From a virus: 44,692 bases of DNA. The position numbers and the translations under genes are program-made. Within the stretch, counting starts at the first letter, position 1. Every line of letters begins with the position of its first letter. A model generated the notes under the pieces. That model was given only the letters and a program-made list of their open reading frames with translations, was not told where the DNA came from and searched no databases. Where the stretch lies: positions 1-44,692 of IMG/VR virus record IMGVR_UViG_3300006033_000041. One strand, written 5' to 3'. Shown here piece by piece: positions 1 to 44,692 of this stretch.

Positions 1-166
1 GGGTAATTTTGTAGAGATTTTCCCCAGAACCCTCTGCCTAATTATTTGGCAATACTAATTCCGTACTAATTCACTATTGGATTAGTAGGTCAATTCTGAT
101 TTCCATTTAAATTGAGATTCATCTACTATACGAACCCGATACAATAACTCCGGGTAATCTCCGTAT
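1..166. other. AT-rich leader upstream of the terminase genes
   Basis: No gene is seen here. The stretch is clearly richer in A+T than the genes that follow. It holds an 8-bp direct repeat (TACTAATT at 53-60 and 64-71). The second copy also forms an inverted repeat with 81-87 (7 bp arms, 10-base loop). A further inverted repeat pairs TCAATT (90-95) with AATTGA (110-115). This looks like a control region for the rightward packaging and structural genes, but only the last part is in the window. Confidence 0.4.
140..145 (+). promoter_or_regulatory. possible sigma70-type -10 box (TACAAT) before the small terminase gene
   Basis: A TACAAT hexamer preceded by GA lies about 20 bases before the ATG at 167. 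The same GATACAAT string lies on the other strand upstream of the dUTPase gene. No convincing -35 box is present at 16-18 bases. In N4, late promoters are read by host sigma70 polymerase with help from the phage SSB, so a weak -35 would not be surprising. This is inference only. Confidence 0.25.
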
Positions 167-853
167 ATGCTGACGCTCGATCAATTCAAATTGGCATTAC
201 CTGACAAGGTAAAGAAGTCCATCAATCAGGAGTTAATCGATCAGATTAACAACACGCTGTCTGATCCTGAGATGTTCGAGAGTTACCGGGATAACCTTAT
301 CAGCTACACCAAGGTGATGGCTGATGGGAAGTTCAAGGTCACCAGTTATGTGGATGCGGTTAGGTACGTCAGTTTCAAACTGATGGGCTGTACCAATATC
401 GAGGCGTACACCAAGACATTCCCGGATAAATACCAGCGGTTCATTCAACTGGGTATTCAGGCCAAGGATATTGCTTCGTATGTCACCGCATACAACAAAT
501 CCAAGTTGGTGAATTTGATCTTCGAACAAACGCTGATTCCAAGCCATGTGCTGAATCAGGATCTGTATCAACGGGCTTTGAATGTGCAGGCAGATCTGAT
601 GATCAATGCCAAGAGCGAGAAGGTGCGCTGCGATGCTGCCAACTCGTTGCTCACGCAGTTGAAGGCACCGGAGGTGAAGAAGGTCGAGCTGGATATCGGG
701 GTGAAGGAGGATTCTTCTATCGCCGCATTGAGGGCGACCACGATGGAGCTGGCCCGTCAGCAGCGGCTGATGGTGGAGAGTGGGGCAATGAATGCCCAGG
801 AGATCGCCCACGGGCGGTTGATTATTGATGTGGTCCCGGAGGTAGTGGAATGA
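167..853 (+). CDS. putative terminase small subunit
   Basis: This 228-residue protein is probably the DNA-recognition subunit of the packaging motor. It would bind the concatemeric phage DNA and load the large subunit. The evidence is mainly position: it is the first gene of the packaging cluster, 646 bases before the large terminase, in the same direction. The sequence is helical throughout, with a mid-protein region (about residues 50-110) that could be a helix-turn-helix and a C-terminal helical stretch suited to oligomer formation. The ATG has only a weak ribosome-binding site. It overlaps the next gene by 4 bases (ATGA), which suggests translational coupling. No catalytic motif is expected or seen. 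Another DNA-binding role cannot be excluded. Confidence 0.6.
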   Translation: MLTLDQFKLALPDKVKKSINQELIDQINNTLSDPEMFESYRDNLISYTKVMADGKFKVTSYVDAVRYVSFKLMGCTNIEAYTKTFPDKYQRFIQLGIQAKDIASYVTAYNKSKLVNLIFEQTLIPSHVLNQDLYQRALNVQADLMINAKSEKVRCDAANSLLTQLKAPEVKKVELDIGVKEDSSIAALRATTMELARQQRLMVESGAMNAQEIAHGRLIIDVVPEVVE

Positions 854-1338
854 AATCGTATATTGGAACCAAGATGATCATGGCCCAGCCCATGAACCGG
901 AAGGATTACAACGACTACCGTGGTTGGGAAGTCCCAGCTGATGAAGATCCTTCGGATGAAGGCTTCTTGGTTGAATATCCTGATGGGGGTAAGTCGAATC
1001 ATCCGGCCCATGCCGGCTATATCAGCTGGTCCCCGAAGGATGTATTCGAGCGTGCCTATCGTCTTTCTTCTGGCTTGACCTTCGGTGATGCCCTGCAGGC
1101 TTTGAAGGCTGGTAAGCGGGTAGCTCGCGCAGGCTGGAATGGTAAGGGGATGTTCGTCTACTACGTCCGTGCTGCGGCCTACCTGGCTCAGTCTGATGTG
1201 GCCAAGGCGTATTTTGGTGAGGATGCTTATGTGCCCTACGCCCCCTACCTGGCCCTGAAGGGTGTTGATGAAAAGGTCAGCACCTGGGTACCAAGCATCA
1301 ACGATGCACTGGCCGAGGATTGGGTGGTGCTGGAATGA
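850..1338 (+). CDS. Tad2-like (DUF2829) anti-Thoeris protein with an N-terminal phage domain
   Basis: This 162-residue protein has two parts. Residues 8-72 form a domain common in phage proteins (PMNRKDYNDYRGW near 14-26, GYISWSPKDVF near 57-66). Residues 75-162 match the DUF2829 family: LTFGDALQALKAGKRVAR, then AGWNGKGMF, and the C-terminal AEDWVVLE. Members of DUF2829 include Tad2, which blocks the bacterial Thoeris defence by binding its cyclic ADP-ribose signal. The family match is seen in the sequence; anti-defence activity is inferred, since not every DUF2829 protein has been tested. It sits between the two terminase genes, overlapping both the gene before it and the gene after it by 4 bases. 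An anti-defence gene inside the packaging operon would be made late unless there is another promoter. Confidence 0.75.
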   Translation: MKSYIGTKMIMAQPMNRKDYNDYRGWEVPADEDPSDEGFLVEYPDGGKSNHPAHAGYISWSPKDVFERAYRLSSGLTFGDALQALKAGKRVARAGWNGKGMFVYYVRAAAYLAQSDVAKAYFGEDAYVPYAPYLALKGVDEKVSTWVPSINDALAEDWVVLE

Positions 1339-1499
1339 ACTCTCCCCCTGTCACCTTTTCGGTGGCAGTCCGGAATAAAGAGGGAAAACCCTGTCTATTC
1401 CGGATTGCACATGAAGAGATCCAGACCTATGAGCAGGCGATGTCCCTGACACGGGAACAGCTTCCTGACGCACAGGTGATCCTGGTAGGGGTTGCCTGA
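1335..1499 (+). CDS. small hypothetical protein, 54 residues
   Basis: This short gene starts at an ATG that overlaps the TGA of the Tad2-like gene (ATGA), and its own TGA overlaps the ATG of the large terminase. Both overlaps are typical of translational coupling, which is the main reason to call it real. The product starts MNSPPVTFSVAVRNKEG and ends DAQVILVGVA. It looks like a small alpha/beta protein with no cysteines beyond one and no membrane segment. I do not recognise the family. Confidence 0.6.
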   Translation: MNSPPVTFSVAVRNKEGKPCLFRIAHEEIQTYEQAMSLTREQLPDAQVILVGVA

Positions 1500-3109
1500 T
1501 GGCAGGGCGTGTGCATCAAGATGGTATGCCGTGGAAGGTTGAAGATTATCTCAACCACACGGACTACAAAATCCGGCCCGGGTATGTGCCCAGTGATTTT
1601 GCACTGGAGTTCATCACCTTCATCAAGCTCGTCAATGGATCATCGGGGGAGGAACACAAGACCCCCCTGGTACACTATTACATGCTCGATACCATCACCG
1701 ATGGAGGCAAGCGGATCATCAACCTCTGCCATCGGGGTATCGCCAAAACCACGGTGATGGGGGAATACCTGTTCCTGTACATCGCCTGCTATGGTGAGCT
1801 TCCTGGCTTCGGTCGTATCGACCTGGCTTTGTATGTCTCGGACTCCATCGAGAATGGTGTCAAGAACATGCGGAAGAACCTGGAGTTCCGCTGGGACAAT
1901 TCGGACTTCCTGAAGCAATACATCCCCCGGATCCACTTCACTGACATCCGGTGGGAGTTTGAAAACGCCGATGGAAAGGTGTTCATCGTCAAGGGGTACG
2001 GTGCCAAGACAGGTGTTCGTGGTGCCAAGGAAATGGGCAAGCGCCCCCAACTGGCGGTACTCGATGACTTGATCAGTGACGAGGACGCTCGTTCAGCTAC
2101 CGTGGTTTCAGCGGTCGAAGATACCGTCTACAAGGCAGTGAACTACGCACTACACCCTACCAAGAACATGATCATCTGGTCGGGTACCCCGTTCAACGCA
2201 AAAGACCCTTTGTACAAGGCCGTTGAATCAGGTGCCTGGAGTGTGAATGTGTTCCCGGTGTGTGAACAGTTCCCTTGTACCCGAGAAGAGTTCCGGGGAA
2301 GTTGGCCAGATCGCTTCACCTATGAGTATGTAAAGGAGCAGTACGACACTGCAGTAAAGCTGGGCAAGATTGACACGTTCAACCAGGAACTGATGCTCCG
2401 GATTATGTCCGATGAAGATCGGATGATCCAGGATCATGACATTGCCTGGTACAAGATTGATGCTGTTCTGCGGAACAAGGGTAGATTCAACTTCTACATT
2501 ACGACCGACTTTGCTACATCGGAAAAGGAGAAGTCAGACTTCTCCGTGATCAGTGTATGGGCCTACAACAATGTCGGTGACTGGTTGTGGGTGGATGGCG
2601 TCTGTAAGCGTCAGCTGATGGACAAGACGGTGGATCATCTTTTCCGTCTGGCTCAAATGTACCGCCCCCAGCAAGTTGGTATCGAAGTTTCAGGCCAGCA
2701 GGGCGGATTCATCTCCTGGATCATGGGTGAGATGATGAACCGGAATATCTATTTCCCTTTGGCTTCAGAAGGGAACGATTCCAGGCCAGGTATTCGCCCG
2801 AATACGAACAAGCTGGTGCGATTCAATACAGTGGTTCCGTTATTCAAAGCCCGCAAGATCTTTTTTCCTATCGAGAAAAAAGCAACTCCTGAGCTGGCCG
2901 AAGCAATGACTGAACTTGGTTTGGTCACACCGGGTGGGTTCAAAAGTAAGCATGATGACTTCGCAGACACCATTTCGATGCTGTCTTCTCTTACGCCATG
3001 GAAACCTTCGGAGGAAGCGCCCCTATCTGAGTCGTCCTCACAGGATGGAATGTGGGACATCGAATCTCCGGATGATCCGGTAGATCGTATGGCGTCATAT
3101 ATCGTTTAA
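1499..3109 (+). CDS. terminase large subunit
   Basis: This is the ATPase-nuclease that drives DNA into the head and cuts it. The 536-residue length is usual. The N-terminal ATPase has a Walker A-like CHRGIAKTT (77-85), a Walker B LAVLDD (185-190), and a coupling motif WSGTP near 228. The C-terminal RNase H-like nuclease has TTDFAT with Asp337, an acidic residue in GIEVSG near 397, and KHDDFADT with Asp486/Asp487/Asp490, giving the expected metal-binding acids. It starts directly after the 54-residue gene (TGATG overlap) with TAGGGG as a likely ribosome-binding site. The adaptor-like gene follows after 9 bases. The divergent Walker A is common in phage terminases of this kind. Confidence 0.95.
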   Translation: MAGRVHQDGMPWKVEDYLNHTDYKIRPGYVPSDFALEFITFIKLVNGSSGEEHKTPLVHYYMLDTITDGGKRIINLCHRGIAKTTVMGEYLFLYIACYGELPGFGRIDLALYVSDSIENGVKNMRKNLEFRWDNSDFLKQYIPRIHFTDIRWEFENADGKVFIVKGYGAKTGVRGAKEMGKRPQLAVLDDLISDEDARSATVVSAVEDTVYKAVNYALHPTKNMIIWSGTPFNAKDPLYKAVESGAWSVNVFPVCEQFPCTREEFRGSWPDRFTYEYVKEQYDTAVKLGKIDTFNQELMLRIMSDEDRMIQDHDIAWYKIDAVLRNKGRFNFYITTDFATSEKEKSDFSVISVWAYNNVGDWLWVDGVCKRQLMDKTVDHLFRLAQMYRPQQVGIEVSGQQGGFISWIMGEMMNRNIYFPLASEGNDSRPGIRPNTNKLVRFNTVVPLFKARKIFFPIEKKATPELAEAMTELGLVTPGGFKSKHDDFADTISMLSSLTPWKPSEEAPLSESSSQDGMWDIESPDDPVDRMASYIV

Positions 3110-3118
3110 GGAAATCTC

Positions 3119-3859
3119 ATGAAATTGAAAGAAGTGTTCGATCAACTTACCCATGGCGAGCTGTCCCAAATGTGCATGGGAGGGGCGGAGGAAGGGCAGA
3201 TTGTTGAGGCCAACTATCCCAAAGTGGTGAACCACATCAACTTGGCTTTGACGGCCTTATACAAACGGTTCTATCTGAAAGAGGGTAGGGTGGTTCTGGC
3301 TTTCGTGCCTGGAAGATCCATCTATCCAGTGCATTCGAAGTACGCAATCTCGAATGCCCAATCGGATGAACCGATAAAGTATTTGCTGGATTCTTCACAG
3401 GAATTCCTTGATGACATCCTGAAAATCGAGGCTGTGGAAACAGAAGCCGGGTTCTCAATTCCAATGAATGATGTGCTCAATCCATTGAGCATCATGACGA
3501 CCAGCCCTACTGTGTTGCGGCTGCCCACTTCCCTGGTCAATCAAGTGGTAAGTCTTCCCGAGGATTACCGTACCAATACCGTGACAGTGGTTTACCGGGC
3601 GAACCATCCCAAGATTGATATGACCACCCCCTTCAATCCAGAGAGTGTGGAGTTGGAGCTTCCGGACAGCCATCTGGAAGCGCTTCTGCTTCATGTGGCT
3701 TCTCGGGTAAATACTCCTGCGGGAATGGTCAATGAATTCAACGCAGGCAACAACTATGCAAGGCTGTATGAATTGGCCTGTCAGCAGTTGGAGGTGGCGA
3801 ATTACCAGATCGACCAGAGTAATTCGAATACCCGTCTCACTCAAAACGGGTGGGTGTAA
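3119..3859 (+). CDS. putative head-tail adaptor / virion protein
   Basis: This is a 246-residue protein with a good ribosome-binding site (AAGGA six bases before the ATG). It follows the large terminase and is the last gene before a strong terminator. Its N-terminal half is helical and the middle holds beta-rich stretches. The pattern NHINLALTALYKRF (about 38-51) and the ELELPDSHLEALLLHVASR stretch (about 178-196) resemble adaptor proteins that sit between portal and tail in short-tailed phages. That assignment is inferred from pattern and position. No enzyme motif is seen. Confidence 0.5.
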   Translation: MKLKEVFDQLTHGELSQMCMGGAEEGQIVEANYPKVVNHINLALTALYKRFYLKEGRVVLAFVPGRSIYPVHSKYAISNAQSDEPIKYLLDSSQEFLDDILKIEAVETEAGFSIPMNDVLNPLSIMTTSPTVLRLPTSLVNQVVSLPEDYRTNTVTVVYRANHPKIDMTTPFNPESVELELPDSHLEALLLHVASRVNTPAGMVNEFNAGNNYARLYELACQQLEVANYQIDQSNSNTRLTQNGWV

Positions 3860-3869
3860 CCTGTTGTTT

Positions 3870-3897
3870 AAAAGCCCCCATCACGGGGGCTTTTTTA
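3870..3897 (+). terminator. Rho-independent terminator after the packaging genes
   Basis: A GC-rich hairpin (AAAGCCCCC, loop ATCAC, GGGGGCTTT) is followed by a T run. The stem also has an A run on its left side, so it can act weakly in the other direction on the converging dUTPase operon. Confidence 0.9.
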
Positions 3898-4122
3898 TTT
3901 GGAAAGAAACTCCATCCGTAATTCAAGGATGCTCATATACATCCCCATAACTCGAAACTGTTCATGCAGCATTTGTTGGTACGCTGCATCCATTTCCTGA
4001 ATTCGGGCTGATACGAGAAATGATTTCAATTTGTCGTGTTTGTCTTTCAGCTCGATGTATTCACATAAAACACGCTGTTTGAAATCGGGAAGATCAGTAA
4101 CTTGATTTACGGTTTGGAGCAT
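3895..4122 (-). CDS. small conserved phage protein, 75 residues
   Basis: The open frame is longer, but the start at 4122 (MLQTVNQVTDLPDFKQRV) is preferred. It has AAGGA at good distance and avoids overlap with dUTPase. The protein is all-helical, with a KELKDKHDKL-like charged coil in the first half and a C-terminal LHEQFRVMGMYMSILELRM stretch. Small helical proteins of this shape (about 60-80 residues, DFxQRV start) are widespread in phages and have no known function. It is the second gene of a two-gene minus-strand unit with dUTPase and ends at the shared terminator. Confidence 0.7.
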   Translation of the reverse strand: MLQTVNQVTDLPDFKQRVLCEYIELKDKHDKLKSFLVSARIQEMDAAYQQMLHEQFRVMGMYMSILELRMEFLSK

Positions 4123-4135
4123 TCTGGTTCCTTGA

Positions 4136-4558
4136 TTATTTACCGGATGATCCAAATCCACCGGTGCCGCGATCAGTATGTCCCAGGTCGTCGGAGAGTT
4201 CAAGATTCACCATTGCGACCGGTACAATTAAAAACTGCAAGACGCGTTCATTCGGAATCCAGCTAAAATGTGAACCACTTTTAGTGCGGAGAAACGCTTT
4301 CCATTCACCGAGGTAATCCGAATCGATAATCCCGCAGGTGTTATTCAATTCAATCCCGTCACGGGAACCTACGCCGGATCTGGGGAATATCAAGGCAACG
4401 TGGTTTTCAGGTACTCGGGCTGCAAAGCCCAAAGGAACAGCAGTGGGGGTATCCCCAAAACACGCGCCGGGTTCCGGCATGTAAATGTCGAAAGCGCCCG
4501 CACCTTGGGTTGACTTGATCGGGAGGGTGAAATTGGGATGGATGGGTTTGATACGCAT
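4136..4558 (-). CDS. dut: dUTP diphosphatase (dUTPase)
   Basis: This enzyme hydrolyses dUTP to dUMP and pyrophosphate, keeping uracil out of phage DNA and supplying dUMP for thymidylate synthesis. All five trimeric dUTPase motifs are present in 140 residues: AGAFDIY (20-26), PRSG (59-62), GIIDSDYLGEW (76-86) with the catalytic-region Asp, ERVLQFLI (104-111), and the C-terminal arm RGTGGFGSSGK (130-140). It reads against the flanking packaging and portal genes and has its own likely promoter in the gap before portal. Together with the class II RNR and ThyX-like genes it forms the nucleotide-metabolism set of this phage. Confidence 0.96.
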   Translation of the reverse strand: MRIKPIHPNFTLPIKSTQGAGAFDIYMPEPGACFGDTPTAVPLGFAARVPENHVALIFPRSGVGSRDGIELNNTCGIIDSDYLGEWKAFLRTKSGSHFSWIPNERVLQFLIVPVAMVNLELSDDLGHTDRGTGGFGSSGK

Positions 4559-4592
4559 GGTTACTCCTATTTAGTTTGAGAAATAAAACAGC

Positions 4593-4598
4593 ATTGTA
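4593..4598 (-). promoter_or_regulatory. possible -10 box (TACAAT) for the dUTPase unit
   Basis: In the divergent gap between dUTPase and portal, the minus strand reads GATACAAT about 35 bases before the dUTPase ATG. The same octamer precedes the small terminase gene. No good -35 box is visible. An AGGAG ribosome-binding site lies just upstream of the dUTPase ATG. Confidence 0.3.
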
Positions 4599-4617
4599 TC
4601 CACACAAGGAAATTTGA

Positions 4618-6780
4618 ATGGAACCAATTACTGAAGTTGCAGCAGTAGATCAACTCCCGTTGACCGACTGGAAGAATGCTCCAAAGTTGGAAGACTTGAA
4701 GCGGGACTACGAAGATGCAAAACCTTCTTTCGATGTCCAGAAAACCAAAATTTCGGAATGGCTGGACAACCTGTTTGTGAGGAATAAGGCACAACTCAGC
4801 GTGCCCAAAGGCAATTCGCAGATTGTTCCGAAGCTGATTCGCAAGCAAGCAGAGTGGCGATATCCCGCATTGAGCGAGCCTTTTCTCAGTACGGATGACA
4901 TCTTCAATGTCACCCCGGTAACCTGGGAAGATCGGGAAGCAGCGATTCAAAACCAGATGGTGTTGAATCATCAGTTCAACACCCAACTCGACAAGACCCG
5001 CTTTATTGACGAGTACGTGCGAACTTCCGTCGATGAGGGTACTGTGATTGTTCGGGTTGGCTGGGAATATGAGGAACGCGCTGTTTCCAAGAATCTCCCA
5101 GTGGTGGAATATCGCATCAATCCGGAGCTGGCACCCCTACATCAGCACCTGGCTCAAATGAGGGAAGAATCCCCCAGCCAGTACGAATCGGATGTGCCCG
5201 ATGAATTGAAGACGGCACATGAAATGTCCCTGGAACATGGCCAGCCCATTGAACCAGTGATTCTCCGTTATGAAATGCAGGAGGTTTCTGAAGTCATTCA
5301 TAACCGTCCTACGGTTGAAATCTGCGATTACCGAAATGTTGTGATTGATCCCAGTTGTCTTGGGAATATCAAGAAGGCACGGTTCATCGTCTATAGCTTC
5401 GAATCTTGTTTGGCTGATTTGAAGAAAGACAAGAAGTACAAAAACCTGGACAAAATCAATATCGACGGGAATTCCCCCTTGGCTTCTCCCGATCATGCGA
5501 CGGCAGACAATCTGGGAAATTTCAACTTCAGTGACAATGCTCGGAAGAAGTTTGTTGTCCAGGAATACTGGGGCTTCTGGGATATTCACAATGATGGAGT
5601 CCTCCATCCTTTTGTTGCTGCCTGGGTTGGTACAACTCTGGTTCGGCTGGAAGAAAGTCCTTTCCCGGATAAGCAGCTGCCTTTCGTCACGGCTCAATAC
5701 TTGCCGGTACGCAAGTCCTCTTATGGTGAGCCGGATGGTTCACTTCTGGAAGACAATCAGAAGGTTGTCGGTGCGGTCACTCGGGGCATGATCGACATCA
5801 TGGGTAAGTCGGCCAATGGTCAAACGGGTATCCGTAAGGACATGCTCGATACGACCAATCGACGCAAGTTCGAGAAGGGACTGGATTACGAGTTCAACGT
5901 GAATGTTGATCCTCGGCAGGGTGTACACATGCACACCTATCCGGAGATCCCGGCGTCTGCTCAGTTCATGCTGCAGATGCAGAATATGGAGGCTGAATCC
6001 CTTTCTGGGGTCAAGTCGTTTAGCCAAGGTATTTCGGGACAAGCACTCGGTGATGTAGCAGCTGGTGTGCGTGGTGCCCTTGATGCCTCGTCTAAGCGTG
6101 AGCTTGGCATTCTGCGTCGTCTGTCAGCAGGCATTATTGAGATTGGTCGCAAGATCATTGCCATGAATGCGGAGTTCTTGAGCGAGAAAGAAATTATCCG
6201 AATTACCAATGATGATTTCGTCACTATTCGCCGTGATGATCTCCCGGGTAATTTCGATCTGAAGCTCTCCATCTCCACAGCAGAAGAGGACCATAACAAG
6301 GCCAGCGAGCTGTCCTTCATGCTGCAAACCATGGGAAATAATATGGATCCTGCAATGTCCCGGATGATCCTGGCTGACATTGCTCGACTGCGTAAGATGC
6401 CCGATCTGGCCAAGCGGATTGAGAACTTCGAACCCCAGCCAGATCCCCTGGTCGAGAAACAACGACAGCTGGAAGTGCAACTTCTGGAAGCCAAGTTGAA
6501 TACCGAGCGTGCACAAGAAATGTATTACCGCTCCAATTCCAAACTGGACGAAGCAAAGGTTGGTACTGAGATTGCCAAGCAGGCTCAAATGCAATCCGAA
6601 ACTGATTTGAAGAACCTTGATTTTGTTGAACAGGAATCCGGAGTTCACCAGGAACGTGAATTGCAACGTATCGGGGAGCAGGCACGCAGTCAGGTTGAAT
6701 TGAAGAAAATCGACCATCAATTTAAATCTCAGGAGAAAAATAAAGACCTCATTAAAGATTTTCTATTGAAACGGAAATAG
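4618..6780 (+). CDS. portal protein
   Basis: This 720-residue protein forms the dodecameric ring at the unique vertex through which DNA passes. The length and layout fit N4/P22-class portals: an N-terminal region with QAEWRYPALSEPFLS (about 81-95), a beta-rich wing, a central stem region (PASAQFMLQMQNMEAESLSGVK, split here as residues around 444-465), and a long charged helical C-terminus (about 600-720) that may form the barrel. AAGGA precedes the ATG by seven bases. It is followed by a hairpin and then the pre-scaffold and scaffold genes, the usual order for this phage group. Confidence 0.9.
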   Translation: MEPITEVAAVDQLPLTDWKNAPKLEDLKRDYEDAKPSFDVQKTKISEWLDNLFVRNKAQLSVPKGNSQIVPKLIRKQAEWRYPALSEPFLSTDDIFNVTPVTWEDREAAIQNQMVLNHQFNTQLDKTRFIDEYVRTSVDEGTVIVRVGWEYEERAVSKNLPVVEYRINPELAPLHQHLAQMREESPSQYESDVPDELKTAHEMSLEHGQPIEPVILRYEMQEVSEVIHNRPTVEICDYRNVVIDPSCLGNIKKARFIVYSFESCLADLKKDKKYKNLDKINIDGNSPLASPDHATADNLGNFNFSDNARKKFVVQEYWGFWDIHNDGVLHPFVAAWVGTTLVRLEESPFPDKQLPFVTAQYLPVRKSSYGEPDGSLLEDNQKVVGAVTRGMIDIMGKSANGQTGIRKDMLDTTNRRKFEKGLDYEFNVNVDPRQGVHMHTYPEIPASAQFMLQMQNMEAESLSGVKSFSQGISGQALGDVAAGVRGALDASSKRELGILRRLSAGIIEIGRKIIAMNAEFLSEKEIIRITNDDFVTIRRDDLPGNFDLKLSISTAEEDHNKASELSFMLQTMGNNMDPAMSRMILADIARLRKMPDLAKRIENFEPQPDPLVEKQRQLEVQLLEAKLNTERAQEMYYRSNSKLDEAKVGTEIAKQAQMQSETDLKNLDFVEQESGVHQERELQRIGEQARSQVELKKIDHQFKSQEKNKDLIKDFLLKRK

Positions 6781-6790
6781 AATCTGATTT

Positions 6791-6823
6791 ATAGTGCGGG
6801 GGCTTTAACAACTCCTGCACTAT
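6791..6823 (+). terminator. weak terminator or attenuator hairpin after portal
   Basis: A 10-bp stem with one G-U pair (ATAGTGCGGG with CCTGCACTAT) and a 13-base loop is followed by TAACTTTTG. The T tract is short, so it may only lower downstream expression. Confidence 0.5.
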
Positions 6824-6848
6824 TAACTTTTGAAAGCACTGATAGATA

Positions 6849-7187
6849 ATGCACTCCACTGAACTGCAACAACTCGATTCGAGTATCAAGCACGCCCAGA
6901 AAACGGTTGACTTGGGTGACGCCCTGGAACGCCTGCGTAATAACCGTGATTTCAAGAAAGTGATCGCGGAAGGTTATTTCGAGCAGGAAGCCATTCGCTT
7001 GGTTCACCTGCTGTCGGATTCCAATATGCAATCTCCGGATTCCCAAAATTCCATTCACAAGCAGATGATTGCTGTGGGTGGTTTCCGTGATTATCTCGAT
7101 ACCCTGGCAATCCGTGCTGATATGGCCCGCCGTTCGATTGAAGCGGATGAATCCATGCGTGACGAAATTCTGTCGGAAGGGCAGTAA
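6849..7187 (+). CDS. small structural-operon protein, 112 residues
   Basis: This helical, charged protein lies between portal and scaffold. The start MHSTELQQLDSSIKHAQ has only a weak ribosome-binding site. The sequence contains ALERLRNNRDFKKVI (about 25-39) and ends ESMRDEILSEG. Short proteins of this type in the same place are common in N4-like and other podoviruses and may help head assembly; that is inferred from position only. The TAA ends two bases before the scaffold ATG. Confidence 0.65.
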   Translation: MHSTELQQLDSSIKHAQKTVDLGDALERLRNNRDFKKVIAEGYFEQEAIRLVHLLSDSNMQSPDSQNSIHKQMIAVGGFRDYLDTLAIRADMARRSIEADESMRDEILSEGQ

Positions 7188-7189
7188 TC

Positions 7190-8377
7190 ATGTCCGATAT
7201 CGAAGAACGGTCCATCCTGGAAATGTCGGACGAAGAGATTGCCAATCTCGATCCGAGTACGCTTGCTCAGGCAACCGAAGAACCGCCTGTGACTACTGAA
7301 CAAGATCCGGTGCAAGCCGATCCGGAACTGAACGCTGACGAAACCACCAAGGAAGAAGCGGAAAGTGTATCGGGCGAAGGTTCGCAGGGTCAGTCGGCTG
7401 ATCCGGAAGGCACGGTAATTGAAGGTTCCACTGATGGCAATGCCGTCAAATCCTCGGAAGATGTGAAGGCACCTGAAGCCAAGGGTAATGAAGAAAGTAA
7501 CCCGAAGCCGAATACCGCACAGCCTTCCGAGGGCGTGGAAAAGCCCATCGACTATGAGGCTGCATACAAGCAGCTGACTGCCCCGTTCAAGGCTAATGGC
7601 CGTGAAATCCAGGTCACCAGCGTCGAAGACGCGGTGGCCCTGATGCAGATGGGTGCGAACTACAACAAGAAGATGGCGGCCCTGAAGCCGAATCTGAAGT
7701 TGCTGAAGCTGCTCGAAAACAACGGGCTGCTGTCAGAAGAAAAACTCAGTTTCCTGATTGATCTGGAAAAGAAGAATCCGGACGCAATCAGCAAGCTGGT
7801 CAAGGATAGTGGTGTCGATCCTCTGGATCTCGATGCCAGTAAAGCAGGCGACTACAAGCCCTCCCGTCATACTGTTGATGACCGAGAACTGGAACTGGAT
7901 GCTGTCCTGGACGAACTCCAAGGCACTGAAGGCTACACCCGTACTCTCGATGTCGTCAGCAATCAATGGGATGGCCCGAGCAAGAACGTCATCGCCAATT
8001 CACCTCAAGTCTTGCGGATCATCAACAGCCATGTCCAATCGGGCATCTTTGATTTGATCGTCAAGGAGGTTGAAAGCGAAAAGATGTTCGGTCGTCTTTC
8101 TGGTTTGTCTGATATCGAAGCCTACCGGCAAGTTGGTGATGCGATTCAGGCTCGCGGTGGATTTGATCACTTGGCTCCCCAAGGACAACGAATCCAGCCC
8201 AAGCCTGTTGTCGTGGAACCGAAACCGAAGATGGGTGATGAAGGCAAGCGTCGGGAAAAGAAGCTGGCAGCCAGCCCTTCCCAACCTGCTGTTTCTACGA
8301 AGGGTGCCGTGGAATTCAACCCACTGGCCATGTCCGACGAAGAATTCAGCAAAACCGTGAATTCGCGGTTCCTTTAA
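7190..8377 (+). CDS. capsid scaffolding protein
   Basis: This 395-residue protein is probably the internal scaffold that guides capsid assembly and is then lost. It starts with a very acidic, low-complexity region (about 1-125, rich in Glu, Asp, Pro, Ser), followed by a helical middle and a short basic C-terminal part (GDEGKRREKKLAAS, about 347-360) that could contact the shell. This arrangement and its place directly upstream of the major capsid gene are typical of scaffolds. No protease motif is visible. Confidence 0.8.
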   Translation: MSDIEERSILEMSDEEIANLDPSTLAQATEEPPVTTEQDPVQADPELNADETTKEEAESVSGEGSQGQSADPEGTVIEGSTDGNAVKSSEDVKAPEAKGNEESNPKPNTAQPSEGVEKPIDYEAAYKQLTAPFKANGREIQVTSVEDAVALMQMGANYNKKMAALKPNLKLLKLLENNGLLSEEKLSFLIDLEKKNPDAISKLVKDSGVDPLDLDASKAGDYKPSRHTVDDRELELDAVLDELQGTEGYTRTLDVVSNQWDGPSKNVIANSPQVLRIINSHVQSGIFDLIVKEVESEKMFGRLSGLSDIEAYRQVGDAIQARGGFDHLAPQGQRIQPKPVVVEPKPKMGDEGKRREKKLAASPSQPAVSTKGAVEFNPLAMSDEEFSKTVNSRFL

Positions 8378-8398
8378 TTCACCTTGAGGTAAACACAT

Positions 8399-9814
8399 AT
8401 GTCTCGCATGTACAACGATCCGGCTGGTGGTTCCCCGTCGACCACGGGTTCCCAGATGAACACCCAGTATTACCAGAAGCAGGCACTGGTTGAACTGAAG
8501 AAGACGCAGTTCTTCTCCCAGCTCGCCGATGTCACCTCCATGCCGAAGAACTTCGGCAAGAAGATCAAGCGTTACCACTACCTGCCGCTGCTCGATGACG
8601 CCAACCTGAACGACCAGGGCATCGATGCCGCTGGTGCTGTTATCAGCTCCTCGACCTATTCGGTCACCCTGCCGCGTGCCAACCTGGTTGTGGCCAATGC
8701 TGCCAAGGTCGCTGCTGCTGCTGCCATCAATGACAATACCTCTGGTGTTGTCGCCACTGCCGGTGCTGACGGTTCGGCTGGTGCTGGTTTTGCTACCCTG
8801 ACGGTTGTTGGTGGTACTGTCTTCAACGTCTCCACTGATGTCAAGGCCGCTGCCATTGTCGCCCTGAATCTCGGTGCTTCCTCTACCCAGCGTTCGGGCA
8901 ACCTCTACGGTTCGTCCAAGGACGTGGGTTCGATCTCTGGCAAGCTCCCGGCGCTGTCGGAAACCGGTGGTCGCGTGAACCGTGTCGGCTTCAAGCGCAA
9001 GGAAATTGAAGGCTCCTTCGAGAAGTTCGGCTTCTTCGATGAGTACACCAAGGAATCCCTGGACTTCGACTCCGATGCCGAGCTGCAGACGCACATCCAC
9101 CGTGAAATGCTGAACGGTGCGGGCGAGATGACCGAAGACGCTCTCCAGATCGACTTGCTGAACGCTGCTGGCGTGATCAAGTTCGCCGGCAATGCCACGC
9201 AGAACTCGGAACTCGGTGTCGATGACCTGGTGTCCTATGGCGATCTGATGCGCCTGTCCATTGACCTGGACAACAACCGTACCCCCAAGGGCATCACGGC
9301 CATCACCGGTAGCCGCATGGTCGATACCAAGACCATTCCTTCTGCCCGTGTCATGTACATGGGTTCGGAACTCCTGCCGACCGTGAAGGCAATGAAGGAT
9401 CTGCACAACAACCCGGCCTTCGTTTCGGTCGAGAAGTACGCTGCAGGCGGTAACACCGTGACCGGCGAAGTCGGTGCCATCGATCAATGGCGTCTGGTTG
9501 TCGTTCCGGAAATGATGAAGTGGGCTGGTGCTGGTGCTGACGCCACGGCTGATGCAACCTGCTACGAAACCGGTGGTCGTTTCGACGTGTTCCCGATGCT
9601 GGCTGTCGGTGACCAATCGTTCACGACCATTGGCTTCCAGACGGATGGCAAGTCGGTCAAGTTCGTCATCACCCACAAGGCTCCAGGTGAAGCCACGGCG
9701 GATCGCAGTGATCCGTATGGCGAAACGGGCTTCATGTCGATCAAGTGGTACTACGGGTTCATGTCCCTGCGTCCCGAGCGTATCGGCCTCATCAAGACCG
9801 TCGCCAAGCTGTAA
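8399..9814 (+). CDS. major capsid protein, N4-gp56 family
   Basis: This 471-residue protein forms the icosahedral shell. The HK97-fold family of N4 gp56 is indicated by the N-terminal QALVELKKTQFFSQLADV, the GKKIKRYHYLPLLDD segment, and FVSVEKYAAGGNTVTGEVG followed by WRLVVVPEM near the C-terminal half. Compared with N4 (about 400 residues) it has an Ala/Gly-rich insertion around residues 85-165. Codon use is strongly biased (GC-rich third positions), as expected for the most abundant protein. GAGGT precedes the ATG by eight bases. A hairpin follows the gene. Confidence 0.93.
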   Translation: MSRMYNDPAGGSPSTTGSQMNTQYYQKQALVELKKTQFFSQLADVTSMPKNFGKKIKRYHYLPLLDDANLNDQGIDAAGAVISSSTYSVTLPRANLVVANAAKVAAAAAINDNTSGVVATAGADGSAGAGFATLTVVGGTVFNVSTDVKAAAIVALNLGASSTQRSGNLYGSSKDVGSISGKLPALSETGGRVNRVGFKRKEIEGSFEKFGFFDEYTKESLDFDSDAELQTHIHREMLNGAGEMTEDALQIDLLNAAGVIKFAGNATQNSELGVDDLVSYGDLMRLSIDLDNNRTPKGITAITGSRMVDTKTIPSARVMYMGSELLPTVKAMKDLHNNPAFVSVEKYAAGGNTVTGEVGAIDQWRLVVVPEMMKWAGAGADATADATCYETGGRFDVFPMLAVGDQSFTTIGFQTDGKSVKFVITHKAPGEATADRSDPYGETGFMSIKWYYGFMSLRPERIGLIKTVAKL

Positions 9815-9837
9815 TCGACCGGTGATGTAACCAAGGA

Positions 9838-9862
9838 GAGAGGGGGGACGGTTCCTCCTCTC
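9838..9862 (+). terminator. hairpin after the major capsid gene
   Basis: A 9-bp stem with one G-U pair (GAGAGGGGG with CCTCCTCTC, loop of 7) lies in the 72-base gap after the capsid gene and is followed by a pyrimidine-rich, T-poor tail. It is likely a partial terminator or an mRNA-stabilising element; the next gene has its own AGGAG. Confidence 0.45.
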
Positions 9863-9886
9863 CCTTCAATCCTTTCAGGAGTCAAA

Positions 9887-10453
9887 ATGGAACTGCAAAA
9901 TGATGACGGCATTCAACCGCCGGATGAACTGACCTCGCTCAAGCAACGCGCCGATCTGTTGGGTATTCCCTACCACCCCTCCATCGGTCTGGAAAAGCTG
10001 CGTGAAAAGGTGAATGCTGCCGTGACCGAAGAAGTCCCGGCAACTCCCCTCGTTGAAGCACCGGTTGAAGCACATAAGGAAACCGAGGTAGCCAAACGTC
10101 TGCGTCTGCGGAATGAGGCGTCTGCCCTGATCCGTATTCGTCTCACCTGCATGAACCCGAACAAGAAGGAATGGGACGGTGAAATCATCACTGCCGGCAA
10201 TGCTGCAGTGGGTACGTTCAAGAAGTACATCCCGTTCAATGCTGAGGAAGGTTGGCATGTTCCTGCCATCATCTACAAGCAACTGGTTCAACGTGAATGC
10301 CAGATCTTTGTCACCGTGCGCGATGGCCAGGGCAACAAGTCCCGGCAAGGCAAGATGATCCGTGAATTCGCAATTGAAGTCCTGCCGCCGCTGACCAAAG
10401 ACGAATTGGATGAGCTGGCTCGCCGCCAGGCCATGTCCAAGTCAATCGACTAA
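9887..10453 (+). CDS. structural protein with HeH/LEM-like N-terminus
   Basis: This 188-residue protein follows the major capsid gene. Residues about 15-47 (TSLKQRADLLGI, then GLEKLREKV) look like a small helix-extended-helix (HeH/LEM/SAP-like) fold, which often binds DNA or mediates contacts. A Pro/Glu linker (about 47-65) leads to a beta-rich C-terminal domain (about 75-165). AGGAG is five bases before the ATG. Proteins with this layout are often found downstream of N4-type capsid genes and may be capsid-associated. Function is inferred from position. Confidence 0.65.
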   Translation: MELQNDDGIQPPDELTSLKQRADLLGIPYHPSIGLEKLREKVNAAVTEEVPATPLVEAPVEAHKETEVAKRLRLRNEASALIRIRLTCMNPNKKEWDGEIITAGNAAVGTFKKYIPFNAEEGWHVPAIIYKQLVQRECQIFVTVRDGQGNKSRQGKMIREFAIEVLPPLTKDELDELARRQAMSKSID

Positions 10454-10475
10454 TTTCCAGGGAACCAGATAAATC

Positions 10476-11585
10476 ATGGCAGAAATTGTTCCAATCACTG
10501 ATTTGACCCAAGCAACGCTTCAGGGAAGCGGGGTCTTCGATACCTTGATGCGCTCCATGAAAGTGCATCTGGAGGCCGAATACCAAAAGGGACGAATCAA
10601 GGGGCCGGAGTATTCCACGGTTTATCTGGGATCACTGGAAACGGTGATGCGTACCTCGTTGGACTTCCTGGTTCAACGACAACGTGTGGCGCTTGAAGCC
10701 GAGCTGATGGCTCAACAGGTTTTGGTGGCACAAGCAGAGGTGCTGAAAGCCAATGCCCAAGTACAAGTGGCATTGGCTGAAGTACAAAAAACTCAGCTTG
10801 AAGTGGAGATCCTTACGCTGTCGAAAGACAAGATCCCTGCTGAAATTGCACAGATTCAAGCGGAAACCCAGTTGGTTGGGCAGCAGCGGACTAACCTGGT
10901 AGCCGAGGCTCTGAATATCCCCAAGCAAGGGGCTGTGCTGGACGCTCAAGCCGCAAACTTGCTGAAGCAAGGGGAGATCGCAGACGCTGAAGTTGATCTC
11001 AAACAACAACAGGTATTGATCTCTCAAGTTGAATTGGATATCGCTTCAGCAAAACTGGTCAATATTCCCAAGGAAGGTGTGCTGCTGGATAAGCAGGCAC
11101 TCGATCTTGCAGCAAAAACTGCACTTACTGGCCAACAACAAACCAATTTGATTGCGGAAGAGGCGTTTACACAGGCAAAGAGCCAGCTGACCACCCAACA
11201 AGAAGCCAATGCTGTTATTGAAGGCATGGTGCTGACTTCCCAGAAGTGCAAACTGGATGCCGAATATGATGTGTTGCTGGCACAAAAGCTGAAGACTTCT
11301 TCTGAAACTAGCTTGCTTACCCAAAAGGTAGTGACTGAACGTGCGCAGGTATCGGCAGAAGGGGTTGCTGCGGATAGTGTGTTGGGCAAGCAGAAAGCGC
11401 TTTACCAAGCTCAGGCTGATGGTTTCCAACGAGACGCCGAGCAAAAGGCAGCGAATATTTTGGTGGATTCTTGGAAGGTGCGCCGTAGCACTGACGAAGC
11501 GGAATCCGCTAATGTGGATAACATGCTCAATGATAATGCGATTGGGCGCGCAGTTAACCGGCTTCTTGCAGGGGTTGGGGCTTAA
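10476..11585 (+). CDS. coiled-coil structural protein, 369 residues
   Basis: After a short N-terminal domain (about 1-65, [18 protein letters not shown] and [15 protein letters not shown]), almost the whole protein is a long Ala/Gln/Leu-rich helix with irregular repeats of the type LxxQxANLxxQ and NIPKxG(A/V)xLDxQA (at about 147-158 and again near 192-203). Such proteins accompany N4-type capsid genes in many phages and are found in virions. It may act as a fibrous or tail-neck component; the exact place is not known to me. A perfect terminator follows. Confidence 0.65.
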
Positions 11586-11602
11586 CTCTCCTGATACCAT
11601 TT

Positions 11603-11630
11603 AAGGGAGCCATGGCTCCCTTTTTTATTT
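11603..11630 (+). terminator. Rho-independent terminator
   Basis: A perfect palindrome AAGGGAGCCATGGCTCCCTT is followed by a T run. It closes the first part of the structural operon. An ATG inside its stem (11612) could extend the next frame, but that start is unlikely. Confidence 0.9.
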
Positions 11631-11644
11631 ACTGGATAAAGCGT

Positions 11645-13942
11645 ATGGGTCTGTTTAGTTCAAAAAAAGAGACGGTCGTTGGTACATCTGTAGTCCGGGT
11701 AATGGACGACAAGATTCTTCCAAATGCCATTCGTGCTGGAATGGTAAAGGGTATTTTTGCCAAGGATGGACAGATGACCAATTACATCCTTGAAGAAATG
11801 CTTAATGGTATCGCCATCAAAGCAGAGCGGATGTACACATACGGTAAAACCAAATACGAATATGGCCTCCCCGAAATGCGTGTTATTGGTGCTGGTTCCG
11901 CCGAAGGGGTGGTTAAACAGCTCCTGGCAGACCAAGTAGGCAAACCAGTTACTGTGTCATTTTTTAAATATGGAGCGATTAACTTGCTTCAGTATTCTTG
12001 GTATATCCTGCAGCAGCAGCATGGGTATAACCAGGTAAAGAATGAATTGGAAATTCTCAGTCAGGAAAAGGGATTTCCGGTATATCTGGAAGATATTATT
12101 ATTGTTGTTCCTGTGGGCGAATTGGATTCTATTAACCCGATGTCGCTGGATCAATGGGGTGTTCCTGCTAATTTGGGTAGTACGCCCAATAGAAACACTT
12201 ATTTTGAAAGTTCTGCGTTATTTAAAATCAGCGCACATACCCCCATTCAAATCAGTAATGATGCCACGGAAGAATACGCGATTATTCAATATACCTGGAA
12301 TGAGGTTGTTACTGAGACGCTGAATAATCGTACTGAATCTCGGGTGGTGGTGCATAAAGAAGAGATGATTCTCCCTCTTCCTGATATGGATAATGAAGCC
12401 AGCTATATTCAAACGCTTTATAGTTACGATTCGGATGAAGTCCTTGGCCTATCTGGCACAGGAGAATTCGGGCAAGAAGAAACGAGGTACAAGCCCGTTT
12501 ATCGGTATTTTATTTATAAGGAAAAAGAGGGAACGTACCCGGAAATAGATGCAATATATGATCCCTCATATGAGGGCTTGGGTAGCTTCTTTCCGAGAAT
12601 ATATTTCCGCGACGATAATGCTTCCCTTACCGCAGATAAAACCACGACAGGATATAAGACCAGCAAGAAACTCACCAAATATCTTGGTATGGAATATCAA
12701 GATTTGGCGGATGCTATTGCAGAGAATCCAGAAGTGGGGGGCGTGTATCAAGCCATGATCATGATGGCTGTGCCTGGCGTGTCTGATGACCCGGTAGAAT
12801 CTACTTATCTTTTTGATTTCTTCAAAAAGGTTTATTTGGAATGCGGAGTATCCGGAATAGATTCTAGTGGTTCAGTGAGTAATGGTTCATCTAGTATACT
12901 CAATAGTATTGGTGGGTTTACTGGTGGCGGAGGTATTTCTGTGGTTATCCAGGATGCGAGGTTAGGTGTCGCATTAAATATGACCAACATACGTCGCACC
13001 GTAAAGGCAGGTAAAATTGGTGATCCTGGTTTTTGTTCATCCTCTGCTGGGACTGAATATATCCAGTCTTCTCGTCTTAATCAGGATTATTTTGTTGTCG
13101 AGGATGTAACGGTTGCCGTCCCGTATTATTACTATAAAAAGCAAATTTCAAAAAACACGTATGAATTACTATCGGTAGGTAATCTGCAAACTCGATATAA
13201 CGTGTATAGGAACTATTACACATCTAGCGGTGAAACTGGCAGTATTCTTTTGGTGCCGTTAGATTACTCACTGACTGCACACTACAATAATAGGGATCGG
13301 GAGCTTTTATATTCTCGTTCTCTTCATTATGTATTTAATGCAGTTGAGCGAATCAAAGTGAAGTGGTACCAACAAGATTGGTTTCAGGCATTTGTGTTTA
13401 TTGCAGCTGTTGTCTATATGGCATTCACTATGGATTTCACTGCATTTCAAACATTAGCAGGTGCCTTAGAAGCCATCGGAGTTATGGTACTGACCTCTAA
13501 GGCATTGCAGCTATTTGTCAAAGCTGTAGGGTTGGAAGCTGCCCTTATCCTCGCTGCTGTGTTCTTCATGTATGGTGGCTACAAGTTTTTTACCTCGGGT
13601 GTTCAGGGTGCGCCATGGGCACAGGATCTTCTGCGTCTTGCAGCAGGGTTAGCAAAAGCAGGGGCAGACAGCATAACTGAGCTGATGGTTGGACTGAAAT
13701 CAGAGATTGAAGCCTTTGGGTACGAAACGGCTGAAAAGTCGAAGTTGTTGGAAGAAGCCAATGAGTTGCTGTGGAGTGAGAACATTTTTGCGCCCTTCAT
13801 CCTCTCGAATGAGACGCCAGATCAATACTTTAACCGAACGATACACAGTGGAAATATCGGGCGTCAGTCTATTGATGCTATATCGGATTACGTTACTCAG
13901 TCCTTGCAACTTCCAAAAATGGAGATGCCGGTGTTCCCCTGA
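11645..13942 (+). CDS. large virion protein with C-terminal membrane-like segments
   Basis: The start at 11645 (MGLFSSKKETVVG) is chosen because the earlier in-frame ATG is inside the terminator stem. The 765-residue product has a long beta-rich N-terminal part, a Gly/Ser-rich stretch near 415-440, and three hydrophobic segments (about 583-598, 603-624 and 630-649), then a charged helical tail. It sits where N4 relatives carry large structural proteins between the capsid and vRNAP genes, so it may be an internal or tail protein that inserts into the host membrane during DNA entry. That is inferred. Base composition is visibly more A+T-rich than the capsid gene. No enzyme motif is seen. Confidence 0.65.
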   Translation: MGLFSSKKETVVGTSVVRVMDDKILPNAIRAGMVKGIFAKDGQMTNYILEEMLNGIAIKAERMYTYGKTKYEYGLPEMRVIGAGSAEGVVKQLLADQVGKPVTVSFFKYGAINLLQYSWYILQQQHGYNQVKNELEILSQEKGFPVYLEDIIIVVPVGELDSINPMSLDQWGVPANLGSTPNRNTYFESSALFKISAHTPIQISNDATEEYAIIQYTWNEVVTETLNNRTESRVVVHKEEMILPLPDMDNEASYIQTLYSYDSDEVLGLSGTGEFGQEETRYKPVYRYFIYKEKEGTYPEIDAIYDPSYEGLGSFFPRIYFRDDNASLTADKTTTGYKTSKKLTKYLGMEYQDLADAIAENPEVGGVYQAMIMMAVPGVSDDPVESTYLFDFFKKVYLECGVSGIDSSGSVSNGSSSILNSIGGFTGGGGISVVIQDARLGVALNMTNIRRTVKAGKIGDPGFCSSSAGTEYIQSSRLNQDYFVVEDVTVAVPYYYYKKQISKNTYELLSVGNLQTRYNVYRNYYTSSGETGSILLVPLDYSLTAHYNNRDRELLYSRSLHYVFNAVERIKVKWYQQDWFQAFVFIAAVVYMAFTMDFTAFQTLAGALEAIGVMVLTSKALQLFVKAVGLEAALILAAVFFMYGGYKFFTSGVQGAPWAQDLLRLAAGLAKAGADSITELMVGLKSEIEAFGYETAEKSKLLEEANELLWSENIFAPFILSNETPDQYFNRTIHSGNIGRQSIDAISDYVTQSLQLPKMEMPVFP

Positions 13943-14005
13943 AAGTACCCTAGCTGTTGGGAACATTTCCAGTAAAATGCCCCCATGAACAACAAGGAGC
14001 GTGTC

Positions 14006-14449
14006 ATGAACAAGATCGTCTGTGCTGTGTTGGTTGGTTTGGTCCTGGTAGGGTGTGCGTCTACACGCCCAACAATGCCAGACCAAAACTATGTGACCTT
14101 GGCAGGTAGATGGCTGATGGTGGACTACTGTGCCTGGAAAGGGTGGATGGACGCTGAATCGGCTGCCAAAGGACGCCGGTATATTAATAGTGATATTGCA
14201 TCCTGGACTTATGACTCTGAGCGTTTAAAAAGGGAAGTAGGCATACTACACCCTGAAACGGCAAAGGTGACCCAAGGGGATTGCCGGAGGATGTCAGTAT
14301 CCATCCAGGAAAGATCGCAGCAAATTGCAGATCACAATGCCCAATCTGAGATGCAACAGCGTGAAGTGCAGAACATTATTAACGCTACCAAATCAACCCA
14401 TACCTATTGCAATAAAATAGGTACGCAGGTTTTGTGCAATTCTTTTTAA
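14006..14449 (+). CDS. phage lipoprotein, 147 residues
   Basis: The start at 14006 is preferred over 13985 because AAGGAG lies six bases before it and the product then begins with a standard lipoprotein signal: MNKIVCAVLVGLVLVGC, with the lipobox LVGC and Cys17. The mature protein is polar, with four more cysteines (in DYCAW, GDCRR, TYCNK and VLCNS), and ends in a TYCNKIGTQVLCNSF motif. It is expected in the outer or inner membrane, facing the periplasm. Small phage lipoproteins often block receptor function or superinfection (for example T5 Llp), so exclusion is a reasonable guess, not shown here. Its place inside the virion operon is unusual. Confidence 0.8.
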   Translation: MNKIVCAVLVGLVLVGCASTRPTMPDQNYVTLAGRWLMVDYCAWKGWMDAESAAKGRRYINSDIASWTYDSERLKREVGILHPETAKVTQGDCRRMSVSIQERSQQIADHNAQSEMQQREVQNIINATKSTHTYCNKIGTQVLCNSF

Positions 14450-14463
14450 TGAAGGGAAATTAA

Positions 14464-14949
14464 ATGGCGGGCATTCGTGCACCAAATTCTCTGCTGGATT
14501 TTCCAGGAAGTAACTCGGACTATTCCAGTTTTTCGTCTTATGGGATTCCACCATATTCTCCCCCCAACGATTACTCGTTGGGTATGTCGAGGCTCCCTAC
14601 TCAAATTGGTCCCGCAGGTTCGGGATCTGCTGCGATTGCACGCCCTGATTTCTTCAGTTGGGATGGGTTCTTCGGGGGGAAGAATGGTGACGAGACTTCC
14701 TTCAATGGCTGGGGTGGGTCGGCGCTTGGGGCACTGCAGGGGCTTGGAAATGCCTACATGGGTATGCGCCAATACGGATTGGCAAAGGATCAATTCAAAT
14801 TCCAGAAACAAGCATTTGAAAAGAACTTCAATGTGCAAAAAGGCCTCACTAACGCCCGCCTTGAAGATCGTCAACGTGCCCGCGTAGCTGCCAACCCGAA
14901 TGCGTATGAGTCGGTAGGAGACTACATGAACAAGTACGGGATCAAATAA
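14464..14949 (+). CDS. virion-associated protein, 161 residues
   Basis: AAGGG precedes the ATG at good spacing. The N-terminal half is Ser/Gly/Pro-rich and probably flexible (about 1-75). The C-terminal half is helical: GALQGLGNAYMGMRQYGLA, then DQFKFQKQAFEKNF, and the ending NARLEDRQRARVAANP with VGDYMNKYGI. This C-terminal pattern is shared by small internal proteins in many podovirus structural operons. It lies between the lipoprotein and the 437-residue protein and is separated from the latter by two bases, which suggests joint synthesis. Confidence 0.65.
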   Translation: MAGIRAPNSLLDFPGSNSDYSSFSSYGIPPYSPPNDYSLGMSRLPTQIGPAGSGSAAIARPDFFSWDGFFGGKNGDETSFNGWGGSALGALQGLGNAYMGMRQYGLAKDQFKFQKQAFEKNFNVQKGLTNARLEDRQRARVAANPNAYESVGDYMNKYGIK

Positions 14950-14951
14950 TT

Positions 14952-16265
14952 ATGGCTCAACCAATCACTTGGCGTAATGTGGATGCCCCGTCTTTTGGCG
15001 AGGCAAGCCGCATGATGTCTCAGGCTCAAGTTGGCATCAACAGTGGCTTCGGATCTCTTCAGGATATTTTGAAGAAGGAACAGGCTACTGCTGATGCCAA
15101 CTGGCAAGTACAACGAGACAACAACACCCAGGCTTTCCTGGATTCAATCAACCAGTATCGAACGGCAGAAGAGTTTCAGGCTGCCCTGACATCCGGTGCT
15201 CTGGATGTCGGGCAATACGGAGGTCAGATTGATCGTGCTGCGGCGCGGGCAGCCCTCGATGGCCGCCTCTCGATCTTGCAGGACCGCACTACCAAGGCAA
15301 ACCAGTTTGCTGATCAAGCGGCGGAACGTGATGCGCGTCCTATCGTGGATCGCCTGTCCACGATGGCCTTGTCGGAAGACAAGGATGTGCGCCGTAGTGC
15401 CAAGGAAGCACTTGGGATCTACGCCAGTAATGGCATGGTTCCCAAGGCAGCCGAAATCGCAGGCAAGCTGGATCAATCGGATCGCATGTTCGTTGAGCGT
15501 GGGCAAGCGGATACCGAGTTTGTTCGTAAGGGGGAGAAGCACTCCAGCGACTTGCTTTCTGCCGCAGCGGATCGGCAGTACAAGAGTGCCCTTGCCAGCA
15601 ATGCTCGTTCTGCTGGTTCCTCCGCTACCTCTACATTGAAGAAAGAGCTTGCTGCATCTAAAGCTCAAAATGCAGCGGCGGACCTACTGATTAAAAACAG
15701 TCCTCTGGATGCTGGGACTATGGATACTTACGCGGGACAAAAAGCGTTTGAAGAGGGGCTTAGTAAGCTCGGGCTTAAACCAGAACAGGTCAAGAGTATT
15801 CGTGAGTCGTATGCTAAAGAATTCAAAAATGGGGTTCTTGTTGGTTATGATGAAAAGAACGAAGAAGTACGCATTGGTTTGCCAGTATCTACTGCCCTCG
15901 CTGGGGCACGTGATTCCGCAGACAACTGGTACACCCCAAACTTTTTGAATGTATCCAACCAAGGCAAAAGTGCTGTCAAAAACCTGAAGGAGCAAATTGG
16001 AAGTCCTACTTATGTAAATTCTCTGCAGCAAGCACTTCAAGCGCAAGGTATGCGGTACCGTCCCCTTAACCAACCCGCGAACACACAATTTACCAAGCAA
16101 TCACCCTCTGCAGATGGAGCTGCATTGGTGAATAGAGCGATTGAATCTCGAAAAGCTAAAGCTGCTGCTAATATGACTCCCGAGGAATTGCAGATTGCAC
16201 GTACAACTGGGGTTGTTCCCTATCGAGTTCAACGCATCCTTTTGGAGGAAGATGAAGAGCAGTAA
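14952..16265 (+). CDS. putative internal virion protein, 437 residues
   Basis: This is a hydrophilic, mostly helical protein with a Gln/Ala-rich N-terminal half (MAQPITWRNVDAPSF start) and a Lys/Ala-rich second half. It resembles internal virion (ejection) proteins in composition and place: it is the last gene before the giant vRNAP gene, as in N4 gene order. No lytic transglycosylase or protease motif is visible. The ribosome-binding site is weak, so coupling to the gene two bases upstream is likely. A strong terminator follows. Confidence 0.65.
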   Translation: MAQPITWRNVDAPSFGEASRMMSQAQVGINSGFGSLQDILKKEQATADANWQVQRDNNTQAFLDSINQYRTAEEFQAALTSGALDVGQYGGQIDRAAARAALDGRLSILQDRTTKANQFADQAAERDARPIVDRLSTMALSEDKDVRRSAKEALGIYASNGMVPKAAEIAGKLDQSDRMFVERGQADTEFVRKGEKHSSDLLSAAADRQYKSALASNARSAGSSATSTLKKELAASKAQNAAADLLIKNSPLDAGTMDTYAGQKAFEEGLSKLGLKPEQVKSIRESYAKEFKNGVLVGYDEKNEEVRIGLPVSTALAGARDSADNWYTPNFLNVSNQGKSAVKNLKEQIGSPTYVNSLQQALQAQGMRYRPLNQPANTQFTKQSPSADGAALVNRAIESRKAKAAANMTPEELQIARTTGVVPYRVQRILLEEDEEQ

Positions 16266-16282
16266 TATTTTTATATTCAAAT

Positions 16283-16312
16283 AAGGCGGGGTATTCCCCG
16301 CCTTTTTTATTT
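16283..16312 (+). terminator. Rho-independent terminator before the vRNAP gene
   Basis: The hairpin AAGGCGGGG, loop TATT, CCCCGCCTT is followed by TTTTATTT. It separates the giant gene from the structural operon, so the vRNAP gene probably relies on read-through or a promoter in 16313-16352 that I cannot identify. Confidence 0.9.
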
Positions 16313-16352
16313 AGAATGTCGGTCATTCACTCAACCCAGCGAGAAACAGAAT

Positions 16353-19300
16353 ATGGCCGATTTTGATATGGACGCTTATTTGCGGCGTCGCCCTTTCAAT
16401 CCGAATAACACTGATCGGTTACAAGGATTGGAGGCGGCTACTCAATCCAAAATCCAGGCATTATCTCAATACAGTGTTGAACGTCAGGCACAAAAGGAAG
16501 CCAACAAGGATTCTTGGGTCAGCAAGAATGATTTGGACCCTGATTCTGTTTCTGGTTCCCTGGTGAATCTGGGTGCTGCTGCTACCTACGGTGCGGGACG
16601 CTTTGCTGGCTTTGTGGCTTCTTTGCCCCAATCAATCAATGCACTGATCCATGAAGGCAAGGTTGATCCGGAAGACTGGAATGCCTACAACCGCATGGTT
16701 GAAGGTACAGCATCTCCAGAAGACATGTCCCGTCTTCAGCGTGATACCAACGATACGAATGCCCATATAGAAATGGGTAAAACCACGGTATTGGAGCGGA
16801 TCAATCGAGGAATTGAATCTCGTCAAACGGCCCGAGACATCAATGAAAAAACGAACATCCCTGAGATTCTCCATAACGAGAAGCGTCAGGAATTTCGTAA
16901 GGCACTAGGCCAAGGCTTCGATGAGAAGTGGGGCCAGGTACAACAAGGCATGGATGCCCTTTCCCGTGGCGAGGATGGCCAAGGATGGAGTGATATGGCC
17001 TCCGGTGTTGGCAAGCTCACTGCAGGGGCAGGGAAGGCTGTTGTAAACAACCCGATGGCTGCTTTTGAATACGCAGTCGAGAATGCTCCCCAGCTGCTTG
17101 TTGGTTTGGCTGGTAAGGGTGGACAGGTGTTGATGGGTGCCTCCAATGCAGGCTACGGGGCAGACCTTTTCAACCAAGGTGTTGAGAAGGTGCAAAAGGA
17201 TACTGGTGGGCAAATGCCAACCAGTGAAGTCCGTACTGAGATTGGTGGTGCAGCTTTTAGAGCCGCAGCAGCAGAACACGCATCTGATATGTTTGGTCTG
17301 GCTTTGATGAAGCCTGCTGCCAAGGCAATTACTGATCCTGTGCGTACTGGCTTCAAGCAATCTCTCCTCAATGTGGCTAAGGCAGGTGTAGGTGGTGTTG
17401 CTTCTGAGGCACCCACTGAAGGCTATCAGACCTACGAAGAAGGTAATGCGACACTGAATCCTGCATCTGCCAAGGACATCTACGAGGGTGCTGTCATCGG
17501 TGGTGTGTCAGGCGGTACGTTATCTGGCGGGGGGCGTGCTGTAGCTGAACTGGCTCAGGCTACTCCGGAACATGCCCAGAAGCGAGCCACGGAAGCGAAG
17601 GCACAGGAAGATCAGGTCACTGCGATGATCGACAACGATCCTTCTGCTTACCTGGATCGTGAGAGTAAATCCTACGATCCCATCAAGGCAGCACAGGTAT
17701 TGTTTGGCCATGCCCAGCTGGAATCGGCTACCCCTGAAGTTCGTCAACAGAATGTCGAGAAAGCACACGACATCATTGCTGGTTTGGAAACCCAACGAGG
17801 GGAACTCCAAGCCAAGATGGACCAGCTGACGCCGGAAGGTATTCAGTCCCGGATTGATGGCCTGAATACGCGGATCGCCGATGCCCCGCCTGCACTGGCT
17901 TCCCGTATTCAAGAAATGGTGACTTCCCTTGAAGGTGATCTTGCTGCCTTCGATCCCAAGAGCGTGGATCAGAAAGCAGTGAAAGCACTCCAGGCTCAAA
18001 TGGCCACGGTGGATCGGCAGCTTGCTGAAACCACAAAGCTGCGGGATCAACTTGCTGTTGAAACCAAGCCCAAGGAAGAAGACGTTGATGATGCGGTTGA
18101 GCAGGCTGATGCAGCCATCGATGCTTCGAAGCCGGAAACCAGTACGACTGCCAAGGCAGCGGTGGATCATGTGGTTAGCCTGGCCATGGCCCACCCGGAT
18201 AGTTTCTCGGATGACCATCTGAATCGCCTGGTTCAAAACCAAAGCAATGGATTGAGCGCACCACAACGTACCTTCCTGCGTACCTTGTCGGAAGCACGCA
18301 TTGCCGAGAATGCCTTGAAGACGATGGGCATTGTCGAGAATGAAGTGATGAACGGTGATCCAGCCAAGAACCAGCTGGGCATCAAGGATTACCGTCAACG
18401 GATGCAGGCAGCGATTGTGTCTCGCAACGAAGAGAAGGCCGCCACTGCTGTGCACATGCTCGGCAAGTTCGCCAATGCCCACAAGCAGAAGCTGCGGTTC
18501 TTCATGGATCAGTTCGCCAAGGCATCGAAGGCCGGGGCGATCAATGTGGTGCCGAGCAATCAGGGCTGGCAGCTCGCACCGACCCAGGATGTCTCGGCAG
18601 CAGGCCAAGCAGCCAATCGCAAGTTGGGTGGGATGACCATTCACAAGGGATCGGCAAAGCTGATCCGCCAGATCCAGGCCGAAGCCAAAGCGTTGGGGGC
18701 ATCCCATCAGCAGCTCCAGGCTGCCATGGCGTTGCGTTTCGCTACGGAAGATCAGCAGGCTGTGCCTCCGGTCGCGCAAACTGCAGTAGACCAGCCTGGT
18801 TCAGCTGTAGCAGTTAACTCCAGTCAACCTAGTCAAGCGCAGGGAACAGCGCCTGATTCGACTCCAGTTGATAAGTCAGTAACCCCTCAGTCAACTGAAG
18901 GGCAAACCCAGTATAAAGTGGACAGTACCGTAGACCCGGTATCCGAGGCAACTGCACCGGCCAAGCCGAAGAAGCCGCGTACCCGGATTGAGCCGAAGGA
19001 TTACCAGAACATCGTCGGATCCATCCTCAAGGTCACAGATGGTAAAGGTATTGCTCCTTCTCTAGCTTTAGATCTTCTGGGAGAAAGCGCCTCTAAGCAT
19101 TTGGGGAATCTTCGTCATATCGTTAGATCCGATAGCACTTGGAAGTTGGAAGGGGGTAAGTTGATTGAGTATCTCCGTGATGAGGGGTACACCCAACTCA
19201 ACACCGAAGAAGACCTCAAGGATCTATTGGCAGATCACATGAATGGTATTCCGGCTCGTCCTGCAGAAGTCATGCTGGAAGAAAAGGCCAAAGCCATTGA

Positions 19301-22300
19301 GCGTGAAGCCAAGAAGAAAGAACAGGCAGAGCGTCGTGCCATCAATGCTGAAGCCAAGGAAAAGGGCATCAAGCAGGCACGGGGCAAGCGTACCCTGGAC
19401 GATGTGCTGGCTGATCTGGCTTTGTGGGGAGAACAACAGAGTGCTCTGGAAGCAGTAGAGGAGCGTATCTCCATTCAGGCAGAGGCTGCGATGTATGAAG
19501 CAGCTGACTCTGCTGAGATCATGAAAGAACTGGCCGAAGTCGTCGGCTACACCGAAGAGGAAATTGAACGTGTCCGCATCGAAAATCGAGAGTCTGAAGA
19601 ACGCACTCCTGAAGCTGCCGAAGGAACGACGCAAGAAGGTCGTGGAGATCGGGCGGATGGTGGCCAAGCTGAAGAAGGAAAAGGAACAGATGCAGAAGCA
19701 GGCAAGCTCCCCCTCTTCACTCAAGTAGTCGATATCGCTGGCAAGAAGTTTGCCGAGGTCTTCAAGGACATCAACCTGATTGCACACAACCTGGTGCAGA
19801 AGGTTGGCAAGGACAAGGCTACCCAACGTCCGTTGGTGGCTGCCAAGGATTTCCTGAGTCAGTGGAATGACAAGACGCTCGACATCAAGGCATTGGAAGC
19901 CTTTGTCGGCGAGCCGCTGACGCATGTGCAGGAAAGTTTCCTGGAGCACTTTCGCACGACGGCAAAAGGCTGGGAAGAGTCGATCACTGCGAATTTGGTC
20001 AAAGGCCAAGTGGTAGCAGGGATCAAGTACAAGCAGGCCATTAAGGAAGCACGGGGCAACAAGGCAGCTCTGGCCAAGATCGAGGAAGAATTCAAGGGCA
20101 AGAAGCCGGGGGATGTCACCTACGAAGAGTGGAAGCGCTTCACCAACCCGATCCAGTTCCTGATCGAGCTGAACAAATCGGGCAAGGCCGACACGGAAGA
20201 GAACGTCAAGACGGCGATTGCCGCAGCGGCGTTTATGTACGTGGCCGAGAATGCCAAGGCTCCCCAGGTGACCTCCCCGGAGAGGGTCAAGGATATGTTC
20301 GGTGTCAGCGAGTACGACACTATCGGCGATGCCCTGTACAACAGGGTAAGCCGTCTGGGTAGCCCGGAGCGTTCGACCATCATTTCCATGGGTCAGCGGG
20401 TCACTCAGGCACTGGGCTTGTCGGCCAAGAACGAGGCACATCAGGATTTCCTGGCTCGCCTTGAGGCTGACCTGGGTGCCCATGTGATGAAGCTCCTGGT
20501 GGATACCGGCGTAATGGAGCGTACCGTGGTTTCCCGTCAGGAGATTTCTGCTGGGTTGAACCACCTGGAAAAGCATAATGCTGCCAAGCAGGGTGACATG
20601 GCTTTCCTGCGCATGGTGCGTTCGGAAGGCAAGACGGCCCGGGATCGCAATCTGAATCCAATGGCAGATCGGATCTCGACCATGGCCAAGGGCACGCAAG
20701 GTGTGCTCGGCAAGCTGTTCGGGGTGGAAGCACAGGTGAAGGAGCCGTCCTGGGAGCCGATCAAGGCAGCGCAGCAGACGACGGCCAACACGGATCAGCA
20801 GATCCCTGACTTCTTGAAGAAGATCATCCAGCACGAAAACAGTGTGGCCAACTATGTCCGTGGGGATGTCTGGACGCTGCTGCAGGGTCTGGGGGAAGAA
20901 GCCTTCCTGGAGATGGCCGGGTACATCCATCCGGATGAAGCTACCATGCACCACCTGTCGATCACGGCAGCCGAGGTGAGCAATGAAGCCCTGCGTCGTG
21001 AGCTGGGGGCTGCCATCGACTACTTCGGTACGCTGGAACGGAAAGAAGAGGAAGGCGGTAGTCCGCTGGGTCTGAAGCAGCCGTTGTACCTCGCCCACTC
21101 CGTCTGGAAGCAGCAGCGGGTGGGTATCGATGGTGTGATTAGCCCGCAAGCGAGCAAGATCCACCGGTGGATGCTTACTCGTAGCGACTGGCTTACCAAA
21201 GTAAATAGTACCGATACCGACATGATGAACAGCTTCTTCCTGCGGGTGGGAGAGGGTCTGGGCGTCAAGACGGACAAGCAGGGCAATGCCGCCTCTTTGC
21301 CGTACATCACCGAGATGTTCAACACGAAGTCCGAGGACAAGGAGACACGCGAGAAAGCAGTAGTCCTGCAAGCTGCGGTGGATGCCCTGATCCGTTCCCG
21401 TCAACCGGGAGCCGAGATGTCGGCTGAAGACAGCCAGGCAATCCTGGCCGGGGTAGCCAAGGGCGGTGAGAAGATGCACTCGATGGATGCCCTGATCGCC
21501 ATGGCGAATTACCAGGAAGCCAAGGCCAAGGCAGCGGGCGCAGCCTTCACCTTCGATGTGCAGATGATGGGTGAGGTCGATGGCGTAACCAACGGCCCCA
21601 TGCTCTCCCATCTGTTGCTGGGTGCTGGCAAGGATGCCCAAGGTTTGCTGGTTCGCCTGAATCGGGGCGGCTTCTTCCAGGAAGGCTCTGGCTTCTCGAA
21701 CTACAACGTGTGGCGCGGCGAAGCAGGCCATACCGACCTGTACGAATCGACGATTGGTGCCGTCATCAAGCACATCAACGGTCAGACGGAAAAGGCAGCA
21801 ACCTTTGCCCGTCTGCAGAAGATCACCGGGATGCTCTCCAACAAGGATACCGGTGCCGTTGAGAAGGCAGGGCGTAACATCATCAAGACCCCTTTGACCG
21901 CCATGCTGTTCGGTTCAACCGTGCAAGGAGCGGTGGATTCCATGTTCCGGGACTTCATTGCCAAGTCCTATGAAGGGTTCGAAGCCATTGCCAAAATGAA
22001 GCCAGAGGATAATCCGGAAGCCGCTTTGGTGGCCTACGTTGATAACCTGAATGCGCTCCTTATGGAAGCAACCCTGATTACCGAGCGTATTCCTCATGGT
22101 TCGCTGGAGGAGTTCCTGACCACGTTCGAATTTTCGGATACCCAGACCAAGGCACTGGAAGAAGTGTTCAATGCCAACCTGGGTGAGTCGGTCCAGGCCA
22201 CCATGGAAACGGCGTATGCCCCGTTCCTGGCAATGCGTAACGTGATCAACGACACGGCCAATGCCACCTTCGGTCTGTACCACGCGGCATACCAGGGTAT

Positions 22301-25300
22301 CCGCCAGACCGTGATCAATGAACTGATCGCCGCTGGTGAAATCACCGTGGGCAAGGATGGCAAGCCGTTGCACGACTTGACCCTGGAACAGGAAAAGCAG
22401 ATCGATGCTCGGGTGGCTGACCTGAACCCGGAAGTGCAAACCTATATGTCCAAGCAGTCGAAGAATGCCAAGGGATCGGGACTGCACATTTCGAAGTCTT
22501 CGCGGCAGCTCTCTCAGGAAAAGGCGTACCAGAACGTTTCCCAGTTCGGTCGCCCCTTCCCGGTACCCAAGGGTGAGTTCGGTTCCCTGTCCCTGCGTAA
22601 CTCGGCCTACCAGCGCATCCTGGCTATGCCCGGTGTCGCCATGGTGCCGATGATGATTCACTCACTGGACAGCGCGATCTCGCACATAGCCCTGATGGGA
22701 CGCCAGGTACTGAACGTCCATGACGCACATGGGACTGGCTTGAAGGACTTCATCCAGACGGCCCAAGCACTAAACCAGGCAACCTGGAAGGCAGTGCTCG
22801 GTTACTCCCCGGCAGCAGAAATGCGGGATGCTTTCCGCAATACTCTGTTCGGGATGGATGCTCTGTTGAAGTCGGGGGAAAACACCGAAGCGGTGATCGC
22901 CGAGATGAAGCAGTACCTCGATGCCTTGGGTGAGAAATACGGCACCTGGGTGGATGGTGTGAAGGTTCCCATGGCCACCAAGGATGTGCTGGTAAAAGTC
23001 GCTTCCGCGATGTTCCATGCGGCTGACCGGGCTGACCGGATCAAGTACGAAACCATGTCGCAGCTGCAGCATGTGGACCAGTACGCTCTGGAAGGTGGGC
23101 AATACGATGTGACCGATCCCGACCGGGCAGAGGCAGCACGCCTCCTCAAGCAAGTGGGCGATGGTTCCATGCCGGGTAGCGTGTGGAACGCCATCGACCG
23201 GATCAATGCAGTGGTGCTCGGTATCAAGCAGGGTCCGATCACCTCGCCGTATGGGGCACTGGCAGCCAAGGGGGCGAAAGCCAACATCCCGTCTGATTCC
23301 ACGCTGGTCCGCTTCTTCGAAGACAAGGGCACGCGCACCGCAGGCGAAGTGATTGCCCAGATCAAGGGCAAGATTAGTCCGGCCAACAAGGTGCTCCTGA
23401 AGAAGATCGAAGCGTTGATCGATTCGAAGTTGCCGGTCCAGATGATCACGGCACGCACGCCGGATGGCGGTACCTTGAGCAAGGAAGCCAATGCTCGGGG
23501 CTGGTTCGCCTACAAGGGTGATACCAAGGCAGTCTATGTGCTCAGTCCGGAATTTAAGATGTCTGGTTTGACCCCGGATCTCCTGGTTCATGAGCTGTTG
23601 CACGCTGCACTCGCCAAGACGATCAACCACCCGAATACCCCGGAAGCCAAGGCACTGGTGAAGTCCCTGGAGCAGATCAAGGCAGCAGTGGAAGCACACC
23701 TCGATGCCCATCCGGAACTGAAAGCCAAGTACCCGATGCAGCTCGATGTGCATGAGCTGGTGTCCTGGGGCATGTCGGATCTGGATTTCCAGCGGGATGT
23801 GCTTACCCAGATTCCCCTGGGCAAGTCCTCGGTAAGCAACAAGGTTATGTCGGCCATGATGGGGTTCATCAAGGCGATTTCGAAGTTCCTTGGTTTGCCG
23901 TTGACGGTCAAGGATGCTTCCGGGCAGGAAGTGGATAATGCGCTGGCTGCCTTGATCCAGGATGTTTCGGGCCTGTTTGAACAAGCCAAGAATCCGGATA
24001 ACGGGATGGCGACGGATACCTTCTCGGCCACCATGGAAGCCGTGCAGAACATGACCACGTTCGATGTCTATGAGGCATTGGACGAAGGCAAGGTTGCACC
24101 GACTTTCAGTGCCCATCTGCAGGGATTGCTGGGGAGCATCGCCAACAAGCTCCACGGCCCGTATGGCACGTTCAAGCATCTGGTGGAAAGCCAGATCGCC
24201 AGCACGCCGAAGGATCTGTGGACGCAGGCCCAAGGACGGAGCCACGCCCCGTTTGGCAGCGCAGCCCTGGCTGCCGGGATTCCGATGAACGACCAAGTGG
24301 CGTTCGTGCTGGAACAGGTGGAAGCCTCGGTTCAAGGTGCTCTGGAAGCCAACACGGGCGCAGCCCATGATGTGCGGATTGAATTGACCAAGCTCTACCA
24401 GGAAGCCCGTGCCAAGCTGGAAAACAGTACGGTACTCTCCCAGGATCTTCGAGATTTCTTGTTCAAGATGGATATGGGGCAAGGTGGGCGTATTCGCCAC
24501 CTTGCTCGATTTGCTGCGATGGGTCTGGCCCATCCGGAAGTAAATGCTGCCCTGCAGATCGCTACGGAGCGTGCCCCGATCACGGTTACAGGTAGCTTTG
24601 CACACCGTCTGGAAGCACTCTTCCAAAAGGTGCTGGAATGGTTCAATGGCCGCCTCACCCATACCTTTGCCGGCCAGCGTGCCGATGCCAAGTTGCACTC
24701 GCTGGTGACCCAGTTGGTTGAGATCGAAGCCAAGCGCAAAGAACCCATCCTACAACGGGCGAGTGCACTGGACTTCGTGGAGAACTCCCTGAAGCAAGGG
24801 GCCGCCAACCTGAAGGGCAAGGTTGAGCAGTTCGGGAAGTCGGATTGGGTACGTAACCGCAAGAGCAACATCGTGCGAGCAGCAGGAGCCACCGTCAGCA
24901 TGGTGGCCGGGGAGCGTACTGAAGCGGTCATGAACCACATCCAGGCTGTCCGTGACCGTCAGATGAACCAGGGCTTTGGTCTGGCCATGGGCCTCATCAA
25001 CGAGATCCGGGGCATGAACGACGGGAACAAGATGTTCCACCGTCTGATTCGTGAAGCCAAGCTGCGTGAAGGTGTCCGTGAGGATTTGATTACCCACACC
25101 GGCAACATCGCTCTGGAGAGCTTTGCCAATCAGGGCAAGGATCTGACCCAGGGTGACAAGGCCGCGATCACGGCAGGATTGCTCCGGGCCGATATCGCAT
25201 CCCTCCTCGACCATCATTCGATGGACGAGATCACGTCTTTGTTGCGTGACCCGGCTGCACTGGATCAGGAGATCGCTCGGCTGGAAGGGCTGCTTGCCCC

Positions 25301-27452
25301 GTATCCCAAGACTCGGGGGTACTACGAGCGGTACGCCAAGAATCTCGGCTACAAGCTGGCTACTGGGAAGATCAAGGGGGCACACACCATGATGAATGCA
25401 GCCAATATCGCCAGCCTGGCCGGTACGGGTCTGGAGCATTCTGTGGCCCCTGCCGATGTCGCTGCGGCTACCCAGATCATTGATCAGCTGGCTTCCCTCT
25501 ACGCCTATCGCTATACCAAACCAGGCCACAAAGCTGCCCTGGTGAATATCCTGGCAACGGAAGCTGCCCGGGGTAATGAGAGTGGGGTGGAGATGGTGCT
25601 GAAGCTGCACAAGTCGCTGCAGCAGAATTCCAAGGAACGCCTGTTCGAAAGCTCGGAAGCCCTGATGATGAAGGGCTACACCCCCGAGATCTACGACCCC
25701 AAGAAGGAAGTGGTTGTGGCGACGGAGCAGGACGGCGCGAAGCTGGAAGCCCAGGGCTACGTCAAGGGCAAGCAAGTGTCCGTCGATCCCCTGGATCCGG
25801 ATCGGAATCCCCGATTTGTGTACAAGCGCGATGGGGGCGGTCTGCGTCCCTGGCTCTCGGGGATCTTCTCCTATACCGGAGAAACGGCCAAGGGTTCGCG
25901 CAGCAAGACGGACAATGTGCAAAACCTGGCACAGTGGAAAGCCAACAAGCAGGATCTGCGTCGGATGGCATCTGGCAAGCGGGCTGCCCTGCAGCGGGAA
26001 TTCCGTCATGATCCGAATTACGATCCAGACAAGGTGAAAGACAACTTCGCGGCCCCGGTGTTGAATCCGCAAGGGGATGTAGTGGATTACCGCTACCTGA
26101 TGTCGGAAGACAACAAGGATGATCTGCTCAACCGGGATAGTCGTTTTGACAAGGTACTCGGCTTCTTCGCCGGCAGTATCTACGACAAGGAATCCACCAA
26201 GGAGAGCAACCGCAAGGCGGTCCAGGCACTCTATGATCAGTACCAGGCTGACTTTGCGATGCGCTCGGAATCCTATCGTCGTGTGGGTCCGGACAGTAAT
26301 GATGAAGAATTGCAGGGTATCTACCGGATGCTGCCGGAAGACACCAAGCAGGCGATCAAGGACATCTGGGGCACCGAGCACATGATGGTGCGGAGCGACC
26401 TGATGGACATCAACTTCGGCTACCGCAAGATCAGTATGACCGATGCGTTCCACAAGGAACACAAGAATGTCGCCGAGCAACTGTTCACGGGACTCTGGAC
26501 GCACGTATGGGGCGAGAAGGCGGAATACAACCTGCGCCGTATCGAAGATGTGTGGCAGGAGATCGCGACCGAAACCAAGGAGATCCTGGTCATCAAGAAC
26601 CTGAGCACCTTGATCGGTAACGTGGGGAGCAACATCTCGCTGCTGTATTGGCAGGGTGTTCCGCTCAAGGACATGGCCCGGTATCACCGCATTGCACTCA
26701 AGGGTGTAAGCAACTACCGTGCCGACTCGGCTGCATTGATTGATCTGGAAACCAAACTGGCAGCGAATTACATCACCACCAGCCGGCAGGAGATGGAACG
26801 GGAAATCCTTCGTCTGAAGGATGCCCTGGCCCATAACCCGGTGAAGGAGCTGATCGATGCCGGCTTGATGCCGTCCATCGTGGAAGACGTATCTCCTGAT
26901 GACGATATGTACTCGTACAAGTCTCGTCTGGTGCATTACGTCGAAGGACACACCTCCTCGGTGAACAAGCAGGTGATGTCTGCTGCTCGGACGGTGTATA
27001 TGGCCAAGGACACGAAGATGTACCAAGCCCTTCGCCATGCCACTCAACTCAGTGACTTCGTGGCGCGTTACGCCCTGTACGCTCATGTCACCACTCGTCG
27101 TCAGAATCCCCTGAGCAAAGAGGATGCAGTTCAACTGGCTTCGGATTCGTTTGTGAACTATGACTTGCCGTCACATCGCAAGCTGCAGTACATGAACGAC
27201 ATGGGATTTGTCCGGTTCACCAAGTATTACCTGCGGATTCAGAAGGTGATCGCCAATTTGTATGCAGAGAATCCGGGACGAGCAATGGCCCTGTTGGCTA
27301 CTGAGGCGTTCTTCACTCAAGCACCGATGTTGACGGACTCTGGATTTACGCATCGGCTAGGGAATAACCCGTTCAGTTTGGGTGCACTGGATTATCCGGG
27401 TGTATTGGATGAGCTGGCGACCATCAAGCTGGGAGAGAAGTTCATTCCATAA
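16353..27452 (+). CDS. giant virion-associated RNA polymerase (N4 vRNAP-like) with peptidase-like motif
   Basis: This 3,699-residue protein resembles N4 gp50 (about 3,500 residues), which is packaged in the head, injected with the DNA and transcribes early genes. The T7-like polymerase motifs are visible. Motif A is GEVDGVTNGP with Asp1743. Motif B has Arg1841, Lys1845 and Phe1853-Gly1854 with exactly the T7 spacing. IHSLDS starts at 2102, and motif C is VHDAHG with Asp2124. The distances Asp-Lys 102 and Lys-Asp 279 are close to N4 mini-vRNAP as I recall it (111 and 281). Phe replaces the usual Tyr in motif B. Low-complexity linkers near 800-885 and 1080-1115 precede the polymerase module. 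After it lies VHELLHA (His2413, Glu2414, His2417) and DVHELVSWG near 2465, like a zinc peptidase. The remaining third is helical and probably serves packaging or injection. Confidence 0.9.
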   Translation: MADFDMDAYLRRRPFNPNNTDRLQGLEAATQSKIQALSQYSVERQAQKEANKDSWVSKNDLDPDSVSGSLVNLGAAATYGAGRFAGFVASLPQSINALIHEGKVDPEDWNAYNRMVEGTASPEDMSRLQRDTNDTNAHIEMGKTTVLERINRGIESRQTARDINEKTNIPEILHNEKRQEFRKALGQGFDEKWGQVQQGMDALSRGEDGQGWSDMASGVGKLTAGAGKAVVNNPMAAFEYAVENAPQLLVGLAGKGGQVLMGASNAGYGADLFNQGVEKVQKDTGGQMPTSEVRTEIGGAAFRAAAAEHASDMFGLALMKPAAKAITDPVRTGFKQSLLNVAKAGVGGVASEAPTEGYQTYEEGNATLNPASAKDIYEGAVIGGVSGGTLSGGGRAVAELAQATPEHAQKRATEAKAQEDQVTAMIDNDPSAYLDRESKSYDPIKAAQVLFGHAQLESATPEVRQQNVEKAHDIIAGLETQRGELQAKMDQLTPEGIQSRIDGLNTRIADAPPALASRIQEMVTSLEGDLAAFDPKSVDQKAVKALQAQMATVDRQLAETTKLRDQLAVETKPKEEDVDDAVEQADAAIDASKPETSTTAKAAVDHVVSLAMAHPDSFSDDHLNRLVQNQSNGLSAPQRTFLRTLSEARIAENALKTMGIVENEVMNGDPAKNQLGIKDYRQRMQAAIVSRNEEKAATAVHMLGKFANAHKQKLRFFMDQFAKASKAGAINVVPSNQGWQLAPTQDVSAAGQAANRKLGGMTIHKGSAKLIRQIQAEAKALGASHQQLQAAMALRFATEDQQAVPPVAQTAVDQPGSAVAVNSSQPSQAQGTAPDSTPVDKSVTPQSTEGQTQYKVDSTVDPVSEATAPAKPKKPRTRIEPKDYQNIVGSILKVTDGKGIAPSLALDLLGESASKHLGNLRHIVRSDSTWKLEGGKLIEYLRDEGYTQLNTEEDLKDLLADHMNGIPARPAEVMLEEKAKAIEREAKKKEQAERRAINAEAKEKGIKQARGKRTLDDVLADLALWGEQQSALEAVEERISIQAEAAMYEAADSAEIMKELAEVVGYTEEEIERVRIENRESEERTPEAAEGTTQEGRGDRADGGQAEEGKGTDAEAGKLPLFTQVVDIAGKKFAEVFKDINLIAHNLVQKVGKDKATQRPLVAAKDFLSQWNDKTLDIKALEAFVGEPLTHVQESFLEHFRTTAKGWEESITANLVKGQVVAGIKYKQAIKEARGNKAALAKIEEEFKGKKPGDVTYEEWKRFTNPIQFLIELNKSGKADTEENVKTAIAAAAFMYVAENAKAPQVTSPERVKDMFGVSEYDTIGDALYNRVSRLGSPERSTIISMGQRVTQALGLSAKNEAHQDFLARLEADLGAHVMKLLVDTGVMERTVVSRQEISAGLNHLEKHNAAKQGDMAFLRMVRSEGKTARDRNLNPMADRISTMAKGTQGVLGKLFGVEAQVKEPSWEPIKAAQQTTANTDQQIPDFLKKIIQHENSVANYVRGDVWTLLQGLGEEAFLEMAGYIHPDEATMHHLSITAAEVSNEALRRELGAAIDYFGTLERKEEEGGSPLGLKQPLYLAHSVWKQQRVGIDGVISPQASKIHRWMLTRSDWLTKVNSTDTDMMNSFFLRVGEGLGVKTDKQGNAASLPYITEMFNTKSEDKETREKAVVLQAAVDALIRSRQPGAEMSAEDSQAILAGVAKGGEKMHSMDALIAMANYQEAKAKAAGAAFTFDVQMMGEVDGVTNGPMLSHLLLGAGKDAQGLLVRLNRGGFFQEGSGFSNYNVWRGEAGHTDLYESTIGAVIKHINGQTEKAATFARLQKITGMLSNKDTGAVEKAGRNIIKTPLTAMLFGSTVQGAVDSMFRDFIAKSYEGFEAIAKMKPEDNPEAALVAYVDNLNALLMEATLITERIPHGSLEEFLTTFEFSDTQTKALEEVFNANLGESVQATMETAYAPFLAMRNVINDTANATFGLYHAAYQGIRQTVINELIAAGEITVGKDGKPLHDLTLEQEKQIDARVADLNPEVQTYMSKQSKNAKGSGLHISKSSRQLSQEKAYQNVSQFGRPFPVPKGEFGSLSLRNSAYQRILAMPGVAMVPMMIHSLDSAISHIALMGRQVLNVHDAHGTGLKDFIQTAQALNQATWKAVLGYSPAAEMRDAFRNTLFGMDALLKSGENTEAVIAEMKQYLDALGEKYGTWVDGVKVPMATKDVLVKVASAMFHAADRADRIKYETMSQLQHVDQYALEGGQYDVTDPDRAEAARLLKQVGDGSMPGSVWNAIDRINAVVLGIKQGPITSPYGALAAKGAKANIPSDSTLVRFFEDKGTRTAGEVIAQIKGKISPANKVLLKKIEALIDSKLPVQMITARTPDGGTLSKEANARGWFAYKGDTKAVYVLSPEFKMSGLTPDLLVHELLHAALAKTINHPNTPEAKALVKSLEQIKAAVEAHLDAHPELKAKYPMQLDVHELVSWGMSDLDFQRDVLTQIPLGKSSVSNKVMSAMMGFIKAISKFLGLPLTVKDASGQEVDNALAALIQDVSGLFEQAKNPDNGMATDTFSATMEAVQNMTTFDVYEALDEGKVAPTFSAHLQGLLGSIANKLHGPYGTFKHLVESQIASTPKDLWTQAQGRSHAPFGSAALAAGIPMNDQVAFVLEQVEASVQGALEANTGAAHDVRIELTKLYQEARAKLENSTVLSQDLRDFLFKMDMGQGGRIRHLARFAAMGLAHPEVNAALQIATERAPITVTGSFAHRLEALFQKVLEWFNGRLTHTFAGQRADAKLHSLVTQLVEIEAKRKEPILQRASALDFVENSLKQGAANLKGKVEQFGKSDWVRNRKSNIVRAAGATVSMVAGERTEAVMNHIQAVRDRQMNQGFGLAMGLINEIRGMNDGNKMFHRLIREAKLREGVREDLITHTGNIALESFANQGKDLTQGDKAAITAGLLRADIASLLDHHSMDEITSLLRDPAALDQEIARLEGLLAPYPKTRGYYERYAKNLGYKLATGKIKGAHTMMNAANIASLAGTGLEHSVAPADVAAATQIIDQLASLYAYRYTKPGHKAALVNILATEAARGNESGVEMVLKLHKSLQQNSKERLFESSEALMMKGYTPEIYDPKKEVVVATEQDGAKLEAQGYVKGKQVSVDPLDPDRNPRFVYKRDGGGLRPWLSGIFSYTGETAKGSRSKTDNVQNLAQWKANKQDLRRMASGKRAALQREFRHDPNYDPDKVKDNFAAPVLNPQGDVVDYRYLMSEDNKDDLLNRDSRFDKVLGFFAGSIYDKESTKESNRKAVQALYDQYQADFAMRSESYRRVGPDSNDEELQGIYRMLPEDTKQAIKDIWGTEHMMVRSDLMDINFGYRKISMTDAFHKEHKNVAEQLFTGLWTHVWGEKAEYNLRRIEDVWQEIATETKEILVIKNLSTLIGNVGSNISLLYWQGVPLKDMARYHRIALKGVSNYRADSAALIDLETKLAANYITTSRQEMEREILRLKDALAHNPVKELIDAGLMPSIVEDVSPDDDMYSYKSRLVHYVEGHTSSVNKQVMSAARTVYMAKDTKMYQALRHATQLSDFVARYALYAHVTTRRQNPLSKEDAVQLASDSFVNYDLPSHRKLQYMNDMGFVRFTKYYLRIQKVIANLYAENPGRAMALLATEAFFTQAPMLTDSGFTHRLGNNPFSLGALDYPGVLDELATIKLGEKFIP

Positions 27453-27468
27453 AGTTAACTGGCAATTA

Positions 27469-27500
27469 AAAGGGCTGCGTAGGAAACTATGTGGCCCTTT
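27469..27500 (+). terminator. 14-bp hairpin with GAAA loop after the vRNAP gene
   Basis: The stem AAAGGGCTGCGTAG pairs fully with CTATGTGGCCCTTT (three G-U pairs) around a GAAA tetraloop. A short TTTCAATTT tail follows. It may be a weak terminator or may stabilise the vRNAP mRNA end. Confidence 0.6.
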
Positions 27501-27517
27501 CAATTTAGGAGAACCCT

Positions 27518-27808
27518 ATGGACGACTTGCAGAAGATTCAGGATGAGATTGCCCAACTACAGAAACAAGCTGAGAACATAATTGCCCAGCGTAAAGCTAC
27601 GGTGATCGAAGAGATGAAGACGAATATCCGAACCTACGGTATTACTGCCCGGGATTTGGGATTCGTAGATAAAGCGCCTGTTCGAATTGTCGTGCCGGTG
27701 AAGTATCGGTGGAATGATCAGACCTGGACCGGACGCGGACGCCAACCGAAATGGGTGGATGAATACCTTGCTTCTGGGAAGAAGCTGGAAGATGTGTTGG
27801 TAAAGTAA
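27518..27808 (+). CDS. H-NS family nucleoid protein, phage-encoded
   Basis: This 96-residue protein has the full two-part H-NS layout. Residues 1-35 form a coiled oligomerisation helix (LQKIQDEIAQLQKQAENI). YGITARDLGF (40-49) is typical of betaproteobacterial H-NS proteins. The C-terminal DNA-binding domain reads KYRWNDQTWTGRGRQPKW (about 62-79) and contains the GRGRQP minor-groove hook. H-NS proteins bind AT-rich DNA and silence genes. A phage copy could oppose or replace host silencing, or compact and regulate phage DNA; this is inferred. AGGAG lies six bases before the ATG. It is the last rightward gene here, and it faces the leftward replication operon. Confidence 0.92.
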   Translation: MDDLQKIQDEIAQLQKQAENIIAQRKATVIEEMKTNIRTYGITARDLGFVDKAPVRIVVPVKYRWNDQTWTGRGRQPKWVDEYLASGKKLEDVLVK

Positions 27809-27819
27809 GGCCCATTAAG

Positions 27820-27843
27820 GGAGGGCACGATGAGGTGCCCTCC
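27820..27843. terminator. hairpin between converging genes
   Basis: A perfect 9-bp stem (GGAGGGCAC with GTGCCCTCC, loop GATGAG) lies between the H-NS gene and the minus-strand membrane-protein gene. There is no T run on either side, so it may rely on Rho or simply block convergent transcription. Confidence 0.5.
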
Positions 27844-27853
27844 GTTGATGGAA

Positions 27854-28033
27854 CTAGTTGCCGTCGAGGAGTTCCTTGACCATCAGGACGATGACCAGAA
27901 GTACGGCACCACCCAGCAATGCTGTGCTTATGATGGCGCTCAGGGCAGTAACTGCTACCCCAATCCCGACAGCCAAGCCGAACGCCCCAAGCCAGAGTAG
28001 GGATACCCCAATCAGTTTGAGCACTTTCAGCAT
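27854..28033 (-). CDS. small membrane protein, 59 residues
   Basis: The minus strand encodes MLKVLKLIGVSLLWLGAFG and so on to KELLDGN. It has a basic N-terminus, about 45 hydrophobic residues that could make two membrane helices with a Gly/Ala turn, and an acidic end. It lies 15 bases after the stop of the upstream gene, in the same direction, and is the last gene of the operon. The ribosome-binding site is weak. Size and shape would allow a pinholin, an exclusion protein or another small inner-membrane factor; I cannot choose among them. Confidence 0.65.
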   Translation of the reverse strand: MLKVLKLIGVSLLWLGAFGLAVGIGVAVTALSAIISTALLGGAVLLVIVLMVKELLDGN

Positions 28034-28048
28034 GGCTGGGAACCCGAA

Positions 28049-28408
28049 TTAGCTACTGAACAGGCTGACGGTCTGCTTGGCTTCGGCAACGACTTCCGGT
28101 TCAGCCGGCACGTTGACCAGTTCTTCGGCCTGGACAGGCGGAACATCTTCGGCTTCCACGGTAGTAACGATGGCCGGGACCAGTTGCACCACCGGTGCGG
28201 GAGCACTGCAAGGGGCACCTTCATCCAGGCTGTTGGTGAATCCCGGGATTTCGACATCATCGATGGAGATTTCAGCCGAGATACCAGCTTCCTTGCGGCC
28301 TGCGGTGAAGGAGATCGACAGATCCTTGCCATGCAGGCTGATGCCTTGGGCCTGGACGTAGGCACGTAGTGCCAGTTCGATTTCCATTTGTTTGAGATTG
28401 ATGATCAT
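28049..28408 (-). CDS. conserved phage protein, 119 residues
   Basis: The N-terminal half (about 1-57) begins MIINLKQMEIELALRAYV, continues with GISLHGKDLSISFTAGR and ends in AEISID. This pattern is common in small phage proteins of unknown function next to replication genes. The C-terminal half is rich in Pro, Ala, Val and Glu and probably disordered, ending TVSLFSS. It lies 12 bases downstream of the RuvC-like gene. No catalytic motif is seen. Confidence 0.7.
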   Translation of the reverse strand: MIINLKQMEIELALRAYVQAQGISLHGKDLSISFTAGRKEAGISAEISIDDVEIPGFTNSLDEGAPCSAPAPVVQLVPAIVTTVEAEDVPPVQAEELVNVPAEPEVVAEAKQTVSLFSS

Positions 28409-28420
28409 GGTTTCTTTCTT

Positions 28421-29023
28421 TCAGGTGGGCTGCATGAACGGCAGCAGTTGTTGAAAAGAGTTGCAGGACAATCCTGCGTAAATGGCAGCAGTGGCGTCGG
28501 CCATGTGCTCTGCTTTCGCTTCGCTGACCTTGGTTTCGCCTTTCTGCTTGTAGACGGGCCAATTGGCTTCCGGATGGCGTGCCATGGCCCACTGGATCAT
28601 GTCCAGTTTAGTGGCCGTTTTCTTGCCGACAGAAGCCATCTTGACTTCGGTAGGGGTGACTTCGAAGAACGGAATCCCAGTTGCCCGTAGTGCGCCCAGG
28701 ACACCCACACAGATACCGTAGGAGGCCATGGCGCGAGCGGACTGGCTGCCTACCGGAACTTCGACGAAGATCGCCTGAGCACCCTTGGCAGCAGTCAGGG
28801 CTGCCGTGCAGAGCTGCTTGGCTGATTCCAGGTCCAGGCTGTTCTGCCTGACTTGTTTCCCTGTGGGCAATTCCGGATTGATAACATCGACTTCTTCAAT
28901 GTGAATCTGGGGTTTTTGCCCCGGGATCAGTATCCCTTTGGAGATTCCCCAGTTTCGTAAGGAAGGGTCGAAACCAACAATCCGGATGCCCCGCTTAGTT
29001 ACTGGGGGGAGTGGGGGGTACAT
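28421..29023 (-). CDS. RuvC-like Holliday junction resolvase
   Basis: This 200-residue protein has an RNase H-like nuclease fold with the acids expected of RuvC: GFDPSLRNWG (Asp19), IFVEVP (Glu88), and HMADATAAIY (His173, Asp176). A KTATKLDMIQWA stretch (135-146) matches the RuvC region before the last motif. It would cut branched DNA formed during replication and recombination, clearing the DNA for packaging. The start at 29023 overlaps the preceding gene by 29 bases and has GAG at a suitable distance. It is in the operon with SSB, the Sak4-like ATPase and the nuclease. Confidence 0.85.
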   Translation of the reverse strand: MYPPLPPVTKRGIRIVGFDPSLRNWGISKGILIPGQKPQIHIEEVDVINPELPTGKQVRQNSLDLESAKQLCTAALTAAKGAQAIFVEVPVGSQSARAMASYGICVGVLGALRATGIPFFEVTPTEVKMASVGKKTATKLDMIQWAMARHPEANWPVYKQKGETKVSEAKAEHMADATAAIYAGLSCNSFQQLLPFMQPT

Positions 29024-29303
29024 CGGTGTACTCGGCCATGAACGGCAGAGTGCCGAGATAGTTCAGTGCCAAATCGAGGCCCAGACGGAACCCACTGAGG
29101 AATTCCCCTTCAAGGGTATGGTGCGTGGCATCTTCCCCTTCCCCAATCATGATGTCCATTCCTTCCGGTACCACATGCAGGTGCTTGATGGTGGCCACCT
29201 GACGCATGTGCCAGTCAGTCAGCAGGGCAACGAAATTGTCGAGGTCTTCCACAGGCAACAGTGTATTTGCCGGGAATTCTGTTTCCACAATGGGGTCGGT
29301 CAT
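28995..29303 (-). CDS. conserved phage protein, 102 residues
   Basis: The start at 29303 (MTDPIVETEFPAN) is chosen over the longer frame because AAGGAAG precedes it and it overlaps the stop of the upstream gene by ATGA. The family pattern is clear: WHMRQVATIKHLHVVPEG, then LSGFRLGLDLALNYLGTLPF. It is widespread in phages, with no known function. The last 29 bases overlap the RuvC-like gene, so the three genes are probably translated together. Confidence 0.75.
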   Translation of the reverse strand: MTDPIVETEFPANTLLPVEDLDNFVALLTDWHMRQVATIKHLHVVPEGMDIMIGEGEDATHHTLEGEFLSGFRLGLDLALNYLGTLPFMAEYTDVPPTPPSN

Positions 29304-29647
29304 TCTGCTTCCTTCGAAGACGGGGGGATCAGGTCGGAAAGGATGGCGTACAGACGGTAGCCTTCCAATTCCCACAGCTTGTCCTTGGCTGCAGCTTCTG
29401 CTTTTCCTCGGGCAACCTTCTCGCCTATTTCAGCATTGAAGTTTTCCGGGGAAACACAGGCACTGTGTCCGGTGGCCAGGTAGAACTTGCCATCCAGGTA
29501 AGCATGGGCGAACGTCGAGGTCGTGCCTTCCGGAACGACAACGAAGTACGACACGCGAGCCATCAAGGCATTGATCAGATGCACCGAAATACGGGGTGCA
29601 TTCAGCCCTTTGTCTTGAATTTCCTGCTCAATAGCTTGGTCATTCAT
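29300..29647 (-). CDS. N4 Gp49 / Sf6 Gp66 family protein
   Basis: This 115-residue protein matches the phage Gp49/Gp66 family: AIEQEIQDKGLNAPRI near the start, FYLATGHSACVSPENFNAEI in the middle (about 55-74), and KDKLWELEGYRL near 88-99. The family is known from N4 and Sf6; its role is not established. It starts just after the terminator that follows the tRNA, with a weak ribosome-binding site, so it may need its own promoter or read-through. Its stop overlaps the next gene. Confidence 0.8.
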   Translation of the reverse strand: MNDQAIEQEIQDKGLNAPRISVHLINALMARVSYFVVVPEGTTSTFAHAYLDGKFYLATGHSACVSPENFNAEIGEKVARGKAEAAAKDKLWELEGYRLYAILSDLIPPSSKEAE

Positions 29648-29661
29648 GTGGTGCTTTCAAA

Positions 29662-29693
29662 TAAAAAAGGCCAGCCCATTGCTGGGACTGGCC
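29662..29693 (-). terminator. Rho-independent terminator after tRNA-Gly
   Basis: On the minus strand GGCCAGTCCCA, loop GCAA, TGGGCTGGCC forms a strong stem with one bulged T, followed by TTTTTTATTT. It would end the SSB-tRNA transcript just before the Gp49-family gene. Confidence 0.88.
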
Positions 29694-29718
29694 AAGGAGG
29701 GAGGTACTACGGTGAAAC

Positions 29719-29793
29719 TGGAGCGGGTAGGCGGGATCGAACCGTCGTAACCGGAGTGGAAGTCCGGTGCTCTACCGATTGAGCTATACCCGC
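29719..29793 (-). tRNA. tRNA-Gly (anticodon UCC), CCA encoded
   Basis: A full cloverleaf is present on the minus strand. The acceptor stem is GCGGGTA/TACCCGC, the D-arm is GCTC/GAGC, and the anticodon stem is CCGGA/TCCGG with loop CTTCCAC, giving anticodon TCC. The T-loop is TTCGATC, the discriminator base is T, and CCA is encoded. The GCGGG acceptor and T73 are standard glycine identity features. The T-stem has one A-C mismatch. It would read GGA and GGG codons, which are less used in the GC-rich capsid genes than in the AT-richer ones. It is transcribed behind SSB and closed by a terminator. Confidence 0.95.
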
Positions 29794-29799
29794 TTGGGT

Positions 29800-29888
29800 G
29801 ATGATCGTTTCAGGTAGTCTGCTTTTGAGCCTTATGGGCCTGCTGGACTTGAACGATTGTTACCAGGCTTAACCGATCATCGTGAAAC
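29800..29888 (-). other. structured region after SSB, possible pseudoknot
   Basis: Between the SSB stop codon and the tRNA, two sets of complementary arms interleave. Positions 29800-29806 pair with 29875-29881 (ATGATC core), and 29807-29812 (GTTTCA) pair with 29883-29888 (TGAAAC). The order of arms is that of an H-type pseudoknot or of two alternative helices. There is no open reading frame. Confidence 0.4.
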
Positions 29889-30638
29889 TTAGCCGAACAG
29901 GCTGGTGGTTGGCTTCTTGGTGGCAGCAGCCGCAGACGGAGCACCCCCGAGCTTCGGCACACCCGGCAGACCTGCTGCGGCACCCTTGGCACGATCCTTG
30001 ACCTTGCCGGTCCACTTCTGGTCCCAGGCATTGATGAAGGTGGCTTCTTCAGCCTGGGCACGGATTTCGGCAGTGGTCATGCGGTCCTTGGCACGGAAGA
30101 ACTTGTCGATCTCGTTCTCTTCACGGGTTTCACCCGTGGCTTCGTACTGACCGGTGGCTTCGTTCTTCTTTGTCTTGTCGACCGTCTGCTTGATGATGCC
30201 GGCGATGATTTCCTGGCCGATCAGATCCATCAGAACATCCACCTTGGTCGGCACTTCGGCCTTGGCTTCTGGCGAGTACAGGTTGATGACCTTCTGCTCG
30301 GTTTCCATCTGGGAGATTTCCTTGCCGACCGTCAGCAGGCACAGTGCGTTGGCGTGTGTGAAGCCAGGGAGGTAGTGCTTTTCACCCTTGCTGTCTTCGT
30401 AGTAGTTCTTGCAGCCCTTGGCGGTACCGGAGGTCATCCAGAGGGTCTGGCGAACATCCTTGCCGTCAGCGGTCTTCAGTTGCAGCGCGAGTGCCATGGC
30501 ACCACTGGCAGCTTTCTGCAAGTAAGCCAGGGAGATGGTGAGGCCGTACAGGGCGGAATCGAGGGGACCGGAACCACCGATGGAATCTTTTTCGTCGGCG
30601 ATGGCGGAATCAGTTGCGAGGTTTGCGAGGAGGCTCAT
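29889..30638 (-). CDS. single-stranded DNA-binding protein (phage SSB)
   Basis: This 249-residue protein matches a phage SSB family: MSLLANLATDSAIADEKDS at the start, then LWMTSGTAKGCKNYYED, GFTHANALCLLTVGKEI and GIIKQTVDKTKKNEATG, and TGETREENEIDKFFRA. The C-terminal part is Ala/Gly/Pro-rich and ends in TTSLFG rather than an acidic tip. It would coat single-stranded DNA during replication and recombination. In N4 the SSB also activates late transcription; whether this one does is unknown. AGGA lies eight bases before the ATG. It is co-oriented with the Sak4-like ATPase, a common SSB partner, with an HNH gene in between. Confidence 0.8.
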   Translation of the reverse strand: MSLLANLATDSAIADEKDSIGGSGPLDSALYGLTISLAYLQKAASGAMALALQLKTADGKDVRQTLWMTSGTAKGCKNYYEDSKGEKHYLPGFTHANALCLLTVGKEISQMETEQKVINLYSPEAKAEVPTKVDVLMDLIGQEIIAGIIKQTVDKTKKNEATGQYEATGETREENEIDKFFRAKDRMTTAEIRAQAEEATFINAWDQKWTGKVKDRAKGAAAGLPGVPKLGGAPSAAAATKKPTTSLFG

Positions 30639-30694
30639 GTGAGTTTTCCTTTGAAAGTTGATTGGGTTGGTTTGAATCGAGAGAGGGCGGGGTG

Positions 30695-31171
30695 TTACTG
30701 GCGTCCGTGGTTTTTGTGGAATCCATGGGTCTGCTCGGCTTGTTTCCGTGCAGCTACAGCATCTTCAAAGGTATCGAAACACCCTAAAGATCGTTGTTTC
30801 GTATCCACGGTGATATACGCACGCCACTTTGACGTTTGTTTGTGGAACGACACTCCCGGTACTTTGGTAGTGGAATTGCTGAAGCATTTCATGTTGCGGT
30901 GGTTGTCCTGTTTAGGGACTTCCCGCAGATTGCTGATCCGGTTATCTGCCCGATCCCCATTGATGTGATCGATGAAGTCAGGCCAATAGCCATTGGTAAT
31001 GCACCACGCCAATCTATGCGCGTAGTAGTGTTTGCTTCTGAAGCCAATCACTAAATATCCCAATTTTTTATGTAGACATCCTGCAACTTTCCCGTTGAAA
31101 CGGGTAGTTTTCCAGGTGAATACTCCGGAAACTGGGTCATAGTTCAGGGCGGCACAAACGTCATTCACCAT
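30695..31171 (-). CDS. HNH homing-type endonuclease with AP2 domain (copy 1)
   Basis: This 158-residue protein has the HNH core AHRLAW (51-56), DFIDHINGDRADNRISNLRE (65-84) with Asp68, His69, Asn71 and Asn77, and a C-terminal AP2-type DNA-binding region (about 104-148), ending FHKNHGRQ. Free-standing enzymes of this kind are selfish elements that cut related phage genomes lacking them. It lies between the Sak4-like and SSB genes, and its start overlaps the end of the former by 11 bases. Base composition is more A+T-rich than its neighbours, which fits later arrival. Copy 2 lies at 35640-36131. Confidence 0.92.
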   Translation of the reverse strand: MVNDVCAALNYDPVSGVFTWKTTRFNGKVAGCLHKKLGYLVIGFRSKHYYAHRLAWCITNGYWPDFIDHINGDRADNRISNLREVPKQDNHRNMKCFSNSTTKVPGVSFHKQTSKWRAYITVDTKQRSLGCFDTFEDAVAARKQAEQTHGFHKNHGRQ

Positions 31172-31892
31172 AGTAGGAATGGAGCCGGTTCATCACCAGC
31201 TGCGCGTTGTTGTCCGTGAAGGTTTCCTTGGTATCAAACATGCCCAGGGGACCGCGCAGACGTTCACCAACCGTTTCCTTGGTGAGCTTGGTTTGGAAGA
31301 CGTACTTGAAGCCAAGTGCCTGTTCTTCCGGGGTGATGGTGAGCAGATCGGATTGGTAATCCTTGAGTGCCTTGAGGGCAACCTTCTTGGTGGCGATCAC
31401 CAGAGAGAAGTAGGATTCAATCCCGTTATTCTTGGTCGCGCCCTTCACCGGTACCTTGGTTTCCATGACCATTTCCGATTCGTTGAGAGAGTCGGAGGTA
31501 TGGGCGAGGAAGATGACGTTTTTCGTGGATTTCGCCACGTAGGTCTGCATCAGGTTGCGGAAATACTGGGCGAAATCTCCCCAGGCTTTCTGGCCATTCG
31601 CTGCGTTGTACACGTACAGGGATTCGTACATGTCGAGCAGGTAGGTCAGGGTGTCGATCACGATGGTATGAACATCCTGCATGTTCTCGGCAGCGTCGAA
31701 TGCTTCGTAGACCTGCAGGGGATCGGTGATCACGAACTGCTTGAACTTGGCACGGAAGGGGAGCTTCTTGCCTGCTTCGCAGTTGAGGTACATCACGCCT
31801 TCCGGGTTCTCCAGACCTGACAGGCAGGCGGATTTTCCGGTAGCAGACTTGCCGGCGATGAGCACCAGGTTGTCGTTGACGGGATGGGTCAT
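31161..31892 (-). CDS. RecA-like AAA ATPase (Sak4-like)
   Basis: The start at 31892 (MTHPVNDNLVLIAG) has AAGGA six bases upstream; the longer frame has no such site. The 243-residue product has Walker A AGKSATGKS (13-21), Walker B HTIVIDTL with Asp80, and a sensor-like VIFLAHTSD near 125. This compact RecA-like core is that of phage Sak4-type annealing or recombination ATPases, which work with SSB on single-stranded DNA. N4 has a P-loop ATPase among its replication genes as well. It lies downstream of the MGCDIH-family gene. A general replication or repair ATPase is the alternative. Confidence 0.8.
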   Translation of the reverse strand: MTHPVNDNLVLIAGKSATGKSACLSGLENPEGVMYLNCEAGKKLPFRAKFKQFVITDPLQVYEAFDAAENMQDVHTIVIDTLTYLLDMYESLYVYNAANGQKAWGDFAQYFRNLMQTYVAKSTKNVIFLAHTSDSLNESEMVMETKVPVKGATKNNGIESYFSLVIATKKVALKALKDYQSDLLTITPEEQALGFKYVFQTKLTKETVGERLRGPLGMFDTKETFTDNNAQLVMNRLHSYYGE

Positions 31893-31952
31893 GTGGTTTC
31901 CTTGTAAACGGGGAAGACGGCCCGTAGGCCGCCTTGTGGATAGATCGTAGAT

Positions 31953-31967
31953 GTGCCCGGAGGGCAC
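31953..31967 (+). other. short hairpin with GGA triloop
   Basis: GTGCCC-GGA-GGGCAC is a 6-bp stem with a three-base loop in the gap between two minus-strand genes. The loop and stem size recall the N4 vRNAP P2 promoter hairpin as I remember it. It may equally be a plain intergenic stem. A second small hairpin (CGGCC/GGCCG) lies just downstream on the minus strand. Confidence 0.35.
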
Positions 31968-31973
31968 CTGCGG

Positions 31974-32450
31974 TCAGTTGTCGAAACAGAAGATGATGCG
32001 TTGATCGCTGTCGGGTACATCGGCATTCAGGTTGCCAATGATCTCTTCCAGCCGATTGATGTGGTGCTGTACTATTTCCATCGTGGCCCCCTTCGCAGGG
32101 GCAATCAGCAATTCGGCGCGTTTGGGGGCCAGTTCTGCCAACTTGGCTTTGAGTTCTTCACGGGTGAGGTAGCTGTGGGAATGTCCATCATCCTCCCATT
32201 CGTCAAAGATCGTTTTGACTTCAGGGGAGAGTTCATCGGGGATTCCCTTGGCAGCGAATCCGTAAGGAACATCACAACGGACATCTGCCAACAACCCGAA
32301 CAGCCAGTAATCCCTCCCCCGATTGGGGAAGTTGTTCATGTCGTGGTGTTCGTAATCCGGATCCTCATCCTTCTCGAATGAGGCGGCCTGATCACACTCC
32401 CACTTTCCGTCTTTTTTGGTTTCGGAATACCAGTGGATATCGCATCCCAT
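31974..32450 (-). CDS. MGCDIH-family phage protein, 158 residues
   Basis: The start at 32450 is preferred because the family begins MGCDIH and AGGAG lies eight bases before it. Proteins with MGCDIHWYSE-like starts and a RDYWLFGLLADVR segment (about 46-58) are common in phages and bacteria, with unknown function. Residues about 90-158 are helical and charged (SHSYLTREELKAKL, then HINRLEEIIGNL). The conserved Cys3, Asp4 and His6 could bind a metal. It lies between the helicase-primase and Sak4-like genes. Confidence 0.75.
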   Translation of the reverse strand: MGCDIHWYSETKKDGKWECDQAASFEKDEDPDYEHHDMNNFPNRGRDYWLFGLLADVRCDVPYGFAAKGIPDELSPEVKTIFDEWEDDGHSHSYLTREELKAKLAELAPKRAELLIAPAKGATMEIVQHHINRLEEIIGNLNADVPDSDQRIIFCFDN

Positions 32451-32474
32451 TTTGGAAGCTCCTACTAAATAGCG

Positions 32475-32511
32475 AAGGGCATCCAGGTAGTTACTCATCC
32501 TAGATGCCCCT
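32475..32511 (-). terminator. hairpin after the helicase-primase gene
   Basis: A 13-bp stem with two G-U pairs and an 11-base loop starts seven bases after the helicase-primase stop. There is no clear T run, so it may be an mRNA-end stabiliser or Rho-dependent site rather than an intrinsic terminator. Confidence 0.45.
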
Positions 32512-32517
32512 CAGGGT

Positions 32518-34659
32518 TTACCGCTTGGAAATGGCCTTGCCAACCGAAATCATGATGGTGCTCATGATCTCCACCTCGTCCAACTTGTCGGCAATCTTGT
32601 CGTTCAGGCTGACCACCTTCTGACGGATTGCTTCGAAGTCGAAACCAGCATCGACAAAGATCATGGCGTAACGCAGCAGCATGTTGTTGCGGTTGCCATC
32701 ACCGATGTTGTTCAACGTCCAGCGTTCCAGGTTGTCCATGGATTGCTGAGAGTTCAACAATGCCTTGCGGTCCTCGTTCTTCGAGGTCTTCGGAATGAAG
32801 GGCAGGGCATCCAATACTTCGCCATCGTTGTACTCGTAGTGGCTGCCATGCGACATCCACTTGCGTGCACGCTGACCAGTTGCCGTATCGACTTCGAAGG
32901 GCAACCACTCGTAGATGTTGGACATGAATTCCTTGAAGTCCTTGGCATCCAGTTCGAGGGTGTAATTGATCGGCAAGATGATGCGGAAACGGTTCTCTGT
33001 TTCCGTGTGCCGCTTGGTCGTGTACATCAGGTACTTGTACCCCTTGAGCAACAGCTTCGCCGTGCTCATGGACACCGTACCATCGACATCTACTACCACC
33101 ATGTTGAAACCAGGGATGCAGTTTTCTTCGTTGCGATATCCACCGTTGAGATGGTGGGAAACCCAGTGCATCCCGGGTGCTTGGGTCAGCTTATGAAGCT
33201 GGTCAAACGGGGCAAGCTCATTACGGTAATCCGTCGTGATATCGGCGCTGTAACTCACCACCATCTCTTCCAGATCGGTTTCCCGCAAGGTTTCACCCCG
33301 GATGAACTCGATTCCATCGGCAAACGACTTCTTGATGACGATGTTATTCTTGTACCCGTAGGCGATGGCCAGCATCATCAGCTCGTTCTTCTGAGCCGTG
33401 CCTCCCTTGTAGAAGGGCAGATCTTCAACCAGCTCGGCTTGCGTGACATCCCGTTTCACGCCGGCCAGGTATTTGGCCAGCTTCATGTAGGGGCGGTCCC
33501 GATTGAGCATGGATTGGAAGGCGGCACCAGATTCTTCGGCCAACTTGATGGCGTTGTAGACGTGAGCCTGGGTCACTTCCGGAGAATCATCGATGAAGGC
33601 GTAGGCACCTGCCAGCTTGAGCACCTTGAAGTACCGGTGAGCCAGCTCGGCTTTCGACATATCTTCATGTTCAGGCAACTTGGCAGCGGCCTTCTCACAC
33701 ATCAACTTGTATTCAATCAGCAGAAGGCTTGTGGCTTCCTGAATGATGAGTTTCTTGTTGACGTTGATCACGTCAGCCAGATTGTCCAGTTGATCGGAAA
33801 GCTTCTCCAGGAAGGCACTGTTGTTCTGTGCCGTACTCCGAGCAAAGATTTCCTGTGGAGTCAGGTCGGTCTGCCGATGTGTGCCTTTGATGTAACCAAA
33901 GAAGCATCGACGGGCATACCCCGTATCAAGGAAGCTGTACAGCATCTGCTCGGTAGCCGCCCCATCAAACAACTTGGAAGGGGTACCGAACATCATCAGG
34001 TTGGCTGGTGTGGTACCCCGGATCTCTTCCAGTCGCTTCGCATCCGAGGTGGATTTGACGAGCTTGGTTTTGATCTTGCCCTTGTCGAACAGCTCAAGGT
34101 ATGGCCCCAGCACTTCAGCACTGGCGGAAAGGTTGGTCCCGATTTCATCGACTTCCAGAGACAATGCACCGGCATCCACCATCAGGAGGTGATGGCGCAT
34201 CTGCTTCACAGCAGGTGCTGTGGCTTCGGAGAAGCTGAACAACATGGGGCCGGTACTGTCGAATTCCTTTTGCACCCGGACAAGTTCTTCATCCGGATCG
34301 GTACCCTTGCGATTGGCGCGAGCCAAGCTGAGTTTCGGCAGATTGATTTCAGCCAGCAGAGGAAGGGTTTCCTCCAGGAACCGGCGACGGAACTGGTTGA
34401 AGACTTCTTCTTCCAGAATGTTGATGGAACGTCCCTTACCGAAACCTGACGGAGCCAGGTTCAAGGCATACAGGTTGACTGGGATGTTCCCCATGTCCGG
34501 CGTTTCAATGAAGCAACGCATATGCGATGCCGTGTTGGCGAAGTAGTACGCCACCAGGACTCGGAAGAACAGGGGTTCCAGACTCTGCGTGCGATTGCAG
34601 ATGGTTTCCACCAGCTTTTCCGAGGTCGGGTGGTATTGCATTTCTTCAATGGAAAGCAT
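32518..34659 (-). CDS. replicative helicase-primase, N4 gp43-like
   Basis: This 713-residue protein appears to join an ATPase and a primase. The N-terminal half has Walker A APSGFGKGRS (69-78) and Walker B LSLEVDEIG (166-174). The C-terminal part has archaeo-eukaryotic primase-like motifs: VVVDVDG (521-527; Asp524 and Asp526), YTTKRH (546-551), and NRFRIILP (556-563). Such a protein would unwind DNA and make primers at the fork. Size, motif order and neighbours (SSB, gp44-like nuclease) fit N4 gp43; the family link is from memory, not a search. AAGGA precedes the ATG by six bases. No DNA polymerase gene is in the window. Confidence 0.82.
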   Translation of the reverse strand: MLSIEEMQYHPTSEKLVETICNRTQSLEPLFFRVLVAYYFANTASHMRCFIETPDMGNIPVNLYALNLAPSGFGKGRSINILEEEVFNQFRRRFLEETLPLLAEINLPKLSLARANRKGTDPDEELVRVQKEFDSTGPMLFSFSEATAPAVKQMRHHLLMVDAGALSLEVDEIGTNLSASAEVLGPYLELFDKGKIKTKLVKSTSDAKRLEEIRGTTPANLMMFGTPSKLFDGAATEQMLYSFLDTGYARRCFFGYIKGTHRQTDLTPQEIFARSTAQNNSAFLEKLSDQLDNLADVINVNKKLIIQEATSLLLIEYKLMCEKAAAKLPEHEDMSKAELAHRYFKVLKLAGAYAFIDDSPEVTQAHVYNAIKLAEESGAAFQSMLNRDRPYMKLAKYLAGVKRDVTQAELVEDLPFYKGGTAQKNELMMLAIAYGYKNNIVIKKSFADGIEFIRGETLRETDLEEMVVSYSADITTDYRNELAPFDQLHKLTQAPGMHWVSHHLNGGYRNEENCIPGFNMVVVDVDGTVSMSTAKLLLKGYKYLMYTTKRHTETENRFRIILPINYTLELDAKDFKEFMSNIYEWLPFEVDTATGQRARKWMSHGSHYEYNDGEVLDALPFIPKTSKNEDRKALLNSQQSMDNLERWTLNNIGDGNRNNMLLRYAMIFVDAGFDFEAIRQKVVSLNDKIADKLDEVEIMSTIMISVGKAISKR

Positions 34660-34668
34660 GTATGGTCC

Positions 34669-35640
34669 TTAAAGGATGAGATCCCCTGACGCAATCAGTG
34701 CATCTTTTTGGGTACAGACGACGAAAGCAGAACAGTATTTGCAGGCCATGACCTGCCCAGGCTGCTCAACGACGATGCCGACGTTGCCGTCTTCGATGGC
34801 ACGGAGTTGTGCATCGTGGTAGTTGTCGAAGTTCTTGGTACTGCGGCTACGCTTTTCGGGGTTCTTGTAATACTTGAACACCGGTTCGCTACGCCACAGA
34901 TCCTCATCACTGCACAGGGGGATTTGATCTTCCGGGGCATCCCAATACTGTTCGACTTGGCCGAGCTTGCGTTTGACGAAGGCATCGGTTTCCGGCACCG
35001 GCTTCAAAGGCAGAATGCGTTGCATGATCCGCTGTTGTGGATATTTCGGATCCTGCATTGCCTTGGCTTTCGACCAGTCAGTGAAGATGAATTGGATGGC
35101 CATCTCATCTTTGGTGATCAGCTTCGGATTCAGCCAGCGATAGATGCTCCCCTGCCAGGCGTGCTTTTCGTCATTGTTGTGACTCATGGCAGAGTAAGTC
35201 GATGTGGATTTGAAATCTTCCACACGACCATCACCAACGAAGTCGTACTTGCCTGACACCAAGAACTTGCCAACTTGCTTGTGGGCACGCTGTTCCAGGT
35301 AGATGGGAATCAGCCCATCCGTCAGTTCTTCTGGTTTGGGATTGATGCGGATCTTCTCGATCACCCTTTTGGGGTAACCCAACTGATCCAACGCAATCCG
35401 GTAGTTGTCCTTCCAGGCACGTTCGATGGCATCGTGAATGGCGGTTCCCATGCGCGAAGGCACCAGATTGATCAGTTCCGTAGGGGTCACATCTTCCGGA
35501 ACTCGGGCGCTGAGAATGATCTGGCGCAAAGGTTTGATCAGTGCAGTGGCAGAGATGGTGTTGCTGTCGTGATCGTAAAAATCACTCGCTAAAAACACTG
35601 CCAATGACAGAGGTACGGATGATGTATTGGAGTATTTCAT
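34669..35640 (-). CDS. PD-(D/E)XK nuclease, N4 gp44-like, with Cys cluster
   Basis: This 323-residue protein has the RecB/Cas4-type nuclease motifs GTAIHDAIE (65-73, His69), GKYDFVG (130-136, Asp133) and VEDFKST (140-146, Asp142, Lys144), then QGSIYRWL (163-170). Near the C-terminus it has CKYCSAFVVC (Cys300, 303, 309), with Cys243 upstream. The CxxCx5C spacing equals that of Fe-S clusters in AddB and Cas4 nucleases. It probably processes DNA ends during replication or recombination. Its start overlaps the stop of the HNH gene upstream (TAATG), and its AAGGA lies inside that gene. Confidence 0.85.
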   Translation of the reverse strand: MKYSNTSSVPLSLAVFLASDFYDHDSNTISATALIKPLRQIILSARVPEDVTPTELINLVPSRMGTAIHDAIERAWKDNYRIALDQLGYPKRVIEKIRINPKPEELTDGLIPIYLEQRAHKQVGKFLVSGKYDFVGDGRVEDFKSTSTYSAMSHNNDEKHAWQGSIYRWLNPKLITKDEMAIQFIFTDWSKAKAMQDPKYPQQRIMQRILPLKPVPETDAFVKRKLGQVEQYWDAPEDQIPLCSDEDLWRSEPVFKYYKNPEKRSRSTKNFDNYHDAQLRAIEDGNVGIVVEQPGQVMACKYCSAFVVCTQKDALIASGDLIL

Positions 35641-36131
35641 TAAGAAGTCCTTCCGTGGTTTTGGTGATATCCAAGGGATTTTTCAGCCTCTTTTCTGGCT
35701 GAAGCTGCATCAGAGATGCGGGCGAAATACCCAATAAAGCGAGGCTTACTCTCAACGTAAATACGTGCCATCCACTTTTGTTTTCGCTTATCCCAACAAA
35801 CACCCACAACCCCAGAGGAGTTGTTTTTTGATTTCGCGGTGTTTCTTTGGTTATCGGTAACAGATACTTCCCGGAGATTGCACCAACGAGTGTCTGAACG
35901 AATTCCGTTTATGTGATCAACCTGTTCAGCAGGATCCCTTCCTGTCATGTACAGCACGGCCAAACGATGGGCGTAATACAGTTTTTTACGTACACGAATC
36001 TGTACATACCCGTTGCGGCTATATCCTGCTTTGGTTCCTGCAGGTATTCGCGAAGATGCTTGGATTTTCCAAAAGAAATCTCCTGAATCTGGGTTGTATT
36101 CCAGAATATGTTTTAACTCAGACTGATTCAT
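35640..36131 (-). CDS. HNH homing-type endonuclease with AP2 domain (copy 2)
   Basis: This 163-residue protein has AHRLAVLY (54-61), EQVDHINGIRSD (69-80; Asp72, His73, Asn75), CNLRE (84-88) and an AP2-type C-terminal region (about 106-150), ending YHQNHGRTS. It shares its layout and the terminal NHGR with copy 1 (30695-31171), but the two are far from identical, so they are related rather than recent duplicates. It is fitted tightly before the gp44-like nuclease gene with a one-base overlap. It is A+T-richer than the neighbouring replication genes. Confidence 0.92.
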   Translation of the reverse strand: MNQSELKHILEYNPDSGDFFWKIQASSRIPAGTKAGYSRNGYVQIRVRKKLYYAHRLAVLYMTGRDPAEQVDHINGIRSDTRWCNLREVSVTDNQRNTAKSKNNSSGVVGVCWDKRKQKWMARIYVESKPRFIGYFARISDAASARKEAEKSLGYHQNHGRTS

Positions 36132-36145
36132 TGGTGCCTCTCAGG

Positions 36146-36529
36146 TTATTGGGTCGCGTGATTCAACTGGAGCCACCGGGTCAGGGTGTCTCTGGCTTCA
36201 CGGATATCGTCGTATTGCGACTTGCCCCCAGTACGTACACCGGACAGCAGCAATTTCTTGCTGGCGTGGTGAATGGCACCCGAGGGGTCTTGCACGTTGA
36301 AGAGTTGGTGGATGGCATAGACATCCACTTCGGTCAGGTTGCCCACCGACTTGTAATACTTGGGGTACTTCTCGGACATCGACTCTTCACCCCGGTCAGG
36401 GGGGAAATGTGATGCTTTGAGGGATGTGCCCTTGTCTGCCGAATTGAGTGCGCTGCACTCTTCGCAGAAGTCGTCATTCGTACTGTGAATGGGGTTGGTG
36501 CAACCAATGGAATGGCAAAGGCCCAGCAT
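36146..36529 (-). CDS. zinc-ribbon protein with DUF3310-like domain, 127 residues
   Basis: The N-terminal 25 residues carry CHSIGC and CEEC, a likely zinc-binding ribbon. Residues about 50-127 read EKYPKYYKSVGNLTEVDVYA, then LFNVQDPSGAIHHASKKLL and DIREARDTLTRWL, the pattern of the DUF3310 family found in many phages. The family is sometimes annotated as a nucleotide kinase-like protein, but no P-loop is present here, so I give no function. AAGGAA precedes the ATG. It lies between RNR and the second HNH gene. Confidence 0.72.
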   Translation of the reverse strand: MLGLCHSIGCTNPIHSTNDDFCEECSALNSADKGTSLKASHFPPDRGEESMSEKYPKYYKSVGNLTEVDVYAIHQLFNVQDPSGAIHHASKKLLLSGVRTGGKSQYDDIREARDTLTRWLQLNHATQ

Positions 36530-36563
36530 GGTATTTCCTTGAAACGAGTTATTCAGTTATGCA

Positions 36564-36589
36564 AAGAAGCTCCCCGGAGGGAGCCTCTT
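36564..36589 (-). terminator. hairpin after the RNR gene
   Basis: AAGAGGCTCCC, loop TCCG, GGGAGCTTCTT (one G-U pair) lies seven bases after the RNR stop. The T tract is weak, so it is probably a partial terminator. Confidence 0.6.
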
Positions 36590-36596
36590 GTTTGCT

Positions 36597-38612
36597 TCAG
36601 TTCTTGGTAAAGCTGATGGCTTCGCAAACGCCCCCAGCACACGCGGCTTCCCCTGCCAGATCAATTTCGTTGCCGTTCATCTCGATGATGTGGCCGATGT
36701 TGATCCCTGCGAGCAACGGCAACATGGCCTCGTATTGCTCTTTGGTGATGTCTTCAAAGGGTGCCTGGGGATAGTCAGCAGAACCGAAGAACGGCATGAC
36801 GGAAATACCGTTGTAGCTGCCACGGTGGTCCCACATCCAATCAGCCAGATCCGCCCATTCGTCGGACTTCACCGAAACGGTGCAGCTGACGTTGTGGCGG
36901 TTGTCCCCCTTGATGTGGCCGCTGTGCACCCAGGCTTGCGAGATGTCTTTCACCCGCTCCAGGAACTCATCCATGGTTTCATGGCGAGTCGTGGCCCCTT
37001 CCGGTGCTTTCTGGGGGAAGCTCAATACGACCTGGTTGCTGTCGTAAAGGTCTTCCTCGACAAGTGCCGGAACGGCACGCTGCATGTACTGAGCCAGTGC
37101 TTCGTCCTTGCCGGCACGCATACGACGGATGTAGTACGGGGCGTGCCAGGAGTGAATGCCCGAGGATGTACCAAGAACCAGGGAAGAAGTCCCTTCCGGT
37201 TTCACGGTGGTAATCCGGGCTGCCGGATTGATACCGATCTGCTTGGCAATTTCCTGGTTCATTTGGATTGCCGAGTGAGCGGCGACATGCTTGCTCAGGT
37301 TGTCGATATTTCCGGAAGCAATACCGGTCATCGACACGCCCAGCAGGGCATCCTCTTCGCAGGTGATCTTCCACTTCGGATTGAGATAGTGGAAGTCGGT
37401 GTAGCCAGCTTGCAGTGTGCCGATGAAAGCAGCTGCAGCAGCAGCCTGGTTGTAGTCTTCCTGGCTGTGGATCGCGGACACATTGATCGTAGTCAGATTG
37501 CACATCTGATACGGACGGAGTGCGATTTCACAGCATGGATTCGTGCCCCAGTCTGGATTGTTGGTCCAGTACACCCCGGGTTCGCCACATCCACTGGCTT
37601 GGATGACTTTCATCAAATCACGGAATTCTTCTTCCGAGACTTCACCACGCGGGAGCACTGCCGAGTTGTTGGCTCGGGCACGAGCCGGATAGACGACACC
37701 CCAGGGGAAGGTGCCCGTTTCCGTCAGGAAGTTGAATTCCCATTCCTGGAGTTGCTTGGTATGGGCTACCTGATAGTCATCTACGAAGTAGACCACTCGG
37801 GTGGTTGCATCAACAATCTGCCATTCTTTCAGCGTGATCGGGGATTTGCACTTCAGCATCTCCTCATCGTCCCGGTCGAACAGGGCGATCATCGCGGCAC
37901 GACGAATGCCTCCAGCTCGCACGGAATCGGCAATGAAGCAGCAGATGTCGTGCACTTCGATTGGACGCAGGCGTCGACCAACTGCATTGCGAAAGACTGC
38001 AGTAATCAGTTCAATGCAGCGACGCAATGGCTCCGGTCCCGGAGCTTTACCCCCGGTGGTGATCAGATCCGTCCCTTTCTCACGGATGTCTCGGTAATCG
38101 AAGACCGGCAGGGTGCCGGCTTTCAGGAATGCCTTGGCCACAACCTTGATGGCATCGGCCCAACCGATGATGGAATCCTGGATCTGGAACTTGTACTCAC
38201 CATCCGATTCCGGAGCCTTCACTTTCGGCATCTGGGTGGTATGGCGCTTCTGGACCGAGTAGCCAGCACCAGTGCCACCGAGTAGCAGGAACATCAGTTC
38301 GGCGTATGCCCGGGTATGCTCGATGGGGAAATACGCACAGTTGAAGATGCGGTTCTCGGCCAGCTCGATGGGACGGCCACCAAATTGCATGGAACGCATG
38401 GACGGGAGGATCTTCTTGGAATCCACGAACTCGGTGTAAATCGCACGGATCTGATCAGCGAGTTGCGGGTACTTGCGAATGTGCATGTCCCGATTGCGAT
38501 GGGAAATCTCGATGTAGTTTTCCCGGCGAGATTTCCCGGGCAGATATTTTGCGTACTTGTTGAATACGGTGATATCCGAAAGTGCTTTTTTGTCCATGGT
38601 GAATTTCTTCAA
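36597..38612 (-). CDS. nrdJ: class II (adenosylcobalamin-dependent) ribonucleotide reductase
   Basis: This 671-residue enzyme reduces ribonucleotides to deoxyribonucleotides, using vitamin B12 and not oxygen. The active-site cysteines are visible: Cys92 in FNCAYFPI, the radical Cys359 in NPCCEIAL, Cys370 in QMCNL (11 residues on, as in the Lactobacillus leichmannii enzyme), and the C-terminal pair Cys658/Cys663. SMRSMQFGGRPIEL (71-84) and LGGTGAGYSVQ (110-120) also fit the monomeric triphosphate reductase. Two starts are possible: TTG at 38612 with AGGA upstream, or ATG at 38597 with a weaker site. A terminator just upstream separates it from the ThyX-like gene. No activating protein is required for class II. 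Confidence 0.93.
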   Translation of the reverse strand: MKKFTMDKKALSDITVFNKYAKYLPGKSRRENYIEISHRNRDMHIRKYPQLADQIRAIYTEFVDSKKILPSMRSMQFGGRPIELAENRIFNCAYFPIEHTRAYAELMFLLLGGTGAGYSVQKRHTTQMPKVKAPESDGEYKFQIQDSIIGWADAIKVVAKAFLKAGTLPVFDYRDIREKGTDLITTGGKAPGPEPLRRCIELITAVFRNAVGRRLRPIEVHDICCFIADSVRAGGIRRAAMIALFDRDDEEMLKCKSPITLKEWQIVDATTRVVYFVDDYQVAHTKQLQEWEFNFLTETGTFPWGVVYPARARANNSAVLPRGEVSEEEFRDLMKVIQASGCGEPGVYWTNNPDWGTNPCCEIALRPYQMCNLTTINVSAIHSQEDYNQAAAAAAFIGTLQAGYTDFHYLNPKWKITCEEDALLGVSMTGIASGNIDNLSKHVAAHSAIQMNQEIAKQIGINPAARITTVKPEGTSSLVLGTSSGIHSWHAPYYIRRMRAGKDEALAQYMQRAVPALVEEDLYDSNQVVLSFPQKAPEGATTRHETMDEFLERVKDISQAWVHSGHIKGDNRHNVSCTVSVKSDEWADLADWMWDHRGSYNGISVMPFFGSADYPQAPFEDITKEQYEAMLPLLAGINIGHIIEMNGNEIDLAGEAACAGGVCEAISFTKN

Positions 38613-38627
38613 TGGTTTCCTGTTGAC

Positions 38628-38669
38628 GAAAAAGAGCCAAAATCCCCCAGGAGTGGGAATAATGGCTCT
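38628..38669 (-). terminator. terminator between ThyX-like and RNR genes
   Basis: On the minus strand AGAGCCA pairs with TGGCTCT, with an inner TCCC/GGGA helix, and TTTTTCG follows. The RNR start site is only about 16 bases downstream, so RNR may depend on read-through. Confidence 0.75.
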
Positions 38670-38732
38670 GGTTTGAATATGATTTGAATCGATGATTTGG
38701 GCTGAAAGAATCTCCAGCTTAATTCATTTGAA

Positions 38733-39293
38733 TCATCCTTTCAAATAATCTGGATGTTCAAGTTGAGAAATTAACTGATCGATGAATGCTGCCCATCGCT
38801 TATATCGATGGTTACTACGTTGCGATACGATATTTCTGACGTTATCGTAATTCATGGTTACGATACGCCGTTGTAGGTACCCTTCAGGCATGTTTTCCTT
38901 GAGCCGCACAATGTCGGATTTCAGATCAGACCACTGAGCAATAAAACAGTCCATCGTGGCTTGAGTTGTTCCCTCTTCAAAATCACCATACGTCGGAGGA
39001 CGTTTCGCCAAGGTGTGCATGGTTGATTCTGACTGTGCAACCGTACCCACTTTATACGTGTCGAATTCAGCCCAGAAACATCGGGGGGCTTCAACATCAA
39101 TCCAGAGTTGAATTTGACGGATGAACTTATTATGGCCCCCGTCCATTGGTGCGAGCAGTACTGCTCGTTTTTCTGCCCGTTCTCTTTTGGTTTCCCACCA
39201 TTGATTAGGGTCTTCTGCCCGATCTTTAAAACTATAGGCCATCCCTCTTAGTGCAATGTCGTGGCCTGCTTCGAGGAGTACATCTACTTTCAT
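38733..39293 (-). CDS. ThyX-like phage protein, 186 residues
   Basis: The start at 39293 (MKVDVLLEAGHDIALRG) has AAGGA five bases upstream. The middle region GGHNKFIRQIQLWIDVEAPR, followed by FWAEFDTYKVGT and SESTMHTL, and the C-terminal GYLQRRIVTMNYDNVRNI with QRSNHRYKRW, match a family of phage proteins distantly related to flavin-dependent thymidylate synthase ThyX. The ThyX signature RHRxxSxNExSxR is replaced by TYKVGTVAQSESTMH, so normal ThyX activity cannot be assumed. With dUTPase and RNR nearby in the genome, a role in dTMP or modified nucleotide metabolism is plausible. The region is A+T-richer than most of the window. Confidence 0.7.
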   Translation of the reverse strand: MKVDVLLEAGHDIALRGMAYSFKDRAEDPNQWWETKRERAEKRAVLLAPMDGGHNKFIRQIQLWIDVEAPRCFWAEFDTYKVGTVAQSESTMHTLAKRPPTYGDFEEGTTQATMDCFIAQWSDLKSDIVRLKENMPEGYLQRRIVTMNYDNVRNIVSQRSNHRYKRWAAFIDQLISQLEHPDYLKG

Positions 39294-39301
39294 GTTTTTC
39301 C

Positions 39302-39587
39302 TTATGGCATGTTTTCCCAAAAGCGATTGCCTTTGGATTTGTTTTCTGAAAGAGAAATCAGTCTCATGTTACCTTCCCAATTTAAGCCACTAACAACGTG
39401 AGTACCTTCCTTGTTAACCCCCTTGAGTGGGACAATGTGATCCACACTGAACGGTTCACCGAACAAGACGGAGGCTTCTGCTGCCGCTTTCTTTAGCTGC
39501 ATTATTGCTTGGTGATTATCCCATTTAGGGGTTGCTTGTATGCACGCTGCGCGGCGCTTTTGTTTCTTTGTCCAGTAAAATGGTCAT
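39302..39587 (-). pseudogene. HNH endonuclease gene, apparently frameshifted near its start
   Basis: The frame 39302-39502 encodes the C-terminal HNH part: FSVDHIVPLKG, VVSGLNWEGN and ENKSKGNRFWE. The same frame stays open upstream and reads KRRAACIQATPKWDNHQ, typical of the N-terminal part of small phage HNH proteins, but has no start codon. The ATG with a good site (AAGGA, at 39587) is in another frame and stops after 20 codons. Removing one base just after that ATG would give an intact protein of about 94 residues. So this is a frameshifted gene, a sequencing error, or a shorter protein starting at 39502. Confidence 0.65.
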
Positions 39588-39660
39588 GGTTTTCCTTGGT
39601 TAATGTGGTTGATTGAATCTACGTGTAAACTCCGTTTTATTGAATAACTGGAGTTGGACG
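39588..39660. promoter_or_regulatory. divergent intergenic region
   Basis: This 73-base gap separates the leftward replication operon from the rightward tail gene, so both promoters may lie here. The minus strand has TTTACA and, 18 bases on, CATTAA; the plus strand shows no clear boxes. GGAG seven bases before 39661 is the ribosome-binding site of the tail gene. Confidence 0.35.
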
Positions 39661-42600
39661 ATGGCTTGCACTGAAATTGTGTGTGGTACTGGGGGTTGGA
39701 CTGGACCAAAACCAGGAGATCCTGATAATAATTCAGTGCTTTCTGCTGATTCCGCCTTTGGGGGGATTTCTGTAAGTTGGCTATTTCCAACCATTAACCC
39801 ACACGCAGTGGCTCACACGTTGGTATTCCGCAGTTTTACTACGGATGGTTCTGTCGCTGAATTTGAAACGGCCACCCAATATATCGTAGTCAATGGTAAC
39901 TACTTTTTTGATCAACTTGATGATCCATCGATCCGCTATACCTACTGGATCCGATTTGTTTCAGTTAATGGAACATACGGAGAGTTGATTGGGCCTGCTT
40001 CAGCATATCCACGTTCGAGTATCCAAGAAACCATTGCAGCTCTGGTGGGTAAAATCGATTCAAGTAAGCTGACTCAGGAACTCAAGACTGAAATTGAGCG
40101 GATACACCTTCTTGACAATAAGATTCTTGAAGAAATTCAAGATCGAATTGCAGCGAATCTTGGTTTGGAAAGTGTCATGGAGGCTACACAAGGTAGCCTG
40201 GATGAAGCTTTTCTCCTGCTTCAACAGGAATCCACCTTACGGGCGGAGGCCGTTGCTGCTTTAGTGAGTGCTTTGCAGACTGAAGTAACTGAGAGAATTT
40301 ATGCTGTGTCTGCTGAAATTCAGGCACGTAACGAGGCGATCAATCAGGAAGCTACTGATCGGAGTGAGGCTATCGTTGCTGAACAACAAGCACGCGCAGC
40401 AGCGATCCAGGCCGAAGCAGAGTCACGTGGTTTGGCTATCAGTCAAGAGGCGTACCAACGTGCACAACTTGCTGATGAAAATGCCACCGCTGTTCTGCAG
40501 TCCGCACTTACGATTCATCAAGAACTGACGAATCGAGCGGAAGATATTGCACTGGCACGGTTTGAGCTGAATGAGAATCTGCAGGCTGGGTTATCGGCAG
40601 AAGCTTCTGCACGCCTGACGTTAGCTGCAGCAGTCTCCGACAATGCGGCTTCGATCCTGTCTGAGCAAACTGCCCGTGCTGATGCCAACTCAGCAATGGC
40701 GCAGGACATTTCAAACCTTGTTGCAACGTCGAATGCAAACGCTGCAGCAATCACGAATGAAGCGACTGTCCGAGCAAATGCTGATTCAGCACTTGCTACT
40801 CAGATCAATGCTTTAGTTGTGTCAGTTGGTAATAACGCTGCCGGGATTGTGACTGAGCAAACGGCCAGAGCAGACGCGGATACCGCCTTGGCCAGTCAGA
40901 TAACGGCACTCACTGCTGCTGTAGATGACAACCTTGCTGCGATTGTTGCAGAGCAAAATGCGCGTGCGGATGGGGATACGGCTGAAGCGACACAACGGAA
41001 TCTGCTGGCAACTCAGATGCGTGGGGGCTACGCAGGCAACGACTTGGCGCAAATCACATCAGGGCTGTTGTACCAAGAGCGTATTGCTCGGGCAACTCAA
41101 GACAGTGCGCTGGCCCAGCAGATCACACTACTGTCTGCCGGGGCAGGGGAGCAATTTGACTGGAAAACCATCTGGTACTTTGACGAAGGTGTTGAAGGCT
41201 GGACAGGAAATGGTACGCCGACCGTAGCGAATGGCTGGCTACGCCCAGCAAACCAGGCATCCAGTGCCCACGTTATCTCACCTACTGGGGTTGCTTCGGA
41301 TGGTAATCAGTATGGTCAAGCCCGACTGCGTATCCGTAAGATCGGTAACCCGGTGTTTGCAGGGTATATCTGGTGGAAGGCTATAGGGGATAGCACTTGG
41401 GAAACCTCACGTAGATTTGCATTGGATGCACCTACCTATGATGCTAATGGTATCGGGCTGATTACTGTCTCTCCAGCATGGGCAATCGAGATTAACCAGA
41501 TCCGGATTGATCTGTCTTCTGTCCAATCGGCGACTGATTATTTTGAAATTGACTGGGTAGCGATTGGCCGTCCTTCTCCTGGGGCGTCATCAGCACAATT
41601 GTTGGAAGAACAAACGACTCGGGCAAGTGCAGATGCTGCCGAGGTATCGGCCCGTGAGGTGTTATCAGCAAAACTCACTGGTACCACTGACCCAGGTAGC
41701 CTAACCCTTGGCACACTGTCTTCTGGCTTGATCTATGATGAGCGCCAGGCTCGGGCGTCCCAAGACTCTGCTTTATCTACGCAGATCACTGGTTTGTCCT
41801 CTACGGTCACGAATAATCACACCACGGCCATGGGGGCGATTTCCACTGAGTCGACCACCCGAGCGACAGCGGATAGTGCCCTGGCAAACCAGATCACAGC
41901 ACTGTCGGCTACGGTCAATTCCAATACTGCAGCGATTACGACAGAACAGGGTGCGCGTGCTAGTGCAGATGCTACTGAAGTCTCTGCGCGTGAAATACTA
42001 GCTACCAAAATGGTAGGGACAACTGATCCAGGCAGTTTGACGCTCGCTACCCTGGCATCCGGATTGCTGTTCGAAGAACGCCAAGCACGGAGCACGCAGG
42101 ATACTGCTATTGCCTCAAGTGTTTCGTCATTACAAGCCACGGTGACGAGTAACTACGACACACTGAATTCGGCGATAACAAGTGAGCAGAACGTAAGAGC
42201 AAATGCTGATTTGGCGGAAGCATCTGCCCGGGAGTCGTTATCCACGAAGATGACTGGATTGACTGATCCGACCTCAGCAGATCTTGGTACCCTGACCAGT
42301 GGCTTGATCTTTGATGAGCGGCAAGCCCGTAGCACAGCAGATTCCGCGATGGCGTCTGAACTTTCTATTCTCGCATCCACGGTAACTACGAATCACACTA
42401 CTGCTCTGGGCGCTATCACTACAGAGTCCAATACCAGAGCAGCTGAAGACGCAGCGAACGCTTCGCAGATCACTAATTTGATGTCAACAACGCGGGCGTT
42501 GGATAAGGATACGGACGATAACGCATGGTCCATCCTAAAAAATGTGCTGACTACAGAGAAGATACACTCGCTGACCCGTGAGACGCTGGCGACGATTCAG

Positions 42601-44692
42601 CATGAGTTGAATACCAAGGTTACAGAAGGTTTGCTTGCTGAGGCAACTGCTCGCACTGTTCTTGCTACGTTAGTTAGTGCTAATGCAGCCGCCCTTTCAT
42701 CAGAATCGATGACAAGAGCCACTGCTGATTCTGCTATGGCAACCCAGATTGACACGTTGGTTGCGGTATCACAAGATACGGCTGCGTTGATCAGTGCAGA
42801 AACCACAGTTCGAACGAATGCAGATAATGCCCTCGCTCAACAAATCAATGAGCTGGGTACTGCTGTGGACGACGCCTACGCTACGTTAACAACGAACTAC
42901 TATACGAAGTCCCAGACGGATAGCGCGATCTCATCCGCAAGTGAGACGTTGACCGCAGCCTATGAGGCTGCTGATGAAGAGGCGTTGGCTCAAGCGAACC
43001 AATACACTTCGACATTTGCGTATGCCAAGGATGCCACATACACCCGTGCTGAAGTGAATGAGTCGACTGCGGCGGCACAACAGACCTTGATTGCCGACTA
43101 TCGGAGTAATGGGGTCAAGGTGTATCGGGAGGACACAGCACCGACACAGAGCACCTATACCCTTCCTTTAGCAAACGGAACACTATCAGCCCCCTTGCCA
43201 CGTCTCAAAGAAGGGGATGTTTGGTATAAAACCAGTGATGGTAATAAACCGCATACCTGGAATGGGGCTGCTTGGGTGTACTCCCCAGATACGTCAGCTG
43301 CAGTAACTCAAGCGTATATCTCTAATCTGGATTCCGCGCTGGCAACAGCAGATTCCGCCAATATCAATTCTGTGCGTCTTGCAGTGGCTAGAATGGATAT
43401 TCCTGAAGCCAGCCTGGATGCTCGATTGGCGGAAGACTATGAAAGTATCGTTGGACCAACCGGAGCGTTGGCTGCAAAAGCCAGTTACATGCTCGCTAGA
43501 GTGGATGACAGTTCTTCCAAGGTATTCAGACAAGCTACACCTCCTACGCGGAGAAGCATTGACCCTGAAACTCTCGAAAATGTGCCACTCCGGGGGGGAG
43601 ATGTTTGGTTTGACACGGATGATGGCAACAAAATGTATGTCTATTCCGGAACAGAATGGGAGGTTTCTACAGATACTGCAATATTACAAAGCATTGCAGA
43701 TACTAATGCCTACATCACTGAGGTAGACACTACTCGTATTGGTTACTGTGTTTTGAATAATAAAGCCACAGATCATACGACGAAGGCTGTCTGTGAAGCT
43801 GCAGGAGGTACGTGGAATGTAGGAATCCCTATGGCTTCAGCAGTGAAGCAAGTGGGTGTTACAACAGATTCCAGCGCCCTTATTACTGTAGAACAGGCGG
43901 TGCGTACTGTAGAACACTTGGGTGCGCTTTATTCCGTCAAGCTAAACAACAATGGATTGGTTGGTGGGTATGGGATATATAACACCGGGGAGGATGTGCA
44001 GGCTGCTTTTGATGTAGATTCTTTTTGGGTAGGCAGGTCTGAAGAGGGGAAAATTAAGCCATTTATAGTCGATGGGGATACTGTTTTTATCTCGAATGCA
44101 GTTATCCCTACCATTCAGTCAGATAACTACAGCCCAGGTGTTGCAGGGTGGAAGATCCATAAATCTGGTTATGCAGAATTTGAAAACATTCGAGCACGGG
44201 GGGATATTCAAGCGACTTCCCTAAATGCAGCTATCGGTACTTTTACCGGAGAGTTGCGGGCTGCCTCTGGTACTTTTAGTGGGCAGCTTCTCGCTGGCGT
44301 GCTTGACCTGGCCCTGGCAGCAGGGGAGAGCCGCATATATGACCAACCGGGAACCTACAGCTTTACCGTACCAGAAGGGATGACGGCCATTCGCATCTCA
44401 TGTATCGGAGCTGGGGGCGGTGGTGGGGGCGGTGGTGCGATGGGTAGTCAAGGAGCATCAGGCGGCGCTGGTGGTGGTGGTGGCGACGCGGGTTCCGTTG
44501 TTGCTGGGACATATCTCGGCGTTACACCAGGGTTGGTGCTGAGTATCATCGTCGGCGAGGGCGGGGCCGGTGCTGCGGCCAGCTCCCCGGTGAACGGAAC
44601 AAACGGCGGTTCAGGTACAGTGGGCGGGATGTCCTATGTCGCAGGCTACCTGCAAGCGGCAGGCGGATCACCGGGACTTGGTGGCATGGGTG
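39661..44692 (+). CDS. tail receptor-binding protein, lambda gpJ-like (DUF1983), partial
   Basis: This frame is open for 1,677 codons and runs off the window. The N-terminal part (about 1-120: GWTGPKPGDPDNN, FGGISVSW, TYWIRFVSVNGTYGELIGPA) is a fibronectin III-like domain. Residues about 120-460 form helical repeats rich in EQxARAxADxA. A lectin-like beta-sandwich follows (about 498-643, FDEGVEGWTGNG), then three more repeat modules. Two GDVWY/FxTxDGNK units lie near 1170 and 1310. The DUF1983 region (about 1398-1482, YSVKLNNNGLVGGYGIY) and GWKIHKSGYAEFENIRARG (1497-1515) follow. A polyglycine region starts at about 1581. The glycine-rich end resembles adhesin tips. It probably binds the host receptor. 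Confidence 0.85.
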   Translation, partial: MACTEIVCGTGGWTGPKPGDPDNNSVLSADSAFGGISVSWLFPTINPHAVAHTLVFRSFTTDGSVAEFETATQYIVVNGNYFFDQLDDPSIRYTYWIRFVSVNGTYGELIGPASAYPRSSIQETIAALVGKIDSSKLTQELKTEIERIHLLDNKILEEIQDRIAANLGLESVMEATQGSLDEAFLLLQQESTLRAEAVAALVSALQTEVTERIYAVSAEIQARNEAINQEATDRSEAIVAEQQARAAAIQAEAESRGLAISQEAYQRAQLADENATAVLQSALTIHQELTNRAEDIALARFELNENLQAGLSAEASARLTLAAAVSDNAASILSEQTARADANSAMAQDISNLVATSNANAAAITNEATVRANADSALATQINALVVSVGNNAAGIVTEQTARADADTALASQITALTAAVDDNLAAIVAEQNARADGDTAEATQRNLLATQMRGGYAGNDLAQITSGLLYQERIARATQDSALAQQITLLSAGAGEQFDWKTIWYFDEGVEGWTGNGTPTVANGWLRPANQASSAHVISPTGVASDGNQYGQARLRIRKIGNPVFAGYIWWKAIGDSTWETSRRFALDAPTYDANGIGLITVSPAWAIEINQIRIDLSSVQSATDYFEIDWVAIGRPSPGASSAQLLEEQTTRASADAAEVSAREVLSAKLTGTTDPGSLTLGTLSSGLIYDERQARASQDSALSTQITGLSSTVTNNHTTAMGAISTESTTRATADSALANQITALSATVNSNTAAITTEQGARASADATEVSAREILATKMVGTTDPGSLTLATLASGLLFEERQARSTQDTAIASSVSSLQATVTSNYDTLNSAITSEQNVRANADLAEASARESLSTKMTGLTDPTSADLGTLTSGLIFDERQARSTADSAMASELSILASTVTTNHTTALGAITTESNTRAAEDAANASQITNLMSTTRALDKDTDDNAWSILKNVLTTEKIHSLTRETLATIQHELNTKVTEGLLAEATARTVLATLVSANAAALSSESMTRATADSAMATQIDTLVAVSQDTAALISAETTVRTNADNALAQQINELGTAVDDAYATLTTNYYTKSQTDSAISSASETLTAAYEAADEEALAQANQYTSTFAYAKDATYTRAEVNESTAAAQQTLIADYRSNGVKVYREDTAPTQSTYTLPLANGTLSAPLPRLKEGDVWYKTSDGNKPHTWNGAAWVYSPDTSAAVTQAYISNLDSALATADSANINSVRLAVARMDIPEASLDARLAEDYESIVGPTGALAAKASYMLARVDDSSSKVFRQATPPTRRSIDPETLENVPLRGGDVWFDTDDGNKMYVYSGTEWEVSTDTAILQSIADTNAYITEVDTTRIGYCVLNNKATDHTTKAVCEAAGGTWNVGIPMASAVKQVGVTTDSSALITVEQAVRTVEHLGALYSVKLNNNGLVGGYGIYNTGEDVQAAFDVDSFWVGRSEEGKIKPFIVDGDTVFISNAVIPTIQSDNYSPGVAGWKIHKSGYAEFENIRARGDIQATSLNAAIGTFTGELRAASGTFSGQLLAGVLDLALAAGESRIYDQPGTYSFTVPEGMTAIRISCIGAGGGGGGGGAMGSQGASGGAGGGGGDAGSVVAGTYLGVTPGLVLSIIVGEGGAGAAASSPVNGTNGGSGTVGGMSYVAGYLQAAGGSPGLGGMG
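41671..42390 (+). repeat. internal repeat modules of the tail protein
   Basis: Three related modules begin at 41671, 42007 and 42247, each with K(L/M)xGxTDP, L(S/A/T)SGL(I/L)(Y/F)(D/E)ERQAR and a Ser/Thr-rich coil. A degenerate fourth copy lies near 41020. Spacing is 336 and 240 bases, so one module carries an extra coil unit. They probably form trimeric stalk segments. Confidence 0.75.

Follow-up and report, generated by a model that had tools for sequence, protein, structure and literature searches.

We conclude, with a probability of about 0.97, that the open reading frame at 16353..27452 (+) of the window, by which we mean the whole 44,692-base contig analysed here, encodes a Schitoviridae phage protein that is both the virion-packaged RNA polymerase (vRNAP) and an ejection protein, a homologue of N4 gp50. 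Its product of 3699 amino acids lacks cysteine, and in a profile search PHROG 2206, ‘virion RNA polymerase’, matched residues 58-3693 with E=0, showing that homology to the vRNAP family extends over the whole length of the protein. Additional support comes from the PDB, where a phmmer search matched N4 vRNAP entries alone (best E=6e-52), the first stretch pairing residues 1490-1893 with the N4 polymerase core, and where a profile built from 41 relatives recovered the crystal structures of mini-vRNAP (E=1e-47). The Pfam family N4_RNAP_helical scored 19 bits in this protein, below its cut-off of 27 bits. A search of phages at the DNA level with the window returned no match, so that only comparison at the protein level is informative, and here the polymerase region is 33% identical to that of the nearest named phages. 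We discarded one match to a Gordonia phage near motif C (E ~0.1) as chance, as it sits in a 2.2-kb gene adjoining the portal. The gene is thus a divergent new addition to a well-studied vRNAP family and is already known in kind; no observation spoke against its belonging to this family. With these searches and the predicted fold described below, the identity that the original prediction had proposed for the largest gene of this unannotated contig is confirmed, and the contig is assigned to the Schitoviridae, in which its lineage has no close relative among named phages.

Fold and catalytic residues of the polymerase domain

The single-subunit RNA polymerase domain, equivalent to the N4 mini-vRNAP, occupies residues 1130-2290 (19740..23222, +), and an AlphaFold2 model of this region based on 41 aligned sequences (pLDDT 90.2, pTM 0.88) gives the middle third of the protein the fold of a single-subunit RNA polymerase. 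Comparison of a predicted structure with the N4 mini-vRNAP had been suggested as a check on the identification, and we found that the fold is indeed that of the N4 enzyme: the top Foldseek matches were N4 mini-vRNAP and full-length N4 vRNAP (E ~1e-31 to 1e-29, TM by query length 0.70-0.73), with the mitochondrial and T7 RNA polymerases (E ~1e-11 and weaker, TM 0.3-0.4) coming next at a clear distance, and hhalign aligned the domain with N4 at 100% probability over 1025 columns.

Every catalytic residue of the N4 enzyme has its counterpart here. Motif A (DGVTNG, 21579..21596, +) carries the catalytic D1743, equivalent to N4 D559 and invariant among the 41 aligned sequences, which in the model (numbered as residue minus 1129) ends the palm strand 610-614. 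In motif B (21873..21914, +) R1841, K1845 and F1853, followed by Gly, lie within RNIIKTPLTAMLFG, which starts at 21873, and correspond to N4 R666, K670 and Y678; the first two are located in the O helix (709-723) and F1853 just past it. Motif C (VHDAHG, 22716..22733, +) supplies the catalytic D2124, equivalent to D951 in the IFDG of N4, in a turn between strands 991-993 and 996-1000, and IHSLD is found at residue 2102. These pairings, together with that of R1589 (21117..21119, +) with N4 R424, the arginine of the T/DxxGR motif, were recovered by hhalign as well as by alignment, and the catalytic residues are essentially invariant across 110 vRNAP family sequences, some of which are redundant. 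Moreover, K1845 and D2124 are 279 residues apart, as against 281 for K670 and D951 in the N4 record itself, so that both this distance and the motifs, all of them at the residues originally named, stand as predicted. Motif B alone (Rx3Kx7[YF]G) arose in 96 of 2000 shuffles of the 3699-residue protein and is weak evidence when taken by itself, while the ordered A-B-C set arose in none of 2000; with a PHROG match at E=0, a PDB match at E=6e-52 and a fold TM of about 0.7, however, chance is irrelevant for the motifs.

Along motif C the branch that contains the window's protein has HDA, as do several relatives with Tyr at the O-helix position, and N4 and its near kin have FDG. The HDA form is nearer to the HD motif of T7-type enzymes than is FDG, as might be expected if a single-subunit polymerase of T7 type (Autographiviridae) or of another non-N4 kind had been fused into a structural gene, but this explanation is refuted by the ranking of N4 vRNAP far ahead of all others by both structure and sequence and by the whole-length match to PHROG 2206, and we give it virtually no weight. 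We also considered whether the protein might be a relic, a vRNAP homologue retained purely for ejection whose polymerase domain no longer makes RNA. The absence of the Tyr hydroxyl at F1853 would fit such a loss, as would the state of the T/DxxGR motif, which reads WKQQR here, with the T/D and G lost and the Arg alone kept. Nevertheless, the reading frame is intact over 3699 codons, the catalytic D1743, K1845 and D2124 are conserved in the sampled relatives, and the T7 Y639F and Syn5 Y564F enzymes, which have the same Tyr-to-Phe substitution, are active RNA polymerases (PMC4538805). We therefore regard a relic as highly improbable, and the enzyme with Phe is most likely still a working RNA polymerase.

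Comparison with N4 gp50 and its mini-vRNAP (PDB 2PO4, 3C2P, 3C3L and 9PNQ) shows a common fold, the same catalytic Asp/Arg/Lys/Asp set with a similar Lys-to-Asp distance, an HExxH subdomain, C2 homology, a complete lack of cysteine and a shared gene order, whereas core identity is only about 20%, Phe replaces Y678, motif C has HDA in place of FDG and the promoter-contact residues of N4 are mostly not conserved. Closer in sequence are the enzymes of the cultured Pseudomonas phages LUZ7, LIT1 and DEV (Migulavirinae), which have the same ejection operon and, where we checked, the same Phe (LUZ7 and LIT1), HDAHG motif C and lack of cysteine (both LUZ7), although their cores are about 33-38% identical to ours and they form a separate, well-supported branch. 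The most similar proteins, at 68-72% identity and also with Phe, come from two uncultured fragments, IMGVR_UViG_3300044615_000882 (L002) and 3300044629_000853 (L003), the second of which has the same upstream genes as the window; the vRNAP gene extends past both stretches.

Phenylalanine at the O-helix tyrosine position

The replacement of the usual O-helix Tyr by Phe had been singled out as a notable change. It is true of the sequence, but we found it to be clade-wide and in print since 2010, when ‘Y678F’ was given for N4-like Pseudomonas phages (PMC3715699). In fact, the position equivalent to N4 Y678 is exclusively Phe or Tyr wherever it is covered in the 110 retrieved family sequences (some redundant), with 64 Phe and 31 Tyr among 95 distinct relatives, counts that are not family-wide frequencies since the relatives were gathered by similarity to the window. 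Tyr is therefore not a defining feature of the vRNAP family. On the tree Phe and Tyr have interchanged at least 7 times, five of these changes being forced by well-supported branches, and 30 of the 32 members of the group that contains the window have Phe. Among cultured phages Phe is found in LUZ7, LIT1, PEV2, KPP21, Littlefix and phCDa, and Tyr in N4, VBP47, Pokken, XC38, phiA41 and the Rhizobium and Sulfitobacter phages (the naming of some IMG/VR rows being inferred). Judged from these alignments, F1853 is a genuine, previously noted change that is not special to the window's phage, and Phe is an old and common state of one large vRNAP branch.

What the Phe does to the enzyme is suggested by engineered counterparts, as T7 Y639F and Syn5 RNA polymerase Y564F alter the equivalent site by motif B alignment, although those changes were engineered while that of the window is natural and old. 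In the T7 and Syn5 enzymes the substitution lowers discrimination against 2'-modified substrates (PMC4538805), and enzymes with Phe might perhaps discriminate less against 2'-deoxy substrates; the authors of the 2010 study guessed at an effect opposite to lowered discrimination (PMC3715699). The same engineered enzymes could be taken to mean that Phe marks a shift towards the use of deoxynucleotides, for example in primer or DNA synthesis at entry. We consider this very unlikely, given that Phe and Tyr interchange several times in the family, that a search for sites co-varying with them gave no signal beyond shared ancestry over the 5 to 7 independent changes, and that the literature yielded no functional data for such a role and no direct test of a natural Phe-type vRNAP, only the 2010 authors' guess in the opposite direction (PMC3715699). 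We can tentatively speculate that the large, old branch to which this phage belongs uses a natural equivalent of the engineered Tyr-to-Phe enzymes, one that selects less strictly for ribose in the opening minutes of infection and may also read promoters in a distinct way, a reading that we hold to be possible though on balance doubtful. Our data extend the 2010 remark in that Phe is commoner than Tyr in the branch sampled and that there have been several switches between the two, and since Phe is both common and repeatedly switched, a test of ribose selection in natural Phe-type enzymes would be worthwhile. Such an enzyme could be useful in making 2'-modified RNA.

Ejection, promoter contacts and the gene neighbourhood

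In N4 (PMC4496689, PMC12633501) and DEV (PMC10925440) the polymerase is packaged in few copies and ejected with two channel-forming proteins, after which it transcribes the early genes; the N4 enzyme does so from hairpins that supercoiling by gyrase extrudes from the DNA (PMC4496689, PMC12633501). By analogy with N4, several copies of the window's vRNAP would be packaged in the head and would exit through the tail ahead of the DNA in the company of two small ejection proteins that form a channel, and in the host the enzyme would start early transcription, probably from hairpin promoters, and help to draw the genome in. The anatomy for packaging, ejection and transcription is present, with the exception of the promoter side. 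Both C-terminal parts of the N4 protein are found: the HELLHA at residue 2413 (23589..23606, +) is an HExxH motif equivalent to the HELVHA of N4 subdomain C1, which was described together with the structure of full-length N4 vRNAP (PMC12633501), and a helical region at 24837..27299 (+) corresponds to the C2 subdomain, with phmmer aligning residues 2829-3649 to N4 2647-3448. On the promoter side, most of the N4 hairpin contacts listed in PMC4496689 are not conserved (K114 to E, R119 to K, W129 to K, K267 to N and D901 to L by hhalign, the N-terminal alignment being weak), with R904 and K849 kept, and promoter recognition may therefore differ from that of N4.

None of the 3699 residues is a cysteine, against about 27 expected from the other coding sequences of the window. 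The N4 and LUZ7 vRNAPs likewise have none, and 88 of 109 relative loci, many of them encoding partial proteins, are cysteine-free, so that the feature is common but not universal; it has been noted for the LUZ7 and LIT1 enzymes, where a tentative connection was drawn with transit through the tail or periplasm (PMC3715699). Two ejection proteins are encoded just upstream: that at 14952..16265 (+; 437 aa) is homologous to LUZ7 ORF74 (E=2e-19) and N4 gp51 (E=2e-6 for a stretch found by tblastn), and that at 14464..14949 (+; 161 aa) to gp52 of LUZ7 (E=7e-22) and the 16.5-kDa gp52 of N4 (E=1e-10). Both are without cysteine, as are N4 gp51 and gp52 and LUZ7 gp52 and ORF74, and the missing cysteine may thus mark the whole ejected set and not the vRNAP alone.

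The + strand encodes, in order, terminase, portal, a protein annotated as tape measure, the major head protein, gp53-, gp52- and gp51-like proteins and the vRNAP, which is the arrangement of N4 and LUZ7 and agrees with the expectation that the polymerase gene would come last in an N4-like structural block. The - strand carries genes for SSB, a Sak4-like protein, primase, exonuclease and ribonucleotide reductase. Among the ORFs tested on the contig there was no RNAPII gene and no early region, and the contig is therefore a partial genome, a Schitoviridae fragment with N4 gene order.

Several further features of this neighbourhood were observed. Between the gp53- and gp52-like genes lies an ORF (13985-14449, +; 154 aa) with 6 Cys and a lipoprotein-like start (LVGCAS) that has no PHROG match and a 50% identical homologue at the equivalent place in L003; N4 and LUZ7 have no annotated gene there. 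The major head protein (8399-9814, +; 471 aa) aligns with those of LUZ7 and others as two pieces with ~83% coverage, pointing to some 80 inserted residues, for which the alanine/glycine-rich stretch around residues 95-180 is a candidate. A giant tail-fibre-like ORF (39613-44692, +; at least 1693 aa) matches several PHROG tail families and runs off the contig end. Finally, the replication block contains two HNH endonuclease genes, both phrog_99 and possibly homing-type insertions (30695-31171 and 35640-36131, both -), and a tRNA-Gly (TCC) gene at 29719-29793 (-).
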